Assembly: GCA_004153385.1 (NCBI GenBank)
Contig: SDAL01000005.1
Coordinates: 124,001-188,000, forward strand
Reading direction: 5' to 3'
Source of the DNA: Paracoccaceae bacterium
GTDB lineage: Bacteria; Pseudomonadota; Alphaproteobacteria; Rhodobacterales; Rhodobacteraceae
DNA: 64,000 bases
A model generated the notes under the pieces. It had not been told where the DNA came from. It did no database searches and worked only from the letters and a program-made list of their open reading frames with translations. Below, in pieces: positions 1 to 64,000 of this stretch (positions within the stretch are counted from its first letter, which is position 1; each line of letters opens with the position of its first letter). The translations under genes were made by a program, and so were the position numbers.

Positions 1-270
1 GCCATGCACCGCGCACATCCCGGCTGTGAGGGCGTGCTCAAGCAATCGTTGGTCGCATTGATCGCACCGACCCGCGCCGAGGCAGGCTGCATCCGATATG
101 AGCTGCACGAAGCACGCGGGCACCCCGGGCGGTTCCTTTTTTATGAGGTCTGGGAAACGCAGGCGCATCTTGATGCCCATGCCGCATCCGCGCATCTGGC
201 CGCCTATAACGAAACGAGCCGTGACTGGATCGCGGCCACCGAATTGCTGCCACTGGATTTCGTGGCCTGA
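1..270 (+). CDS. Antibiotic biosynthesis monooxygenase (ABM/YgiN-like) domain protein, 5' partial
   Basis: Small ferredoxin-like-fold protein of the ABM family. The visible part has the family hallmarks: PGCE near the N-terminus, an EAGCIRYELHE strand, FYEVWETQAHLDAHAAS and a closing helix and strand. Members are usually about 95-105 aa. Here an ATG at position 4 gives 88 aa, but the first beta strand (normally before PGCE) is missing, so the true start probably lies upstream of the window. It ends 15 bp before otnK and is in the same orientation, so it is likely part of the acid-sugar operon. ABM-domain proteins recur in sugar-acid operons as small accessory oxygenases or isomerase-like proteins; the substrate cannot be told from sequence. 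Confidence 0.75.
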   Translation, partial: AMHRAHPGCEGVLKQSLVALIAPTRAEAGCIRYELHEARGHPGRFLFYEVWETQAHLDAHAASAHLAAYNETSRDWIAATELLPLDFVA

Positions 271-285
271 GGGAGGAGAACCAGA

Positions 286-1530
286 ATGCTTTTGGGATGT
301 ATCGCCGATGATTTCACCGGCGCAAGTGATCTGGGAAATACGCTGACACGGGCAGGTATGCGCACGACACTGATGTCGGGTTTACCCGATGATCACGCAC
401 CGCTGGCCTGTGACGGCGCTATTATCGCACTAAAGACGCGATCAGTTCCTGTAAAAGAAGCGGTCCGTCAGTCACTCGCGGCACTGGAGTGGCTGCGCGG
501 GCAGGGCGCGCAGCAGATCCTGTTCAAATATTGCTCGACCTTCGATAGCACTGCCGCTGGCAATATCGACCCCGTAACAGAAGCCTTGATGGGCGCACTA
601 GGAACCGATCGTACGGTCTTCATCCCGGCCTTCCCCGGCACGGGGCGCAGGGTGTTTATGGGGCATCTTTTCGTCAATGACGTTTTACTGAACGAATGTG
701 GCATGCAAGACCACCCTCTAACGCCTATGACCGATCCCGATCTACGCCGTGTGCTGGCCTCGCAATCAGTGCGGCGCGTCGGACATCTTCCCTTGGCGGC
801 CTTGCGCGCAGACCAAGCCGTGCGGGCGATGGAGGCCGAAGTCGCGGCAGGCCGCCCGCTGATCGTTTGTGATACGCTCGATGACGCTGATCTTATCAGC
901 ATTGGCAAGGCGCTCAAAGGCTGGTCACTGGTCACAGGGGGATCGGGCATCGCACTGGGACTGGCCGAGAATTTTCGCGCGGCGGGCGCGGTAAGCAGCG
1001 CCCCATCAAAGCGCGCGCCTGAAACCGGCCCGGCGGTGATACTGTCGGGATCATGTTCAAGGATGTCGAACAGGCAGGTCGCCTATGCATGTGACCGAAT
1101 GCCCGGTTTCGCTATAGAGCCCGGGGCGCTTATGTCGGGGGCACTCGATCTTGAGGCGGTGCAGGATTTCATCCGCGCGGCGGGTAACGGGCCCAAGATC
1201 ATCTATTCGACCTCGGACCGTAGCGGGCTTGAGACAGGCCGCGCGGCCTATGATCACGCACAGCTTGCAGAACGGATCGAGGCTTTCTTTGGTGATCTGG
1301 CCCGCGCACTGGTGCGTGATGGTCACCGTCGGATCGTGGTTGGCGGAGGCGAGACCTCGGGGTCCGTTGTGCGCGCTCTTGGCATGGACCGGTTCGAGAT
1401 CGGCCCGGAAATAGACCCGGGAGTGCCCGTATTGATCGCGCCGGATGGTCTGCGCATTACGCTGAAAAGTGGCAATTTCGGACAGGAAGATTTTTACGAC
1501 CGCGCTGTGCGCGTGCTGGAGCAGGCATGA
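286..1530 (+). CDS. otnK: 3-oxo-tetronate 4-kinase (DUF1537 family)
   Basis: ATP-dependent kinase of the DUF1537 acid-sugar kinase family. It phosphorylates 3-oxo-tetronate (3-dehydro-L-erythronate or D-threonate isomers) at O4. The 414-aa protein starts with the conserved substrate-binding ADDFTGASDLGN and carries FKYCSTFDSTAAGNIDP, PAFPGTGRR and, in the C-terminal nucleotide-binding lobe, VVGGGETSG and LKSGNFG. A strong GGAGG ribosome site precedes the ATG. Its stop overlaps the otnC start (ATGA), and otnI follows, which is the otnK-otnC-otnI set established for L-threonate and D-erythronate catabolism. The dehydrogenase that feeds it (LtnD or DenD) is not in the window and probably lies upstream. 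Confidence 0.93.
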   Translation: MLLGCIADDFTGASDLGNTLTRAGMRTTLMSGLPDDHAPLACDGAIIALKTRSVPVKEAVRQSLAALEWLRGQGAQQILFKYCSTFDSTAAGNIDPVTEALMGALGTDRTVFIPAFPGTGRRVFMGHLFVNDVLLNECGMQDHPLTPMTDPDLRRVLASQSVRRVGHLPLAALRADQAVRAMEAEVAAGRPLIVCDTLDDADLISIGKALKGWSLVTGGSGIALGLAENFRAAGAVSSAPSKRAPETGPAVILSGSCSRMSNRQVAYACDRMPGFAIEPGALMSGALDLEAVQDFIRAAGNGPKIIYSTSDRSGLETGRAAYDHAQLAERIEAFFGDLARALVRDGHRRIVVGGGETSGSVVRALGMDRFEIGPEIDPGVPVLIAPDGLRITLKSGNFGQEDFYDRAVRVLEQA

Positions 1531-2165
1531 CCGAGACACGCATCAGAAACGACATTGTCACATTTGCCAAATCCCTGTTTGACCGCGGATACACGGCGGG
1601 GTCTTCGGGCAACATCTCTGTAAAACTGGACGATGGATTTCTTGTTACACCTACAAATTCCTGTCTGGGCTTTCTCGATGCGCACAGTCTGTCCCGGCTG
1701 GATTGTGATGGTAAGTATCAGTCGGGCGATGAACCGACCAAGGAATTGCCGCTGCATTTCGCCATGTACGCCGCCCGGCCCACGGCCCGTGCCGTCGTCC
1801 ATCTGCATTCGTCCTACGCGACGCTGTTGTCTTGCCTTGATGACACTGACCCGACAAGCGCACTTGCCCCGATCACGCCCTACGCTGTAATGCGCCTCGG
1901 GCCGGTTCCGATGGTGCCTTATACCAGACCGGGATCGGATACGATCCTCCCCTACATCCAAGCGGCTGCAGTCGATCATCCGGCAGTGTTGCTGGGCAAT
2001 CATGGTCCGGTCGTCAGCGCGGACAGTCTGGAAAAGGCGGTATTTGCCTCAGAAGAGCTTGAGGAGACAGCCAAACTTCTGGTTCTCGCAGGCGAGCGCC
2101 GTCTGCGGCTGTTAGGGCAGACGGATATCGACGATCTCAACACCACTTTCCGACTGAGGGACTGA
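1527..2165 (+). CDS. otnC: 3-oxo-tetronate 4-phosphate decarboxylase (class II aldolase fold)
   Basis: Class II aldolase/adducin-fold metalloenzyme of 212 aa. It decarboxylates 3-oxo-tetronate 4-phosphate to dihydroxyacetone phosphate. Visible are SSGNISVKL (residues 26-34), the metal-binding HLH at 92-94 followed by SSYATLLS, and the third-histidine region LLGNHGPVV. The ATG overlaps the otnK stop by 4 bp, so translation is probably coupled. In the DUF1537 pathways OtnC acts directly after OtnK. Family members also include fuculose-phosphate aldolase and ribulose-phosphate epimerase, but the neighbours make OtnC by far the best call. Confidence 0.92.
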   Translation: MTETRIRNDIVTFAKSLFDRGYTAGSSGNISVKLDDGFLVTPTNSCLGFLDAHSLSRLDCDGKYQSGDEPTKELPLHFAMYAARPTARAVVHLHSSYATLLSCLDDTDPTSALAPITPYAVMRLGPVPMVPYTRPGSDTILPYIQAAAVDHPAVLLGNHGPVVSADSLEKAVFASEELEETAKLLVLAGERRLRLLGQTDIDDLNTTFRLRD

Positions 2166-2169
2166 TCAT

Positions 2170-2943
2170 ATGAAGCGATTTTCTGCAAATCTCGGGTTTC
2201 TCTGGACGGATCTCGATCTGACCGACAGGATCCGTGCGGCGGCTGATGCGGGGTTCCGTGCGGTTGAATTGCACTGGCCATATGACACGCCCGCCGCGCA
2301 TATCCGGCGCACTTGTGCCGAGACCGGTGTCGAGTTGCTGGCAATGAACTCCCCTTTGGGCAACATTCGCGCGGGTGAAAGCGGGCTTGCAGCTTTGCCA
2401 GGGCGGGAGGCAGAGTTTCGTGACACCTTCCTGCGTGCGACCGATTACGCATTCGACGCAGGCGCATCACGGATGCATATCATGGCAGGGATTGTTTCGA
2501 ATTCCACCGCGACCCGTTCGGTTTTAGCTCGAAACCTGCAATGGGCCGAAGAGGCCGTGCCGGAGATGTCCTTCCTGCTGGAGCCACTGAACAACTTTGA
2601 CAAGCCCGGCTACCTGTACCACTTGCCCGAACAGGCGGTACGGGTCATCACGGAGGCAGGATTGCAGCGCACCCGTCTGATGTTCGACATCTATCACGTG
2701 GGCAGGGAAGGCCTAAGCCCACAAAAGGAGTTTGATCGCTTCGCCGCTCATACAGGGCACATACAGATCGCAGGCGTCCCGCATCGGATGGAGCCTTACT
2801 CAGGCACGGTGGACATGGCTGCCGTGCTGCGCCATGTGAGCACAAAAGGCTATCACGGGTGGATCGGGTGCGAATACCACCCCGAACGCACGCTCGAGGC
2901 AGGCCTTTCGCGGCTACGTGAGCTTGCCGATGTCTGCGCATAA
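2170..2943 (+). CDS. otnI: 2-oxo-tetronate isomerase (hydroxypyruvate isomerase family TIM barrel)
   Basis: AP-endonuclease-2-type TIM barrel of 257 aa that interconverts 2-oxo-tetronate and 3-oxo-tetronate, supplying OtnK. It begins KRFSANLGFLWTDLDL as hydroxypyruvate isomerases do. Metal-binding and catalytic residues are visible in LLEPLNNFD, MFDIYHVGREG and GCEYHPERT. It starts 4 bp after otnC with GAGGG just upstream. An isomerase is needed for the L-threonate branch but not for D-erythronate, so this operon probably serves L-threonate or another 2-oxo-tetronate source. Hydroxypyruvate isomerase activity is the main alternative. Confidence 0.9.
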   Translation: MKRFSANLGFLWTDLDLTDRIRAAADAGFRAVELHWPYDTPAAHIRRTCAETGVELLAMNSPLGNIRAGESGLAALPGREAEFRDTFLRATDYAFDAGASRMHIMAGIVSNSTATRSVLARNLQWAEEAVPEMSFLLEPLNNFDKPGYLYHLPEQAVRVITEAGLQRTRLMFDIYHVGREGLSPQKEFDRFAAHTGHIQIAGVPHRMEPYSGTVDMAAVLRHVSTKGYHGWIGCEYHPERTLEAGLSRLRELADVCA

Positions 2944-3354
2944 GACCCATGCGATATCGTCATTCATGCGGGAGGCTGCAAAACAGTCCAGGCGCAATGC
3001 TGGTCGGGAAGGATCAGTAGCCGCCGAACAAAACCGAGAGCTCGATGCCATCAAATGCAGCCAAGTAATAACAGCCTAAAAGTCGCTTTTCAAAATATCG
3101 GCGCATTTATTAGCTCATCCGAACATCTTGTGGAAGCGCGCGATCACCTCCGGAAGGGACTACGATTTGATGTTTCGTACGCCGTCGGGACATTGATCTG
3201 TGTGGGGCGTTACTTTTTCATTTCTTCTCCGAGGAACAGGGCATTTTTTCGCAGCTCAATTCAGAATATACAATATGATAGAAATATCTTATAGTCATTA
3301 TTATGTAATATAAAATAGTAAATAATCGACCACAAGAAGATCCAGATCCCCGTC
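2944..3354. other. Gene-free interval, AT-rich
   Basis: About 400 bp after otnI without a credible gene. The composition falls well below the surrounding GC content between about 3070 and 3340. I see no clean terminator hairpin. A short open frame at 3055-3294 has no recognisable domain and atypical composition. The interval is the border between the acid-sugar operon and the decayed IS region. Confidence 0.6.
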
Positions 3355-3870
3355 TGAATCAGATCCAGAACAAAACGGTCGCGACAAGCGCGATTGCTGA
3401 GAGGAATACGACGGGAGATCTGTCGTCCCGAGTGGTAAGCCGCCGCCAGTCCTTCTGGCGTCCGAACATGATCTCGATCCGGTTGCGCCTCTTGTATCTC
3501 CGATTGCCGTATTAGATCGGTTTGTCGCGCGACTTACGTTTCGGGATGCAAGGCTTGATCCCTCTTTCTATCAACGCCTCACGGAACCAGTCCGCATCCT
3601 GTCCTTGATCGCCCAGCAGCCAGTCAGCCGATGGCAGACTGCTCACAAGCGCGCTGGCACCGGCGTAGTCGCTGACCTGCCCACCAGTGATGAAGAACCG
3701 GATCAGACGCCCTGCGGCGTCGGTGACAGCATGCAGCTTCGTGTTCATGCCACCTTTCGTGCGCCCGATCAGCCTTCCACGCCCCCCTTTTTCAACCGCC
3801 GACTGGTGACCGTGCGGTCGCCTTGAGCTAAGTCACGTCGATCATGATCGTCTTCCGATCCGTTGGCAAG
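3355..3870 (-). mobile_element. IS5-family transposase remnant (broken)
   Basis: On the minus strand, pieces of an IS5-type DDE transposase can be read in order: IMIDVT then LKA, RTVTSRRLKKGG, LIGRTKGGMNTKLHAVTDA, GGQVSDYAGASALV, WLLGDQGQDADWF, then YKRRNRIEIMFGRQKDWRR and VATVLFWI. These are the family's usual C-terminal blocks (second D, and the YREK-like end). The reading frame is broken by a stop in place of a residue after CIPKRKSRDKPI (about 3511), a stop after IMIDVT (about 3836) and a frameshift near 3775. The N-terminal third is absent and the element abuts another broken gene. It is inactive. I could not define terminal inverted repeats. Confidence 0.85.
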
Positions 3871-4080
3871 TATGCCGACCGTGTAGCCATCGGGTTTCGC
3901 CTGTTTGGCGAGGTAGAAGTTGCCGACCATGGCACGCCACCCGGACGATTTTCGACACAGATCTTGTCGCCTGTGCGCGCTCCTTCTCTTTGGCAGGCGT
4001 CCGCGCGGTGATATCCATGCCACCGCTCAGCGGATCGGCTACGAGAAAGCTGATCGGCCGACGCGGATAGGGCATCCTTC
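3870..4080 (-). pseudogene. TctC-type (Bug family) solute-binding protein fragment, frameshifted
   Basis: Reading three minus-strand frames in turn gives the N-terminal half of a tripartite tricarboxylate transporter binding protein: YPRRPISFLVADPLSGG and MDITARTPAKE, then ATGDKICVENRPGG, then MVGNFYLAKQAKPDGYT and VGILANGSE. The order and spacing match the Bug/TctC consensus (YPxRPI, VENRPGxGG, PDGYT). At least two frameshifts are needed. The C-terminal two-thirds is missing and is replaced by the IS5 remnant. This is the relic of an organic-acid uptake gene that was probably interrupted by the IS and then decayed. Confidence 0.75.
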
Positions 4081-4584
4081 CATTCCTTCGAAATGATCAC
4101 ACCATTACACCCTGGGATCAGACACCTAGGCATGGCCCGGTCTGGCCCTTTCGATAGAAAACCCCGCCGGTGATCTGGATGTGACCCTCACGGCGCGGCG
4201 TTGCGCCGATGCGGTCCAGATCAGTCGTGCCGGATACCGATGCAATGCGCAGATGCTCGTTAAAGGGACGGCTCCGCTTTATTGCGCATCAAGAAAGCCG
4301 CGCGATGCCTTGATGGGCCGCGGGCTTTGACGGGGGATGGATCATCACGAACCGCCGGCTGTAAAGAACGCCCTTTGCCCTTTTGCGTGCCTGCGTTTTC
4401 GCGGTGGGCCACAAAGCGGACCGCCCGCCGCAGGGCGCGACAATATCGCGGCGGGCAGATGCGTGCCATCGTGCCCGCCTCCCCCCGATCTGCGGCAAGA
4501 TGGCGCGAACGCAGGAGAGAGAGGGCCGACAGTGTATGAACCCGTCAGGCCGCGCAGGCGGGCACGCGCCACCTGATACCGGCA
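4081..4584. other. Gene-free interval between TctC relic and mesD
   Basis: No intact gene. On the minus strand around 4140-4262 one frame reads like real protein (IASVSGTTDLDRIGATPRRE then GHIQITGGVFYRKG) and may be a fragment of another decayed gene, but I do not recognise the family. The GC-rich remainder up to 4584 has open frames in several phases without domain content, as expected by chance at this composition. Confidence 0.45.
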
Positions 4585-5613
4585 CTATGCAAGGAGTTCG
4601 TTGCGGACAATCTGCGCGCCTGCGCCCAAGGCATTCAGCTTGCCCCGCGCCACCTCGCGTGACAGGGGGGCCATGCCGCAATTGGTACATGGATAAAGCT
4701 TGTCGGCATCCACAAACTGCAGCGCTTTTCGCAGTACATCCGCCACAGCATCAGGGGTTTCAATGGTCTCGCTTGCCACATCAATGGCGCCGACCATCAC
4801 CTTTTTGCCACGAATAAGTTCGATCAGATCCATCGGAACGCGGGAATTCTGGCATTCGAGCGACACGATATCGATATTTGATTTCTGCAGCTTGGGGAAG
4901 ATTTCCTCGTACTGGCGCCACTCCTGCCCCAGCGTCTTTTTCCAGTCCGTATTGGCCTTGATTCCGTAGCCGTAGCAGATATGGACGGCTGTCTCGCAGT
5001 TCAGCCCTTCGATGGCGCGTTCCAGAGTGGCGATCCCCCAGTCGTTCACCTCGTCGAAAAACACGTTGAAGGCCGGTTCGTCGAACTGGATGATATCGAC
5101 GCCTGCCGCCTCCAGATCTCTGGCTTCCTGATTGAGGATCTTGGCAAATTCCCATGCCAGCTTCTCGCGGCTTTGGTAGTGGCCGTCATAGAGCGTGTCG
5201 ATCATGGTCATGGGACCGGGCAGCGCCCATTTGATCGGCGCTTTGGTCAGGCTGCGCAGGAACTTCGCATCTTCCACGAACACCGGCTTTGCGCGGGCCA
5301 CGGCGCCCACCACACTGGGCACGCTTGCATCATAGCGGTCGCGGATCCTCACGGTCTCGCGCTTTTCGAAATCCACGCCGTCCAGATGCTCGATAAATGT
5401 CGTGACAAAATGCTGGCGTGTCTGCTCGCCATCGCTGACGATATCGATGCCGGCAAGCTGTTGTTCGGCCAACGACACCCGCAGGGCATCTTGTTTGCCC
5501 TCGACAAGGGCCGCGCCCTCCAGTTTCCAAGGAGACCAGAGCGTTTTGGGTTCTGACAGCCAGGACGGTTTGGGCAGGCTGCCGGCCGTTGATGTGGGAA
5601 GCAGGGTTTTCAT
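4585..5613 (-). CDS. mesD: Core (folate-independent) methionine synthase MesD
   Basis: Methyl transfer to homocysteine by a core MetE-like barrel. The 342-aa protein has only the C-terminal catalytic barrel of cobalamin-independent methionine synthase and no N-terminal folate-binding half. The zinc-site pattern is visible as H211 and C213 in HICYGYG, E253 in SLECQN and C309/C312 in CTNCG; QFDEPAF (176-182) is also typical. The gene is 30 bp downstream of a DUF1852 gene in the same orientation. That pairing identifies the MesD family of aerobic bacteria, which needs the DUF1852 partner and oxygen but neither methyl-folate nor cobalamin. The methyl donor is unknown. Confidence 0.9.
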   Translation of the reverse strand: MKTLLPTSTAGSLPKPSWLSEPKTLWSPWKLEGAALVEGKQDALRVSLAEQQLAGIDIVSDGEQTRQHFVTTFIEHLDGVDFEKRETVRIRDRYDASVPSVVGAVARAKPVFVEDAKFLRSLTKAPIKWALPGPMTMIDTLYDGHYQSREKLAWEFAKILNQEARDLEAAGVDIIQFDEPAFNVFFDEVNDWGIATLERAIEGLNCETAVHICYGYGIKANTDWKKTLGQEWRQYEEIFPKLQKSNIDIVSLECQNSRVPMDLIELIRGKKVMVGAIDVASETIETPDAVADVLRKALQFVDADKLYPCTNCGMAPLSREVARGKLNALGAGAQIVRNELLA

Positions 5614-5643
5614 GACAGGGGACCTTGTGGACAGAAAATGTGA

Positions 5644-6624
5644 TTATTGCGCGTAGTGCGCCGACCAGCGTTCAAGCGTGCTGTGGTGGGGTTTGATGAA
5701 ATGCTCTTGGGCAAACCTGCCCTGTTCGACGGCCAGCCGGCTTCGCTCGTCGCGGTCATAAACGATCTGCGTGAGCGAATGGTCGCGGTGGTTCAGATCC
5801 GGCTGATACCACTGGCCTGCCGCAGAATTGGCATTGTAGATTTCGGGACGGTAGATCTTTTGGAAGGTCTCCATGGTGCTGATCGTGGCGATCAACTCAA
5901 GATCGGTGTAATCCCCCAAAAGATCGCCGGAGACATAAAATGCCAACGGGGCGACGCTGTTTGGCGGCATGAAATAGCGCACCTTCAGCCCCATCTTCGC
6001 GAAATAGTCTTCTGTCAAAGATGTGCCGGGGGACACATACTCATGGCCCAAAACGGGGTGATGGGTGCCTATACGACGATAGGTTTTGTTGCTTGAAACA
6101 CTCAGGCAGATGACAGGCGGCTTGCTGGAGTGCGCCTTGTAGGCCTCCGACGTCACGAACGCTTTGAACAGATTGCCATGCAATTCTCCGAAATTCTCGG
6201 GCACGCTGAAACCGGACCGGTTTTTGTTATGCTCTGGCAGCACGACGCTGAAATCATAATCGCGCACGTACGACGACAGGTTGTTGCCAGCGATGCCTTC
6301 GATCCGCTCGCCGGTCTTGTGATCGATAATCGTCGGCTTCAGGATCTCGATTGCCGGAAAGGCGTGTCCGGTGTTGTCCAGATCCATTTCCACACAGATG
6401 ATGTCAAGATCGAGCGCGTAGCGATCGCCTTTGGGATTGTCCCAATGTGCCAGCGCATTGAAGCGGTTGTCGATCATGCGCAAGGCATTGCGCAAGTTCT
6501 CCTCGCGCTTTTCGCCCCTCGCCAGATTGGCAAAGTTGGTGGTGATACGCGTGGCGTTTGCGGGGCGATAATTCTCGTCGAAACGGACACTGTTGAGAGC
6601 AAAGCTGTAATCTGTCTTCGTCAT
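5644..6624 (-). CDS. mesX: DUF1852 partner protein of methionine synthase MesD
   Basis: Member of DUF1852 (326 aa), the protein required together with MesD for oxygen-dependent methionine synthesis. The biochemical role is unresolved; it may generate or deliver the methyl group. The start is set at the ATG at 6624 (MTKTDYSFALNSVRFD), preceded by GAGGA nine bases upstream. An in-frame ATG further upstream lacks family similarity. The sequence runs through HWDNPKGDRYALDLD, a LKPTIIDHKTGERI segment and PNSVAPLAFYVSGD to a charged C-terminus. No signal peptide or membrane segment is visible, so it is cytoplasmic. It is the first gene of a two-gene operon with mesD. Confidence 0.9.
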   Translation of the reverse strand: MTKTDYSFALNSVRFDENYRPANATRITTNFANLARGEKREENLRNALRMIDNRFNALAHWDNPKGDRYALDLDIICVEMDLDNTGHAFPAIEILKPTIIDHKTGERIEGIAGNNLSSYVRDYDFSVVLPEHNKNRSGFSVPENFGELHGNLFKAFVTSEAYKAHSSKPPVICLSVSSNKTYRRIGTHHPVLGHEYVSPGTSLTEDYFAKMGLKVRYFMPPNSVAPLAFYVSGDLLGDYTDLELIATISTMETFQKIYRPEIYNANSAAGQWYQPDLNHRDHSLTQIVYDRDERSRLAVEQGRFAQEHFIKPHHSTLERWSAHYAQ

Positions 6625-6646
6625 GATCGCGTATCCTCGCGTCTGT

Positions 6647-6681
6647 GGTGCCTTGACGGCCTGTGAAGGCGACATGGCACC
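6647..6681 (-). promoter_or_regulatory. Inverted repeat in the mesX leader
   Basis: GGTGCC (6647-6652) and GGCACC (6676-6681) form a 6-bp outer stem around a smaller GCC/GGC hairpin, 23 bases upstream of the mesX start and so probably inside the leader RNA. It does not match the SAM-I, SAM-II or cobalamin riboswitch consensus that I know. It may be a structured leader or chance in GC-rich DNA. Confidence 0.25.
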
Positions 6682-6948
6682 CTAAAGGTGTTTATGCGTG
6701 CGTGGTCCATCGTCTGGTGATCTTGGACAACCGGACCCGGTGCATGCTGTATGCCTGTGTTGGAACATGAATAAAAATGATAGTATTGCACGTCCAAGTT
6801 GAATTTCATTCACATACCATGGGTTTATCGGCTGCCTGTATCGGGCATGATTGTGGTGCAAGACCGCCCGATGGCGATCAGGCCTCACGGGGCAGAAGGC
6901 GCGCTTGGGTCAAGAAATGCGTTCCAAATGTCGCATGTCGGCACATAA

Positions 6949-6967
6949 GTTGACAAAAACAGTCAAC
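6949..6967. promoter_or_regulatory. Perfect inverted repeat GTTGAC-N7-GTCAAC
   Basis: Six-base perfect arms with a 7-base spacer (AAAAACA), lying between the divergent mesX and TonB-receptor genes and 57 bp before the receptor start. TTGACA inside the left arm could also act as a -35 box for the receptor. The position fits an operator. The same architecture recurs at 40394-40412. Confidence 0.4.
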
Positions 6968-7024
6968 AAGATTGACGCGGGCGTCTTTCTCCTTCGATAA
7001 GCCTGAAAATCCCTGACACGAGTA

Positions 7025-9094
7025 ATGATCATGCACCTTCCCCGTTTGACCCTTCTGTTGGCCGGTGCAGGCATCGCTGTGACAGGCGCAGCCCATGCCC
7101 AGCAGGAAGATCGTGTTGTTGTCCTAAGCCCTATCGTGGTGCAGGCCGACGATGTCGCGGGATATGTGGCCGAAGGCGCGCAGGTCGCGAAATCCTCCCT
7201 GCCCGTCAACGAGATGCCCCAATCGATGTCGGTCGTTACCAACGACCAGATCGAGGATCAGGGCGCGACCCGCGTGGGGGCGGCATTGGGCTACACAGCC
7301 GGTATCCTGGCCGAACCTTTCGGCCGCGATCCCCGATTTGACTCGCCGCGCATTCGTGGCTTTGACGCAAATTCCGCCCAGTATGTGAACGGCCTGCGCC
7401 AGGGGCGCTATTTCGGCGCCGCCGCACAGGAGCTGTACGGTCTGCAACAGATCGAGGTCCTGCGCGGCCCGTCCTCCACGGTCTACGGCGCAGGATCGCC
7501 CTTGGGCGTGGTCAACATGGTGCAAAAACGCGCACGGTCTTTCGACTTCGGCGAAATCGGGGTCGGTCTGGACAGCAATGACGGCACACGCCTGTTTTTC
7601 GACACAAACAAGGTGCTATCAGACAGTTTGTCCTTCCGCCTGACCGGCATCGGGCGCAACGACACCACCCAGATTGATGATCTGGATAATAAGGGCGGCT
7701 ATGTTGCAGGGGCGTGGCGTTACACCCCCACCGATGCGACCACCATCGATGTTTTGCTAAACTACACGAAAGACGCCCCCCTTTCCCCGACAGGCATCCC
7801 CTTCGCGCTGACGGAGACGGCCGATGGTGGGGTGCTGCGCGATCTTTATACGGGGCAGAAATCCTTCGATGACAGCGACCGGGAAATGCTGAGCATGGGC
7901 GTCGAGATCAGTCATGATCTCGGGAACGGCTGGACGCTGGGCCAAGGCCTTCGCTACGAGAAATTCAACTGGGACTATCAGGGCACCTATGCCAGCGCAG
8001 TGCTGACGCCCGATACCTTCTCGCGCGGGTCCTCCCGCCAGCGCGAAAACAGCAATACACTCAGTCTCGACACCCGGCTCTCTGGCACCCTTATGACCGG
8101 ACAGGTTGTGCATCAGGTGCTACTCGGCGCCGATATCCGCAAATACGATGCGTTCGAAAGCAGCCAGTTCGGAACGGCACCCGTCTTGAACTGGCGCACT
8201 CCCGACGATGACGGCGCCGGTCCGGTGTTTTCTGTTCCGGCCAATGCAGGCGATGTCGTTTTACGGCAAGCGGGCATCTATGCGCAAAACGAGCTGAGTT
8301 ACGGCAACTGGCGCGGCGTCGCAGGACTGCGATATGATTGGGTCAAACAAGAGGGCAACCGCTACGGCACGCCGTCGGAGTTCAAGGACACGCAGCTGAC
8401 CGGTCGTGCGGGCCTGTCGTATGTCATGGACAAAGGCATCACGCCCTATGCGACCTACTCGACCTCGTTCGATCCGCAGGCCGGCCAGAACATCGACGGC
8501 GATGCGTTGAAACCCACCGAAGGCGAACAGCTGGAGATCGGCGTCAAGTATCGGCCTGCCGGGTTCGACGGGCTGTTCACCGCAGCCCTTTACGATCTGA
8601 CACAAAAGAACGTGAACCGCTCGGTCAACGAGGGTGGCCTGACCGGCACCCGGCAGTTTGGCGAAGTGAAGTCGCGCGGGCTGGAGCTGGAGGCCACAGC
8701 ACAACTGGATGATACGTGGGCGGTCCGCGCCGCTTATGCCTATAACATGACCGAACAGGTCGCGCAGGGCGGCGATGCGCTGGACGGCAACGAACTGGCC
8801 GATGCGCCAAACCATCTGGCCAGCGTCTGGCTGGACCACGACTTGGGCCATGGTATCAGCGCCGGGGCCGGTGTGCGCTACATCGGCAAGCGGTATCGCG
8901 ATGCGGCCAATTCGGGCGCGCTGGACCGCGCCGTGCTGGTCGATCTGGCCCTGCGCTATGAGTGGGACAATATCCGCACCTCTGTGAACGTGTCGAACCT
9001 GACAGACGAGGTCTATCTTGGGGCCTGCGGTTTCTCCTATTGCTCCTATGGCGAGGGGCGCACGGTTTCGGCCAAACTCGCCTATACCTGGTGA
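7025..9094 (+). CDS. TonB-dependent siderophore receptor
   Basis: Outer-membrane receptor for ferric siderophores, driven by TonB-ExbBD. The 689-aa protein has a Sec signal peptide (about residues 1-25, ending AHAQ), a plug domain beginning near residue 55 (NEMPQSMSVVTNDQIED then VLRGPSSTVYGAGSPLGVVN) and a 22-strand-type barrel ending in the usual C-terminal aromatic (AYTW). Length and plug match FhuA/FpvA-type siderophore receptors rather than the larger vitamin B12 or heme receptors. Two starts are possible (7025 and 7031). No siderophore ABC genes are adjacent; the downstream region is disrupted by mobile DNA, so partner genes may have been lost. Confidence 0.92.
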   Translation: MIMHLPRLTLLLAGAGIAVTGAAHAQQEDRVVVLSPIVVQADDVAGYVAEGAQVAKSSLPVNEMPQSMSVVTNDQIEDQGATRVGAALGYTAGILAEPFGRDPRFDSPRIRGFDANSAQYVNGLRQGRYFGAAAQELYGLQQIEVLRGPSSTVYGAGSPLGVVNMVQKRARSFDFGEIGVGLDSNDGTRLFFDTNKVLSDSLSFRLTGIGRNDTTQIDDLDNKGGYVAGAWRYTPTDATTIDVLLNYTKDAPLSPTGIPFALTETADGGVLRDLYTGQKSFDDSDREMLSMGVEISHDLGNGWTLGQGLRYEKFNWDYQGTYASAVLTPDTFSRGSSRQRENSNTLSLDTRLSGTLMTGQVVHQVLLGADIRKYDAFESSQFGTAPVLNWRTPDDDGAGPVFSVPANAGDVVLRQAGIYAQNELSYGNWRGVAGLRYDWVKQEGNRYGTPSEFKDTQLTGRAGLSYVMDKGITPYATYSTSFDPQAGQNIDGDALKPTEGEQLEIGVKYRPAGFDGLFTAALYDLTQKNVNRSVNEGGLTGTRQFGEVKSRGLELEATAQLDDTWAVRAAYAYNMTEQVAQGGDALDGNELADAPNHLASVWLDHDLGHGISAGAGVRYIGKRYRDAANSGALDRAVLVDLALRYEWDNIRTSVNVSNLTDEVYLGACGFSYCSYGEGRTVSAKLAYTW

Positions 9095-9298
9095 TCCCGT
9101 CAGGCCACCACGCTGCGCCAGTGTGATCGCCACCGGCGCGGGGCGGGGCGGGGCAGAAATACTGGGCTGTGGCTGTGATATCCCAGCCCTGCGTGCGCCC
9201 TGTGCCCGCCCCGCATAATCTTGGGCCACGGGACCGCACACCGGGGGGAATACGGCCCGATACATCGGGCGCACCACCGAAGATCAAAGGGCCTGACG

Positions 9299-9664
9299 CC
9301 GCCGCTGGCGGCGCATCACGAAGATCACCAGTAGGGCTACAAAAACCACACCGACGGCCATCCAAGACACGCACACTGTTCAGCAGGTTCGATGTGGGTC
9401 CGCCGCGTCTGATCAGGGCCACGTCTTCTGGCTGCAGATCGAACGCCTTTGCGCCGAAGGTTGCGCCTGCGTCATGCGCAAGTGCGGCGGTTTCTTGATC
9501 ACTCAAAGCGTTGAAAGCATTTGTCTGGGTGCCGAAAGACGACATGAACACATGTTCATCTGCGGTTTTGCGGTCGATCCCATTGAGCACGGTGGCAACG
9601 AAGTTGGCGCGGATGGACCTGCCGTGGCCGAGGTATGAAACAGGCTCGGACAGCACCGATCTTT
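9299..9664 (-). pseudogene. 3' fragment of a membrane-anchored protein, truncated by an IS element
   Basis: On the minus strand a coding-like frame runs from the element boundary (VSYLGHGRSIRANFVATVL, then FMSSFGTQTNAFNALSDQE and LQPEDVALIRRGG) to about 9375. A shifted frame then continues with one clear transmembrane helix (MAVGVVFVALLVIFVMRR) and ends RQRRRQAL before a stop. The helix followed by an Arg-rich tail looks like a real C-terminal membrane anchor, so a frameshift is likely. The N-terminal part is missing at the edge of the IS3-type element. I do not recognise the family. Confidence 0.5.
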
Positions 9665-9688
9665 GGGGGGGCGGACAAAAAGCTGGAC
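9665..9688 (+). repeat. Left terminal inverted repeat of the IS3-type element
   Basis: Twenty-four bases beginning with seven G, then CGGACAAAAAGCTGGAC. Matches the inverted right end at 21 of 24 positions. Confidence 0.75.
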
Positions 9689-9693
9689 TGTTT

Positions 9694-10245
9694 TCACGGC
9701 ATAAGGCCGGGGCTTTTGCGGTATTCGATTGGGGTTTTGCCCCCAAGGGATATCTTGATGCGTGGCTCGTTATACCAGCGGATACAGGCGTCAACCTCGT
9801 CAATAAACTGAGCCGCGGTGAAGGCCCGCCACTCCCGAGGAGAGAAGACCTCCGTCTTCAGGCACCCGAAGACGCCTTCGCAAGCGGCATTGTCTTGCAA
9901 GCGCGCCTTTCGTGACATCGAACGAACGCGCTTTGCTGCGTCGATACGTTCCACCCAAGCCCTCAGCGTGACCCGTCCAGAATAGCCTAACGCACGCAGC
10001 CTCCATGAAATACAGCGCCCCTGACCGGCATAATGCTCCAACGCCACCTGCTTTTGTACCTTTAAGAATTCAGGCAGGCGCGACACAGAATGTATCTGAA
10101 ACCCCTGCCAATGTTCATATTCTCGATGCCAGCCTTTCAAGGCAGTCTTCGTCGGAGACCCCAACTCACGGATGGTGGCCCGCACGCGCTTGCCGAGCTG
10201 GATATAAACCCCAACTGCGCGCAGTCTATCTTCGTAGCCATACAT
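9694..10245 (-). pseudogene. IS3-type transposase with internal deletion (OrfA start fused to OrfB end)
   Basis: The N-terminal half reads MYGYEDRLRAVGVYIQLGKR with a helix-turn-helix (ATIRELGSPTKTALKGWHRE) typical of OrfA of IS3-group elements. After about residue 115 it switches directly to the OrfB C-terminal blocks DNAACEGVFGCLKTE, FIDEVDACIRWYN and PRIKISLGGKTPIEYR. The DDE residues before the final E are absent. The junction keeps the frame, so the product is a 183-aa chimera that could bind DNA but not catalyse transposition. Confidence 0.8.
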
Positions 10246-10262
10246 GAACTATCTCCAAGATC

Positions 10263-10286
10263 GTCCAACTTTTCGTCCGCACCCCC
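10263..10286 (-). repeat. Right terminal inverted repeat of the IS3-type element
   Basis: On the minus strand reads five G, then TGCGGACGAAAAGTTGGAC. It lies 18 bp upstream of the transposase start, as expected for an IS3-group left end relative to OrfA. Confidence 0.75.
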
Positions 10287-10825
10287 GCCGGGGCCGTTCT
10301 CGGTAACAATCAACAGTAAGACGGCCATTTTCCGGACCAAGGCAACCTTGCTCTTGATCTGATGGCGCATGCCACGCCGATCTGTGGCCGCGTTATAGCA
10401 CATGACTGCAAACCTGCGCGCCGTCACGTTGATCGCGCCATGAATGTCCTTCACCCCCTTCCCTTTTCCGAGCCTGACCCAAGCTTTTGCAACATGAAGG
10501 CAGGTATGCGTTAGAAACGGCAGTGTTCTCGTGTGCATTTATAACGAAACAAGACGGGATACAGGTCAAGTATGCATACACAAATGAGCAGAGATACGCA
10601 TCATCCACACGCCGAAAAAATTACCGTTCATCTTCGATGCTCGTCACGTGCTCCTTAAAATTCACTCATAAAAATCAGAAAAATATGGACGTAATTATCA
10701 AATTCCCCTCACTTTCATGAAAATACATAAACCATATTAATGCGTTACATAAAACTTCACAAAAATGTTGATCTCGTGTGCAATATTTGCAAAATTTGTG
10801 ATGCAATCAACGACGTGAGGATAAC
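10287..10825. other. Gene-free interval upstream of the organophosphate locus
   Basis: About 540 bp without a supported gene. From about 10530 to 10820 the DNA is AT-rich, as in a promoter region. The last 60 bases before the phosphatase start contain GCAA-TAT-TTGC and a repeated TTTGCAAAATTTG-like pattern that could bind a regulator. A minus-strand frame at about 10290-10500 (VALVRKMAVLLLI) faintly resembles the tail of an IS110-type transposase but is too weak to call. Confidence 0.5.
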
Positions 10826-11644
10826 ATGGAGAGCAGCGAAGACATTCGGGAAAGAGAGGCGTTTCTACAAGACGTCCTGCGCTCTGCGGGGGAGATCGTG
10901 AAGCGTGGTTTCGACAGCCGAAGCGCGGCGGACTGGGCGATGAAGGGGCCACAGGACTACCTCACCGAAACCGATGCAGCCTCGGAAAAACATATCCGCG
11001 AAAAGATCCTGTCGCGTTTCCCCGAGGATAGTGTTTTTGGCGAGGAAGACGGGGGCGATATCGGTGTGCGCGCTTGGATTGTCGATCCGATTGACGGCAC
11101 TGCGAATTTTGCGCGCGGGCTGCCGCATTTCTGCATCTCGATAAGCTATGTCGTTGATCGCGAGCCGGTTCTGGGGGGGATCTATAATCCGGTGAGCGAC
11201 GAGATTTACCTCGCCCGCCGGACGCATGGTGCAACGCTGAACGGCAAGCCACTAAGCGTTTCGACGGCAACCGATCCGCAGGCCGCAACGGTCGAAATGG
11301 GATGGTCGACGCGGGTGGCGCTGGAAGAATATCTCGACGTGATGACAGCTCTTTTGGAGCGTGGCTTCAACGTGCGGCGCTGTGGGTCGGGGGCGCTGGC
11401 GCTTGCGCAGGTCGCTGACGGGCGATCCGACGCCTATGTCGAACTTCATATGAATTCATGGGATTGCATTGCGGGCCTGTTGTTGGTGTCCGAAGCCGGA
11501 GGGGCGGTATGCACCTATTTTTCAACCGGCGACCTGAGAGAGGGCGGGCGCATCCTTGCCACGACCCCGGGCATTGCTGACGCCCTGAAACACGACAGCG
11601 CGACCGCGCTGATCGAGCCGCACAGACAGGCCGTCAGGGCCTGA
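10826..11644 (+). CDS. Inositol-monophosphatase-family phosphatase
   Basis: Mg-dependent, Li-sensitive-type phosphatase (SuhB/HisN/CysQ superfamily, 272 aa) that removes phosphate from inositol phosphate or a related small organophosphate. All metal-site motifs are present: GEEDG (72-76), WIVDPIDGTANFARGLPHF (84-102, with D87 and D90) and WDCIAG (212-217, D213). LTETD at 46-50 is also conserved. There is no signal peptide, so it acts in the cytoplasm. It is the first gene of a same-strand run that continues with an ABC importer 34 bp downstream and further phosphatases. The context favours a catabolic substrate imported by that transporter rather than housekeeping inositol or histidine metabolism. 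Confidence 0.9.
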   Translation: MESSEDIREREAFLQDVLRSAGEIVKRGFDSRSAADWAMKGPQDYLTETDAASEKHIREKILSRFPEDSVFGEEDGGDIGVRAWIVDPIDGTANFARGLPHFCISISYVVDREPVLGGIYNPVSDEIYLARRTHGATLNGKPLSVSTATDPQAATVEMGWSTRVALEEYLDVMTALLERGFNVRRCGSGALALAQVADGRSDAYVELHMNSWDCIAGLLLVSEAGGAVCTYFSTGDLREGGRILATTPGIADALKHDSATALIEPHRQAVRA

Positions 11645-11678
11645 TCTCAAGACTGCACCGCCGTGCGAGGGAGGAGAC

Positions 11679-13496
11679 ATGGCACTTACAGGAGAAATGA
11701 CGGCGGGGGCCAGAGCCGGACGCTTGCGCCGGTTCGGGGCCGCCATGGTGACACCGGAGCGACTGATCGCGGTGGCGTTGGCTGCGCTTTTGGCGTTTCT
11801 CGTGCTGGCACCGCTGGCCGAGCTGATCCGCGAGACGCTGAGTGTTCAGCCTTATGACAAAGCTTACCTGCCGGGACAGGAGATCGGCAGTTTTACCACC
11901 TTCCACTACGAACGGGTGTTCTCGGGGCGCATGTCGACGGCGCTGTTCTACAAACCCTTCGTCAACTCACTGATCACGGCCTTCGGGGCGACGGTTTTGT
12001 GCCTTTTGCTCGGGGCCGCGCTGGCGTGGGTGGTGGTCCGCACCAACGTGCCGTTTCGCGAAACGGTCAACACGATGATCGTGGTGCCCTATATGCTGCC
12101 ATCGTGGGTCATGGCGCTGGCATGGCTGACCTTCTTCAAAAACGACCGTCTGGGCGGATCGTCAGGTGTGTTCGTGTATCTTTTCGGCATACAGCCGCCG
12201 GACTGGATGGCCTTCGGGGCGCTGCCCATCATCATTTGCCTGGCCGCGCATTACTACGTCTATGCCTACCTGATCCTGTCAGGCGCCCTGAGCACCGTGG
12301 ACAGCCAGCTCGAGGAAGCAGGCGCCATCGCCGGACTGTCGCGTCTGCGCCAGTTCGCCTCCATCACCCTGCCGCTGGTTCTGCCCGCACTCGGGTCGGC
12401 CGTGGTCATGACATTCATCCGTGTGGTGGGCTCGTTTGGCACACCGGCGGTGCTTGGCATGCCGGTGCGCTACTTCACCCTGCCCACGCAGATCTATGCG
12501 GCCATCGGGTCGCGCAACGTTGGTGACGGTTATCTGCTGGCGCTCGTCCTTGTGGTCATGGCGGTTTTATTCATCTGGATCAACCAGCGCATGATCGGCG
12601 TGCGCAAGAGCTTTGTCACCATGTCCGGCAAAGGCGCGCGCTCAAAGACCATCGACCTCGGGCCGGCACGATGGCTGGTGCTGGGGCTTGTGGTGATGCT
12701 GTTGGTTTTCACCGTGATCCTCCCCATCGGCCTTTTGTTACTGGAATCGCTTTCAAAGACCGCTGGCAACTACGACCTGTCCAATCTTACGCTGCATTAC
12801 TGGTTTGGTGAACGCGGCGGGGTCAACGCGCTGTATCCCGGTGTCTTCCACAACCCCCAGATCCTCGGGGCGGCATGGAACTCCATCCGTCTGGCGGTTT
12901 GTGTGGCGCTGATGACAGGCATTCTTGGCTTCCTTGTGGGCTATGTGGTGGTGCGCACGCGGGGCAGCATGGCGTCGAAGGCACTGGAGACATCGGCCTT
13001 CTTGCCATATATCTTCCCGTCCGTGGCCTTCGGCGCGATCTACATAGGCATGTTCTCAAAACCCATCGGCCCGATGCCCGCGCTTTACGGCACATTTGCG
13101 CTGTTGGTGCTGATCTCTGCGGTCAAGAACCTGCCCTATACCTCGCGCACAGGCATCGCGGCTCTTCTACAAATCGACAAATCGCTGGAGGAAGCCGCGC
13201 GCACCCAAGGCATCGGCTGGGGTACACGCGTGCGGCGCATCGTGATCCCGCTCGCCTCGAACGGGCTGATGTCGGGGATGTTGCTAAGCTTTATCGGCAC
13301 CATGCGCGAGCTTTCGTTGATTATTTTGCTGGTGACGCCATCGACGGCGGTGCTGGCAAGCGTGATCTACACCTACCAGACCGACGACGTCCCGCAACTG
13401 ATCGGCGCGGCCACCTTGCTGTTGGTGCTGCTGGTGGTCGGCTTCAACATCCTGTTCAGGCTGGTGTTCCGGAACGCGAAATTGGGGTTCGCCTGA
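11679..13496 (+). CDS. Fbp/Afu-type ABC transporter permease (two fused permease domains)
   Basis: Inner-membrane permease of 605 aa formed by two concatenated BPD_transp_1 domains, as in FbpB/AfuB and PhnU-type importers. Each half has the cytoplasmic EAA loop: QLEEAGAIAGLSRLRQF in the first (about residues 210-226) and LEEAARTQGIGWGTRVRRI in the second. GGAGG precedes the ATG by six bases. It is followed by its binding protein (46 bp) and ATPase. Relatives move ferric iron, spermidine, 2-aminoethylphosphonate or sugar phosphates (AfuABC), so the fold alone does not give the substrate. The neighbouring phosphatase genes favour a phosphorylated solute. Confidence 0.88.
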   Translation: MALTGEMTAGARAGRLRRFGAAMVTPERLIAVALAALLAFLVLAPLAELIRETLSVQPYDKAYLPGQEIGSFTTFHYERVFSGRMSTALFYKPFVNSLITAFGATVLCLLLGAALAWVVVRTNVPFRETVNTMIVVPYMLPSWVMALAWLTFFKNDRLGGSSGVFVYLFGIQPPDWMAFGALPIIICLAAHYYVYAYLILSGALSTVDSQLEEAGAIAGLSRLRQFASITLPLVLPALGSAVVMTFIRVVGSFGTPAVLGMPVRYFTLPTQIYAAIGSRNVGDGYLLALVLVVMAVLFIWINQRMIGVRKSFVTMSGKGARSKTIDLGPARWLVLGLVVMLLVFTVILPIGLLLLESLSKTAGNYDLSNLTLHYWFGERGGVNALYPGVFHNPQILGAAWNSIRLAVCVALMTGILGFLVGYVVVRTRGSMASKALETSAFLPYIFPSVAFGAIYIGMFSKPIGPMPALYGTFALLVLISAVKNLPYTSRTGIAALLQIDKSLEEAARTQGIGWGTRVRRIVIPLASNGLMSGMLLSFIGTMRELSLIILLVTPSTAVLASVIYTYQTDDVPQLIGAATLLLVLLVVGFNILFRLVFRNAKLGFA

Positions 13497-13542
13497 GGGA
13501 GGCGCATCCGTAACCAAAACACCGCATGGAGGAGGAGAAACC

Positions 13543-14763
13543 ATGACAATCAGGACCATTATCCTTGCCGGAACACTCGCAGCGCTGCCCGCCATCGCTT
13601 CGGCACAAGACACGGACATCGAGGCATGGATGGAGCGGGCGCAGCTTGGCGCCCACCAGCCCGAAACCGAAGACTGGGCCGCAATCGGGGAGGCCGCCAA
13701 GGAGGAAGGCGCGCTGACGGTTTACGCGTCATCGTCCACGATCAGCGCGGTCGCAGAGGATTTCATGAAGCTCTATCCCGAGATCGAGGTAAGCGCCTTC
13801 GATCTCGGGTCCGAGAAAACGATCGAGAAGTTGATGCGCGAACATCAGGCGGGGCTTTATAATGTCGATGTGGTCAACACCGGCGGTGCGGCCCAAATGG
13901 TCTATGAGCTGCTGCCGCAAAACAGCATCGTCAATTACGTGCCACGCTATCTGGCCGATGACATCCCGCAGGCCCTGCAGCAGCCGTTGCTGACCCAGAT
14001 GGTCGAGGCCACCGTGCTGTTTTATAACACCGAAACCTATCCAGACGGCCCGCCGATCAGCAACATATGGGAGCTGACCGAACCCGAATGGTCCAAGCGT
14101 GTGGGTATGAAAAGCCCTCTGGGGTCGCTGACGACGCTTGCGCTCATTGCCAATCTGGTCGAGCATGGCGACCAATTTGCGCAAGCGTATGAAAGCTACG
14201 CTGGCAAGCCGCTGGTGTATTCCGAGGGCATCGACAACGGTGCCTACGAGTTCTTTCACCGGCTGATCGGCAACGATCTGGTGATCTACGGCTCGGGATC
14301 AAAGCTTGCGGCAGCCTCTGGCATGACAGGGCAAGAGGCCCCGCCGATCACCTTCTCGTCGATGCACTACATAAACAAGAACGACAGCGACGGCTACAAG
14401 AACGCCATCCTCTACAATTTGGAACCGTCGGGGGTGTTTGCCTACTCCACCTATACCGCGATCGCAGGGCGCGCGCCCCATCCCAACGCAGCCAAGCTAT
14501 TTGTCGCCTTCCAGATGGGATCTCAGGCACTGAGCGCCGACACGGTCATCGACGGGCCGCCACGCGCGGGCAAAAACCTCGAACTGCTCGAAGGCATGGC
14601 GCCTTACTTCAAAGTCGGCACATTCTCGCCGCGCGATGATGTGCCGGTGCCCGCAGGTGCCGAAGACTGGCCCGAGGTAAACAAGTTCTGGGGCACCGCG
14701 GCCTTCCAGCGCGACAATGTCGCGCGGGTTGCCGATTTCTGGGTCTATGAAACCAGCCAGTAA
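13543..14763 (+). CDS. Fbp/Afu-type ABC transporter periplasmic binding protein
   Basis: Periplasmic solute-binding protein (406 aa) of the type-2 iron/phosphonate/sugar-phosphate cluster. A Sec signal peptide is clear (MTIRTIILAGTLAALPAIAS, cleavage after ASA). The mature part starts with the cluster's typical strand GALTVYASSSTISAV and has EKTIEKLMREHQAGLYNVDV followed by VEATVLFYNTE at the hinge. It is longer than classic FbpA (about 310 aa). The iron-liganding pair of tyrosines of FbpA is not obvious, which argues mildly against ferric iron. It lies between its permease and ATPase genes, with a GGAGGAGGAG ribosome site. Confidence 0.88.
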   Translation: MTIRTIILAGTLAALPAIASAQDTDIEAWMERAQLGAHQPETEDWAAIGEAAKEEGALTVYASSSTISAVAEDFMKLYPEIEVSAFDLGSEKTIEKLMREHQAGLYNVDVVNTGGAAQMVYELLPQNSIVNYVPRYLADDIPQALQQPLLTQMVEATVLFYNTETYPDGPPISNIWELTEPEWSKRVGMKSPLGSLTTLALIANLVEHGDQFAQAYESYAGKPLVYSEGIDNGAYEFFHRLIGNDLVIYGSGSKLAAASGMTGQEAPPITFSSMHYINKNDSDGYKNAILYNLEPSGVFAYSTYTAIAGRAPHPNAAKLFVAFQMGSQALSADTVIDGPPRAGKNLELLEGMAPYFKVGTFSPRDDVPVPAGAEDWPEVNKFWGTAAFQRDNVARVADFWVYETSQ

Positions 14764-14781
14764 CGCCAGAACGCATGGCGC

Positions 14782-14803
14782 GTGCGGGGGTGCGCCCCCG
14801 CGC
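14782..14803 (+). terminator. GC-rich hairpin between binding-protein and ATPase genes
   Basis: GCGGGGG (14784-14790) pairs perfectly with CCCCCGC (14795-14801) across a 4-base loop, with two further pairs outside. No U-tract follows, so it is more likely a processing or stability element that keeps binding-protein mRNA in excess over the downstream genes than a full terminator. Confidence 0.5.
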
Positions 14804-14809
14804 AGTCGA

Positions 14810-14840
14810 CAGGCAACAGGCAACAGGCAACAGGCAACAG
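14810..14840 (+). repeat. 7-bp tandem repeat (CAGGCAA) upstream of ATPase gene
   Basis: Four full copies of CAGGCAA plus a partial fifth run directly into the GGAGG ribosome site of the ATPase gene at 14852. A 7-bp unit can gain or lose copies by strand slippage, changing the distance between the upstream hairpin and the ribosome site. Confidence 0.9.
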
Positions 14841-14851
14841 GGAGGATTATC

Positions 14852-15976
14852 ATGAGCGAAGTCAGCTTGAACGGCATCACCAAATATTACGGCGGATATC
14901 TTGCACTACCGGAAATGAACCTGACCATTGAAAAAGGGCAGTTTGTCACGCTTCTGGGCCCCTCGGGCTGCGGCAAGACGACGACGCTGCGCATTATCGC
15001 AGGGCTCGAAACACCCAGTTCCGGTGATTTGCATTTGTCAGGGCGTTGCGTGTTTTCGGACACAACACATAAGAACATTCCCCCCGAAAAGCGCGGCCTT
15101 GGCTTCATTTTCCAAAGCTACGCGCTTTGGCCCAACATGACGGTAGAGCGCAATATCACCTTGGCGCTGCGTCAGGCGAAGATGCCAAAGCCGGAAATTG
15201 CCGAGCGGCTGAAACAGGCACTGCACAAGGTGCAGCTTGAAGGATTGCACGACCGTTATCCTTCCGAGCTGTCTGGCGGCCAGCAGCAGCGCGTCGCCGT
15301 GGCGCGCCTTATCGCCGCGCGCAATGGTATCTTGCTCATGGACGAGCCGTTGTCGAACCTCGATGCGGTGCTGCGCACAGAAATGCGCGCCGAGCTCAAG
15401 CGCCTCTCGCGCGAATTGAAGGCCACCACCGTGTACGTCACCCACGACCAGGTCGAGGCGCTAACCATGTCCGACCTGATCGTGGTGATGAACAACGGGC
15501 GCATCCAGCAGGCCGGCACACCCTATGAAATCTATCATCATCCAGCGAACCTGTTTGTCGCCGAATTCATCGGCGATCCCAAGGTGAACCTGTTTGATGC
15601 GACGGCCACATGGCGCGATGGTATGCTGCGAATATCGGGAGAGGGTGTCGATTTTCAGGCGGCGGATTGTGAATATACCGGCGGCGCGGTGCGGGTGGCC
15701 GTGCGCCCCGAACATCTGCGCATCCAAACATCGCCGCGCGAAGGCGGGATCGAGGCGCGCATCGACGTGGTGCAGCCCACCGGCTCGCAGACCATCGTGA
15801 GCCTCGATCTGGCAGGACAGCGGGTCACCGCGCTGGTGGCGCAATTTCGCGAAAGCTGGCGGCAAGACCGTGTCTGGCTCGACTTTGATCCCGCCCACGC
15901 AATGGTCTTTGATGCCTCCAGCCAAGAAAACATCCGGCGCCCTATGGATGCCCAAAACAGCATCGCCGCGGAGTAA
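14852..15976 (+). CDS. Fbp/Afu-type ABC transporter ATPase
   Basis: Cytoplasmic ATPase of 374 aa that energises the preceding permease. Walker A GPSGCGKTT (about residues 36-44), Q-loop FIFQSYALWPNM, signature LSGGQQQRVAVARL, Walker B ILLMDEPLSNLDA and switch VYVTHDQVEA are complete. The C-terminal about 120 residues form the TOBE/MOP-type regulatory domain. The start is the ATG at 14852, with GGAGG seven bases before it; open frame further upstream covers the hairpin and repeat and is not expected to be translated. It is followed 6 bp later by the phosphatase gene. Confidence 0.92.
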   Translation: MSEVSLNGITKYYGGYLALPEMNLTIEKGQFVTLLGPSGCGKTTTLRIIAGLETPSSGDLHLSGRCVFSDTTHKNIPPEKRGLGFIFQSYALWPNMTVERNITLALRQAKMPKPEIAERLKQALHKVQLEGLHDRYPSELSGGQQQRVAVARLIAARNGILLMDEPLSNLDAVLRTEMRAELKRLSRELKATTVYVTHDQVEALTMSDLIVVMNNGRIQQAGTPYEIYHHPANLFVAEFIGDPKVNLFDATATWRDGMLRISGEGVDFQAADCEYTGGAVRVAVRPEHLRIQTSPREGGIEARIDVVQPTGSQTIVSLDLAGQRVTALVAQFRESWRQDRVWLDFDPAHAMVFDASSQENIRRPMDAQNSIAAE

Positions 15977-15982
15977 CCCCTC

Positions 15983-16606
15983 ATGACCCAGACCCGCCGC
16001 GCGCCGGTGTACACACGCCCCCCCATCAGCCCCGTCGCCGAAGGCATCGGTCCGCACGGAGCCACGCTCTACATCGGCGGGATGGAGGGCGCGCGCGACA
16101 TGGACCTGCTGCGCGCCCATGACATCCGCATTTTGGTGAACTGCGCCGTGAACCTTGATTTCGACCTGATCGGACAGACGGTGCTTGCCGCGGAGGCGGG
16201 CAAGGTCGCGGCAGGCTACGGCATGTTGCGCTATTACAAGATCGGGATGATTGACGGCGACGGCAACCCTTCGGCCATGATGCTGGCGGGGCTGCTGATC
16301 TTGCAAGGTGCGATCCGGCAGACCATGCCAGACCGCCCGACCTATCCGTTCAAGGATGGAGGCAACATCTTGGTGAACTGCCGGGCCGGACGCAGCCGGT
16401 CGGTGGCGCTGGCCTCGCTCTTGTTGCATGTCGAGCAGCCCGATCGCTACCCGACACTCGATACGGCAGTGGCGCATGTGCGCACTGCGCGCCAGCTGCA
16501 CCCCGACGAATGGTTCGAAACGCCCAAACCCATGCTCCTCGACGCCGCCCGCGACGCCGCACACTGGGCGCAAACAATGGCCGCCGGAGCCGCGGCGCGT
16601 GTCTGA
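15983..16606 (+). CDS. Dual-specificity/tyrosine-phosphatase-like protein
   Basis: Cysteine-dependent phosphatase fold (207 aa). The P-loop CX5R reads VNCRAGRSRSVALAS with nucleophile C133, and a plausible general acid D91 lies in YYKIGMIDGDGN, as in dual-specificity phosphatases. The usual HC before the loop is NC, a known but uncommon variant. The N-terminal LYIGGMEGARDMDLL and ILVNCAVNLDFD match the DSP fold (YIGG, INC). No signal peptide is present. In an operon with an importer and two other phosphatases, a small-molecule substrate such as an inositol phosphate (as for bacterial phytase-like PTPs) is as likely as a phosphoprotein. Confidence 0.8.
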   Translation: MTQTRRAPVYTRPPISPVAEGIGPHGATLYIGGMEGARDMDLLRAHDIRILVNCAVNLDFDLIGQTVLAAEAGKVAAGYGMLRYYKIGMIDGDGNPSAMMLAGLLILQGAIRQTMPDRPTYPFKDGGNILVNCRAGRSRSVALASLLLHVEQPDRYPTLDTAVAHVRTARQLHPDEWFETPKPMLLDAARDAAHWAQTMAAGAAARV

Positions 16607-18167
16607 CTATCGTTTTGCCATCATCGCCGACGCACATTTCCACCCGCTGGATGCGGAGTATGGCGTGCAAGGGCCTGACGGGCTCAGCCTGCGCAGCTGG
16701 TCGGACACGCGGGCCTCGACCCGCGTCTTCAATGAGAGCGCCGCCGCGCTGGAGGCGGCACTCGAGCGGATCGAGGCCATGGGTCTGCGCGACGTGGTGC
16801 TGCTTGGGGACTACAGCGACGACGGTCAGGAGCGCAGCATATCCGCCCTGCTGAGGCGGCTTGCCGCCCGCCGTGGATTGCGGTTCTTCGCGCTTCCCGG
16901 AAACCATGACAGTTTCGGGCCGCACGGGCGTGATCATACGAAGACATTCCTGAATGCGTCTTCGCAGCCTGTCAGGGTATCGAGCCGTCCCGAAGACAGG
17001 GCCCATCACGACCCGAAGATGCGCTGCGCCGATCACGAAAGCGGGGTGATGCGCATGGCCGCGCATGGGTTTACCCCGCCCCCCGGCGCGCTCTACTGGG
17101 AGACGCCGTTTGGCAAGGACCCCGCCCCCGAGGCCCGACGCTACGACTGCCACTCACGTGATGGCACCCTCACGCTGCGGCTTTTCGATGCGAGCTATCT
17201 GGTCGAGCCCGCCCCGGATGTGTGGTTTGTGATGATCGATGCCAATGTGTTCGAGCCGACGGGCACCGCAGACGAGGTCATAGACAGTACGAATGCCGGA
17301 TGGAACGCCATGCAGCGCGTCAAGCCACACCTGCTGCACTGGCTTTTCGACGTGGCGCAGCGCGCCCAGCAGCAGGGCAAGCGCCTGCTGTGTTTTTCGC
17401 ACTATCCGGTGCTTGACCCCTATCACGACGCGGCGCGATCCGAAGAAGCCCTGTTTGGCAACACGTCGACGGCCCTCAGGCGCCCGGTGCCCGATATCGG
17501 AAAAATGCTCTGCACGGCAGGACTCAATCTGCATTTCAGCGGGCACCTGCATGTGCGCCGCCGCAGTGTCTTGGATCACGAAGGACGGCGGCTGGTCAAT
17601 ATCGCGGTTCCTTCGCTGGTGGCGTGGCCCGCTGGTTTTTGCGTGGTACGAACCAACAACAACAGCCTTACCGTCGAGGACCAGAGCCTTGCGCAGATCC
17701 CTTTGGATGCCCGGCTGACAGAGGCCTACCGGCGCGAAGATCCCGAGACCTCGGGCGGGGTTTGCGCGGCGACAGATTATGGCGGGTATTTGCGCGCGCA
17801 TGTGGATACGCTGGTGCGCTACCGCTACCTGCCGCGCGAATGGCCGCCCGCGCGCGCCGCCGAGATAGCGGGAACGCTTGACGATGCGCTCGCCTTTACA
17901 GGCGCCGCGCCTTGCGGCCAGAGCGTGCCGCTGAGCGAGGTCGTCGCCGATTGGTACCGCCTGCGCGCCGCCGGAGCGATCGGCCTCGACGATCTGGCGC
18001 CGGCGCGTCGGGTGCTTTATGAAAGTCTTGCCACGCGGATCAGTGTCGATCAAAAAGAAGCCCGCGGCCTTTTTTGGGCGCTGTTCCTGCACCGTCTTTC
18101 CGACTTTGTCCGCGACGCGAAAACCGAAGCCGGCCCTTTCCACCAGCCCGCGCGCGCCGTCACCTGA
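16599..18167 (+). CDS. Calcineurin-like metallophosphoesterase
   Basis: Binuclear-metal phosphoesterase (522 aa). All five blocks are present: DAH (11-13), GDYSDDG (70-76), GNHD (101-104), FSHYP (266-270) and SGHLHVR (314-320). The start is taken as GTG at 16599, which overlaps the previous stop by 8 bp. A GTG start is needed to include the first metal motif, and the next ATG would remove it. No signal peptide is visible, so it is cytoplasmic. The last about 170 residues are an extra C-terminal domain without recognised motifs. It is the third predicted phosphatase of the operon and may hydrolyse a phosphomonoester or phosphodiester of the imported compound. Confidence 0.88.
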   Translation: MSDYRFAIIADAHFHPLDAEYGVQGPDGLSLRSWSDTRASTRVFNESAAALEAALERIEAMGLRDVVLLGDYSDDGQERSISALLRRLAARRGLRFFALPGNHDSFGPHGRDHTKTFLNASSQPVRVSSRPEDRAHHDPKMRCADHESGVMRMAAHGFTPPPGALYWETPFGKDPAPEARRYDCHSRDGTLTLRLFDASYLVEPAPDVWFVMIDANVFEPTGTADEVIDSTNAGWNAMQRVKPHLLHWLFDVAQRAQQQGKRLLCFSHYPVLDPYHDAARSEEALFGNTSTALRRPVPDIGKMLCTAGLNLHFSGHLHVRRRSVLDHEGRRLVNIAVPSLVAWPAGFCVVRTNNNSLTVEDQSLAQIPLDARLTEAYRREDPETSGGVCAATDYGGYLRAHVDTLVRYRYLPREWPPARAAEIAGTLDDALAFTGAAPCGQSVPLSEVVADWYRLRAAGAIGLDDLAPARRVLYESLATRISVDQKEARGLFWALFLHRLSDFVRDAKTEAGPFHQPARAVT

Positions 18168-18188
18168 TTACACAAAGGAGCTTTACGC

Positions 18189-19856
18189 ATGTCAGAGACC
18201 GTCGTGCTACTGAACCTTGGCGGGGCTGTGGCCCTCTTGTTGGTGGGGTTGTCGCAGATCCGTTCGGGCATTGATCGCGCCATCGGCGCGCGGTTGCGCC
18301 ATTTCCTCGCGCTTGGCACCCGTACGGGGCCCCGCGCCCTGCTGTCAGGGCTCGGGGTCACGCTGGCGTTGCAAAGCTCGACCGCGACGGCGTTGCTTGC
18401 GGCATCCTTCACCGAGCGTGGCATCATGACCTCGCGACAGGGGCAGGTTGCGATGCTGGGCGCGAATGTCGGCACTGCGATCACAGCATGGATCGTCTCG
18501 CTGCATCTGGGGTGGGTGTCTCCACTCGCGATCCTGATCGGGCATGCCATCGGGCGCGGGCATGGCGCGCGGCGTATCGGTTTCGGGCGCGCCATCGTCG
18601 GGATCGGGCTGGTGCTGCTATCGCTTAATCTACTTGATGCGGCCAGTGCCCCGATCCGCGATTCCGAGGCGCTGACCGCATTGCTTGCGGTGCTGTCGAG
18701 TGCCCCCGTGGTCGCGCTCGCCTTCGCAGCGATAATCGCGCTGCTGTCTGCATCGAGCCTTGCGGCGGTCATGATGATCGCATCGCTCGCCGCCGCAGGG
18801 CAACTGTCGCATGACCTGGTCATCCCATTGGTGCTCGGGGCCAATGTCGGCGGCGCCCTTCCTGCTGTCATCGCAACGCTCGGCGCCGCCCCCCCGATGC
18901 GGCGGCTGACGCTGGCCAACCTCGCGGTGCGGAGCCTCGGCGCGCTTATTGTTATGGCCGCACTGCCTGTGTTGGATTTCCCCGTAATGTCCAACCCGAT
19001 TGTCGTGCATCTCGGCTTCAATATCGGGCTGTTGCTGATCGGCTGGCCGCTGGCGGAACCTATCGCACGCGCCTTCGACCACATACTCCCCGATGCCTCG
19101 GAACCCCGCGAGGTGGCCCCGCGCTTCTTGGCCGAGGATGAGCTGCAGACCCCCGTCGTGGCACTGGCCAGCGCCACGCGGGAGGTGCTGGCCGTGGGCG
19201 ACATGATCGAAAGAATGCTGCTGCAGATCCTTGTGGCCTTTCGTACGATGGATACCGCCCCCCTTGAAGAGGTGCAGGTGCTGGAAGACCGCATTGACCG
19301 CACCCAGCAGGAGGTGAAGCTTTACGTCGCGCGCCTGCTGCGCCACGAATTGAGCGATCGCCAGAGCCGGCGCGCCATTGCCGTGGTCGACTATGTGATC
19401 AATCTGGAGCACGTGGGCGACATCGCAGAAAAGGGGTTGGCCGCAATGGCCCGTAAACGCGCCGTCGAAGGGCTGCGGTTTTCCGAAGAGGGATACCGCG
19501 AATTGATCGGGCTGTTTTCGATGACACTGGACACGCTAAAGGCAGCGCAGACCGTGTTTGCGACCGAAGACCCCGGCCTTGCGCGCGAAATGATCGAGGG
19601 CAAGATAGAGGTCCGCCGCCGCGAAAAACAATCCGCCGAACGACACCTCGCCCGGCTGCGCGCCGAACAGCACGAAAGTGTCGGGACCAGTTCGCTGCAT
19701 CTCGACATGCTGCGCGATCTCAAACGGATTACGGCGCATCTGTCGTCAGTGGCGCATCCGATCATGGACGAACACGGGCTGCTGGACGAAAGCCGCCTGC
19801 GCCCCGCCCCCGCACCGGCGCCGCCTTTTGGCCAAAGCGCCCGCGAGGGGGCCTGA
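18189..19856 (+). CDS. Na+/phosphate symporter family protein with PhoU domain
   Basis: Inner-membrane protein of 555 aa. The N-terminal about 300 residues are two Na/Pi-cotransporter repeats, the first with LQSSTATALLAAS and the second with SASSLAAVMM. The C-terminal half is a helical PhoU-like domain. This NptA/YjbB-type architecture is known from E. coli YjbB, which lowers cytoplasmic phosphate by export. Placed last in an operon with an importer and three phosphatases, it would remove phosphate freed inside the cell. A ribosome site AAGGAG precedes the ATG. Its stop is 2 bp from the stop of the convergent LacI gene. Uptake rather than export cannot be excluded. Confidence 0.88.
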   Translation: MSETVVLLNLGGAVALLLVGLSQIRSGIDRAIGARLRHFLALGTRTGPRALLSGLGVTLALQSSTATALLAASFTERGIMTSRQGQVAMLGANVGTAITAWIVSLHLGWVSPLAILIGHAIGRGHGARRIGFGRAIVGIGLVLLSLNLLDAASAPIRDSEALTALLAVLSSAPVVALAFAAIIALLSASSLAAVMMIASLAAAGQLSHDLVIPLVLGANVGGALPAVIATLGAAPPMRRLTLANLAVRSLGALIVMAALPVLDFPVMSNPIVVHLGFNIGLLLIGWPLAEPIARAFDHILPDASEPREVAPRFLAEDELQTPVVALASATREVLAVGDMIERMLLQILVAFRTMDTAPLEEVQVLEDRIDRTQQEVKLYVARLLRHELSDRQSRRAIAVVDYVINLEHVGDIAEKGLAAMARKRAVEGLRFSEEGYRELIGLFSMTLDTLKAAQTVFATEDPGLAREMIEGKIEVRRREKQSAERHLARLRAEQHESVGTSSLHLDMLRDLKRITAHLSSVAHPIMDEHGLLDESRLRPAPAPAPPFGQSAREGA

Positions 19857-19858
19857 CC

Positions 19859-20893
19859 TCAGGATGCGGCGATACGCGGCAGGGTCTGGCGCCAGATCAA
19901 AGGCGCCTGCAGCTCCACGATCTCGCTGCGCGTGTCATCTTCGGGTGCCACGGCAAGCCAGTCGATGGCGGCCTCGGTGATCTCGTCTATGGGCTGGGCG
20001 AAAGTGGTCAGCTCGTAGCTTGCCCATGCGGCCTGCGGGATATCGTCATAGCCGATGAACGAGACATCCTCGGGCACCCGCAGCCCGAAACGATGCCGCG
20101 CCGCGTCCATCACGCCGCACGCCATAAGGTCGGTCACGCAAAACACGCCGTCAGGCCGGTCGGGCTGCGAGAAAAGCTGGGTACCGATCTGCAGGCCCGT
20201 TGCATAAGACGTCGCGCCAGAGATCAGGCGGGTAATCTCTACGCCCTGCGCCTGTGCGGCCATCTCGAACCCCTTGATGCGCCCCACAAGACTTGGCGTT
20301 CCCGCATCAGAGGCGATCAACGCGATACGCTTGCAGCCGGTGCGCAACAAGGTGTTGAATGCCGTCTCGCCAGCGGCCTGGTCATTGAGCCGGATCTGCA
20401 ATGTGCCGGGCTGTGCATCGTCACGGTTGATCAATACCAGTCGCATGCCGTGGCGCAGGCACATCTCGGTGAGCGCGGTATCGGGCATCCCCGACAGGAC
20501 GATCGCGGCCTCGGTACGGTAGCTTGTCGCCTGTAGCAGCGCATTGCGCACGCTTTCATCAGACCGCTCCGTGGCGATCAGGATCGGCGTTTTTCCTGCC
20601 GTTTGCAGCGCCTGCGCCAATGCCGAGAGGAGCGCCGCCCGGTAGGGGGTCTCGATCTCGGCGGCCACCAGCGCGACCAGCCCGCTTTGCGAGCTGATCA
20701 AGCCGCGTGCAAGATGGTTGACCTGATAGCCCAGCTGCTCGGCTGCAACCATCACCTTACGCCGTGTTTCGGCCGAAACGCTGGCTCCGGATGTAAAGCT
20801 GCGCGACACGGCCGCACGCGACACCCCCGCAAGGTCGGCCACCTGCTTTGCAGTGACCGCGCCTTTTCGCTGAATCTTGGTATTCGACGTCAT
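19859..20893 (-). CDS. LacI-family transcriptional regulator
   Basis: Repressor-type regulator of 344 aa. The N-terminal LacI helix-turn-helix reads TAKQVADLAGVSRAAVSRSF with the hinge helix LGYQVNHLARGL. The rest is a periplasmic-binding-protein-like sensor domain (GRIKGFEMAAQAQG, VTDLMACGVMDAARH, VSFIGYDDIPQA). The start is the ATG at 20893, with AGGA five bases upstream. It is divergent from the second ABC importer (21047) and convergent with the phosphatase operon. LacI proteins usually sense sugars or sugar phosphates, which supports a sugar- or polyol-phosphate substrate for the locus. A candidate operator is at 20998-21013. Confidence 0.92.
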   Translation of the reverse strand: MTSNTKIQRKGAVTAKQVADLAGVSRAAVSRSFTSGASVSAETRRKVMVAAEQLGYQVNHLARGLISSQSGLVALVAAEIETPYRAALLSALAQALQTAGKTPILIATERSDESVRNALLQATSYRTEAAIVLSGMPDTALTEMCLRHGMRLVLINRDDAQPGTLQIRLNDQAAGETAFNTLLRTGCKRIALIASDAGTPSLVGRIKGFEMAAQAQGVEITRLISGATSYATGLQIGTQLFSQPDRPDGVFCVTDLMACGVMDAARHRFGLRVPEDVSFIGYDDIPQAAWASYELTTFAQPIDEITEAAIDWLAVAPEDDTRSEIVELQAPLIWRQTLPRIAAS

Positions 20894-20969
20894 TCTGTCC
20901 TGCTCAAATTCACATGGGCCGCCACAAATCTTAGCCCGAGCCCCTGCACAAGTCATAGCAAATTGAAGG

Positions 20970-20999
20970 TTGACGAGCCACTGGGCCTCGCGCCACTAT
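20970..20999 (+). promoter_or_regulatory. Candidate sigma-70 promoter for the second importer
   Basis: TTGACG at 20970-20975 and CACTAT at 20994-20999 with an 18-bp spacer, 48 bp before the binding-protein ATG. The -10 box is weak, but the -35 box has five of six consensus bases. Confidence 0.4.
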
Positions 21000-21013
21000 G
21001 AACACGTGTACAT
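20998..21013. promoter_or_regulatory. Candidate LacI-family operator
   Basis: ATGAACACGTGTACAT is a 16-bp palindrome with one mismatched pair and the central CG typical of LacI-family operators. It overlaps the expected transcription start of the importer operon and lies between the regulator and its presumed target, an ideal repression site. Confidence 0.55.
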
Positions 21014-21046
21014 CAATACGTTGGTTTGCACCACAGGGAGGACATC

Positions 21047-22060
21047 ATGAAAACAACCAATCTGCTGCTCGGCCTTGCCGTCGGGCTGGCCCCCACAGTC
21101 GCATCCGCCGATGATCTCAATCTGGTCTGCTCCGCCGATATCGTTATTTGCGAGCTGATCGTCGAGCGCTTCGAGAAGACACATGACATCGACGTCAACA
21201 TGGTACGGCTGTCATCGGGAGAAGCCTATGCCAAGCTGCGCGCCGAAGCCCGCAACCCGCAAACCGACCTTTGGTGGGCCGGATCGGGCGATCCGCATCT
21301 GCAGGCGGCCAATGACAAGCTGACCCAGCCCTATGAAAGCCCGCGCCTTTCGGAGTTGCACGATTGGGCCGTCAAACAAGCCGAGAACGCTGATTATCGC
21401 ACAGTCGGGGTGTATTCCGGCGCGCTCGGCTGGGGCTATAATACCGAAATCCTGGCCAAGAAGGGCATCGAGGCGCCGCAATGCTGGGCCGACCTGACCG
21501 ATCCGGCTCTGAAGGGCGAGATCCAGATTGCCGATCCCAACAGCTCCGGCACCGCCTATACAGCACTTGCAACGCTCGTGCAGCTGATGGGCGAGGATGC
21601 AGCCTTCGAGTATCTCGCGCAGCTGGGGGCAAATGTCTCGCAATACACCAAATCGGGGTCCGCTCCGGTCAAGGCAGCAGCGCGCGGCGAGACAGGCATT
21701 GGCATCGTGTTCATGCACGACGCTGTCGCCCAAGCGGATCAAGGCTTTCCGATCAAGGTCATCGCACCTTGCGAAGGCACCGGATACGAAGTCGGCTCCA
21801 TGTCCATTGTCGATGGTGCCTATAACCTTGACGCCGCCAAGACCTTTTACGATTGGGCGCTGTCGACCGAGGCACAGAACCTGATGCCGGAGGCAAACTC
21901 GTTCCAGCTGCCCTCAAACCGCGCAGCGGTCGCATCCCCCAAAGCCCCCTCGCTCGATGATATCAAGCTGATTGACTACGATTTTGCGCACTACGGCCAA
22001 ACCGACGTGCGCCAGCACCTGCTGGACCGTTGGAGCAAGGAAATCGGCGCGGCCTTCTAA
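21047..22060 (+). CDS. Fbp/Afu-type ABC periplasmic binding protein (second importer)
   Basis: Periplasmic binding protein of 337 aa, close in length to AfuA/FbpA. The signal peptide MKTTNLLLGLAVGLAPTVAS is followed by DDLNLVCSADIVICELIVER. Cluster motifs include DLWWAGSGDPHLQAA, GALGWGYNTEIL, IADPNSSGTAYTAL and GIGIVFMHDAVAQA. The start is the ATG at 21047, with GGAGG five bases upstream; an earlier in-frame ATG (21026) would add residues before the signal peptide. AfuA-type proteins of this cluster bind hexose phosphates, so together with LacI and phosphatase neighbours a phosphorylated sugar or polyol is a reasonable ligand; iron or phosphonate remain alternatives. Confidence 0.9.
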   Translation: MKTTNLLLGLAVGLAPTVASADDLNLVCSADIVICELIVERFEKTHDIDVNMVRLSSGEAYAKLRAEARNPQTDLWWAGSGDPHLQAANDKLTQPYESPRLSELHDWAVKQAENADYRTVGVYSGALGWGYNTEILAKKGIEAPQCWADLTDPALKGEIQIADPNSSGTAYTALATLVQLMGEDAAFEYLAQLGANVSQYTKSGSAPVKAAARGETGIGIVFMHDAVAQADQGFPIKVIAPCEGTGYEVGSMSIVDGAYNLDAAKTFYDWALSTEAQNLMPEANSFQLPSNRAAVASPKAPSLDDIKLIDYDFAHYGQTDVRQHLLDRWSKEIGAAF

Positions 22061-22121
22061 GGCCGCCTTTGGCAGGCAGCCACGCCGCGGCCTGCCGCAT
22101 CGACGCTTTCGGGAGGGGTTC

Positions 22122-24275
22122 ATGAACAGCGCAAACCGTCGTATCGACATCGCCTTGACGGCCGCAGGGGCGGGGCTTTTGCTCGTCCCTTGGTATCATG
22201 TCCGCTCGGGGTTTTTCGGGTTCGAATGGGTCACCGACATTGTGCACGATCCGCGCCTGTGGCCCGGCCTCGGGCAGATCGTCCAAGGCCGTCTACAGAT
22301 CCTGCCGGTTGTTTTGGTGCTGGGCCTTGCGCTGTGGCTGCGCGCCCGCCCGTCGAGGCCCGTGCGCGGGCGCGGGTTTCTCGCGCTCGGCAGCCTAGGC
22401 TTGGGCTGGATGATCCTGCAGGGCTTTGCCATCGGACTGCGTGGCTGGGCGGCACCGCTTGAGCCGCTGCTCGGGCAGATCAACGGCCAGCCCGCTTTCG
22501 GCGCAGGCGCGGTACTGGTGTTGCTGTGTTTTTCAGGCCTTGTGGCGTTTGGGCTGGCCGAGCGTGGCGCCCTGCGCGGTGACGGGTTTGTGCTGGGATC
22601 CATCGTCCTTCTGGTGGCGCTGGTCACGGCCTTTGTGGCCTATCCCATTGTATCGATGTTCGCGGGTGCGTTTCAGGATTTCCGCGGCAATTTCACCACT
22701 GACGGGATCGCCGCCAATATTGTCGATCCGGCAATCTGGAGCCTTGGGTGCCTTTCTGGTGGCGGGTGTGGCGTGGCATGGCGCACGCTGTTTCTCGCGC
22801 TTTGCACCGCCACCGGCTCCACGCTTCTGGGCCTCGTTTTCGCCCTTGCGGCGACCCGCACCGCCGTACCTTTCAAAAAAGCGCTGCGGTTGCTGACGGT
22901 ACTGCCCATCATCACCCCGCCCTTTGTGATCGGGCTTGCACTGACCATGATCATGGGGCGCGCAGGCTTTGTCACCGAACTTTTCGAGCACATCAGCGGG
23001 TACGAGCTCGGCCGCTGGATCTACGGCCTGCCCGGCATCTGGATTGCACAGGTGCTCAGCTTCACGCCGATCTCTTTTCTGGTCCTGATCGGCGTGGTCG
23101 AGGGGGTCAGCCCTTCGATGGAAGAGGCCAGCCAGACCCTGCGGGCCGGGCGCTGGCGCACATTCCGCCGCGTGTCCTTGCCGCTGATGGCACCGGGGCT
23201 GGCCAATGCCTTCTTGATCGGTTTCATCGAGTCCATGGCCGATTTCGGCAATCCGCTTATCCTCGGGGGGAACGGGGGCGTCCTCTCGACCGAGATCTTT
23301 TTTGCCGTCGTCGGTGCTCAGCACGATCCGTCGCGGGCGGCGGTGTTGGCGATAGTGCTGTTGTGCTTCACCCTCTCGGCCTTTCTGGCGCAACGGTTCT
23401 GGCTGTCGGGGCGCAACTTCGCCACCGTGTCCGGCAAAGGCGATGGCGGACGCCATGCGGGCCTGCCACCGGTGCTCGCAGCCTTGGTGATCGGCATCGC
23501 AACGCTCTGGTCGCTGTTTACGCTGTTCATCTACGCCATGATCCTCTTTGGCGGTTTCGTCAAAGTCTGGGGCCTCGATCACACGCTGACACTTGAACAT
23601 TACAGGCGCGCTTTCGCAGTCAGTTTCGAATATGGCTTTACCGGCGTCGCCTGGAGCAGTTTCTGGACCACCATGGCCATCGCGCTGGCGGCTGCACCAC
23701 TGACGGCCGCAGTCGGGCTGCTGACCGCGTGGCTGATCGTGCGGCAACGCTTTCCCGGAAAGCCGGTGTTCGAATTCGCATTGATGATGAGCTTTGCCAT
23801 CCCCGGCACGGTGATCGGCATCAGCTATGTCATGGCCTACAACCTGCCCCCTTTGCAGATGACCGGCTCGGCGCTGATTTTGATCTTCTGCTTCGTCTTT
23901 CGCAACATGCCGGTGGGCGTACGCGGCGGCATCGCGGCGATGAGCCAGATCGACGGCAGCCTTGACGAGGCCTCGCTCACACTTGGTGCCAGCTCGGGGC
24001 GCACATTGCGCAAGGTGATCCTGCCGCTGTTGAAACCTGCGATCCTTGCCGCGCTGGTCTACAGCTTCGTGCGCGCGATCACCTCGATTTCGGCGGTGAT
24101 CTTCCTTGTGAGCGCGAAATACAACATGGCCACGGCCTATATCGTGGGTCTGGTGGAGAACGGCGAATACGGCATCGCCATCGCCTACAGCTCGGCGTTG
24201 ATCGTCGTCATGCTGAGCGTGATCGGCAGCTTCCAGCTGCTTGTCGGGGAACGCAGGCTGCGCCGGCCCACCTGA
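22122..24275 (+). CDS. Fbp/Afu-type ABC permease (second importer, fused)
   Basis: Long permease of 717 aa: an N-terminal extension with about four hydrophobic segments (residues 1-170) precedes two BPD_transp_1 domains. EAA loops are visible in SMEEASQTLRAGRWRTFRR and SLDEASLTLGASSGRTLRKV. The extra N-terminal segments are typical of the AfuB/PhnU subgroup rather than classic FbpB (about 500 aa). The start is the ATG at 22122, with GGGAGG seven bases upstream; a longer open frame begins inside the preceding gene and is not used. It lies between its binding protein and ATPase. Confidence 0.9.
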   Translation: MNSANRRIDIALTAAGAGLLLVPWYHVRSGFFGFEWVTDIVHDPRLWPGLGQIVQGRLQILPVVLVLGLALWLRARPSRPVRGRGFLALGSLGLGWMILQGFAIGLRGWAAPLEPLLGQINGQPAFGAGAVLVLLCFSGLVAFGLAERGALRGDGFVLGSIVLLVALVTAFVAYPIVSMFAGAFQDFRGNFTTDGIAANIVDPAIWSLGCLSGGGCGVAWRTLFLALCTATGSTLLGLVFALAATRTAVPFKKALRLLTVLPIITPPFVIGLALTMIMGRAGFVTELFEHISGYELGRWIYGLPGIWIAQVLSFTPISFLVLIGVVEGVSPSMEEASQTLRAGRWRTFRRVSLPLMAPGLANAFLIGFIESMADFGNPLILGGNGGVLSTEIFFAVVGAQHDPSRAAVLAIVLLCFTLSAFLAQRFWLSGRNFATVSGKGDGGRHAGLPPVLAALVIGIATLWSLFTLFIYAMILFGGFVKVWGLDHTLTLEHYRRAFAVSFEYGFTGVAWSSFWTTMAIALAAAPLTAAVGLLTAWLIVRQRFPGKPVFEFALMMSFAIPGTVIGISYVMAYNLPPLQMTGSALILIFCFVFRNMPVGVRGGIAAMSQIDGSLDEASLTLGASSGRTLRKVILPLLKPAILAALVYSFVRAITSISAVIFLVSAKYNMATAYIVGLVENGEYGIAIAYSSALIVVMLSVIGSFQLLVGERRLRRPT

Positions 24276-24294
24276 CACGGCCCCGAGCGCCACA

Positions 24295-24333
24295 GGATCA
24301 AGGCACGGGATCAAGGCACAGGATCAAGACACG
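24295..24333 (+). repeat. 13-bp tandem repeat upstream of ATPase gene
   Basis: Three near-identical copies of GGATCAAGGCACG (24295-24307, 24308-24320, 24321-24333), with the last base and one internal base varying. They end immediately before the GGGAG ribosome site of the ATPase gene. Confidence 0.9.
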
Positions 24334-24345
24334 GGAGATTTTCAG

Positions 24346-25413
24346 ATGACCATACAGACAGAAAAACGCGGTGCCGTCTCGATCCGCAACATCCGCAAAA
24401 ACTTCGGCGCGTTCACCGCGATCCCCGATCTCAGCCTCGAGATCGCGCGCGGAGAACTGGTAACCCTGCTCGGCCCGTCGGGCTGCGGCAAAACCACGAC
24501 GCTGCGCATGCTCGCGGGGCTCGAAAGCCCCAGCGCGGGACAGATCATGATTGGTGGGAGGGAGGTCACCCATCTGCCGCCCAACCGGCGCGATGTGGCC
24601 ATGGTCTTTCAATCCTACGCGCTGTTTCCGCATATGAGCGTGCTCGACAATGTCGCCTACGGGTTGGAATCGGGCGGCATGAAACGGGCGCAGGCGCGCC
24701 ATCATGCGGACCGCGGGCTCGCGCTGGTGGGCCTTGAAGCAATGGGCCACCGACTGCCGGCCGAACTTTCGGGCGGCCAACAGCAGCGCGTCGCAGTGGC
24801 GCGGGCGCTGGTACTCGAACCGCAGGTGCTGTTGCTTGATGAGCCGCTGTCCAATCTGGATGCACGGTTGCGCCGCCGTGTACGGACCGAAATCCGCGAG
24901 CTGCAGCAGCGCTTGGGCTTCACAGCAGTCTATGTGACCCATGATCAGGACGAGGCGCTGGCCGTCTCCGACCGCATCGTGGTGATGCGCGACGGTGTGA
25001 TCGAGCAATGCGGTACGCCGCGCATGCTCTACGAAGAACCCAGCTCCGCGTTCATTGCCGATTTTATCGGCGAGGCGAATGTCGTGTCTTGTGCCGTCGA
25101 TCACATCTCGGACGGGCGGGCGCAGGTCAGCGTCGGGTCGTTGTCCTTCGATCTTCCGGCGCGCCACGCCCGGATCGGTCCGGCAAAGCTGTCGGTACAG
25201 GCGCGGGCAATCCGCTTGCATCCCGTCGATGCGGGGCAAGAAACCGGAAAAATTCAAAGCGCCTCCTACCTCGGCGATCATCTCGAATACGAGGTCGATA
25301 GCGAAATTGGCGCGCTTTTTGCGATCAGCACCGATCACGTCGAGCCGCTCGCACCGGGTCAACCGGTCCGGCTCAGCTTTGAACAAAGCGGGGTCGTGCT
25401 CATCGGCGCATAA
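24346..25413 (+). CDS. Fbp/Afu-type ABC transporter ATPase (second importer)
   Basis: ATPase of 355 aa with complete motifs: GPSGCGKTTTLRMLAG, MVFQSYALFPHM, LSGGQQQRVAVARAL, VLLLDEPLSNLDARL and VYVTHDQDEA. A C-terminal TOBE_2 domain follows residue about 240. The start is the ATG at 24346 after GGGAG; the preceding 105 bases of open frame cover the permease end and the 13-bp repeats. Last gene of the LacI-linked operon, followed by a strong hairpin at 25451. Confidence 0.93.
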   Translation: MTIQTEKRGAVSIRNIRKNFGAFTAIPDLSLEIARGELVTLLGPSGCGKTTTLRMLAGLESPSAGQIMIGGREVTHLPPNRRDVAMVFQSYALFPHMSVLDNVAYGLESGGMKRAQARHHADRGLALVGLEAMGHRLPAELSGGQQQRVAVARALVLEPQVLLLDEPLSNLDARLRRRVRTEIRELQQRLGFTAVYVTHDQDEALAVSDRIVVMRDGVIEQCGTPRMLYEEPSSAFIADFIGEANVVSCAVDHISDGRAQVSVGSLSFDLPARHARIGPAKLSVQARAIRLHPVDAGQETGKIQSASYLGDHLEYEVDSEIGALFAISTDHVEPLAPGQPVRLSFEQSGVVLIGA

Positions 25414-25450
25414 CGGGGGGATGCGCCCATCTTGCCGGATATCACAAAGT

Positions 25451-25502
25451 AGGCGCGGGCGGCCTTGCCAGCAGATATCAAAAGGCGAGGCCGCCCGCGC
25501 CT
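25451..25502 (+). terminator. Long GC-rich stem-loop after the importer operon
   Basis: Fifteen perfectly paired bases (25451-25465 with 25488-25502) plus a T-G pair and three more pairs give a 19-bp stem with a 14-base loop, 37 bp after the ATPase stop. No T-tract follows. It is probably a 3' stabiliser or transcription end. Confidence 0.7.
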
Positions 25503-25998
25503 GAACCCGACATGGCGATATCGGCGTGGCCTCGTGGCGAGGTGGCATCAGCCATCAAAGGATGCGCGCCTTCGGGATCAGGGGCACAGTCACAGCCCGC
25601 CGAACGGGCACACCGGCAGACGCAGCCTATGGTCGGCGCGCGCAAAACGCGCCCGCGTGTTCATGACGGAGACTGCGGGACGCGGTACCGGCCCTGTCCA
25701 TAGTCGCACTATCGGGCCAGTTCATTATCAGAGCGCATATCGTATCATCCGCCCACAGTGTTTGGCGTTACAATTTGTGCGATGCATCTTCATGCACGGC
25801 ATTCCGGAATGAATACCTCAATAAAATCAATGATTTTTATAGTCGTACTTTGAAAATCCGTATGGTGGAATTGGGCGGTATTTCATGAAGCGAACTCCAA
25901 AAGTATATCATAGTTATGGATTATAGTTGACTTTTGTGGAGTATGATTCTTTCATCGGCGTCATAATAAAAAATCTAAATTCCAACAGGGACACCCCG
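25503..25998. other. Gene-free interval upstream of the first Dpp-type importer
   Basis: No supported gene. From about 25720 the DNA becomes AT-rich and probably holds the promoter of the following operon. A perfect 12-bp palindrome CATTCCGGAATG lies at 25800-25811 and is a candidate operator. Confidence 0.5.
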
Positions 25999-27522
25999 AT
26001 GACACGCTTCACAAGACTGCTTGCGAGTGTCGCCGCCTCGGCATTCGTCATTGCAACACCACTTGCCGCCGAAACCATTGACGTCGCCATCATCGGCGAA
26101 GCCGATACGTTTGATCCGATGATCTCGACCAAAGACGTGGTCAGCATCGTGACGCAGCATTTTGTCGAGACGCTCTACACATTCGATGACAGCTGGTCGG
26201 TCGTCCCGCTTCTGGCAGCGGACATGCCGGCCATCAGCGAGGACGGGCTTACCTATGTCATCGCCCTGCGCGAAGGCGTCAGCTTCCACGATGGATCGGG
26301 CATGGACAGCGCCGATGTCGCAGCCTCGCTCACGCGCTGGCTCGAGGTCGCAAGCCGCGGCAAGTCCGTGGCCGAAAAGGTGAGCAGCATCGAGGCAACC
26401 GGCCCGTATGAGATCACGCTCACGCTGAACGAAGCCTATGCGCCGCTGATCTCGCTTCTGGCATTTTCGAACTCTGCCGCCGTCGTCTACCCCGAAGAGA
26501 TCCTGCCCGAGACGTCGAATGGCGAGCTTGAACAGGTGATCGGCACGGGGCCTTACATGCTCAAGGCCCATGAGGTCGATCAGTATACGCAGCTTGTCCG
26601 CTTTGACGGCTATACACAGCCCACGGGCGCCAGTGCCCGCCAGCAGCGCCCCGACGAAATCCGCTTCATTCCCGTGCCCGACACCAACACCCGCGTCGAA
26701 GGCCTGCTGTCTGGCCAGTTCGCCTATGCCGACAGCCTCTCGACCGAGGCCTTCGACCGCATCGAGGCCTCCGACATCGCACAACCCGTCTTGCTGGAGC
26801 CCTTCGGGTGGCCGATGTTTGCGATCAACCACAAAAAAGGCCTGATGACGGATCTTAAAATCCGTCAGGCGGTTCAGGCCGCCCTGCCCTTTGATGACAT
26901 GCTCTTTGCGGCCTTCGGCAATGATAAGTTCTTCCAGACAGATGGCGCGCTTTATCCCGAGGGCTGGGCGTGGCACACCGAGGCCGGCACAGGGGCCTAT
27001 AACCAGAACGACCAGCAAAAGGCCGCAGCCCTGCTGAAGGAGGCAGGCTATGACGGCACTGCGCTACGTATTCTGACCTCGCGCCAGTACGAGTTCCATT
27101 ACCAAATGGCTGAAGTCGCGCGCATGGCGCTTGAAATGGCGGGATTTACCGTCGAGATGGACGTGGTCGACTGGGCGACGCTGGCCCAGAACCGCGACAA
27201 TCCCGATTTGTGGGACATCTACATCACACACTCGCCGTTCCTGCCCGAGCCGGCGCTGATCTCGTCGCTGTTTGCCTCGGCGCGTGAAGGCTGGGACAAT
27301 CCTGAAAAGAACGCGATACTGGAGCGGTTTACCTCGGAAAGCGATCCAGACGCCCGACGCGCGATCTTTGCACAGTTGCAGCAGATCACGCTTGAGGATG
27401 TCGGCCTGATCAAAGTGGGCAACTTCAATGCGCTGCAAGGCAAGGCGACCGGTCTTGAAGGGGTCCACCCCTCACCATGGCCCGCCTTTTGGAATGCGCA
27501 TCTCGCCCGCCCCGCGCAATAA
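25999..27522 (+). CDS. Dpp/Opp-type ABC transporter binding protein (SBP family 5)
   Basis: Periplasmic binding protein of 507 aa for peptides or similar solutes. The Sec signal peptide (residues 1-24, MTRFTRLLASVAASAFVIAT) precedes TIDVAIIGEADTFDPMISTK, the family's opening. LTYVIALREGVSFHDGS and VIGTGPYMLK are family-5 hallmarks. The start is the ATG at 25999, with AGGG upstream; an earlier start would put about 24 residues before the signal peptide. It heads an operon with permeases, an amidohydrolase, two ATPases and RidA, so the ligand is probably an N-substituted amino compound rather than a plain dipeptide. Confidence 0.92.
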   Translation: MTRFTRLLASVAASAFVIATPLAAETIDVAIIGEADTFDPMISTKDVVSIVTQHFVETLYTFDDSWSVVPLLAADMPAISEDGLTYVIALREGVSFHDGSGMDSADVAASLTRWLEVASRGKSVAEKVSSIEATGPYEITLTLNEAYAPLISLLAFSNSAAVVYPEEILPETSNGELEQVIGTGPYMLKAHEVDQYTQLVRFDGYTQPTGASARQQRPDEIRFIPVPDTNTRVEGLLSGQFAYADSLSTEAFDRIEASDIAQPVLLEPFGWPMFAINHKKGLMTDLKIRQAVQAALPFDDMLFAAFGNDKFFQTDGALYPEGWAWHTEAGTGAYNQNDQQKAAALLKEAGYDGTALRILTSRQYEFHYQMAEVARMALEMAGFTVEMDVVDWATLAQNRDNPDLWDIYITHSPFLPEPALISSLFASAREGWDNPEKNAILERFTSESDPDARRAIFAQLQQITLEDVGLIKVGNFNALQGKATGLEGVHPSPWPAFWNAHLARPAQ

Positions 27523-27638
27523 CCCCGCATACGCGCGCCGCGCGATATCGCGATACGTTCACGGGGTCGCACGGTGTGCTGCGGCCATGCGATCCCACCC
27601 GGCGGCGGCGGGGCATCTCTCCCTTACGGACCATTTTC

Positions 27639-28580
27639 ATGCGTAGATATCTGATCAAACGACTAATCGGGATGATCGTTGTCATCTTTCTGGTACTGAG
27701 CATCGCCTTCGTTCTGGTGCGCCTTGCCCCTGGCGATCCGGCGAGCCTTATGCTGGGGCCAGATGCAACCCCTGGGGAGGTGCAGGATCTGCGCGTCCGG
27801 CTGGGGCTCGACCGCTCGATCATAGTGCAATACGCGACATTTCTGGGCAACGCACTGCGCGGCGATCTGGGCACATCGCTGTTTTTCGACCAGCCGGTGA
27901 CCCAGGTGCTGGCCGCGCGTGCCGAGCCGTCGATCTTTCTTGCGCTGATGTCGCTGGCAGTTGCACTGCTCATTGCCGCCCCCATCGGGATCTGGGCCGC
28001 CTACCGGCGCGGATCGCTCGGCGACCAGATGTCGGTGAGTACGGCCATGCTCGCGGCCTCTGTGCCAAGTTTTCTGACAGGGTTGATATTCCAGCGCGTT
28101 CTGGCAACCGATCTTGGCTGGTTTCCGGTATCGGGCTATGGCGGACCGGGGGCGGGATTTTGGGACAGGATGGGGTATCTGATCTTGCCCGCGATCACGC
28201 TGGGGATCACCAATTCCGCGCTGATCTTGCGGTTCACCCGCGCCTCCATGCTCGACATTCTGGGCGAGGACTATGTGCGCACCGCGCGCGCCAAGGGCAT
28301 GAGCGAAGCGCGCGTCGTGCTACGCCACGCCCTGAAGAATGCGGGCATCCCGATCATCACCGTGATCGGCCTGACCTTCGCATTGCTCGTGTCCGGCGCC
28401 GTGGTGACAGAGCGCGTGTTCAATCTTCCGGGCATGGGAAATCTGGTCGTCAACGCCGTACTGCGGCGCGATTATCCCGTGATCCAAGGCACACTGATCG
28501 TGGTTGCAGCCCTGTATGTGCTGGTCAATCTGGTGACCGATCTTCTGTATCTCGTTGTCGATAAGAGGGTGAAATACTGA
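27639..28580 (+). CDS. Dpp/Opp-type ABC permease (DppB-like)
   Basis: Inner-membrane permease of 313 aa with the DppB/GsiC plan: an N-terminal helix (YLIKRLIGMIVVIFLVLSIA), a periplasmic loop with LGLDRSIIVQYATFLGNALR and GDLGTS, then the core with the EAA loop YVRTARAKGMSEARVVLRHA and the C-terminal VTERVFNLPGMG. The start is the ATG at 27639 just after TTTTC; the open frame extends upstream without similarity. The stop overlaps the next permease start (TGATG). Confidence 0.92.
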   Translation: MRRYLIKRLIGMIVVIFLVLSIAFVLVRLAPGDPASLMLGPDATPGEVQDLRVRLGLDRSIIVQYATFLGNALRGDLGTSLFFDQPVTQVLAARAEPSIFLALMSLAVALLIAAPIGIWAAYRRGSLGDQMSVSTAMLAASVPSFLTGLIFQRVLATDLGWFPVSGYGGPGAGFWDRMGYLILPAITLGITNSALILRFTRASMLDILGEDYVRTARAKGMSEARVVLRHALKNAGIPIITVIGLTFALLVSGAVVTERVFNLPGMGNLVVNAVLRRDYPVIQGTLIVVAALYVLVNLVTDLLYLVVDKRVKY

Positions 28581-29443
28581 TGGCCGCCTCATCTTCCACA
28601 TCCCCCCCGCAGGGTCTGATACGGCAACTGGCCCGCCGCCCGTCTGTGGTCATCGCGCTTGTGTTTTTTGTGACCATAGTGGGGGCCTGCTTTGCACTGC
28701 CTGTGCTCGGCGTGACCGACGTCGGTGGAATGTCGGTGCGCAACCGCCTCAGCCCACCGGGCGTGAACGGTTACATGCTGGGGGCGGATGCGTTCGGGCG
28801 CGACCTTATGGGGCGTCTTCTGCTCGCAGGTCAGGTCTCGCTCGGAATCGGGCTTGGTGTCTCGATCCTGTCCTCGATTCTTGGTGTCGCAATCGGCCTG
28901 CTGGCGGGGTTTTACAAACGTCTCGATACGCCGCTGTCACGGCTGATCGACGCGCTGATGGCGTTTCCAGACATTCTTCTGGCGCTGTCTTTGGTGGCCA
29001 TTTTCGGCGGCACCATGATCAATGTGATCTTGGCATTATCCATCGTCTATACCCCAAGGATCGCGCGGATTGTGCGCGCCTCGACCCTCGTCATCCGCGA
29101 GCTGCCCTATGTCGAGGCCGCCCGCGCGCTCGGCACACGCACACCCTCCATCATGTGGACGCATGTACTGCGCAACATCGCCTCGCCGATCCTCGTTCAG
29201 GCCACCTTTATCTTTGCCTATGCGATGCTGGCCGAGGCGGGCCTGTCTTTTCTGGGGGTCGGCATAGACCCCCAAACGCCGACATGGGGTATCATGGTCA
29301 ACGAAGGCCGCCAGTATATCGACAACGCTTTCTTTCTCATACTTTTTCCCGGGTTTGTCATCGCCCTCGCCGTTCTGTCGCTTCAGATCGTAGGCGACGG
29401 GCTACGCGATGCGCTCGATCCACGACTTGCCAAGGAGACCTGA
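28580..29443 (+). CDS. Dpp/Opp-type ABC permease (DppC-like)
   Basis: Partner permease of 287 aa. The DppC pattern is clear: NRLSPPGVNGYMLGADAFGR followed by DLMGRLL, the EAA loop EAARALGTRTPSIMWTHVLR and the closing GDGLRDALDPRL. It starts in the stop codon of the DppB-like gene, so translation is coupled. With the DppB-like protein it forms the membrane channel. Confidence 0.93.
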   Translation: MAASSSTSPPQGLIRQLARRPSVVIALVFFVTIVGACFALPVLGVTDVGGMSVRNRLSPPGVNGYMLGADAFGRDLMGRLLLAGQVSLGIGLGVSILSSILGVAIGLLAGFYKRLDTPLSRLIDALMAFPDILLALSLVAIFGGTMINVILALSIVYTPRIARIVRASTLVIRELPYVEAARALGTRTPSIMWTHVLRNIASPILVQATFIFAYAMLAEAGLSFLGVGIDPQTPTWGIMVNEGRQYIDNAFFLILFPGFVIALAVLSLQIVGDGLRDALDPRLAKET

Positions 29444-29446
29444 GAC

Positions 29447-30571
29447 ATGGCGCTCACTTTCACCAACTTCACCTGCACCGGTTTCGCCACGACCCCCGAC
29501 ACGCCCGCCCAGATCCATGTCGCCGATGATGGCACGGTGGCCGCCCACGCGCAGCCCGGTGCCCAAGTGATCGATCTTCAAGGCGCCTATCTTTCACCGG
29601 GGTGGTGCGATCTGCATGTCCATGTCTGGCATGGCGGCACCGACATCTCGATCCGCGCCTCAGAAGCGGGACGCATGACGGGGGTGACCGCGATGGCCGA
29701 TGCGGGCTCCGCGGGCGAGGCCAGTTTCCATGGCTTGCGCGAATATGTCATCGAACCCCATGCCGAAACCATCAAGGCATTTCTGAATATCGGCTCGATC
29801 GGGCTGGTGGCGTGCAACCGCGTGCCCGAACTGATCGACTGGCGGTCCATCGATATCGAGCGCACACTCGACGTGATCGAGAAGAACCGTGACGTGATCT
29901 GCGGCATCAAGGTGCGCGCATCGGGTGTAATCGTGGGCAGCTGGGGCATTACGCCTGCCAAAATCGCCAAGCGCATCGCCGAGATGACCGATCTGCCCCT
30001 GATGGTGCATGTGGGCGAACCCCCGCCCCTGATCGACGAAGTATTCGAACTGCTCGGCCCCGGCGACATCGTCACACATTGCTTCAACGGCAAGCCCGCA
30101 GGCTCGATCCGCGACACCACGGCGCTGTTCAAGATGGCACAAGACATGGCAGATCGCGGCATCCGTATGGATATCGGACATGGCGGGGCGTCGTTCAACT
30201 TCCGCACTGCGCGCGAGTCTATTGCCGACGGGTTGCGCCCGTTCTCGATTTCGACCGATCTGCACAAGGTTTCGATGGAAAGTCCGGTCTATGACATGGC
30301 CACGACCATGTCGAAACTGCTGGCTGTGGGGCTGCCGTTCGACGATGTGATCGAAGCCTCGACCAATGCACCTCGCTCGGTCATGGGCCTGTCGGGCGCA
30401 GAGGGGCTCCGCCCCGGACTGCGCGCCGATTTCACAGCCTTCGATCTGGCCGATACCAATATCGAAGTGCTCGACAGTCAGGGCAACACGATGGTCATGA
30501 AGCAGGTGTTCGAGCCGCGCGGCACGGTGCTGGGCTGCGACTGGCAAAGCGCCGCACGGCGTCTGCCATGA
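29447..30571 (+). CDS. Amidohydrolase/deacetylase (cog3964, dihydroorotase-like fold)
   Basis: Metal-dependent hydrolase of 374 aa. The metal site is visible: HVH at 57-59 in CDLHVHVW, a probable carboxylated lysine in CGIKVRASG, then LMVHVGEPPP, VTHCFNGKP and a late aspartate in ISTDLHK. This is the cog3964 group of the amidohydrolase superfamily, often misannotated as dihydroorotase. Characterised members act on acyl derivatives (Atu3266 hydrolyses acetyl-(R)-mandelate). The gene is inserted between the permease and ATPase genes of the importer (4-bp overlap with the next), so it probably removes an acyl group from the imported solute. The exact substrate is unknown. Confidence 0.85.
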   Translation: MALTFTNFTCTGFATTPDTPAQIHVADDGTVAAHAQPGAQVIDLQGAYLSPGWCDLHVHVWHGGTDISIRASEAGRMTGVTAMADAGSAGEASFHGLREYVIEPHAETIKAFLNIGSIGLVACNRVPELIDWRSIDIERTLDVIEKNRDVICGIKVRASGVIVGSWGITPAKIAKRIAEMTDLPLMVHVGEPPPLIDEVFELLGPGDIVTHCFNGKPAGSIRDTTALFKMAQDMADRGIRMDIGHGGASFNFRTARESIADGLRPFSISTDLHKVSMESPVYDMATTMSKLLAVGLPFDDVIEASTNAPRSVMGLSGAEGLRPGLRADFTAFDLADTNIEVLDSQGNTMVMKQVFEPRGTVLGCDWQSAARRLP

Positions 30572-31605
30572 CAGGATCGCCCCTCACCACGCAGGCCGGC
30601 CCCCAAGCCAGCCCCCCTGACACCATCCTCGAGGTCGATGCACTCAGCGTCGGCTTCGGACACGGGCGTCACACTGTCGCGGCCCTGCGCGATGTCAGCT
30701 TCACGCTCCGGCGCGGTGAGACGCTTGCACTGGTCGGTGAAAGCGGGTCCGGTAAGTCGGTGACCTCGCTTGCGCTGATGGGACTTTTACCGCCCACCGG
30801 CCGGATCTTGTCAGGGCGGATGCGCTTTACCGGCGGCGACGGAACCGTGCAAGATCTGGGTACGCTGAACGCACGGGCCCATCGCCGCCTGCGCGGGGCG
30901 GGTTTGTCGATGATCTTCCAAGAGCCGATGAGCTCTCTGAACCCGCTCTTCACCGTGGGCGAGCAGATCGGCGAGATGCTGATGCTGCATGAGCATCTGG
31001 ACGCCGCCACCATACACCGGCGCGTGATAGACATGCTGGATCTGGTGGAGATACCGGGCGCGGCCGCGCGCGCCAAATCCTATCCCCACGAGCTGTCTGG
31101 CGGCATGCGCCAGCGGGTGATGATCGCAATGGCGATCATTTGCAATCCGGCACTCCTGATCGCAGACGAGCCCACCACCGCGCTGGATGTCACGATTCAG
31201 GCGCAGATCCTCGATCTGATGCGCACGCTTCAGGCGGAGCTGGGCATGTCAATCCTGTTCATCACCCATGACATGGGCGTGGTGGCGGAAATGGCCGATA
31301 ATGTGGCGGTGATGTATTCGGGCTCCGTCGTGGAACAGGCCAGTGTCTATGATCTGTTCGACCAGCCGCGTCATCCCTACACACAAGGGCTTCTGGCCTC
31401 GATCCCGCATCCCGACCCGCAAGCCCAAGGCAGGCTGGTGGCAATCGGGGGCACGGTGCCATCGCTGGGCGCGCGCCCTTCGGGATGCGCCTTCGCGCCG
31501 CGCTGCGCCCATGCCATGCCCGCCTGCCAAAGCCCCGTGCCGCTCGGTCCCAAGGCACCCGGCCATCTCTCGGCCTGTATCCATGATTTTGCGGGGGCCA
31601 CATGA
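30568..31605 (+). CDS. Dpp/Opp-type ABC ATPase (DppD-like)
   Basis: ATPase of 345 aa. Motifs: [16 protein letters not shown] (Walker A), [51 protein letters not shown] and [14 protein letters not shown]. The C-terminal oligopeptide-transporter extension has the cysteine-containing [15 protein letters not shown] pattern. Starts by ATGA overlap with the hydrolase and ends by ATGA overlap with the DppF-like gene. Confidence 0.94.
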
Positions 31606-32564
31606 GCGACGCACTTGTTGAAATTCGCAACCTGTCCAAGCATTTCCACACCCCGTCGGGCACCGTTCACGCGCTCGAGGATGTCAGCTTCGATATTCCG
31701 CGCGGCGCGATCATGGGGCTTGTGGGCGAAAGCGGATCGGGCAAGACCACATTGGGGCGCACCCTTTTGCGCCTGGTCGACCCTTCAGCGGGTCAGGTGA
31801 TCTTTGACGGCACCGATATAACGGCCCTGCAGGCGCGCGAGATGCGTGACATGCGGCGCCGGATGCAGATCATCTTCCAAGATCCGGTGTCCTCTCTCAA
31901 TCCGCGCCTCAAGGTCGGGGATCTGATCGCCGAAGGGCTGAAGGCCTATGGTATCGGCACCAAACGCGACCGGCGCGATAGGGTGGCCGCCCTGCTCGAG
32001 GAGGTCGGATTACAACCCGATCACATGGACCGGTATGCACATGCGTTTTCAGGCGGACAGCGCCAGCGGATCGGCATCGCCCGTGCCCTCGCACTGGAGC
32101 CCGAATTCATCGTGGCAGATGAAAGCGTCTCGGCGCTTGATGTCTCGATCCAGGCTCAGGTGCTGAACCTGCTTTTGGATCTGCGCGACAGGCGCAATCT
32201 GACCATGTTGTTCATCGCCCATGACCTGTCGGTGGTGAACTATCTATGTGATCAGGTGGCGGTGATGTATCTGGGCCGGATGATGGAACTGGGGCCGGTG
32301 GGTGCGGTCCATCGCCACTCGGGCCATCCTTATACGCGCGCCCTGAATTCGGCCATCCCCCTGCCCGACCCGCGCGCGGTGCGCAATCGCGAGATCCTGA
32401 CAGGCGACATTCCCAGCCCGCTGTCACCGCCATCGGGCTGTGTTTTTCGCACGCGCTGCACCATGGCGGTTGCGCAATGCGCCACAGGCACCCCCGCGCC
32501 ACGTCCGGTCAGCCCCGATCATATAAGCTATTGCAAAAGACTAGAGGTACTTGATGACCACTGA
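31602..32564 (+). CDS. Dpp/Opp-type ABC ATPase (DppF-like)
   Basis: Second ATPase of the importer, 320 aa, with GESGSGKTTLGRTLLRL, IIFQDPVSSLNPRLKVGDLI, FSGGQRQRIGIARAL, FIVADESVSALDVSIQ and FIAHDLSVVNYLCD. The C-terminal SGCVFRTRCTMAVAQC cysteine cluster is present. Walker B has DES instead of DEP, as in many DppF proteins. The end overlaps the ridA-like start by 11 bp. Confidence 0.94.
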   Translation: MSDALVEIRNLSKHFHTPSGTVHALEDVSFDIPRGAIMGLVGESGSGKTTLGRTLLRLVDPSAGQVIFDGTDITALQAREMRDMRRRMQIIFQDPVSSLNPRLKVGDLIAEGLKAYGIGTKRDRRDRVAALLEEVGLQPDHMDRYAHAFSGGQRQRIGIARALALEPEFIVADESVSALDVSIQAQVLNLLLDLRDRRNLTMLFIAHDLSVVNYLCDQVAVMYLGRMMELGPVGAVHRHSGHPYTRALNSAIPLPDPRAVRNREILTGDIPSPLSPPSGCVFRTRCTMAVAQCATGTPAPRPVSPDHISYCKRLEVLDDH

Positions 32565-33108
32565 ACTGACCCCGACGCCGGAGACGCGCCTCAAGTCCCT
32601 CGGGATCGATCTGCCCGAACGCGCGCCAAATCCGATCGGCGCGTTCACCAACGTGCGCGAAACCGGCATGATGATCTATGTTTCAGGGCAAGGGCCGGTG
32701 ACGGCAGATGGCACATTGTTGCGCGGCAAGGTCGGCGCGGACATTTCCGCAGAAGAGGCGAAAGACCATGCAAGACTGGTCGCGATCAATATCCTGGCCG
32801 CACTGCGCGAGCGGCTCGGGTCGCTTGACCGCGTGGGCGGTGTGGTAAAACTGCTGGGTCTTGTGAATGCCGATCCCGATTTCGAACGCCATCCGTTCGT
32901 CATAGACGGGGCCTCCGATTTACTGGCACAGGTCTTTGGCCCTGTGGGCGTGCATGCGCGTTCGGCCTTCGGCGTCAGCTCGCTGCCCAACAGGATCACC
33001 GTCGAGATCGAGGCCATTTTCGAGGCAGCGCCCGCCCTCGCCGGAGCCCCCACCGCCACATCCGCGCGACCGGAGGCCACCAGCCCCCCCCTGCCGGATC
33101 ACCCCTGA
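32554..33108 (+). CDS. RidA/YjgF-family protein
   Basis: RidA-fold protein of 184 aa. RidA proteins hydrolyse reactive enamines/imines made by PLP enzymes, or act as specific deaminases. The fold blocks are IYVSGQGPVT, AINILAALRERLGSLDRV and ARSAFGVSSLPNRITVEIEA, with the substrate-binding arginine in ARSA. The start is the ATG at 32554 (GAGG upstream), within the end of the ATPase gene. The C-terminal about 30 residues are a Pro/Ala/Thr-rich tail not seen in typical 110-155-aa members. A SelA-like PLP enzyme is encoded nearby (33982), which would supply the imine intermediate. The gene ends 10 bp inside the convergent IclR gene. Confidence 0.9.
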   Translation: MTTELTPTPETRLKSLGIDLPERAPNPIGAFTNVRETGMMIYVSGQGPVTADGTLLRGKVGADISAEEAKDHARLVAINILAALRERLGSLDRVGGVVKLLGLVNADPDFERHPFVIDGASDLLAQVFGPVGVHARSAFGVSSLPNRITVEIEAIFEAAPALAGAPTATSARPEATSPPLPDHP

Positions 33109-33908
33109 TGCAGCCCCAATGCCCGCTCGACATCGCGCGCTGCCGCCCGCACCTCGCGGGCGACCAGTTCGAATTTATCCTGAACGCGGTGTTTGGGCAT
33201 GACCACCGACATGGTCAGCTGGCAGGTGCCGTCGAAATCACGGATCGGCGCGGCAATACAGGCGACCTGATCTTCAGATGTATCGATCTGCACCGACAGC
33301 CCGTCCAGAAAATCGCGCCGGCTGATCGCGGCAAGCTTTTCCGGGTCCGTCTCGGCAAGCCCGGTCGAGGAAGGCCGCACGCAATCGCGAAAGACCGCGA
33401 TGCGCTTGGCGTCTCCCAGATGGCCGACAAGAAGACGCCCCGATGCGGCCCAGTTCAGTGGCACGCGCGTGCCGACGTCAGAGGTCACCCGAAACGGGCC
33501 GGCAGACCCCTCGGCCATGGCCACGACCTGCATCATCCCCTCGTCACGCGCACAGACCTGCACCATTTCGCGCACGCGCTCGTTGAGGGCAAACATCGCA
33601 CGCTCGGCCTCGTTGAACGCACTCATCCGCGCCCTGTAGGCAAGACCATAGCGCATCAGTCGTGGCCCCAGCCAGACACGATCATCGACGGTGCGTGTCA
33701 ACATGGCGCGCTCGACCAGTTCATCCACAAGTTTGTAGACCGTCGAGGGCGGTGCGCCGGCCACCTTGGCCAGCTCGTAGGCTGTCATCGGCCCATGCCG
33801 CTCGGTCAGGATATCGAGGATCTGCAAGGCACGGTCCATGCCGCTCGTTCGCCCCTTGCGAGGCGCCGGGTCCGGTTGGGTACCGGCAGGTGCGGGGCGG
33901 GATGACAT
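33099..33908 (-). CDS. IclR-family transcriptional regulator
   Basis: Regulator of 269 aa. The winged helix (SGMDRALQILDILTERHGPM, YELAKVAGAPPSTVYKLVDE) is followed by the IclR effector domain (RVPLNWAASGRLLVGHL, RRDFLDGLSVQID, CIAAPIRDFDGTC, LTMSVV). The start is the ATG at 33908, nine bases after GGAGG; a TTG three codons earlier is too close to the ribosome site. It sits between the importer operon and the SelA-like gene and is divergent from the latter, so it probably controls both. Confidence 0.92.
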   Translation of the reverse strand: MSSRPAPAGTQPDPAPRKGRTSGMDRALQILDILTERHGPMTAYELAKVAGAPPSTVYKLVDELVERAMLTRTVDDRVWLGPRLMRYGLAYRARMSAFNEAERAMFALNERVREMVQVCARDEGMMQVVAMAEGSAGPFRVTSDVGTRVPLNWAASGRLLVGHLGDAKRIAVFRDCVRPSSTGLAETDPEKLAAISRRDFLDGLSVQIDTSEDQVACIAAPIRDFDGTCQLTMSVVMPKHRVQDKFELVAREVRAAARDVERALGLHQG

Positions 33909-33981
33909 CGGCGACAACCTCCATAATTACGATATTCATACCACTCTAGCGGAAAACCACGCAATACAGAAAGGCCGACAC

Positions 33982-35202
33982 ATGGTGCGCAACGAAGACT
34001 ACGGGATCGACTGGAGCTGGCATGACGCCCACGGCTTCAGCCGGATGGTGAATGTGGCCGGCACGATGACGGCGGTCGGGGGATCTGTCACCTCGCGCGC
34101 CGTGGCGGACGCGACGGCCGCCGCCATGACACGTTTTGTGAAAATCCACGAATTGCAGACGCGCGCGGCCACAGTGATCGGCGATCTGACAGGCGCTGAG
34201 GCAGGTTTTGTCACCGCCTCGGCCAGTGCAGGGATCACGCTCGCCATTGCCGGCTGCCTGACGGGGCTGGACCCTGCAGGCGTCGAGGCCCTGCCGACCG
34301 ACCCCGGCCCCGCGCCCGGCGTGGCCGTGCAAATGGGGCATCTGTGTGAATATGGCGCGCCGGTCGTTCAAGCGATCACCTTGGCAGGGGCGCGGCCCCA
34401 TGTGTTCGGTCAGTCGACACTGACACGCGACTATCAGCTGGACGCCGCCCTCGATGGTGCCTCGGCGGCGCTGTATGTCGTGTCCCATCATGTCGTCGAT
34501 TATGGGATGATGCCGCTGGAAACCTTTACGCGGATCTGCCATGCCAAAGGCGTGCCGGTGATTGTCGATGCGGCATCCGAATATGATCTGACGGGCATGA
34601 TCGCCAAGGGCGCCGATCTCGTTATCTATTCAGGCCACAAGTTTATGGGCGGACCGACATCGGGTATCGTGGCGGGCCGCAAGGATCTGGTGCGCGCGGC
34701 CTATATGCACAACATCGGCATCGGCCGCGGCATGAAAATCGGCAAGGAAAGCCTGTGTGGCGCAATCGCTGCAATGGAGCAGTGGAAAACCCGCGACCAC
34801 GCAGCCATTCGCGCAGCCGAGACGCGCACGCTCGACATGTGGGCCATGGCCGTCGAGGGGCTGCCCGGCATAACGGCACGCGCCCTGCCAGATCCGACCG
34901 CAAACCCGCTGGAGCGGCTGCGGATCTGGATTGATCGGGAGCAGGCGGGGGCAAGTGCGGCGCAGTTTTCGGTTCTGTTTGGGCAACTCGACCCACCCAT
35001 CGCAGTGCGTGGCCACGAGGCGGAGAAAGGCTATATCGACCTCGACCCGTGCAACCTGATCGAGGGTCAGGCCGAGATGGTGCGCGACGCCCTGCCTCTT
35101 GTTCTGGGCCAGGCCGGCACAGCCGCGCAGGTGGAGGATGCCACGGCCCTGTCGGACATCAGAAACGGTGGCACACAGTCCTATCTTGACTGGCTTGGTT
35201 GA
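33982..35202 (+). CDS. SelA/DgaE-like PLP-dependent enzyme
   Basis: Fold-type I PLP enzyme of 406 aa, related to selenocysteine synthase SelA and D-glucosaminate-6-phosphate ammonia-lyase DgaE. The PLP lysine is K220 in DLVIYSGHKFMGGPTSG and the aspartate stacking on the ring is D196 in VIVDAASEYD. NVAGTMTAVGGS near the N-terminus is the family's opening block. There is no tRNA-binding N-terminal domain and no selenium genes nearby, so a catabolic lyase or deaminase is likely. Such eliminations release enamines, matching the RidA-type gene next to it. Start at 33982 after AAAGG; divergent from iclR. Confidence 0.85.
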   Translation: MVRNEDYGIDWSWHDAHGFSRMVNVAGTMTAVGGSVTSRAVADATAAAMTRFVKIHELQTRAATVIGDLTGAEAGFVTASASAGITLAIAGCLTGLDPAGVEALPTDPGPAPGVAVQMGHLCEYGAPVVQAITLAGARPHVFGQSTLTRDYQLDAALDGASAALYVVSHHVVDYGMMPLETFTRICHAKGVPVIVDAASEYDLTGMIAKGADLVIYSGHKFMGGPTSGIVAGRKDLVRAAYMHNIGIGRGMKIGKESLCGAIAAMEQWKTRDHAAIRAAETRTLDMWAMAVEGLPGITARALPDPTANPLERLRIWIDREQAGASAAQFSVLFGQLDPPIAVRGHEAEKGYIDLDPCNLIEGQAEMVRDALPLVLGQAGTAAQVEDATALSDIRNGGTQSYLDWLG

Positions 35203-35237
35203 ACCGGCACACGGAGTACACCCCGCCGCATACGCGC

Positions 35238-35267
35238 CGCGTGACCGGCCGCTCAGGCCGTCACGCG
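35238..35267. terminator. Hairpin between convergent SelA-like and ATPase genes
   Basis: CGCGTGAC-C-GGCC pairs with GGCC-GTCACGCG across a 5-base loop, twelve pairs with one bulge. It covers the stop of the minus-strand ATPase gene, a plausible bidirectional terminator. Confidence 0.55.
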
Positions 35268-36883
35268 CGCTCCAGCATGCGTCTTTTGCGTCGGCGTTCG
35301 GCCTGAACATCGGGGTCTGCATCTAGGCCTGCGTAAAGCAGCCGTTGGGTATAGGGATGTTGCGCTGCATCGAAAATCTGGTGCACCGTGCCCTGTTCGA
35401 CAATCTCTCCTTTTTGCATCACCAAGATACGGTCCGCGAAATCACGCACCAAGGGCAGATCATGCGCGATGAAAAGAAAGGCGATCCCCAACCGGTCGCG
35501 CAAATCCCCCAGCAGATCGATCACCTGTTTCTGGATCGAGACATCCAGCGCCGAGACGGCCTCGTCGCAAATGATCACCTCCGGCTCCAGCGCAAGCGCG
35601 CGGGCAATCGCGATCCGCTGGCGCTGTCCGCCGGAAAACTGATGGGGCGCGCGCATGGCATGCGCAGCGCTCAGCCCGACCTGCTCAAGCAGTTCCGCCA
35701 CACGGGCGCGCCATTGCGATTTGGGAAGGATATCGCGATGGATCGCCCATCCTTCCGAAATAATCTCGAACACGGTCATATGCGGATTGAGCGATTGTGT
35801 CGGATCTTGAAACACCATCTGCAACTGGCGACGCAGCTTGGCCATCTCTTTGGGAGATTTCGCCAGAAGATCCTCGCCTTTCCAAAGCACCTGACCGCTT
35901 GTGGCCTCCTCCAGACGCAGCACAAGCCTTGCGATGGTGGACTTGCCGGAACCGGATTCCCCCACCACCGCCAGTGTTTCGCCCGCATGCAGATCGAACC
36001 CGACCTGTCGCAAGGCCTCGAACGCGCCGTAGGACTTCTTCAAATCATGCACTTCAAGGATGGGCGGGGCCAGTTTTCCGGCAGTGCGCATCACGCCCTT
36101 GCCCGGCGCGGCGGCCAGTAGCTTTTGCGTATAGGGGTGTTTGGGGCTGTGATAGAGATCATGCGGTGTGCCCGCCTCGACGATCCGCCCGCCCTCCATG
36201 ACCACGGCGCGATCGGCGGCATCGGCCACAACGCCCAGATCATGGGTGATCAGCACCAGCCCCATGCCCGTCTCGGCCTTCAGCTCTTCAAGAAGCGATA
36301 GAACCTCTGCCTGAACGGTCACATCCAGTGCGGTGGTCGGCTCGTCTGCGATCAGGATTTCGGGTTTGAGCATCAGCGCCATCGCAATCATCAGGCGCTG
36401 GCGTTGCCCACCCGAGAATTCATGGGGATATTTCGACAAGGCCGCCTGCGGATCGGGGATGCCCACACGCGCCATCAATGACAGCGCACGGTCATAGGCT
36501 GCGGTCTTGGTCCATCCGTGGGCGAGGGCGGTTTCCGCAATCTGCCAACCGACCGGATAGACAGGGTTCAGATGGCTTAACGGGTCTTGGAAGATCATCG
36601 AGATCCGCTTGCCGTTGGTCCGTCTGCGCATCTCGGGCGCGGCCTGCAAAAGATCGACGCCGTCAAACAGGATCTGGCCAGCAGTGATCTCGCCCGGGGG
36701 GGTGTCTATCAGGTTCATGATCGCCGAGGCAGAGACGGACTTGCCAGATCCGCTTTCGCCCAAGATCGCCAGCGTCTCGCCACGGTCCAGATGCCATGAA
36801 ATGCCGTTGACCGCATTCACCATGCCTTGGGCGGTATGGAAGCGCACAGACAGATCACGCACCTCGAGCAAATGGTTACCCAT
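35261..36883 (-). CDS. Dpp/Gsi-type ABC ATPase with two fused nucleotide-binding domains
   Basis: DppD-DppF fusion of 540 aa (GsiA/YliA-like). Two full sets of motifs are present: [30 protein letters not shown] and [16 protein letters not shown] in the first half; [30 protein letters not shown] and VIICDEAVSALDVSIQ (DEA) in the second. The start is the ATG at 36883, with GGAGG seven bases upstream and overlapping the permease stop; an ATG seven codons earlier lacks a ribosome site. Last gene of an operon of binding protein, two permeases and this ATPase. Confidence 0.93.
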   Translation of the reverse strand: MGNHLLEVRDLSVRFHTAQGMVNAVNGISWHLDRGETLAILGESGSGKSVSASAIMNLIDTPPGEITAGQILFDGVDLLQAAPEMRRRTNGKRISMIFQDPLSHLNPVYPVGWQIAETALAHGWTKTAAYDRALSLMARVGIPDPQAALSKYPHEFSGGQRQRLMIAMALMLKPEILIADEPTTALDVTVQAEVLSLLEELKAETGMGLVLITHDLGVVADAADRAVVMEGGRIVEAGTPHDLYHSPKHPYTQKLLAAAPGKGVMRTAGKLAPPILEVHDLKKSYGAFEALRQVGFDLHAGETLAVVGESGSGKSTIARLVLRLEEATSGQVLWKGEDLLAKSPKEMAKLRRQLQMVFQDPTQSLNPHMTVFEIISEGWAIHRDILPKSQWRARVAELLEQVGLSAAHAMRAPHQFSGGQRQRIAIARALALEPEVIICDEAVSALDVSIQKQVIDLLGDLRDRLGIAFLFIAHDLPLVRDFADRILVMQKGEIVEQGTVHQIFDAAQHPYTQRLLYAGLDADPDVQAERRRKRRMLERA

Positions 36884-37811
36884 TGGATTTCCCTCCGATT
36901 TCAAGGCGCCAGCGCTGTGTGGGATTAAGGGCGATGCGCATCCAGCTTGACAACAGGTTGAGCGACATCGTGGTCAGCACGATCACAAGCCCCGGCCAGA
37001 ACGCCAGCCACCACGCGCTGGTCAGATACTGCCGGCCCTGACTGACCATCAGCCCCCATGTGATTTCAGGGGCCTGAATGCCGATGCCCAGAAACGACAG
37101 TGCCGATTCCGCCAGCATGACAAAGGCAAAATCCAATGTCGCGATGGTCAGAAGCGTGGGCAGGATCACAGGCAGGATATGGCGAAACACGATCCGCCGC
37201 GAGGACGCCCCCATCACCTGTGCGGCTTTCACAAACATCCGCTCGCGCACCTCCAGCACCTCGGCGCGGGTGGTGCGCAGATACACCGGAATGCGCGTGA
37301 TCGCGAGCACCAAGATCAGGTTCGCGATGGAGGCCTGCAACATATAAAGCACGATCACCGCCAGCAGCAACGACGGAAACGACATGATCACATCGGCAAG
37401 CCGCATGATCACCTCGCCGGTCATCCGCCCGACATAGCCCGCAACCAGCCCCAGAAAGCCGCCGATCAGCAACGAGGCCACCACAGCGCCTGCCGCAATC
37501 ATCATGGTGTTTTGCGCCGCCACAATAATACGCGCCAGCAAGGGCCGGCCCAATGCATCCCCGCCCAAGATGTAGAGCGGCCCGTGTTCCATCGAGAACG
37601 GCGCGGCATTGCGCAGCCGCAAATTCGTGCCGGAGGCTGCATCCGCCAACACGGCAGGCCCGATGGTCGCACAAAGCACGATGACAATCACGAACACCGC
37701 CGCGCCAAAGGCCAGTTTATCGGCCCAAAGCAGGCGCAGCATCGTGCCTGCCCTGCCCGTGCGCGGGGCCGTTTTTACAGGTGCATTCACATCGATATCT
37801 GTATCGTTCAT
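36876..37811 (-). CDS. Dpp/Gsi-type ABC permease (DppC-like)
   Basis: Inner-membrane permease of 311 aa. It has LRNAAPFSMEHGPLYILGGD followed by ALGRPLL at the periplasmic entry, the EAA loop VKAAQVMGASSRRIVFRHIL, and ESALSFLGIGIQAPEITWG, then ends MRIALNPTQRWR. An N-terminal polar extension (NDTDIDVNAPVKTAPRTGRA) is present. It overlaps the ATPase start and follows the DppB-like gene by 11 bp. Confidence 0.93.
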   Translation of the reverse strand: MNDTDIDVNAPVKTAPRTGRAGTMLRLLWADKLAFGAAVFVIVIVLCATIGPAVLADAASGTNLRLRNAAPFSMEHGPLYILGGDALGRPLLARIIVAAQNTMMIAAGAVVASLLIGGFLGLVAGYVGRMTGEVIMRLADVIMSFPSLLLAVIVLYMLQASIANLILVLAITRIPVYLRTTRAEVLEVRERMFVKAAQVMGASSRRIVFRHILPVILPTLLTIATLDFAFVMLAESALSFLGIGIQAPEITWGLMVSQGRQYLTSAWWLAFWPGLVIVLTTMSLNLLSSWMRIALNPTQRWRLEIGGKSNG

Positions 37812-37822
37812 ACTCCGCTCCT

Positions 37823-38737
37823 TCAGGTACGGATGCGCGGATCAAGCAGCGCATAGGCAATATCGATCACGATATTCATCACAAATATCGCAAGTGCCGT
37901 GACCATGATCGCCGCAAGGATCACGTTGAAATCGCGCTGCAAGATGGAATCGATCATCAGTTTTCCAACGCCCGGAAAGCCGAAAATCGTCTCGACCACC
38001 ACCGCGCCGTTCAACAGAGCCGCCGCCTGATCGCCGATGACCGTGATGACGGGCAGCATGGCATTGCGCAATGTGTGCACGAAGATGATGGGCCGGTTCT
38101 TGACACCTTTGGCACGCGCGGTTTTCACATAGGCCGAGCCGAGCGCATTGATCATCGAGCCGCGCACGATTTGCAAAATCAGTCCGAAGGGGCGGATAAA
38201 CAGCACCGCCACAGGCAAAATCCAGTGCCAGATCGTGCCGGTGCCGGAGGTGGGCAGCCAGCCCAGTGTCACGGAAAACAAAACGATCCCGACGATGGCC
38301 ACCCAGAAATCGGGCGCAGAGGCCCCGATCAGCGAGAAGACCGAGGCCACACGATCAAACCCCCGCCCCACATTGAACGCCGCAAGCGCCCCCACGACAA
38401 TGGCCGCGACCGTGACCAGAACCATCGTGATCAGCGCCAGCCACAATGTCCAGACAAAGGCCTCGAGCACCACGTCGATTGCGGGGCGCGCCTTGCGCAA
38501 GCTGTCACCGAAATCCAGCCGCACCAGATCGGACAGATAATGCCCGAACTGGACCAGAACGGGATCGTTCAGCCCGTTGATTTCACGAAAATTCTCACGC
38601 ATGGCCTCGGAGGCGTCGATCGGCAGGTAAAGCGCCGCCGGATCCCCCGTCAGCCGCGAGAGGAAGAACACAAGGACAATCAACACGAGCAGCGACACAA
38701 AGCTCGACACCGCCCGTTTTCCCAACATCGATTTCAT
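37823..38737 (-). CDS. Dpp/Gsi-type ABC permease (DppB-like)
   Basis: Permease of 304 aa with the N-terminal helix AVSSFVSLLVLIVLVFFLSR, NGLNDPVLVQFGHYLSDLVR plus LDFGDSLR, the EAA loop YVKTARAKGVKNRPIIFVHT and the end VVETIFGFPGVGKLMIDSI. The start is the ATG at 38737 directly after AAGGAGG-CCCCC; the upstream in-frame ATGs lie before the ribosome site. The gene is 69 bp downstream of the binding-protein gene. Confidence 0.93.
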   Translation of the reverse strand: MKSMLGKRAVSSFVSLLVLIVLVFFLSRLTGDPAALYLPIDASEAMRENFREINGLNDPVLVQFGHYLSDLVRLDFGDSLRKARPAIDVVLEAFVWTLWLALITMVLVTVAAIVVGALAAFNVGRGFDRVASVFSLIGASAPDFWVAIVGIVLFSVTLGWLPTSGTGTIWHWILPVAVLFIRPFGLILQIVRGSMINALGSAYVKTARAKGVKNRPIIFVHTLRNAMLPVITVIGDQAAALLNGAVVVETIFGFPGVGKLMIDSILQRDFNVILAAIMVTALAIFVMNIVIDIAYALLDPRIRT

Positions 38738-38806
38738 GGGGGCCTCCTTCATGAGACGCCGGCACGCGCGCATGATACTCTTGCGCATGCCGGCGGGGGG
38801 CAAAAC

Positions 38807-40309
38807 TTACCTAAAGCCGATTTCCGAAAGTTGCAGCTGGCTGTTGGTGGCAATGGTCGGGGTAAACGCGACCCGCGATCCGACGCGCGCATGGCCCACC
38901 ATATGGAACAGCAAGACATCCGCGATCACATCATCATGCAGATAGGCAAACAGTTCCGACCAAAGCGCCTCGCGCTCCTCGCCTGTGGCGGCTGTGGCCT
39001 GCGCGATCAGATCGTCCACCTTTTGATCGGCAATGCCGGACTGGCGGCCTTCGCTGTCATATTTGAAAAACATCGAAAACACCGGATCACCGCGCGAATT
39101 GTCATGCTGTGCGCCCACAAGGATAGGCCCGCGCCCATCGACATAGGGTTTGGAGTAATATTGCTCGTGCTCGGCCACTTCGACCATTTGCAGTTTGATA
39201 TTGAAGCCTGCGTCATTGAGCATCGACTGGATCGCCTCGAAGGTTTCCGTGGCACCGGGGAAGTTTCCGGTGCGCCCGACCAGCAGGATTTCCCTGTCGA
39301 CCGGCACGCCGTCCGCCTTGGCCTCATCCAGCAGCTCCCGCGCCCGCTCGGGGTCGTAGGGGAAGGCTTTCACATCCGGATTCCAGCCCAGCGTTGTCGG
39401 CACGTTGATCGCGGTCGCAACTTGTGTGCCTTCGGCCAGAATGGTGCCGATGAATGCGTCGCGATCGATCCCGATATTGAGCGCCTCGCGCACCCGTTTG
39501 TCATCCAAAGGGGCCACGGAGCTGTCGATACGCAGATAGGTGGTCTCCGAATTGGGATAGGCCACATCCATATCCGTGGTCGCATCCATGGCCGAAATGG
39601 TGGGCGCGATATCCGCCTCGCCGGTGGACACCATTGCCGCGGCCACCGCAGGATCGGACCGGAATACATATTTGGCAGTCTGCACCTCAGGCGCATCGCC
39701 CCAATAATCATCGCGCCGCTCCAGCGTGATCTGGCGGCCCGGCTGCCAGTCAGACAGGATATAGGGGCCGGTGCCCACAGGTTCGCGGGTGAATTCTATC
39801 GGGGTCTCAGACGGCACAATCGTCAGAAGCGATAACAACAGCGGCAGGATCGGCTGGGCGGGATCGGTTGTAAAATCGATCGTATGCGGATCGATCACTG
39901 TCGGCGTGATGTCGATCCCCTCGTAATAGCGCGAAATCTCGCAAGAGATCTGGTCGCTTTGGGCGCGGTCAAAGGAATGTTTGACGTCTTGCGCGTCAAA
40001 ATCGCTGCCGTCGGAAAATTTCACACCTTCGCGCAGATGGAACCGCCATGTGGAGGCGTCTGTCATTTCCCACGAAACCGCGAGGCGCGGCTTGAGCCCC
40101 TCGTCGCCACGCACATCCAGCTCGGTCAGGGTTTCGCTGATGTTTTGCAACACGATCCGGCCGATATTGGACCTTGTCGCCATACATGGCTCGACAAGGT
40201 CGGGTTCCTCGCCCAGCACGACGGTCACATTACCCGCCTCTTGCGCAAACGCCTGCGACATGACGGTCGTGGCAAGAAGCGCCCCCGCCAGAACTGTGGA
40301 ATATTTCAT
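38807..40309 (-). CDS. Dpp/Gsi-type ABC binding protein (SBP family 5)
   Basis: Periplasmic binding protein of 500 aa with Sec signal peptide (MKYSTVLAGALLATTVMSQA, cleavage after AFA). Family-5 features: PDLVEPCMATRSNIGRIVLQ near the start, TWRFHLREGVKFSDGSDFDA and EPVGTGPYILSDW. GGAGG precedes the ATG. It is divergent from the sialidase-like gene (40578), and the 268-bp region between them holds several inverted repeats. Family 5 binds peptides, nickel, heme and oligosaccharides; the downstream enzyme set suggests a glycoside or acid-sugar conjugate here. Confidence 0.92.
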   Translation of the reverse strand: MKYSTVLAGALLATTVMSQAFAQEAGNVTVVLGEEPDLVEPCMATRSNIGRIVLQNISETLTELDVRGDEGLKPRLAVSWEMTDASTWRFHLREGVKFSDGSDFDAQDVKHSFDRAQSDQISCEISRYYEGIDITPTVIDPHTIDFTTDPAQPILPLLLSLLTIVPSETPIEFTREPVGTGPYILSDWQPGRQITLERRDDYWGDAPEVQTAKYVFRSDPAVAAAMVSTGEADIAPTISAMDATTDMDVAYPNSETTYLRIDSSVAPLDDKRVREALNIGIDRDAFIGTILAEGTQVATAINVPTTLGWNPDVKAFPYDPERARELLDEAKADGVPVDREILLVGRTGNFPGATETFEAIQSMLNDAGFNIKLQMVEVAEHEQYYSKPYVDGRGPILVGAQHDNSRGDPVFSMFFKYDSEGRQSGIADQKVDDLIAQATAATGEEREALWSELFAYLHDDVIADVLLFHMVGHARVGSRVAFTPTIATNSQLQLSEIGFR

Positions 40310-40393
40310 AATTTCCTCCCCTAAGCTGTTGGTCGCCTCGCGGCACGATCACCTCCACCTCCTGCGATCCGCTGCCAAAATCATATTGGTAAA

Positions 40394-40412
40394 GTTGACT
40401 TCATTTGTCAAA
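40394..40412. promoter_or_regulatory. Inverted repeat GTTGAC-N7-GTCAAA
   Basis: Arms match at 11 of 12 bases with a 7-base spacer (TTCATTT). Lies between the divergent importer and sialidase operons and repeats the architecture of 6949-6967. Confidence 0.4.
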
Positions 40413-40434
40413 CGCCAATCAACCCCTGTCCATT

Positions 40435-40454
40435 AAACATATAACTATATGTTT
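40435..40454. promoter_or_regulatory. 20-bp palindrome between divergent operons
   Basis: AAACATATAACTATATGTTT has perfect 9-base arms around a central AC. It is AT-rich, near the middle of the divergent intergenic region, and long enough to be a dimer operator. The GntR regulator at 42951 or an unlinked regulator could bind it. Confidence 0.5.
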
Positions 40455-40518
40455 TAAAATAATAATTTTCAAAATTATTTTTCAAAGCACCAATTCAACC
40501 GATCCATAAAACCACAAC

Positions 40519-40524
40519 TTGACA
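40519..40524 (+). promoter_or_regulatory. Candidate -35 box of the sialidase-ADH operon
   Basis: Perfect TTGACA 54 bp before the sialidase-like ATG. No good -10 box lies at 16-18 bp; TGCTAA is 20 bp downstream. An activator-dependent promoter is possible. Confidence 0.3.
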
Positions 40525-40577
40525 ACTTATGTGAGAGTCTGCTCTGCTAAAGTGGAATTAAGACAAAGGAGGCGCTG

Positions 40578-41777
40578 ATGACGCCGGAGGAAATCGCCGC
40601 GCAAATGGATGGACGGCTGCGCCCGCAAAATGACGGGATGCGCGCCACCCTTCCCGCATCCACCATACAAAACCACGCAGCCTTTCTGGCGCGCCTGCCG
40701 GACGGCGCTCTGGCGTGTGCGTGGTTCGGCGGAACGCTTGAAGGCAAATCCGATATTTCGGTCTATGCAAGCGTGCTGGAGGAGGGCTCTGACATCTGGG
40801 GACCCGCGGTCCGCCTGACGGATGATCCCGACCGGTCCGAGCAAAACCCTGTGCTCTTTGTCGCGCCAGACGGGCAAACCTGGCTGTTCAACACCGCGCA
40901 ACCTGCGGGCAATCAAGATGAATCGCGTGTTTTTATCCGCGCACTCAGCCGCGAAGGGGATCACCTCGTTGCGCAGGAGAAACGGGATCTGGGCCTGCCT
41001 GCGGGCACATTCATCCGCGCGGCGCCCTTTATCCGCGACGATGGCGCATGGGTTTTACCGCTGTTTCGGTGCAACCCGCGCGCAGGCATCCGCTGGACGG
41101 GCGCGTTCGATACCGCCGCCACCGCCATCAGCCGCGACAAGGGCGCAAGCTGGAGCGTGCACGACGTGCCCGCCTCGCAGGGCGCGGTCCACATGAGCCC
41201 TGTGGCCCTGTCTGGCAGGCATATGGCCGCCTTCTACCGCCGCCGCCAGTCGGACTGGGTGCACCGCTCCACCAGCGACGACGGCGGGCGCACATGGTCG
41301 GCCCCGACCCCGACCGATGTCCCCAACAACAACAGCTCCATCGGGATCGCCACCCTGCCCCGCGCCACGGTGGCCATGGTCTGCAATCCGGTCTCGGCGG
41401 CACAATCGAGCGCGCGCCGCGCCTCGCTTTATGACGAGCTGGAACAGGTTGACGACCGGCCAGAGGCACAGTCGGGATGCAACCCCGTGTGGGGGGTGGA
41501 GCGTGCGCCCCTGACATTGTGCCTGTCCCAAGACGGCGGGGCGCGCTTCCCCGTGCGCTACGTGATCGAAACCAGCGCAGGCACATGCCTGTCCAACAAT
41601 TCGCTGGATGGCAAGAACAAGGAGCTGTCCTACCCGGTGATCGTGCCGCGCGCCGATGGCGGGCTTGATATCGCCTATACGCTTTACCGCCGTGCGATCC
41701 GCCATGTGCGCCTTGATGCAGCCGTTGTGCGCGACCTTATGGGCCAGCTTGAACATTTCGCCGAAAGGACCGTGTGA
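40578..41777 (+). CDS. Sialidase-fold (BNR/Asp-box) protein, cytoplasmic
   Basis: Six-bladed propeller protein of the sialidase superfamily (399 aa). Asp-box-like repeats are visible: SRDKGASWSV, STSDDGGRTWSAP and SQDGGARFPV. The N-terminal FLARLPDGALACAWFGGT with LEGKSDISVYAS matches the BNR_2/exo-sialidase group, and NNNSSIGIATLP, SLDGKNKELSYP and IAYTLYRR match its later blades. There is no signal peptide, so it must act on an imported molecule. AGGAGG precedes the ATG. The stop overlaps the alcohol dehydrogenase gene (TGATG). True sialidase activity is uncertain: the arginine triad cannot be assigned by eye. Confidence 0.75.
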   Translation: MTPEEIAAQMDGRLRPQNDGMRATLPASTIQNHAAFLARLPDGALACAWFGGTLEGKSDISVYASVLEEGSDIWGPAVRLTDDPDRSEQNPVLFVAPDGQTWLFNTAQPAGNQDESRVFIRALSREGDHLVAQEKRDLGLPAGTFIRAAPFIRDDGAWVLPLFRCNPRAGIRWTGAFDTAATAISRDKGASWSVHDVPASQGAVHMSPVALSGRHMAAFYRRRQSDWVHRSTSDDGGRTWSAPTPTDVPNNNSSIGIATLPRATVAMVCNPVSAAQSSARRASLYDELEQVDDRPEAQSGCNPVWGVERAPLTLCLSQDGGARFPVRYVIETSAGTCLSNNSLDGKNKELSYPVIVPRADGGLDIAYTLYRRAIRHVRLDAAVVRDLMGQLEHFAERTV

Positions 41778-42901
41778 TGAACACTATGGACCGCCTGATA
41801 ACCCTCCATCAGCCCAAACGGCTCGAGATCGGCGCCCATAGTGTGGCACAGGTCGGGGCGTGGGCCGCATTTTCCAAACGCGCCCTTGTGATCGCCAGCC
41901 GCTCGACGGCGCACTATGTCGCACGCCTTGGCCTTGGCGGGGATGTCTGCGTGATCGACGACGTTCCCCCCGAGCCGGACCTGCCAGCGTTCAACCGCGT
42001 CCTGGAATGTGCCCGCGCCCATGCGCCCGATCTTGTGGTGGGGTTGGGCGGCGGCTCGGTGATGGATGTGGCGAAACTGGTCGCCGCCCTGTGGGACGGC
42101 ACGCAAGCGCTGACCGATGTGGTCGGCCCCGGCCTTGTCGAGGGGCGCCGCACCCCTTTGGCGCAGGTGGCCACAACCGCGGGCACCGGATCGGAGGCTG
42201 GCATTCGCGCCCTGATCACCAACCCCGAAACGAAATCGAAGCTTGCGGTGGAAAGCCCGCATCTGATCGCGGATCTGGCGGTGCTGGATCCCGAACTCAC
42301 CTTTTCGGTGCCAGCCGCCGTCACGGCTGCGACAGGCATAGATGCAATGGCCCATTGCGTGGAGGCGTTTACCAATATCAAGGCCCATGACCTGATTGAC
42401 GGCTATGCCCGCATGGGGATTGCGCTGGTGGGCACCTATCTGCGCCGTGCGGTCGAAAACGGGGCCGACGCCGAGGCCCGCGCGGGCATGATGCTTGCGT
42501 CCTATTACGGCGGCCTGTGTCTGGGTCCGGTCAACACGGCGGCAGGCCATGCGCTGGCCTATCCGCTGGGCACGCGGCTGTCGCTGCCCCACGGGCTGGC
42601 CAATGCGATCATCTTCCCGCATGTGCTGGCGTTCAACCAAAGCGCGGCCCCCGCCAAAACCGCCGAAATCGCAGCCGCCCTCGGTCTGGCGGAGGGGGCG
42701 GACGAAGACGGGCTGAAGGCCGCGGCCATCGGATTTTGCGCCGATCTCGGGGTCGAGATGCGCCTGTCGCGCCACGGGGCCACCGCAGCCGATCTGGCCG
42801 GTTGGGCGCAAGAGGCGCATGCCATACGCAGATTGATGGACAACAACCCGCGCCCCATGCGCGTAGACGATGTCGAACGGCTGTATCACGAAGCGCTATA
42901 A
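41777..42901 (+). CDS. Iron-containing alcohol dehydrogenase family protein
   Basis: Group III (Fe-dependent) dehydrogenase of 374 aa. NAD-binding GLGGGSVMDVAKLVAAL and TTAGTGSEAG are present. The metal site is formed by D and H in DAMAHCVEAFT, H in GHALAYPLG and H in LPHGLANAI. It resembles maleylacetate reductase and lactaldehyde/glycerol-type dehydrogenases; the substrate here is probably an aldehyde or 2-keto sugar-derived alcohol produced downstream of the sialidase-fold enzyme. Coupled to the preceding gene by TGATG. Ends at a convergent junction with gntR. Confidence 0.9.
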   Translation: MNTMDRLITLHQPKRLEIGAHSVAQVGAWAAFSKRALVIASRSTAHYVARLGLGGDVCVIDDVPPEPDLPAFNRVLECARAHAPDLVVGLGGGSVMDVAKLVAALWDGTQALTDVVGPGLVEGRRTPLAQVATTAGTGSEAGIRALITNPETKSKLAVESPHLIADLAVLDPELTFSVPAAVTAATGIDAMAHCVEAFTNIKAHDLIDGYARMGIALVGTYLRRAVENGADAEARAGMMLASYYGGLCLGPVNTAAGHALAYPLGTRLSLPHGLANAIIFPHVLAFNQSAAPAKTAEIAAALGLAEGADEDGLKAAAIGFCADLGVEMRLSRHGATAADLAGWAQEAHAIRRLMDNNPRPMRVDDVERLYHEAL

Positions 42902-42906
42902 GCCGT

Positions 42907-42929
42907 GCCGCGCGCCCCCCGCGCGCGGC
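42907..42929. terminator. GC hairpin between convergent adh and gntR
   Basis: GCCGCGCG (42907-42914) pairs perfectly with CGCGCGGC (42922-42929) over a 7-base loop, only 5 bp after the adh stop. Probable bidirectional terminator. Confidence 0.55.
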
Positions 42930-42950
42930 GCCCCCCCTCAACCGAGATGG

Positions 42951-43688
42951 CTAAAGCGACAGATCGAAAAGCGCGGGCCCGAACAACCGCTCGCGCGAAT
43001 GGCTGACATGGGCTTGCATGACGGCGCGCGCGCCTTCGGCATCGCCCGCGCGGATCGCCTCGAAAATCGTGCGATGCTCTTCGAGCACCCGTTCCAGCGC
43101 CACCGCCCCGTCCGACATCAGCGCATCGCCATGCATCTTCATTCCGACATAGATATGATCGCGCAGCGCCTTCAGGGTTTCGGCGTAATACTGGTTGTTG
43201 GACGCCCGCGCGATCGCCAGATGGAAGGTGAAATCGGCATCTTCGCGATGCAGCCGCGAGCCTGTCGCATCCGAGAGCAGATCGAGTGCGCGGCTCATCT
43301 CGTCCAAAAGCGCCTGATTGCGCCGCCGTGCGGCAAGGCCCGCCGCCTCGACCTCGACCGTCAGGCGAAATTCGTAACAACGCTGGATATCGGCGATGGT
43401 CTCTACCGGCGTATAGCCCAACGCGGGCTCGCGCTTTACGCGCACGAAATTCCCGGCCCCCTGACGCGAGAATATCAGCCCCTCTGCGCGAAGCTGTTCC
43501 AGCGCCACACGTAAAACCGGACGCGAGACACCAAAAGCCACCGCCAGATCCTTCTCTGCCGGCAGTTTCTCGTTTGGCGCATAATCCCCGCGCATGATCC
43601 GTGTGTTGAGCGCGGTATAGACCTTGTCTGACAAAGGCGCGCGGGCTGCGCGCGCACTTTGGCCTTGCGCCTCTTCTTTTTGCTGCAT
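42951..43688 (-). CDS. GntR-family regulator (FadR subfamily, FCD domain)
   Basis: Regulator of 245 aa. The winged helix reads LSDKVYTALNTRIMRGDYAP with LPAEKDLAVAFGVSRPVLRV. The C-terminal FCD effector domain has FRLTVEVEAAGLAARR, DADFTFHLAIARASNNQYY and EHRTIFEAIRAGDAEGARA with the metal-binding histidines. The start is the ATG at 43688; AAGGG lies 8 bases upstream, after the kinase stop. It is cotranscribed with the acid-sugar kinase and probably controls the divergent pdxA2-dapA operon. Confidence 0.92.
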   Translation of the reverse strand: MQQKEEAQGQSARAARAPLSDKVYTALNTRIMRGDYAPNEKLPAEKDLAVAFGVSRPVLRVALEQLRAEGLIFSRQGAGNFVRVKREPALGYTPVETIADIQRCYEFRLTVEVEAAGLAARRRNQALLDEMSRALDLLSDATGSRLHREDADFTFHLAIARASNNQYYAETLKALRDHIYVGMKMHGDALMSDGAVALERVLEEHRTIFEAIRAGDAEGARAVMQAHVSHSRERLFGPALFDLSL

Positions 43689-43699
43689 CTCGCCGCCCT

Positions 43700-44806
43700 T
43701 CAATGTCCTTGCTCCGGTTCGCTCAACGGGTCCTGTCGTGCGGCGGCGAGGACCTGTGCCAAAAGATCCGCGCCCCCGAACCCACCGGATTTCGTTACAA
43801 TACGCACCGGCCCCCATGGTGTTTGCACCAGACACAGCGGCAAACCGGCGCGCAATTCAGCAATAACTTGTAAACTGTGAATGCCCAGCTGGTCCAGTGT
43901 GGCATATGCGCTCTCGCCGCCGCACAGCAAAAGGCTGGCCGGACGCATATCGCGGGCCATCCGCACAACGCTCTGCGCAAAGCACAACGCCGCCTGCGCC
44001 CCGGTCCTGGCCCCGCCGCCATCGGTGATCGTCACCACCAGCGCATCCGCCGACACGGTCTGTTCGGGGGCCTGCCCGTCAAAGATCTGCCCGTCAAAGG
44101 CATTCCCGTCGGGGGCCTGCCCATCGGGGGCCGCGACCAGCGGCACGCGGTCCCCGATGGCGGCAATCTGCGCCAGCGTCACCCGATCACGCGAGCCGTT
44201 TGCAATCATCAACGGCGCATGCACCGTGGCGATATCGGGACGGGCCACCCCGCACCGGCGCGCCAGCGCAAAGGCAAGCCCGCGCGCGCCAACCCACAAA
44301 GGCCCCTCGGGGGCATTGGCCACAAGCGCATCGATCTCCCCGTCGTGGCCCGCATCCGCCACCACACACCCCTCCCCGCAGCGCGGCGCGACCGCGACGG
44401 GCCGGTCGATACCATGCCCCTGCAGCACACCGCCGCGCACTGTCCGGCCCATTGCGGGGATCGCGGGACAAACCACCTGACGCACGCGCCCCGACCAACG
44501 CGCCACCACGGCTGTCTCTGACGCGATATGCCCCTTCAGGCGACTGTCGACCTTTTTCAGGACGATCCGGAACATACCCGGCGCCAGACACGACAGCGCA
44601 CGGGTCACCTGCGCCACGGCGGCGGCCTCGTCCAGTTCACGGCTGGCTGTATTGATCGCCAGAACATCCGAGGCCTGCGCCAGCGCCGGGGTGACCGCGT
44701 CGGGGCTGTGGGCGACATTCACACACCACCCCCGCGCGGCAAAACCCACGGCAGAGTCGAGCGCCCCCGTCAGATCGTCTGCCACTATCAAAATACGGTT
44801 TCTCAT
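43700..44806 (-). CDS. Four-carbon acid sugar kinase (DUF1537, DtnK/DenK-like)
   Basis: DUF1537 kinase of 368 aa, distinct from otnK in this window. The N-terminal substrate lobe has LIVADDLTGALDSAVGFAAR and KKVDSRLKGHIASE; the C-terminal nucleotide lobe has LLLCGGESAYATLDQLGIHS and TKSGGFGGADLL. Kinases of this branch paired with PdxA2 phosphorylate D-threonate or D-erythronate at O4. The gene is divergent from pdxA2 and cotranscribed with gntR. At about residues 225-247 the interlobe region contains a five-residue repeat (DGQAP, DGNAF, DGQIF, DGQAP) from a 15-bp tandem duplication. The protein is slightly shorter than typical (about 400 aa). Confidence 0.88.
   Translation of the reverse strand: MRNRILIVADDLTGALDSAVGFAARGWCVNVAHSPDAVTPALAQASDVLAINTASRELDEAAAVAQVTRALSCLAPGMFRIVLKKVDSRLKGHIASETAVVARWSGRVRQVVCPAIPAMGRTVRGGVLQGHGIDRPVAVAPRCGEGCVVADAGHDGEIDALVANAPEGPLWVGARGLAFALARRCGVARPDIATVHAPLMIANGSRDRVTLAQIAAIGDRVPLVAAPDGQAPDGNAFDGQIFDGQAPEQTVSADALVVTITDGGGARTGAQAALCFAQSVVRMARDMRPASLLLCGGESAYATLDQLGIHSLQVIAELRAGLPLCLVQTPWGPVRIVTKSGGFGGADLLAQVLAAARQDPLSEPEQGH
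44066..44130 (-). repeat. 15-bp in-frame tandem repeat inside the acid-sugar kinase gene
   Basis: Four 15-bp units (44066-44080, 44081-44095, 44096-44110, 44111-44125) plus a 5-base remnant, each ending in CCCGTC or CCCATC on the plus strand. The unit length keeps the frame and encodes a five-residue repeat with D-G invariant. Confidence 0.9.
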
Positions 44807-44833
44807 ACAGCCAGATTACCAATGCTGGTTATG

Positions 44834-44849
44834 TTGTAAAGTGATACAA
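44834..44849. promoter_or_regulatory. Candidate GntR/FadR-type operator
   Basis: TTGTAAAGTGATACAA: perfect TTGTA/TACAA arms with a 6-base spacer, between the divergent kinase-gntR and pdxA2-dapA operons and 28 bp upstream of the kinase start. The size and T-G-T/A-C-A arms fit FadR-subfamily sites. Confidence 0.5.
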
Positions 44850-44981
44850 GCCGATTTTCACCGGATACATCCTATAAATAGCACTGTTTACGCAAAATCA
44901 TGCCCGATCCGATCATCCAATATTGCAACCAGTTTACCTATGGGTTAAAAATTATCCCGAACACGACCGCAGGAGAACCAC

Positions 44982-45965
44982 ATGAGCAACGCCATCGCTA
45001 TCACCATGGGCGACCCTTCCGGCGTCGGGGCAGAGGTCACCGTCAAGGCCCTGGCCGAGCGGGATGCCGATTTGCGCGCCCATACCACCGTCATCGGGGA
45101 TATCGCCACGTTGCGCCGCGCCGCGGATGCCTGCGGGATCGGACTGCCGATCATCCCCCCCGAGGCTGACGGCGACGGCATCCGCGTGGATCATATCGAG
45201 GTGGCAGACCTGCCGGGCACATTCGGCGTGCTCTCGCCCGCCTGCGGCGAGGCGTCGTTTCGCTACATCGAACGCGCGGTCGCCCTGACGCGCGCAGGCA
45301 ATGCATCATGCATTGTCACCGCCCCGATCAACAAGGAGGCCCTGAATGCGGCGGGCCATCATTACGACGGCCACACCGGTATGCTGGCCCATCTGACTGG
45401 ATCGGCCGCGTCGTGGATGCTGCTTGCCTCGGAGCGGTTGAACGTTGTCCATGTCTCGACACATGTGTCGTTGAAAGATGCCATCGGGCGGGCCACCACC
45501 GACCGTGTTCTGGACACGATCCGCACCGGCCACAGGCATATGCAACGTATGGGGATCACTCAGCCGCGTATCGCGGTGGCAGGGATCAACCCCCATTGCG
45601 GGGAAAACGGCCTTTTCGGGTCCGAAGACGATGCGCAGGTTGCGCCTGCGGTGGCCGCGGCACGTGCGGAAGGGATTGACGCCACAGGTCCGATTTCGGC
45701 CGATACCGTCTATCACCGCGCCTATCAGGGCGGTTTCGATCTGGTGATCGCGCAATATCACGACCAGGGCCATATCCCGATCAAGCTTGTGGCATTTGAC
45801 ACCGCGGTCAATGTCTCGCTGGGGCTGCCGATCGACCGCTGCTCTGTCGATCACGGAACGGCCTTCGATATTGCGGGCACGGGGCGTGCCAATCATGCCA
45901 ACATGCTGTGTGCGCTGGATTATGCCGCAAAAATGGCGCAGGCCGGTAAAGGATATGAAAAATGA
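44982..45965 (+). CDS. pdxA2: 4-phospho-D-threonate/D-erythronate 3-dehydrogenase (PdxA2)
   Basis: PdxA-family NAD- and metal-dependent oxidative decarboxylase (327 aa). Motifs: [18 protein letters not shown] at the start, [27 protein letters not shown] and [11 protein letters not shown] (metal-binding histidines). In DUF1537 operons PdxA2 oxidises 4-phospho-D-threonate or -erythronate; the product decarboxylates to DHAP. The adjacent kinase and lack of pyridoxine genes make PdxA2 far more likely than the vitamin B6 enzyme. AGGAG ribosome site; stop overlaps the dapA-like start. Confidence 0.9.
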
Positions 45966-46846
45966 GCCCTTCCAAAGAAGCTTTCGTGGCGCTGGTCACC
46001 TGTTTCAATGATGACGAGACGATCAATTACGCCGCCACTCGCGCGCAGGTGCGCCGGCAGGTGGCCGCGGGCAACCACATCATGTGCGCAGGCACAAACG
46101 GGGATTTTTCGGCGCTGACATTTGCCGAGAAAGTCCGGATCTGCCACGAGGTGGTGGACGAGGTCGCAGGCCGCGCCAAGGTCATCGTGAACGCAGGCAT
46201 GCCCGCCAGTTTCGAGACGATCCAGCTGGCGCGGGAATTCGACCGTATCGGGGTGGACGGGATCGCCGTGATCACACCGTTTTTCATCGCCTGCACCCAA
46301 GACGGGCTGATCCGTCATTTCAGCGCCGTGGCCGATGCGGTCGCAACCCCCGTCTATCTTTATGATATTCCGGCGCGCACCCAGAACCATATCGACCCCG
46401 AAACCGCGCGCACGCTGTCGGCGCATGGCAATATCGCAGGGATCAAGGATTCGGGTGGCGCGCAGGAAACGCTTGCAGCCTATATGGCGGTCGGGGCGGA
46501 TGTGGAGGGGTTCGATGTGTATTCCGGCCCTGACAATCTGGTGCAGTGGTCGCTGGAAAACGGGGCGAAAGGCTGCATATCCGGGCTTGGAAATGTGATG
46601 CCGGAGGTGTTGTCGCGCATCGTGTCTTGCGTGAATGCCGGCGATACGGCAGGCGCGGCCGAAGCCCAGGCGACATATACCGCCTTTCGGACCGATCTAT
46701 ACACGCTGGGATATCCCCCTGCGCTTGTGAAACGCGCCCTGTATCTGCGCGATCCAAGTGTCGGGGCCTCGCGACAGCCTGCGCTGTTGCCGGATGCGGG
46801 TCAGGATCAGGCCATCGCGGCGATTTTGGACAAATACGGGCTTTGA
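45962..46846 (+). CDS. DapA/NanA-family Schiff-base aldolase
   Basis: Class I aldolase of the dihydrodipicolinate synthase/N-acetylneuraminate lyase superfamily (294 aa). The Schiff-base lysine is K162 in IAGIKDSGG and the catalytic tyrosine Y134 in [10 protein letters not shown]. The substrate-carboxylate loop reads [10 protein letters not shown] instead of GSTGE, so it is not a housekeeping DapA. Members cleave 2-keto-3-deoxy sugar acids or sialic acids to pyruvate plus aldehyde. Its operon (pdxA2, kinase) and the sialidase-fold gene nearby suggest cleavage of an ulosonic acid or related keto acid. Coupled to pdxA2 by a 4-bp overlap. Confidence 0.88.
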
Positions 46847-47005
46847 TCCGGTCCCAGCGTGGCCGTCTGAGCCCGCAGACGACAGCGCGGGGGCCCTTGC
46901 CACCCCATATGCGGCCAGACCCTTTGGGGGGCTTGCAAAGACCCGCGCGCGCCATCTGGGTTTGCAAAGGTGCTCTGACAGCACGCGGCGCGTCAGCCTT
47001 TGGGC

Positions 47006-47950
47006 TCAGTCTTGGGGCAATGTGGCGCGGCGCAAGGTGCAGTGCACACCCTTTTTGCCGTTCACCAGCTGCGTGATATGCAAATCGGCGCAGAGGCTGC
47101 AATGGCGCCATGCCTCGCGGCGCGACAGGGGTGTTTGCGCCGTGAGAATGTCCATCATACGCGACGTGGCCTCGACCGCGGCACGGTCCAGATCGGGATC
47201 GAAAGCCATTGTCACCAGCAGATCATCGCGGTGGATTTCGGGCGCGCGCGGTGCCGTCCCCTTTTCCAGCCGGAACCGGAACCGCCCGTTCAGCGCGGTT
47301 TCCAGCGCGGTGTCGCAGACCTCGCCATTGCCTTGCAACGCGTGACCGTCGCCTGCAAAAAACAGCGCGCCCTCGCAAAACACAGGCAGATGCAGCGAGG
47401 CTCCGGCGCGCGCGAAGCGGTTGTCCATATTGCCGCCAAACGCCCCCGGCACGACCGTGCCGATGCGCCCCGTTGCCAGCTCTGGCGCGACCGCAAGAAT
47501 ACCGAAAAAGGGATGCAGATCGACGTTGACACCCCATGGCAGGGCGGCCCGGCTGCGGGCAATATCGATCGGGATGATCATGTTTTCATATTCTGTGGCC
47601 AGATCGGGGAAAGCCCCGAACCCCGGCTCGATCGCATTCCAGCCCCAGTTCTGTGACAGCTCCACCGACACGATGTCCACAATCAACCGGTCGCCGGGCA
47701 CGGCCCCCTCCACGTGGATCGGCCCCGTGACCAGATGCGGGCCCAGATCCTGTGCCAATGCCGCCAGCGCCGCGCGATGGTTGGGCAAGACAGATCCCTG
47801 ACCCGCATCGGGCAGATTGCGCGGGCCACCGGACAGCGTGTCGATCTGGACCGTATCGCCTGCGGCAATGCGCAAAACAGGGGCCGCGGCGGGATCGAAA
47901 TGCCCCCAATGAACCGTATCCGGCCCTGCCGGCAAATAATGATGCGCCAT
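47006..47950 (-). CDS. Acetamidase/formamidase family protein
   Basis: FmdA/AmdA-type amidohydrolase of 314 aa. The N-terminal HYLPAGPDTVHWGHFDPAAA opens the family fold; VTGPIHVEGAVPGDRLIVDI, VVPGAFGGNMDNR and LFFAGDGHALQGNGEVCDTA are its central blocks. The family hydrolyses short-chain amides such as formamide and acetamide to ammonia and the acid. The start is the ATG at 47950, 2 bp after a possible short upstream gene. It has no further partners; it could use amides released by the neighbouring N-acyl catabolism. Confidence 0.88.
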   Translation of the reverse strand: MAHHYLPAGPDTVHWGHFDPAAAPVLRIAAGDTVQIDTLSGGPRNLPDAGQGSVLPNHRAALAALAQDLGPHLVTGPIHVEGAVPGDRLIVDIVSVELSQNWGWNAIEPGFGAFPDLATEYENMIIPIDIARSRAALPWGVNVDLHPFFGILAVAPELATGRIGTVVPGAFGGNMDNRFARAGASLHLPVFCEGALFFAGDGHALQGNGEVCDTALETALNGRFRFRLEKGTAPRAPEIHRDDLLVTMAFDPDLDRAAVEATSRMMDILTAQTPLSRREAWRHCSLCADLHITQLVNGKKGVHCTLRRATLPQD

Positions 47951-47952
47951 GC

Positions 47953-48378
47953 TTATGTCACCCGCCGCTCAAGGACTGCCGTATCCGGCATGCAGCCCAC
48001 CGGATCGGGGGTGTCGTTGCGTTGCGCCAGTGCGGCGGCCATATCCTCACGCGCCTCTTCGCCGTGGCCGATCACCAGATTGCGATGCAGGGGGCCGGTG
48101 GCCACCCGATCCGGCAGGCGAGCCGGCCCCAAGTTCCCATCGCCCAGACCGCGCGCGCCCCGGCAGGCTTGCGGCTGTTTGCGGATATGCGTGTGGCGTC
48201 CAATGTCTGCCTGATGGTCTGTGCCACGCCTCGTATCGGGCATGGCAGCCCCCGACCCGAACCGGCCGGCCCCTGCCATGCGCACCGCATCCATACAAAG
48301 CTGCCATCCCCAGCCATCAATGGCAGTGCTCATGCCGCCGCCCCTTACCGCTTTGGGCCTCAATACCGAGCCAGTCAT
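47953..48378 (-). CDS. Hypothetical protein upstream of the acetamidase gene (possibly degraded)
   Basis: Open frame of 141 aa. AAAGGAG lies six bases before the ATG at 48378, and the TAA is only 2 bp from the acetamidase ATG, so translation-initiation signals and coupling support a real or recently real gene. Two blocks look protein-like (AIDGWGWQLCMDAVRMAGAG and RNLVIGHGEEAREDMAAALA), but the middle part, rich in Arg/His, looks shifted in frame. I do not recognise a family. It may be a frameshifted remnant of a larger gene. Confidence 0.35.
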   Translation of the reverse strand: MTGSVLRPKAVRGGGMSTAIDGWGWQLCMDAVRMAGAGRFGSGAAMPDTRRGTDHQADIGRHTHIRKQPQACRGARGLGDGNLGPARLPDRVATGPLHRNLVIGHGEEAREDMAAALAQRNDTPDPVGCMPDTAVLERRVT

Positions 48379-49355
48379 CATATACTCCTTTTGCACCACG
48401 CCAGAGCCTGTGCCCCAATGTCGTGATCCACCCCGCGCGGCACCCCAAAAGAACGGTACGCCCTGTCCCGTCCAGTTTTTTGTCCCGTCGCCCGTAATAG
48501 GCATTCGGTGGCAGCTTCGTCAAAGGGCCACCACTGCAATGACGCTCGAATGGCCCCGAAACACCCCGCGCCCTGTCATCACGCATCCCACCCGCCCATC
48601 CGGTTTTTCACCACCCTTGGGCCGGTCACGGCGCAAGACGATAGGAGGCGGTCTGAAGGGCCAAAGCATGACGGGCCTAAGCATGACGGGCCTAAGCATG
48701 ACGGGCCTGACAGGCGCAAGACCCCGCCTGCGCACCGGTCTGCCAGATCAGGCAGCCCGGTGCCGCCCGCTTTGAGGGCTGTTGTCACGCCTTGCGTGGA
48801 CCATTGATGCAGCTGCGAGCCCTATTATGATGCGAACATGCCGGGACCCTACCGTAGGATAACTATATCTATACATATCAATTAATTAAAATATTATATT
48901 AAGATAATACGTGAAGCAGGTTTGGTCCCAAACAGGACTTTCTGTAGCAACTGGTGCAATACATAACGTCCCGTTGAACAGGTGCAATACAGCCGCCCCG
49001 CCGCGTTGGGCCGCTCCAAAACGCAAGCCCCAAGGCCGCGCATCCGTTGTCATTTTCTCCGGCCCTTTTGCGCCGGAGCGACGGCCGAGGACTGAAGATG
49101 CCCTTCAAGCGGCCTGCCGTCTCGCGGGACCAGAGCGCATGTGATGACACCGCAGCAACCGCGCTCGATACCGAACTGGGGGTTGAGGTGCCCAGCGTGA
49201 TGCGCGATCGGCCACACAGAGCATGACCATGATCGCGCTCACAAATAAGATTAACTTTGTCTATTAATTATCTGATTGTAGGATACTTATTGCTGCTTCT
49301 CAGATCTTCAAACACGGCCCGTCATCTGATGTGACCCGCACGCCCCGTACCGAGC
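48379..49355. other. Gene-free interval with repeats
   Basis: No supported gene in about 980 bp. It holds a 15-bp triple repeat at 48664-48708, an AT-rich stretch at about 48850-48910, two direct copies of GGTGCAATACA (about 48953 and 48981) flanking AACG-TCC-CGTT, and another AT-rich stretch at about 49245-49300. It looks like decayed or regulatory DNA leading into the permease relics. Confidence 0.5.
48664..48708 (+). repeat. 15-bp tandem repeat, three copies
   Basis: AAGCATGACGGGCCT repeated exactly three times in apparently non-coding DNA. Confidence 0.9.
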
Positions 49356-49955
49356 GTGCGCCGCGGTTCCTTCATGCGGTCAATGCCCGATGAGGTGGGA
49401 AATGTCTTGCTGATCTTGCAAGGGCGGCACTGGACGGTCGGGGTGATCCTCGGGGCGCTGATGCTGGGGGCGGTTCTGGGCTTTCTGGTCATGCTGGCCC
49501 GCGTCCGCCACAAGATCGCGCGGCGCTGGTGCGCCATCGGCTATATCGCCCTTGTCAGGGCCATTCCGCCGATTGTCTGAATCGTTATCGTGTTTTCCGG
49601 CATCGGATCGGGTGCCCTTGCGATGGACCCGTCCATGGCCGCCCTGATGGCCCTTGGTCTGATCGCATCCGCCAATATGGCGGAGGTCTGGCACGCGGGG
49701 CCGGCGACTGTGCCCGCCGGTCAGACAGAGGCCGCGCCCGACATCGACATCGACATCGACCGGTGGTCACACGTCTCGGGCATTATCCTGCCGGTGATGG
49801 AGAGTGTGTCTTTGCCCGGTGCGGCCACCTATGCCATCGCGCTTTTGAAAGACAGCGCCATCGCGTCCACCATCGGGGGACGGAACTGGCCGTTCAGGGC
49901 GGCTATGTGGGCAAGATGACCTATCGCGAACGGCCCGTGCTGGGGAGTGTGGCGG
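49356..49955 (+). pseudogene. Amino-acid ABC transporter permease (HisM/GlnP type), disrupted
   Basis: The plus strand reads as a polar-amino-acid permease: LLILQGRHWTVGVILGALML, VRHKIARRWCAIGYIALVRA and IPPIV, then an in-frame TGA at 49578. The same frame resumes with FSGIGSGALAMDPSMAALMA and NMAEVWHAGPATVPAGQTEA (EAA loop). A 6-bp repeat GACATC inserts IDIDID at about 49740, and a further shift near 49890 leads to VQGGYVGKMTYRERPVLGSV in another frame. One stop and one frameshift make it inactive. Confidence 0.8.
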
Positions 49956-50013
49956 TCATCTATATCCTGTTGTCGCGGCCCATCGCCGCGCTGTCGACCG
50001 TAAACTCAGAACG

Positions 50014-50338
50014 ATGGTGGCACGAGGGAACGATCTCTGGCTTGGACCCACATGGGCCGGTATCGCCCGATGGTTGCGTGATCTGTGGCAGGGGGTTGTG
50101 CTGTCGCTTCAGGTGACGGGGCTGACCCTGCTGATCGGCATTCCGCTGGGGCTGGTGTTCGCGCTGGCGGCCAATGCACGTCTGGCTGTGGTGCGATGGG
50201 CGATCCTGATCACGGTCGAAATCGGTCGCGGCGCGCCTGCACTATTGGTGATCCAGTTTGTCTATTCGGGCCTGCCACAGGCGGGGCTTACGGCTGTGCC
50301 CGCAGGCCAGCGCGAGGCGGCCCAAAAACTCGATCAGC
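50014..50338 (+). pseudogene. Second amino-acid ABC permease fragment with internal deletion
   Basis: Starts like a HisQ/HisM-type permease (WLRDLWQGVVLSLQVTGLTL, IGIPLGLVFALAANARLAVV, EIGRGAPALLVIQFVYSGLP). It then jumps from QAGLT directly to the EAA-loop end AVPAGQREAAQKL, so the central helices are deleted. Similarity then stops. With the preceding relic it represents a lost amino-acid importer. Confidence 0.75.
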
Positions 50339-50662
50339 CGCGCCGTGATCAAACTCGACACCGCGGGCCATATCGATCGCCCTGTCGATGCCCCAGGCCG
50401 GCGCAAAGTGTCGTGGACGCTGGCCGCGCAAGGTCAGGGGGCCTGCGACGCGCTGATGCAGATCCATCTCAGGCGGCAGAAGGAAATTCTTGCCACCCTG
50501 ACACGGGCCGAACGTGACCTGCTCGAGGATCTGCTTTTGAAATCCCCCCGGGCCGCCGAGGGCAATGGGGGCGCCGGTTCTAGGCTGCGGGCAGGTTGCG
50601 GACCGCGCATGTTTGTCTTGCGTGGCCTGCGCGCTTGGGGGCGCGGCAGGCAGGCGGCGTGA
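50339..50662 (+). pseudogene. MarR-family regulator C-terminal fragment
   Basis: Frame 50339-50662 reads VIKLDTAGHIDRPVDAPGRR, KVSWTLAAQGQGACDALMQI and ILATLTRAERDLLEDLLLK. This matches the wing and C-terminal dimerisation helix of MarR regulators (L-D-x-x-G-x-I-x-R, D-x-R-x-x-x-x-x-L-T, then L-x-x-L). The N-terminal helices are absent because the fragment is joined to the permease relic. Non-functional. Confidence 0.55.
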
Positions 50663-50704
50663 GCCCGCATCAGATACGCCCCCGCCCCAAAGGGGCACAC
50701 CCTT

Positions 50705-52267
50705 TCAGTGAAAGGACGGCCCGTGCAGACGCTGCCATACGAGATTGCGCGCACGCGACAAGGACAGCGTCAGCCGGTCGGGGCCGTCCTCGCACAGGCA
50801 CACGCGCCGCGTCCATGGCGGATCGGGCTGGGTGAACAGATACCGCCCACCCCCCGAAGGACCACCCCCCAAAGGATCGCCGTCCAGCGGATCGAGCGGC
50901 ATGACCCGCCGCGTGGGCCCTGTGCCACGGACAACCGCCCCGTTGCGGATCTCCATCACCCCCCCATGCGGGACGCAGCGCCACAGCCCGTCAAGATGCA
51001 CAGGCGCAGGGCCACCGGTGTGCGCGGGTTTGAAATGGACAGGCGCATGGCCTGCAAAGCCGCGCAAGTCCCCGTCCTGCATATGCAATTGCAACCGCGA
51101 GGTGGGCGAGAAACTATCCGCCCCGCCATCGGCGCTTGCAAACAGGGCCACCTCATCGTCCAGCCTGCGCGCGCTGTGTGGCGTAATCTCCAGCCAGTCA
51201 GCCCCGTCGGCTGCGACATAAAGGCCGGGCGTCAGGCAATGGGGCGCGCGGGTCTGGGCGATCCCCAGAAGGGCCGCCATCACCTGCGTCGTCATCTCGG
51301 CGCCATTGGCATCATCGCGGTTGGCCACCATGGCCACGCCTGTGCGGGTTTGGGGGCAGAACAACAGATAGCTTTTATAGCCCGGTTGCGCCCCGCCGTG
51401 GCCGACAAGCGCCACATCGCCCAAGTGTTGGTGGCGCAGCCCCAGACCGTAGCCAGTCTTACGACCGTCGGACAAATGGCGCGGGGCGGCAAGCCGGTCC
51501 AACAGTCCCGATTGTGCGCCTGTGCCAGCCAAAAGCGCCCGCCCCCAGCGCGCGAGACTGCGCCCCGATCCGCACAGCGCGCCTGCCGCCGACAGATGCA
51601 TGCCCTGCATCCCGATCTGCCAGCCCTGCGGCCCCGCCCAGTAGCCCGTCGCAAGCCCCGCCACCGGATCCAGCCAATACTCCTGTGCAGAGAAATCCAG
51701 ATCCAGCGCTGCGGCCAGACGCGCGACATAGGGCGCAAACGCGATGCCCTTTCGGCGCAAGGCCTCCTCCACCAGCCGGTAGCCGCCGTTGGAATAATGC
51801 ACCTCTGTGCCGGGGGCATAGCTGGGCGCGGGCATCGCCTTGTGAAAGGCCAGAAGATCGTCGACCTCGGTGCGGGTAAACACCGAATGCCCCAAAAGCG
51901 TCAGGGCCTCGCGGGTGTCGGGCACGCCGCCCGTCATATCCAGCGCCTGCCCCACCGTGATCGCCGCCATCGCAGGCGCAAGGTCTGGCAGATGCGCGCC
52001 CAAAGGATCCTCCAGCGCGATCACATCACTTTGGGCCAGCACAAAACTGCAAAACACATGTTTGGTGATCGAGGCCAGACGCGTGGGGGTGTCGGGGCGG
52101 AAGCCATCCCCGCCCCCCAGACCGGTGCCACCTGCGGCATGGGCAAACCGCTCACCCTCGTGATCGAAGGCCACTATCGCCCCGCCCGGCCCGTCCATGT
52201 GCCAGTCGGTCAAAAGCGCGCGGGCGCAGTCGGCAGCCGCAGGCCAGTTCAGCGCTGATGTCGTCAT
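50705..52267 (-). CDS. dap: D-aminopeptidase (DAP-type penicillin-recognising serine hydrolase)
   Basis: Serine hydrolase of the class C beta-lactamase superfamily, 520 aa, the length of Ochrobactrum anthropi D-aminopeptidase. Catalytic SITK with S66 and K69, YSN at 158-160 and HGG at 290-292 are all present. The C-terminal about 190 residues correspond to the two extra beta-barrel domains that restrict DAP to peptides with an N-terminal D-amino acid. No signal peptide, so it is cytoplasmic and would release D-amino acids from imported peptides. GGAGG precedes the ATG; 45 bp after the last ATPase gene of the importer operon. Alternative: another serine beta-lactamase-like esterase. Confidence 0.85.
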   Translation of the reverse strand: MTTSALNWPAAADCARALLTDWHMDGPGGAIVAFDHEGERFAHAAGGTGLGGGDGFRPDTPTRLASITKHVFCSFVLAQSDVIALEDPLGAHLPDLAPAMAAITVGQALDMTGGVPDTREALTLLGHSVFTRTEVDDLLAFHKAMPAPSYAPGTEVHYSNGGYRLVEEALRRKGIAFAPYVARLAAALDLDFSAQEYWLDPVAGLATGYWAGPQGWQIGMQGMHLSAAGALCGSGRSLARWGRALLAGTGAQSGLLDRLAAPRHLSDGRKTGYGLGLRHQHLGDVALVGHGGAQPGYKSYLLFCPQTRTGVAMVANRDDANGAEMTTQVMAALLGIAQTRAPHCLTPGLYVAADGADWLEITPHSARRLDDEVALFASADGGADSFSPTSRLQLHMQDGDLRGFAGHAPVHFKPAHTGGPAPVHLDGLWRCVPHGGVMEIRNGAVVRGTGPTRRVMPLDPLDGDPLGGGPSGGGRYLFTQPDPPWTRRVCLCEDGPDRLTLSLSRARNLVWQRLHGPSFH

Positions 52268-52312
52268 GGCGTTGCCTCCAGTTCTGTGTAGGGCCCAAAG
52301 ACGCCCGGACCG

Positions 52313-53074
52313 TCAGACAGCGGGCGCATCGACGGTTTCGAGGCTCAGGCTCAACGCCGCAAGATCGCGGGTGTGGGGGTGGGTGGCCCCGCCCTCGCGC
52401 AAAGTGCGGGTCGACAATTGCTCGACCATCTCGCCATGCTGCATCACGCCCATATGCTCGCACAGATGCGCGATCACGGCCAGATTGTGACTGACCATCA
52501 CATACGTCAGCCCCAACCGGCGGCGCAGATCGGCCAGCAGGTTCAGCACCTCGGCCTGCACCGAGACATCGAGCGCGGATGTCGGCTCGTCGAGCAGCAA
52601 AACCTCCGGCTCGGCGATCAGGGCCCGCGCGATCGCCACCCGCTGGCGCTGGCCCCCCGACAGCTGATGGGGAAAACGGAACCGGACCGAGGGCGGCAAG
52701 GCCACCTCGGCCAGGGCGCGATTGACGCGCCCATCGATATCGCCGGTCCTGTTGACCAGCAAGAATTCCGACAGGATGCGGTCGATCGTCTGGGCAGGAT
52801 GGAGCGATCCGAAGGGGTCCTGAAACACCATCTGGACCTTGGTGTAGAACGCCCCGCTGCGTTTCAGGCCAACAGGCGTGCCCTCAAACGCAATCCGCCC
52901 CGACCAGTCGCGGTTTAACCCGGCAAGCGCGCGCAGCACGGTGGATTTTCCCGAACCCGATTCACCCACAATGCCGAAACACGCCCCGCGCGCCACGTTG
53001 AAATCGACCCCCTTGACGACCTCGCTCGCCCCGAAGGCGATCCGGAGCCCTGCCACATCGATCATCGTGTTCAT
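52313..53074 (-). CDS. Dpp/Opp-type ABC ATPase (DppF-like, third importer)
   Basis: Short ATPase of 253 aa with [71 protein letters not shown] and VMVSHNLAVIAHLC. It ends soon after the nucleotide-binding domain and lacks the cysteine-containing C-terminal extension of most DppF proteins, as seen in compact members. Starts by ATGA overlap with the DppD-like gene. Confidence 0.92.
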   Translation of the reverse strand: MNTMIDVAGLRIAFGASEVVKGVDFNVARGACFGIVGESGSGKSTVLRALAGLNRDWSGRIAFEGTPVGLKRSGAFYTKVQMVFQDPFGSLHPAQTIDRILSEFLLVNRTGDIDGRVNRALAEVALPPSVRFRFPHQLSGGQRQRVAIARALIAEPEVLLLDEPTSALDVSVQAEVLNLLADLRRRLGLTYVMVSHNLAVIAHLCEHMGVMQHGEMVEQLSTRTLREGGATHPHTRDLAALSLSLETVDAPAV

Positions 53075-53913
53075 AGCGGTGTCTCCTCTAGCCAGGCCGC
53101 ATCACGCGCGAGCACGGGCAATGTCTCGCGGGGCTGGTTGAGTGCGGGCATGCAGTTCAAAAGCCCGCGGGTATAGGGATGGCGGGCCTGCGCCAGATCG
53201 GCGGCCGCGATCTCTTCCATCTGGCGGCCCATATACATCACGCTGACCCGGTCGCAAAAATGCGACACCAGCGGCAGATCGTGACTGATCAGGATCAGGC
53301 CCATATTGCGGCGCTCGACCAGTGCATCGATCAGGCGCAGGATCTCGGCCTGCACCGAGGCATCCAGCGCCGATGTCGGCTCGTCGGCAATCAGCAGGTC
53401 CGGATCGGGTGCCAGCATCATCGCAATCATCGCGCGCTGGCCCATGCCGCCCGAAACCTCGTGGGGATAGGCATCCAGCACCTTTGCGGGGTTGCGGATC
53501 ATCACCTGTTCCAGCAGATCAAGCGCAGCCTCGCGGGCCATCTTGCGGCTGCCTGTGTTATGGGCCCGCCAGCTTTCGGCAATTTGCGTGCCGATGGTTT
53601 TCACCGGATTGAGCGAATATTTCGGGTCCTGCAGCACAAAGCCCATCCGCCCGCCACGGATCCGGCGCATCTGGCGTTCGGACCGGGTCAGAAGATCGAC
53701 CCCGTCGAACTGCATGCGCGTGGCGCTGATGATCGCCTGCGGCGGCAGCAGTTTCATCATGGCGCGCGCGGTCAGCGATTTGCCGGAGCCGGATTCGCCC
53801 ACAATGCCCAGCTTTTCGCGCGGCGCAAGCGACAGGTTGACCCCGCGCACCGCCTCGAAGCGTTTGCCGTTGCCCTCGAAGGCAATCCGGAGATCTTGGA
53901 TGTCCACCAACAT
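53071..53913 (-). CDS. Dpp/Opp-type ABC ATPase (DppD-like, third importer)
   Basis: ATPase of 280 aa: [74 protein letters not shown] and ILISHDLPLVSHFC. Signature reads SGGMGQR rather than SGGMRQR. Also lacks the long C-terminal extension. It lies 12 bp downstream of the DppC-like gene and pairs with the DppF-like ATPase. Confidence 0.92.
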   Translation of the reverse strand: MLVDIQDLRIAFEGNGKRFEAVRGVNLSLAPREKLGIVGESGSGKSLTARAMMKLLPPQAIISATRMQFDGVDLLTRSERQMRRIRGGRMGFVLQDPKYSLNPVKTIGTQIAESWRAHNTGSRKMAREAALDLLEQVMIRNPAKVLDAYPHEVSGGMGQRAMIAMMLAPDPDLLIADEPTSALDASVQAEILRLIDALVERRNMGLILISHDLPLVSHFCDRVSVMYMGRQMEEIAAADLAQARHPYTRGLLNCMPALNQPRETLPVLARDAAWLEETPL

Positions 53914-53925
53914 GAATTCGGCCCC

Positions 53926-54825
53926 TCAGCTTTGTTTCGGGTCAAGCACGTCGCGCAGACCATCGCCCAGAAAGTTGAACGCCAGCGAGATCATCAAAAT
54001 CGCAATGCAGGGCGAAAGCGCCACCCAGTATTGATCCAGAATAAACCGTTTGGCAGTGGCGATCATCGCCCCCCATTCGGGGCTGGGCGGCTGCGCCCCC
54101 ATGCCCAGAAAGCCAAGGCTGGCCGCGGTGATGATGATCGAGGACATATCCAGCGTGACACGCACGATCAGCGACGGCACACATAGCGGCGCCACATGGC
54201 GCGCCACGATCCGCCACGACGATGCGCCCGTCATATGCACAGCCTCGATGAAATCGGTGCCACGGATGGTCAGCGTTTCGGCGCGGGCAATGCGTGCATA
54301 GGGCGGCCATGCGGTCAGTGCGATTGCAAGGATCGCGCTTTGCACACCGGGGCTGAGGGCGGCCACGAAGGCAAGTGCCAGGATCAACCGTGGAAAGGCC
54401 AGAAACACATCCGTCACCCGCATCAGGCAGGTATCGACCCAGCCCCCGAAATAGCCCGCAACCGCCCCGACAGCCAATCCCAAGGGCGCCACCAGCACCA
54501 CGACCGCGATCACCATGCCCAGTGTCACACGGCCCCCGTAAAGTAGCCGCGACAGGATATCGCGCCCCAGCTCGTCGGTGCCCAGAGGATGCGCCACAGA
54601 CGGTTTTGCAAGCCGGTTGCCCAGCTCCTGCATCGCCGGATCATAGGGGGCCAGCACAGGCGCCAGCACCGCAAGCGCGACACAGGCCACGATGATCACC
54701 AGCCCGATCATTGCCAGCGGGTTGCCCTTCAACGCAAGCCAGACGCGGTAGCGCCGCCCCCATGCGGCCTGACGGCGCGAGTTGGCATTGTCATCCAATG
54801 CCCATGTTCGAAAATCACTCAGCAT
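53926..54825 (-). CDS. Dpp/Opp-type ABC permease (DppC-like, third importer)
   Basis: Permease of 299 aa with the DppC pattern LAKPSVAHPLGTDELGRDIL, EAA loop IEAVHMTGASSWRIVARHVA, AASLGFLGMGAQPPSPEWGA and the end GDGLRDVLDPKQS. The start is the ATG at 54825 (AAAGG upstream); a much longer open frame runs back into the DppB-like gene but is only a shadow. Confidence 0.93.
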   Translation of the reverse strand: MLSDFRTWALDDNANSRRQAAWGRRYRVWLALKGNPLAMIGLVIIVACVALAVLAPVLAPYDPAMQELGNRLAKPSVAHPLGTDELGRDILSRLLYGGRVTLGMVIAVVVLVAPLGLAVGAVAGYFGGWVDTCLMRVTDVFLAFPRLILALAFVAALSPGVQSAILAIALTAWPPYARIARAETLTIRGTDFIEAVHMTGASSWRIVARHVAPLCVPSLIVRVTLDMSSIIITAASLGFLGMGAQPPSPEWGAMIATAKRFILDQYWVALSPCIAILMISLAFNFLGDGLRDVLDPKQS

Positions 54826-54836
54826 GGTTTCGGCCT

Positions 54837-55850
54837 TTATGTAACGCGCGGGTCGAAGACCCGGTAGAGAAGATCGGCCAGCAGGTTCAACCCGACATAC
54901 ACGCACCCGATCAACAGTGTTGTGCCCATCACGGGGTTCATGTCGCCATTCATCAACGAGGTGGTCAGATATTGCCCCAGACCCGGCCATGCAAAGACGG
55001 TTTCGGTCACAACCGCGCCCTCCAGCAGACCCGCATAGGTCAACACCAAGACGGTGATCAGCTGCACGGCCACATTGGGAAACGCATGGCCCATCACCAC
55101 AGTCCAGCTTGACAGGCCCTTGGCCCGCGCGGCCACGATATACTCGCCCTTGAGCGCGCCCAGCATGAACGCCCGCGTCATGCGTGTGATATAGGCCATC
55201 GAGAAATAGCTCAGGATACACACCGGCAGCAGCATATGATGCACCGCATCGCGAAACGCGCCCATATCACCGGCCATCAGACTGTCCACTGTCAGAAATC
55301 CGGTGACCGTCGGAACCATGCCCTCAAAGATGATCCCCTGCCGCCCGGGCCCCGGAACCAGATCAAGCCCCACGTAGAACACCAGCAACCCGATCAGCGC
55401 CAGCACGAAAACCGGCACGGAATGGCCCGCCAGACACACCACACGGATCACCTGATCGGTGACACTGCCCTGCCGGACCGCCGCCCAGATCCCCAATGGC
55501 ACGCCGATCACCGCCGCAAGAAACAGCGCGACTGTTGCCAGCTCCATCGTGGCCGGAAAATAATGCGCAATATCGCTTGCGACCTGATTATGCGTCAACA
55601 CCGAGCGGCCGAAATCCCCGTGCAGCACCTGCACCAGATACTGCCAGAACTGCTGGAGGATCGGATCATCCAGTCCCATCTCGGCCCGCGCCTGGCGGAC
55701 CACGGCCTCGGGGGCATTATCGCCCACCGCCGCAATGACGGGATCGACAGGCATCACGCGCCCGATCATGAAAGTGACAATGGCCAAGCCCAGCAGCGTC
55801 ACCAAGACGCTGCCGAGCAAAGAGCCGAACGATTTCAAATTCAGGGTCAC
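54837..55850 (-). CDS. Dpp/Opp-type ABC permease (DppB-like, third importer)
   Basis: Permease of 337 aa. It starts at a GTG that overlaps the binding-protein stop by 4 bp, with no alternative ATG before the first helix (LLGSVLVTLLGLAIVTFMIG). DppB features: EMGLDDPILQQFWQYLVQVL with HGDFGRSV, EAA loop YIVAARAKGLSSWTVVMGHA and VTETVFAWPGLGQYL. Slightly longer than usual in the central periplasmic loop. Confidence 0.92.
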   Translation of the reverse strand: MTLNLKSFGSLLGSVLVTLLGLAIVTFMIGRVMPVDPVIAAVGDNAPEAVVRQARAEMGLDDPILQQFWQYLVQVLHGDFGRSVLTHNQVASDIAHYFPATMELATVALFLAAVIGVPLGIWAAVRQGSVTDQVIRVVCLAGHSVPVFVLALIGLLVFYVGLDLVPGPGRQGIIFEGMVPTVTGFLTVDSLMAGDMGAFRDAVHHMLLPVCILSYFSMAYITRMTRAFMLGALKGEYIVAARAKGLSSWTVVMGHAFPNVAVQLITVLVLTYAGLLEGAVVTETVFAWPGLGQYLTTSLMNGDMNPVMGTTLLIGCVYVGLNLLADLLYRVFDPRVT

Positions 55851-57445
55851 GCCTTGGTGGTCTCCGCGTAGGTGTTGCCATCGGGCAGCGGTGCCAAAGC
55901 CACGCCCTCCACATTCAAGCGGCAGGCGGCGGTCGTGGTTTTCTGCATCATGATCGCAAACGGGCTGTTATGGGCGAAATACTTCTGCAGCGCGATATAC
56001 ATCTCGATGCGTTTTGCCTCGTCGCGCTCGTCGCGTGCGGCCACGGCCATCTCGATGATCTTGTCGTCCTTGAAGCTGGACCGCCATGCGAAGGATTTCA
56101 CATCCGCATCGGGCGAATTGTCGGTATTGATACAAAACGCATCGGCATTCGCATTGGGATCAAAATAGTCGGTCCCCCATGCCGACAGGATCATCTGGTG
56201 TTCGCGGGCGCGCATCTTGGTCAGCACCTGACGGTTCTCGCCGGAGATCAGATTGGCCTTGATGCCCGCTTTGGCCAGATCGGACTGGATGGCTTGGGCC
56301 ACATCCGGATAGGGCTGTGCGGAGTAGTGATCGAAGGTGATCTCGAACCCGTCGGGAAGGCCCGCCTCGGCCAGAAGCGCCTTGGCTTTGTCGATATCTT
56401 GGTGGAAATACATCTCGGTATCGGCCCCGGGCAGCCCTTCGGGGATGATCGACTGGTGGATATCATGCGTGCCCGACAGAATGTTTTTCTGGATGGACGT
56501 GTAGTTGATCGCCCATTTCACCGCCTCCCATACCTTGGGATCGGACAGGGTCTCATTGGCCACATTCATCGACAACAGCATCAAGGACGCCTGCTTTTCA
56601 CGCAGCATCTTCACATCCGGATTGTCGCCCAGCGATGTGATCTGTTCGGTCGTCAGGTTGCGCGCGATATCCACATCCCCTTTGGACAGCATCAGCTGCT
56701 GGGCCGAAGGGTCGATGATGTGGCGCAGGATAATCCGTTTCAGGCTGCCCTCATAGGCGCCATTGGGATTGACGTTCAACGTGATCGTGTCGGACGGACG
56801 CCAGACCTGCAGCACGAACGCGCCCGAACCGGCGGAGTTCTTGTCAAGCCATGCAGAGCCCCAGTCATCGCCCTCGGCCTGCTTGCTGACCACGGCTTTT
56901 TCGACGACCGAGCCGACATTGGCCGACAGACAATAGAGCAAAAACCCGATGGCCGTCGGCTGCTCGGTCGTGATGACCAAAGTCTCGTCATCGGTGGCGC
57001 GCACACGCTGTGCCACATTTTCAGGGGTAAAGCCGAATTGCGTGATGATGAACGCGGGGCTTTTGTTGAGCGTGACCACACGCTGCAGCGACCATGCGCA
57101 ATCGTGGGCCGTAAGCGGCCCGCCGGAGGCGAACTTTTGGCCCTTTGCGATCTTGAAGGTGAAGGTTTTCCCCTCAGCATCGGCCTGCCAGCTTTCGGCG
57201 ATTTCCGGCAAGACCTCATCTGCGTTCTCGAGGCTGGGCCGCACCAGCTTTTGATACATATTGCCGCAAATTTCGGACCCGACGGCCTCGAAGCTCACAT
57301 GCGGGTCCAAGGTGGTCATGTTGTCAAGCTGCTGGGCCACAACAAGGATATCTTTGGGCGTCGCGGCCAGTGCGGCCGTCATCGTCAGGTAGCTGACAGT
57401 GGGAAACGCGGCGGCAGTGGCAATGAAATTACGTCTGGTCAGCAT
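55847..57445 (-). CDS. Dpp/Opp-type ABC binding protein with Tat-like signal (third importer)
   Basis: Family-5 binding protein of 532 aa. The start is taken as the ATG at 57445, giving MLTRRNFIATAAAFPTVSYL, with a twin-arginine motif (TRRNFI) followed by a hydrophobic stretch, so export is probably by the Tat pathway. Mature part: VAQQLDNMTTLDPHVSFEAV, TFTFKIAKGQKFASGGPLTA and SAGSGAFVLQVWRPSDTITL. Longer in-frame starts add residues with no similarity. It heads the operon of permeases, ATPases and D-aminopeptidase, so the ligand is probably a D-amino-acid-containing peptide. Confidence 0.9.
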   Translation of the reverse strand: MLTRRNFIATAAAFPTVSYLTMTAALAATPKDILVVAQQLDNMTTLDPHVSFEAVGSEICGNMYQKLVRPSLENADEVLPEIAESWQADAEGKTFTFKIAKGQKFASGGPLTAHDCAWSLQRVVTLNKSPAFIITQFGFTPENVAQRVRATDDETLVITTEQPTAIGFLLYCLSANVGSVVEKAVVSKQAEGDDWGSAWLDKNSAGSGAFVLQVWRPSDTITLNVNPNGAYEGSLKRIILRHIIDPSAQQLMLSKGDVDIARNLTTEQITSLGDNPDVKMLREKQASLMLLSMNVANETLSDPKVWEAVKWAINYTSIQKNILSGTHDIHQSIIPEGLPGADTEMYFHQDIDKAKALLAEAGLPDGFEITFDHYSAQPYPDVAQAIQSDLAKAGIKANLISGENRQVLTKMRAREHQMILSAWGTDYFDPNANADAFCINTDNSPDADVKSFAWRSSFKDDKIIEMAVAARDERDEAKRIEMYIALQKYFAHNSPFAIMMQKTTTAACRLNVEGVALAPLPDGNTYAETTKA

Positions 57446-57577
57446 ACCGGGGAACATCCTTTTTCTATCACAGCAGGCCATGGCCATCGGAGGGGCGCAC
57501 ATGGCCAATGGGGCTATCCGTCTGATACAACGGGCTAGCACGCCCAATTTTTGATCAGCCAATGCCGAATTGGGGAC

Positions 57578-57589
57578 ATATCATGATAT
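57578..57589. promoter_or_regulatory. Perfect 12-bp palindrome in divergent intergenic region
   Basis: ATATCATGATAT lies between the divergent importer operon and the dipeptidase gene in AT-rich DNA. Candidate operator or part of a promoter. Confidence 0.35.
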
Positions 57590-57711
57590 TTTTGCATAGT
57601 TGATGTTTTTCAATATGTTATGATTCATCCTCTCGGGGCTGCATTTACAGCAACGCTTGCATTGCATTTTTTTTGGGCACAAAACCGGGGTGAACCTCGC
57701 CGGAGCCCCCT

Positions 57712-58755
57712 ATGCCATCCTTGCCAGACTTCCCCGTATTCGACGGTCATAACGATGCCCTTTTGCGCCTGTGGCGCAGTCCCGATCCGCAGGCGATCGG
57801 CCATTTTCTGGACGGCGGTGCAGACCCTCAGGGCCATATCGATCTGGTGCGCGCACGCGAAGGTGGTCTGGCGGGCGGGTTATGCGCGATCTATGTGCCA
57901 TCGGAACGGGTGCTGGATGATCAGGGCAACTGGCCCACCCCCAGCCGCGAGGACGCGCTGGAGGCCACCACCGCCATGGCCGGTTTGCTGCACCGCCTTG
58001 AGGCCGCCTCCGGCGGGGGATTAAGCCTGTGTCGTACCGCCGCCGACATCCGCGCGGCGATGGCACGCGGCAGCTTTGCCGCCGTCATGCATATCGAGGG
58101 CGCAGAGGCGATCGGGGCCGATCTGGATCTGCTATATCTTTTGCACGCGGCCGGTTTGCGCAGTCTGGGCCCGGTCTGGAGCCGGCCCAATATCTTTGCC
58201 TTCGGGGTGCCCTTCCGCCATCCCCACAGCCCCGATATCGGGCCGGGCCTGTCGGGCCATGGCAAGGCGCTGGTACGTGCGTGTAACGACCTGAAGATCA
58301 TGCTCGATCTGTCGCACCTCAACGAGGCCGGGTTTTGGGATGTGGCGCGATTGTCGGATGCGCCGCTTGTGGCCTCGCATTCCAATGTGCATGCCATCTG
58401 CCCCCACAGCCGCAATCTGACCGATGCCCAGCTTGACGCGATCGGCGACACAGGCGGTCTGGTCGGGATCAATTTCGGGGTGATGTTCCTGACCCCCGAC
58501 AGCCGCCGCGATCTGGCAATGGATCTGTCGCAAATGGTGCGCCATGTCGATTACATCGTGGAGCGGATCGGGATCGAGCATGTGGCCTTCGGGTCCGATT
58601 TCGACGGCACGACCATTCCGGCCGCCTTGCGCGATTGCAGGGACCTGCCAACGCTTCTGGCCGCGTTCCGGACCGCAGGATATGACGATGCCAGCCTGCG
58701 CAAACTGTCGCATGAAAACTGGCTGCGGGTGCTGGAACGCACGCTGGGCGGCTGA
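57712..58755 (+). CDS. Membrane-dipeptidase family (peptidase M19) dipeptidase
   Basis: Zinc dipeptidase of the renal dipeptidase family, 347 aa. Zinc ligands are visible: H13 and D15 in DGHNDALLRL, E in VMHIEGAEAIG, H in DLSHLNEAGF and H in LVASHSNVHAI; GSDFDG closes the barrel. M19 enzymes accept dipeptides with a D-residue at the C-terminal position, complementing D-aminopeptidase, which needs an N-terminal D-residue. No signal peptide, so cytoplasmic despite the family name. Divergent from the importer operon. Confidence 0.92.
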   Translation: MPSLPDFPVFDGHNDALLRLWRSPDPQAIGHFLDGGADPQGHIDLVRAREGGLAGGLCAIYVPSERVLDDQGNWPTPSREDALEATTAMAGLLHRLEAASGGGLSLCRTAADIRAAMARGSFAAVMHIEGAEAIGADLDLLYLLHAAGLRSLGPVWSRPNIFAFGVPFRHPHSPDIGPGLSGHGKALVRACNDLKIMLDLSHLNEAGFWDVARLSDAPLVASHSNVHAICPHSRNLTDAQLDAIGDTGGLVGINFGVMFLTPDSRRDLAMDLSQMVRHVDYIVERIGIEHVAFGSDFDGTTIPAALRDCRDLPTLLAAFRTAGYDDASLRKLSHENWLRVLERTLGG

Positions 58756-58817
58756 CGGGCCCGAATGTGGCCCCAAGCACGGCCCCGAATGCAGCGCCGG
58801 ACGCGGTGGCGTGCGCG

Positions 58818-59891
58818 CTATCTCGAGCGGGCCAGCCAGTCGCTGAAGGCCGGACGCGCAACGCCTGTGAACCCGTCCACGGGGCGCGCGGCACAAAGCG
58901 CGTTCAGGATCGCTTCTTGCGTCGCCTCGGCTGCGGCACGGAACAGATCATCGATCCGGTCGTCATGCAGCCGCATATGCGCACACAGATCGGACGTGGC
59001 CGCGTGGGGGATCCGGTTTTGGGTGGTAAATCCCAGCACGATATCGCCACTGCCATTGCCCCAAAACGCCCCGAGGCGCGCAATACCCGCCCCCGCACGG
59101 CGGCACACGCGCGCCAGCTGATGGCAATCGAGCGCGATATCACACGCCAGCACGACGATGATCGAGCCTTTCTCGCCCTCGGGCACAGCAACAGCAGGAT
59201 CTGCGCCGGTGTCAGGCACGGGCCTGCGGCCATCGGGCAGAACCAGATCGCCTGCCCGCCCGAAATTGGCCAGCACCAGCGCGCCCAAGTGCCGCGTCTC
59301 CCCCGCGATCTGCAGCGCGCGCGAGGCCGTGCCGATCCCGCCCTTGAAGCCGAAACAGCTCATCCCCGTGCCAGCCCCCACAGAGCCTTCGCCCACCGCC
59401 TCGCCCGCGATGTCCAGCGCACGGCGCGCATCCTCTTCGGTGACCGCCATCGCCTGAATATCCGACAGTGCCCCGTCGTTACATTCCCCCACCACCGCAT
59501 TGACCGTCGAGGTGGTGCGCCCGATCTGCGGGTTTTGCGCAACCGCATGGCGCACAAGCGCGTTCACACATGTGCCCACCGCAAAGGTATTGCTCAGCAG
59601 GATCGGGGTCTCCAGCGTGCCCAGCTCCGCAATCTGCACAAGACCTGCGGATTTACCAAACCCGTTGACCACATCGACCGCGGCGGTCAGTTTTTGCGCA
59701 AAAAGATTGCCCGCCTGCGGCACGATCGCGGTGACACCGGTGTTCACCCCCGCTCCCTGCCGCGTCACATGGCCCACCTTCACGCCCGCCACATCGGTGA
59801 TGGCATTGCGCGGCCCCGCTGGCAGCTGGTTTGCGCCCAAAGCGGCGATCAGCCCGTGGGCGCGCGCGCGTGGATAGGAAGATGTCGACAT
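58818..59891 (-). CDS. P1-family peptidase (DmpA/BapA-like, self-cleaving Ntn-type hydrolase)
   Basis: L-aminopeptidase D-esterase/D-amidase family protein of 357 aa. The expected self-cleavage site is G242-S243 in EGEKGSIIVVLACD; the freed Ser243 becomes the nucleophile. Substrate-pocket blocks VNAVVGECNDGALSD and GAGTGMSCFGFKGGIGTASR match DmpA, which cleaves N-terminal L-residues and D-alanine amides or esters; BapA relatives cleave beta-peptides. The start is the ATG at 59891, sharing one base with the transaminase stop (TGATG). No signal peptide is present, unlike some periplasmic BapA proteins. Confidence 0.92.
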   Translation of the reverse strand: MSTSSYPRARAHGLIAALGANQLPAGPRNAITDVAGVKVGHVTRQGAGVNTGVTAIVPQAGNLFAQKLTAAVDVVNGFGKSAGLVQIAELGTLETPILLSNTFAVGTCVNALVRHAVAQNPQIGRTTSTVNAVVGECNDGALSDIQAMAVTEEDARRALDIAGEAVGEGSVGAGTGMSCFGFKGGIGTASRALQIAGETRHLGALVLANFGRAGDLVLPDGRRPVPDTGADPAVAVPEGEKGSIIVVLACDIALDCHQLARVCRRAGAGIARLGAFWGNGSGDIVLGFTTQNRIPHAATSDLCAHMRLHDDRIDDLFRAAAEATQEAILNALCAARPVDGFTGVARPAFSDWLARSR

Positions 59892-60778
59892 CAAACGGCC
59901 TCATACGGTGCGGACTGTGGCAAAATGCGCGGACTGCGCCGGACGGCCTGCATATAAAGCGCCTGCACACGGCGGGTAACGGGGCCGGGGCGGCCATCGC
60001 CCAGAACATGCGCGCCGATGCGCACGACCGGTGTCACAAGGCTCGACGCGCTGGTCAGAAACGCCTCTGCGGCAGTGCCTGCCTCTTGGGGGGAAAAGCC
60101 GCGCTCGTCAAGGCGCAGGCCGTCTTGGGCGACCAGATCCATAATCGCGCGGCGGGTGCAACCGGGCAGGATCGCCGGCGAATTGGGCCGCGTCACGATG
60201 CGCCCGTCATGGGTCACGATAAACGCGCTTGACGAGGCCCCTTCGGTAATCTGCCCGTCGCGGTGCAGCCATACATCGTCAAACCCGCCCTGCCGCGCGG
60301 CCTGTTTGGCCAGAACCTGCCCCAAAAGCTGGGTGGTCTTGATATCGCAGCGCAGCCAGCGCGGATCTTCGACCAGATCCACCGCAATCCCGTTGGTCTG
60401 GGCGCGGGTGTCGGCCAGTTGCTTGGGTTGGGTCAGGGCGATGAATGTCGGGCGCATGTCTGGGTCTGGCAGGAAATTGCGCTCCTGCGTGCCACGCGAG
60501 ACCTGCAGATAAATCGTTCCGTCCGTCATCGCATTGCGCCGCACCAGGTCTTGCTGGATGGTGCAGATCTCGGCCAGTGTGGCAGGCATCGCGATGCCGA
60601 TCTCCCCCAAGGAACGCGCAAGCCGCGCCAGATGCAGATCGTTATCGATCAGATGGCCATCCACCACGGCCGTCACCTCGTAGATCGCATCGCCGAATAA
60701 AAACCCGCGGTCCATCACCGGAACCTGCGCCCGGCTTTCGGGCAGATAGGCCCCGTTTATGTAGATTTCACGTTCCAT
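59891..60778 (-). CDS. dat: D-amino-acid transaminase (class IV aminotransferase)
   Basis: Fold-type IV PLP enzyme of 295 aa. The PLP lysine is K147 in LRCDIKTTQLLGQVLAKQAA and VMDRGFLFGDAIYEVTAVVD is the usual N-terminal block. IYLQVSRGTQERNFLPD matches D-amino-acid transaminases (RGxxxRxHxFP-type loop) more closely than branched-chain or ADC-lyase members. It would convert D-amino acids released by the peptidases to 2-oxo acids. The start is the ATG at 60778 with GGGGA upstream. Operon with the P1 peptidase; divergent from LysR. Confidence 0.88.
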   Translation of the reverse strand: MEREIYINGAYLPESRAQVPVMDRGFLFGDAIYEVTAVVDGHLIDNDLHLARLARSLGEIGIAMPATLAEICTIQQDLVRRNAMTDGTIYLQVSRGTQERNFLPDPDMRPTFIALTQPKQLADTRAQTNGIAVDLVEDPRWLRCDIKTTQLLGQVLAKQAARQGGFDDVWLHRDGQITEGASSSAFIVTHDGRIVTRPNSPAILPGCTRRAIMDLVAQDGLRLDERGFSPQEAGTAAEAFLTSASSLVTPVVRIGAHVLGDGRPGPVTRRVQALYMQAVRRSPRILPQSAPYEAV

Positions 60779-60870
60779 ATGCGTTCCCCAAGGCCCCGAG
60801 CGTTTACAAGGCCGCTGTCCAATCCTTGCCTCATAGGGTACTGCTGCCGCCCTGAACTGGCCAATGCCGG

Positions 60871-60893
60871 TTTCGGTGCATCCTAGACCGAAA
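60871..60893. promoter_or_regulatory. Candidate LysR-type operator
   Basis: TTTCGGT-N9-ACCGAAA, perfect 7-base arms, between divergent dat and lysR, 39 bp before the LysR start. Size and position fit an LTTR recognition site. Confidence 0.55.
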
Positions 60894-60931
60894 TTGCATA
60901 AGAGCCCGGCCCATCTGCGCAAGAGTATCTT

Positions 60932-61891
60932 ATGGAACTGAAATGGCTCGAAGATTTTGTGATGCTGTCCAGCACGGCGAGCTTTTCACGCGCCGCCGAG
61001 GCCCGCCATGTCACCCAGTCGGCATTCTCGCGCCGGATCAAACAGCTGGAGGCATGGCTGGGCGTCACGCTGGTCAATCGCGCCAGCATTCCCGCCGAGC
61101 TGACACTGGAGGGCAAAACCTTCCTGCCTGCAGCCCAGGAAATGATCCGCACCTTTTATGCGACCCGCACCGCCCTCAACCCCGATGACGAACGTCAGGG
61201 CAATGCCGTGTCTTTGGCCGCATTGCACACGCTTGTCATGACATTCCTGCCCGACTGGCTGGCACGGATGCACACCGCCCTGCCCGGCCTTTACACCAGC
61301 GTTGTGCCTGATCGTGGCGGGATCGAGGCCAATCTGGAGACATTGGTTGAAAAAGAGGCCGATGTGTTTTTGACCTATGCCCACCCTTATGTGCCGCTGT
61401 TGCTGGACCCCGAACAGTTCGATTGGCTGGTTCTGGGCGCAGAGCGCGTGTTGCCGGTGGCCGCACCGCAGGTCTGCGCCCAGTTCGCAGGTCCGCTGCG
61501 CGAGGGCGCGCGCCTGCTGGAGCAGGCCATCGAGACAGGTCATCCGCTGCCCTATCTCGATTATGGCCACGCGTCGTTTTTCGGCACCGCCCTGCACAAG
61601 GTGTTTTTCGACAATCCACCCTTCAAGCGCCGGATCCTGCACCGCAATGCCATCAGTGCGGGGTTGCGCGAACTGGCGCTGCGGGGATGGGGCATGTGCT
61701 GGCAGCCCGAAAGCCTTGTGGCCGATGATCTGGCCGCAGGGCGTCTGGTCCATGCCGGCGGCGAAAGCAGGGATTGGGAGATGAAGGTCGATATCCGGCT
61801 CTATCGCCACCGCGGGGCGGCCCGCCCGATTGTCCATAAGCTGTGGGAAACCGCAGCCAGCCTGCACCCCCGCGCAACCGCGCTGACATAG
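60932..61891 (+). CDS. LysR-family transcriptional regulator
   Basis: LTTR of 319 aa. The helix-turn-helix is FVMLSSTASFSRAAEARHVT followed by QSAFSRRIKQLEAWLGVTLV, and the linker continues to a two-lobe effector domain with little else diagnostic. It is divergent from the transaminase-P1 peptidase operon and is the natural candidate to activate it in response to a D-amino acid or peptide. Confidence 0.93.
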   Translation: MELKWLEDFVMLSSTASFSRAAEARHVTQSAFSRRIKQLEAWLGVTLVNRASIPAELTLEGKTFLPAAQEMIRTFYATRTALNPDDERQGNAVSLAALHTLVMTFLPDWLARMHTALPGLYTSVVPDRGGIEANLETLVEKEADVFLTYAHPYVPLLLDPEQFDWLVLGAERVLPVAAPQVCAQFAGPLREGARLLEQAIETGHPLPYLDYGHASFFGTALHKVFFDNPPFKRRILHRNAISAGLRELALRGWGMCWQPESLVADDLAAGRLVHAGGESRDWEMKVDIRLYRHRGAARPIVHKLWETAASLHPRATALT

Positions 61892-61977
61892 GCATCCATC
61901 ATGCCGACTGGTCGCAGACCCCTGACGCAAGGGGCCTGCCACACGCCGCATAAACATCTGCAGCGCCGGTCCCCACC

Positions 61978-62020
61978 GGCGGGTCGCGGCCCTGCGTTTG
62001 CGGATCTACCGCGACCCGCC
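61978..62020. terminator. Hairpin between convergent lysR and ade
   Basis: GGCGGGTCGCGG (61978-61989) pairs with CCGCGACCCGCC (62009-62020), a 12-bp stem covering the ade stop codon. A smaller GCCGGT-CCCC-ACCGGC hairpin overlaps it at 61965-61980. Probable bidirectional terminator, possibly with two alternative folds. Confidence 0.6.
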
Positions 62021-63796
62021 CGTGATCCCGTCTTGCAAGACACATGTCGTCAAAACCTTGCCGCCAAAGCAATCCACCAGACCGACATCGCTCAGCCTGG
62101 GCCCCGCGTTGCACACCAGTGATGCGCCAAACAGCGCCTTGAACACCAGATAGGGCGGCTGCCATGTGACCAGCCCGTCAAGGCACTGGCGCAGCGCACG
62201 GAACTGTTGTGCCACCTGTGCCAAGGATCCCTCGCCCATCAGGCCTGCGGTGGGCAGCGCCAAGCGGGCCACGACCCGACCCGCCTCGACCACCGCAAGC
62301 CCGCCCTGCATATCGCGCACCGCATTGGCGGCCGCGGCCATATCGGCAGGATCACGCCCGAACGCGGTCAGATTGTGGCTGTCATGGGACACGGTGCTGG
62401 CATAGGCTCCGCGCCATTCTCCCCAGTTTTCAAGCAAAGCCACACGGGTGGGCGTGGCGCGACCGTAGCGATTGCTCACGCTCATCCGGATCATGTCGCG
62501 TGGGAGCACCAGATGCCCGTCGCGCACATCCACGACACGTTCGCCCCATTGCGGGAACCGCGGCTTGGACAGCGTGGCGATACGCGCGTGCGGCCCGCGG
62601 GCGGGCACCTCGAAATCAGAAGGCGTGAAGGGGGCCAGATCGACGGTACGGCCAAGGGCTGCGGGGCGGGGCACGGGCGCGGGCTCCCCCGTGATCACAT
62701 CCCCCCGCGCCACGATCTGCCCGTTCACGATCACCGCCTGCGCACGTACCTGCGCCATATCCGGCACAATCAGAAGATCCGCCCGCCGGCCCGGGGCCAC
62801 CAGCCCCAGATCGGGGCGTCCGATCCGCGTGGCCGCATTCAGCGTGGCCGCGCGCCATGTCCACTCCACAGGAAGCCCGTGCGAGATCAGCATCCGCATC
62901 AACCGGTCAAGCCCGCCGCGTGCCAGAAGATCGTCGGGAAACACATCATCGGTGCAAAGGGTGAGGGTTTGGGGCAAGTGCCCCAGCGCCAGCAGCGCAT
63001 CCACGAATTCCGGCAGCAAATGCTCGTGGGAGCCGCGCAATTCCACCGTCATCCCCGCCTCGAGCCGTGCCAGAAGATCGGCGGCGCTGGTCAGTTCGTG
63101 ATCGGTTTCAACACCGGCTGCGGCATAGGCGTTCAGATCCCCGCCCGTCAGCCCGCGGGCATGGCCACACACACGTTTGCCGCTGGCAAGCCCCGCATCG
63201 ACAATGCCCTTGACGCGGGCGTCGCCCTCCAGAAGCGGCTGCATGGTCATCAGCTCTGCCAGCCCGTGGATATCCGGTCGTGCCAGCAGCCGCGCGATCA
63301 CAAAGGCATCGAAATCGCCGCCCCCTGCCTCGAACCCCGGGGCCGAGGGCACGCAGGATGGCGCCAGAACCAACAGCCGCATGGGCGAGGCCGCCGCCGT
63401 CGCACAGGCATACTCCACCCCCGCCACACCGGCCGCATTGGCCAGCTCATGCGGGTCCCATAACGCGGTCGTCACACCGCGCGGCAGGACCTGTCGGGCA
63501 TAGTCTTCTGGCGACACCATGGAGCTTTCGACATGCATATGGGTGTCGATCAGACCGGGCAGGACAAACTGCCCCTGCGCATCAAGGCGCGCCTGCGCCG
63601 CGCGCTGGGGATCTGGGGGATGAACGCTGGCAATCATCGCGCCCACCAGCCCGATATCGGCGGGACGGATACGCCCTGTGACCATATCGGGCACTTGGGC
63701 GTTTTCGATCAGCAGATCAAAGGGGGCCTGCCCGCGTGCGGCACGCATGGCGCGCCCGCGCAGCGCGGGATCGGTCAGGGTGGGATCTGTCGTCAT
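62006..63796 (-). CDS. ade: Adenine deaminase
   Basis: Binuclear metallohydrolase of the amidohydrolase superfamily (596 aa) that deaminates adenine to hypoxanthine. DTHMHVESSMVSPEDYARQV is the family's signature block, with TTALWDPHELANAAG, GHARGLTGGDLNAYAAAG and LCTDDVFPDDL. The C-terminal adenine-deaminase domain is complete (SVSNRYGRATPTRVALLENW, VSHDSHNLTAFGRD). The start is the ATG at 63796, overlapping the upstream stop by 4 bp, so it is coupled to the gene running off the window. Confidence 0.95.
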   Translation of the reverse strand: MTTDPTLTDPALRGRAMRAARGQAPFDLLIENAQVPDMVTGRIRPADIGLVGAMIASVHPPDPQRAAQARLDAQGQFVLPGLIDTHMHVESSMVSPEDYARQVLPRGVTTALWDPHELANAAGVAGVEYACATAAASPMRLLVLAPSCVPSAPGFEAGGGDFDAFVIARLLARPDIHGLAELMTMQPLLEGDARVKGIVDAGLASGKRVCGHARGLTGGDLNAYAAAGVETDHELTSAADLLARLEAGMTVELRGSHEHLLPEFVDALLALGHLPQTLTLCTDDVFPDDLLARGGLDRLMRMLISHGLPVEWTWRAATLNAATRIGRPDLGLVAPGRRADLLIVPDMAQVRAQAVIVNGQIVARGDVITGEPAPVPRPAALGRTVDLAPFTPSDFEVPARGPHARIATLSKPRFPQWGERVVDVRDGHLVLPRDMIRMSVSNRYGRATPTRVALLENWGEWRGAYASTVSHDSHNLTAFGRDPADMAAAANAVRDMQGGLAVVEAGRVVARLALPTAGLMGEGSLAQVAQQFRALRQCLDGLVTWQPPYLVFKALFGASLVCNAGPRLSDVGLVDCFGGKVLTTCVLQDGITGGSR

Positions 63797-64000
63797 TGCA
63801 CGTCCAGTCCGCTCAGGCACGAAAGGCAGGTCCCGGCAATATCATCATCACATCCGGTGACCCGTCGCGACCGGCCCGCCGGCGCCGGTGTGAAGCGGGT
63901 CTCGCCAAAGCTGTCATCGGGTGTGATGGATACGTCCATCGCCTCGGCCACAGTCGTGAAGCGCTCGGGCGCGGCATAGAAAAGCGCGGCCACCGGATCG
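63793..64000 (-). CDS. 3' end of a gene upstream of ade, possibly a nucleoside hydrolase
   Basis: Only the last about 68 codons are in the window: DPVAALFYAAPERFTTVAEA, MDVSITPDDSFGETRFTPAP, then a Cys-containing tail CLSCLSGLDVQ. The DPVAALFYAAPERF block followed by a V-x-V strand and a T-R element resembles the C-terminus of inosine-uridine nucleoside hydrolases (HDPxAxxxxxxPxxF). A nucleoside hydrolase coupled to adenine deaminase would make sense for purine salvage. Identification is tentative. Confidence 0.4.
   Translation of the reverse strand, partial: DPVAALFYAAPERFTTVAEAMDVSITPDDSFGETRFTPAPAGRSRRVTGCDDDIAGTCLSCLSGLDVQ

Follow-up and report, generated by a model that had tools for sequence, protein, structure and literature searches.

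Positions 50705–61891 of the analyzed window (the entire stretch of DNA, 64,000 nt long, whose coordinates are used throughout) hold a ten-gene locus that is probably an accessory, LysR-controlled regulon for the import and catabolism of short D-amino-acid peptides. Five of the genes encode a Dpp-type ABC importer, and the other five an S12 serine hydrolase of 520 aa, an M19 dipeptidase, an S58 peptidase, a transaminase, and a LysR-type regulator; this inventory and its placement, as read in an earlier note on the same DNA, are borne out by the open reading frames and by Pfam. Peptides with D-amino acids, which come from cell walls and nonribosomal peptides, belong to the slowly degraded organic nitrogen, and we know of few dedicated bacterial routes described for taking them up whole. 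Literature searches, which covered few subscription papers, found no description of such a gene cluster.

The importer operon lies on the minus strand. It comprises a family 5 solute-binding protein (55847..57445; SBP_bac_5 PF00496, 264.6 bits) with a refined start at ATG 57445 and the twin-arginine-like N-terminus MLTRRNF, a DppB-type permease with a GTG start and a 4-bp overlap with the binding-protein gene (54837..55850; BPD_transp_1 PF00528, PF19300), a DppC-type permease (53926..54825; BPD_transp_1 PF00528, PF12911), for which ATG 54825 was picked as the best start within a longer open frame, DppD- and DppF-type ATPases whose genes overlap by 4 bp (53071..53913 and 52313..53074; both ABC_tran in Pfam), and, as the last gene, the S12 hydrolase (50705..52267; PF00144, E 3.9e-32). 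The M19 dipeptidase gene runs divergently on the plus strand (57712..58755; Peptidase_M19 PF01244, 342.7 bits). Beyond it, the transaminase gene (59891..60778, minus strand; refined start ATG 60778; Aminotran_4, 158.2 bits) overlaps with its stop the start of the S58 gene as TGATG (58818..59891, minus strand; refined start ATG 59891; Peptidase_S58 PF03576, 358 bits), and the LysR gene is divergent from the transaminase on the plus strand (60932..61891; HTH_1 PF00126, LysR_substrate PF03466). The N-termini of S12, M19, and S58, read by eye only, showed no signal peptide.

The importer set is complete by Pfam, with a binding protein, two permeases, and two ATPases of the peptide/nickel type. The binding protein aligns with DppA, and its twin-arginine RR pair is kept in all 11 aligned sequences, as is an Asp aligned with DppA Asp408; at DppA Arg355, it has a gap. 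We take both DppA positions to be ligand residues. Its scores on dipeptide, nickel, and glutathione models are alike (124, 114, and 114 bits), and none is near its cut-off, which is 1005 bits for the DppA model. A nickel or metallophore importer next to unrelated hydrolases would agree with NikC as the top-scoring model for DppC (290.9 bits, cut-off 358) and with the annotation of relatives as “nickel transporter permease”. However, among the matches listed no nickel model attains its cut-off, the Asp at the DppA Asp408 position is conserved, and the genes that recur with the importer encode enzymes acting on peptides and amino acids. The model scores and the conserved Asp led us to set nickel import aside as unlikely, and this arrangement as a whole strikes us as highly improbable.

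The catalytic motifs of the S12 protein are intact, as the earlier note had claimed: S66-I-T-K69, Y158-S-N160, and H290-G-G292, with S66, T68, K69, YSN, and HGG invariant across 24 orthologue rows. The protein resembles the D-aminopeptidase (DAP) of Ochrobactrum anthropi (1ei5, its best PDB match at 57.6 bits), which is also 520 aa long and has the same catalytic residues, and it is homologous to two true DAPs over nearly the whole length (hhalign probability 99.5, 26% identity). A plain identity as a true D-aminopeptidase was nevertheless ruled out by two results: the protein reaches only 81.1 bits on the curated model NF009622 (cut-off 443), on which true DAPs score 837, 699, and 669 bits (loci L102, L103, and L062), and it lacks the DAP_B domain (PF07930), PF00144 being its sole Pfam match at E ≤ 0.001. 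DAP_B is likewise missing in all three S12 orthologues scanned and was found in the true DAPs of L103 and L062. Furthermore, the stretch MDAPAPGDW, common to both true DAPs, is replaced in the window protein, and Arg278 stands where 1ei5 has Asn275. An inversion of DAP specificity was reportedly described by Delmarcelle in 2005. A structure prediction for the S12 protein that used an alignment of two sequences reached a mean pLDDT of 34.6, and no inference was drawn from this model.

Arg278 aligns, through the shared motif GYGLGLR, with Arg285 of 1cef, an S12-type relative that we take to be the Streptomyces R61 DD-peptidase. Overall similarity to 1cef is weak (35 bits), and the window protein differs from it in having HGG in place of HTG, a longer C-terminal part, and no visible signal peptide. 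The residue is present in 17 of the 24 orthologue rows, corresponding to 16 of 23 genomes; it was ruled out as a strict class marker, as the seven rows without it include three from clusters (L088, L094, and L098). In the DD-peptidase, according to the available part of PMC4570186, this Arg recognizes the C-terminal D-Ala carboxylate of the substrate. Arg278 suggests that the S12 enzyme, too, recognizes a C-terminal carboxylate; taken with the failed D-aminopeptidase tests, it leads us to propose that this enzyme may cleave free-acid D-dipeptides. The subfamily offers enzymes whose stereospecificity may be new, and the labels “D-aminopeptidase” and “serine hydrolase” under which its members are annotated may mask a specificity for a free C-terminal acid.

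The same residue also fits a narrower function in peptidoglycan turnover, with the locus tuned to D-Ala-D-Ala and other stem-peptide fragments as a counterpart of E. coli ddpXABCDF and not as a broad scavenger. This operon, which joins an ABC importer and a D-dipeptide hydrolase, provides a precedent for a D-Ala-D-Ala transporter and dipeptidase encoded together (PMC8743547, in the part available). Similarly, a Rhodobacteraceae strain that grows on peptidoglycan and D-amino acids carries an importer operon proposed for D-amino-acid-containing peptides; its linked enzyme is a carbamoylase, and the accessible portion of that report mentions no S12, M19, or S58 partner or shared regulator (PMC11747546). 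The ddpXABCDF operon differs from the window locus: its hydrolase, DdpX, is an M15 peptidase and not an S12 enzyme (PMC6403190, available sections), it contains no M19, S58, or transaminase gene, and it is activated by NtrC/RpoN instead of a local LysR (PMC8743547, same part). By analogy, the window locus would follow the logic of ddpXABCDF with a different gene content. A narrow tuning to peptidoglycan fragments appears possible but doubtful to us: D-Ala-D-Ala needs less than three hydrolases and a transaminase, the S58 and true-DAP partners suggest broader substrates, and Arg278 is absent from seven rows, three of them from clusters.

The remaining enzymes are described here with the preferred reading, a regulon for short D-amino-acid peptides more generally. 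The M19 protein has 3ly0 and 3fdg as its best PDB matches, and its motifs HND, H-[ILV]-EG, LSH, SHSN, and GSDFDG, presumably those of the metal site, are kept in all 13 sequences. The S58 peptidase matches its family over the full length and scores highest with the structure 2drh (271.8 bits), less with 1b65 (185.3) and 3n2w (141), which we take to be the Pyrococcus-type “D-aminopeptidase”, DmpA, and BapA, respectively; its GSGD site, presumably for autoprocessing, is present in 15 of 15 sequences. The transaminase passes the “D-amino-acid transaminase” model NF005209 (353.4 bits, cut-off 320) and stays below the narrower equivalog TIGR01121 (232 bits, cut-off 277). Because the genome has second copies of both M19 (54% identical) and transaminase (48%) elsewhere, we judged a housekeeping role for the copies in the locus unlikely. 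In the order of steps that we propose, the importer would carry short peptides with D-residues into the cytoplasm, where S12 and M19 would cleave complementary stereoisomers, S12 probably after and M19 before a D-residue, in line with what is known of their families. S58 would deal with amides or with additional residues at the N-terminus. Judged by its family, the transaminase would convert the freed D-amino acids to 2-oxo acids.

Both divergent promoters contain the element CCAATGC-N28-GCATA, a predicted LysR operator identified by motif comparison and given no strand (57559..57598, between the binding-protein and M19 genes; 60861..60900, between the transaminase and LysR genes). The 3.77-Mb genome has three exact copies, two at this locus and one within a 347-aa frame on another contig; since the motif was derived from both window regions and their counterparts before counting, this exact-match argument is inflated. 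In the relaxed form CCAAT[G/T]C-N28-GCAT, whose G/T position was fixed after viewing the Rhizobiales sites, the element lies in the expected place at 16 of 17 cluster loci (the exception being L099) and has 20 matches in these loci, 19 of them in the expected intergenic places, compared with none in the 327,275 bp of 17 control loci. A scan of spacer lengths from 15 to 45 gave 20 matches at 28, six at 19, and zero to two at every other length; five of the six matches at 19 were traced to the inner GCAT of N28 sites, and the sixth lies elsewhere in L092. At L058, one promoter has the element only with two mismatches. Genome-wide, up to two mismatches yielded 409 sites (209 + 200) versus 163 (82 + 81) for the backwards pattern, and weak sites were therefore not counted as evidence. 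That the two halves of the gene set are preceded by a common element suggests that they are switched on together, and a single LysR protein acting at it would govern both divergent promoters. With a regulon that recurs and a DNA element that is defined, a dedicated route of D-peptide uptake becomes testable, as the element predicts targets.

The comparison set comprises 25 loci with an S12 orthologue, the window included, in 24 genomes, since a single plasmid accounts for both L059 and L090. M19 occurs at 16 of these loci, LysR at 15, the importer (scored as present by DppB of at least 71%) and the transaminase at 13 each, and S58 at 11. All ten genes are found at seven loci, with some genes matching in pieces in L087 and L093, and eight loci have no partner orthologue nearby. 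For example, L058, from the same family, has all ten genes in identical arrangement at 59–84% identity, and Puniceibacterium antarcticum (L027) has M19, importer, and S12 at 69–91% on a contig that stops 238 bp beyond M19. Gene order is not the same in Rhodobacterales and Rhizobiaceae. As the gene set recurs in other genera, its clustering is more than chance. The distribution of the locus is accessory; the LysR protein had no match at E ≤ 1e-60 among 15 congeners. Two unrelated neighbouring operons, importer–S12 and transaminase–S58–LysR, with separate functions and regulators, would be compatible with Ensifer/Sinorhizobium loci L085, L086, and L091, in which the orthologous importer is not adjacent to S12, and with L062–L065, in which S58/LysR modules occur without an S12 orthologue (the one in L063 being accompanied by an amino-acid ABC importer). 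We regard this as improbable, given the identical element and spacer ahead of both halves and the seven loci that keep all ten genes together.

In two genomes, Shinella (L103) and G273 (L062), a true DAP adjoins an S58/LysR module related to that of the window (S58 60 and 64%, LysR 52 and 53%). Tentatively, and from sequence comparison, we propose that the window S12 protein represents an uncharacterised subfamily of cytoplasmic D-dipeptidases that has DAP architecture, a carboxylate-binding Arg of the R61 type, and a C-terminal loop that is rebuilt. It would cut D-Xaa-Yaa while M19 cuts L-Xaa-D-Yaa, and it would be interchangeable with a true D-aminopeptidase within a transferable alphaproteobacterial regulon marked by the relaxed element. 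The dedicated D-peptide pathway put forward in the earlier note gains from these two genomes, from the recurring co-clustering, and from the shared operator-like element; the division of labour that it proposes among the enzymes stays hypothetical, in view of the failed curated tests of S12 and of Arg278, which suggests carboxylate recognition. S12, M19, and S58 families all contain members with other substrates, and a general scavenging of mainly L-peptides, beta-peptides, or amides, with the D-names as inherited annotation, would accord with the low NF009622 score and missing DAP_B of S12, with the beta-peptidyl aminopeptidases in the S58 family (3n2w), and with the similar model scores of the binding protein. 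We consider it unlikely. The gene of a transaminase that passes a D-specific model overlaps that of S58, and the neighbour of the related LysR/S58 module is a curated D-aminopeptidase, joined in Shinella by a transaminase (59%) as well as an M55 peptidase. The presence of four D-linked families side by side is difficult to account for in another way.

The genes that the earlier note had named are all present at their positions, as confirmed by gene reading with Pfam and curated family models. The importer operon is encoded on the minus strand and begins with a binding protein (55847–57445), followed by two permeases and two ATPases and, in the same strand run, by an S12 serine hydrolase related to D-aminopeptidase (DAP; 50705–52267). 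Genes in the operon overlap by 4 bp at binding protein/DppB and at DppD/DppF. An M19 dipeptidase (57712–58755, plus strand), whose best PDB match is 3ly0, a Rhodobacter enzyme, is divergent from the binding protein. The second divergent pair is formed by a LysR regulator (60932–61891, plus strand) and a transaminase–S58 unit (60778–58818, minus strand), in which the transaminase stop overlaps the start of the DmpA/BapA-type S58 peptidase (TGATG). Against NF005209, a curated D-specific model, the transaminase scores above the cut-off (353.4 against 320 bits), and it stays below the cut-off of the narrower TIGR01121 (232 bits; 277 needed). The binding protein starts with MLTRRNF, and the RR pair in this stretch is retained by all 11 sequences aligned, which suggests Tat export.

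In the plasmid collection, the S12 orthologues form a clearly delimited family: the listing covers 60 of 83 matching records, 31 reach at least 80% query coverage at 39–56% identity, and the listed rows that follow are partial and below 30% identity. We compared 25 loci from 24 genomes, comprising the window, five loci from genome searches (L027, L058, L059, L060, and L104) and 19 from the 31 plasmid records (L083–L101; L059 and L090 are one plasmid). Near the S12 orthologue, M19 occurs in 16 of these loci and a LysR of at least 41% identity in 15; the importer, scored by a DppB of at least 71%, and the transaminase are each present in 13, and S58 is present in 11. All ten genes occur in seven loci (the window, L058, L087, L089, L092, L093, and L097), counting L087 and L093, where some genes match in pieces. 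These two are Neorhizobium plasmids in which several cluster genes are fragmented, through decay or sequencing error. Partner orthologues are absent from eight of the 25 loci (L059, L060, L084, L090, L095, L096, L100, and L101), with a more distant importer and LysR near the S12 gene of L084. Gene order varies: in Rhizobiaceae, S12 is followed by LysR, on which the transaminase and S58 genes converge, and in Rhodobacterales transaminase and LysR are divergent.

Both divergent intergenic regions, aligned with their counterparts, share the element CCAATGC-N28-GCATA (57559–57598 and 60861–60900). The whole genome holds three exact copies, the third lying on another contig within a 347-aa frame. 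A relaxed form, CCAAT[G/T]C-N28-GCAT, gave 20 matches across the 17 loci with at least one partner gene; 19 lie 5′ of the binding protein, between M19 and S12, or 5′ of the transaminase (four cases, three also adjoining LysR). The remaining match, in L099, sits elsewhere, so that the element is in place in 16 of 17 loci. Six further S58/LysR or true-DAP loci contain four matches, all adjoining LysR, and the eight lone-orthologue loci contain two, which are one sequence seen twice. By comparison, no match was found in 17 control loci (327,275 bp), which are other S58 or S12 neighbourhoods where no such LysR was found. Among spacers of 15–45, only 28 (20 matches) and 19 (six matches) exceed two matches, and five of the latter six reflect an inner GCAT within the same sites. 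Against the argument from counts, the motif was defined on regions later counted, and one L058 promoter carries it only with two mismatches. Since LysR stands beside the sites, we infer that they are candidate elements bound by this regulator.

The catalytic residues of the S12 protein are kept in the orthologue alignment, and homology to two true DAPs spans residues 24–513, nearly the full length, whereas the protein fails both curated tests, the D-aminopeptidase model NF009622 and the DAP_B domain PF07930, the latter missing in all three orthologues scanned. A gap-free alignment joins the GYGLGLR stretch of the S12 protein to both the DD-peptidase 1cef and the D-aminopeptidase 1ei5, placing Arg278 opposite Arg285 and Asn275, respectively. 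According to PMC4570186, Arg285 of a "DD-peptidase", taken as the R61 enzyme from the matching residue and the references of that text, recognises the carboxylate of the C-terminal D-Ala. At the position aligned with Arg278, the two true DAPs compared carry Ser and Gln, and the MDAPAPGDW stretch common to them is replaced in the S12 protein. Arg occupies this position in 17 of 24 aligned rows, from 16 of 23 genomes; in the remaining rows the residue is Val (L088, L094), Ala (L095, L098, L101), Tyr (L096), or Ser (L100). Deletion of a loop, with a further mutation, reportedly made DAP behave more like a carboxypeptidase (Delmarcelle 2005). On the strength of the failed tests, Arg278, the replaced stretch and these mutants, we lean towards a D-dipeptidase or carboxypeptidase, with an aminopeptidase as a possible alternative.

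The locus has an accessory distribution. None of 15 congeners has a clear orthologue (a single weak match in genome G014, E 5e-9) or the LysR at E≤1e-60, and four have a binding protein 41–42% identical (E≤1e-120). At E below 1e-100, and including the window's own genome, S12 occurs in four of 394 genomes of the family sample and two of 385 of the class sample. A second transaminase (48%) and a second M19 (54%) are encoded elsewhere in the genome. Related modules occur with other partners. True D-aminopeptidases in Shinella (L103, 699 bits) and genome G273 (L062, 669 bits; cut-off 443) adjoin S58 (60 and 64%) and LysR (52 and 53%) related to the window's; L103 further carries a transaminase (59%), an M55 peptidase, and a peptide-type importer. 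In L063, a LysR–transaminase–S58 module accompanies an amino-acid ABC importer. Release and use of D-amino acids would be the theme constant across the swapped modules. Three S58/LysR clusters also contain a PF07969 amidohydrolase (L103, 15468–17093, 439 bits; L062, 4776–6554, 400 bits; L065, 11233–13026, 395 bits) transcribed divergently from LysR; the element lies between the two genes or at the amidohydrolase start, and the enzyme may also belong to the regulon.

From the parts list, its linkage and the shared element, we infer a mechanism in which short peptides would be imported by the ABC importer and cleaved in the cytoplasm, by S12 after and by M19 before a D-residue; S58 would take amides or further residues as substrates, 2-oxo acids would be formed by the transaminase, and one LysR would turn on both halves of the locus. 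The general kind of system is already known, because comparable operons have been described. The nearest logic described is that of E. coli ddpXABCDF (PMC8743547), which differs in its hydrolase and regulator; a Rhodobacteraceae strain is reported to grow on D-amino acids and peptidoglycan and to possess an importer operon with a D-carbamoylase (PMC11747546). Among the papers that our literature searches listed, none described this gene set, S12 subfamily, or element. The locus is a well-supported, testable predicted regulon, although made of known families.

The window also encodes a second peptide-type importer (35261–40309), with an SBP_bac_5 binding protein (38807–40309), a permease (36876–37811), and a fused double ATPase (35261–36904). 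The locus is flanked by an acetamidase/formamidase-family protein (47006–47950) and an adenine-deaminase-like amidohydrolase (62006–63820). Overlapping frames at 49529–50662 look, by eye, like what is left of an amino-acid ABC permease and of the C-terminus of a regulator; the three frames tested gave no Pfam match, and they are possibly decayed genes adjoining the locus. A tandem repeat at 48654–48708 consists of 3.7 copies of the 15-bp unit TGACGGGCCTAAGCA with 95% matches.
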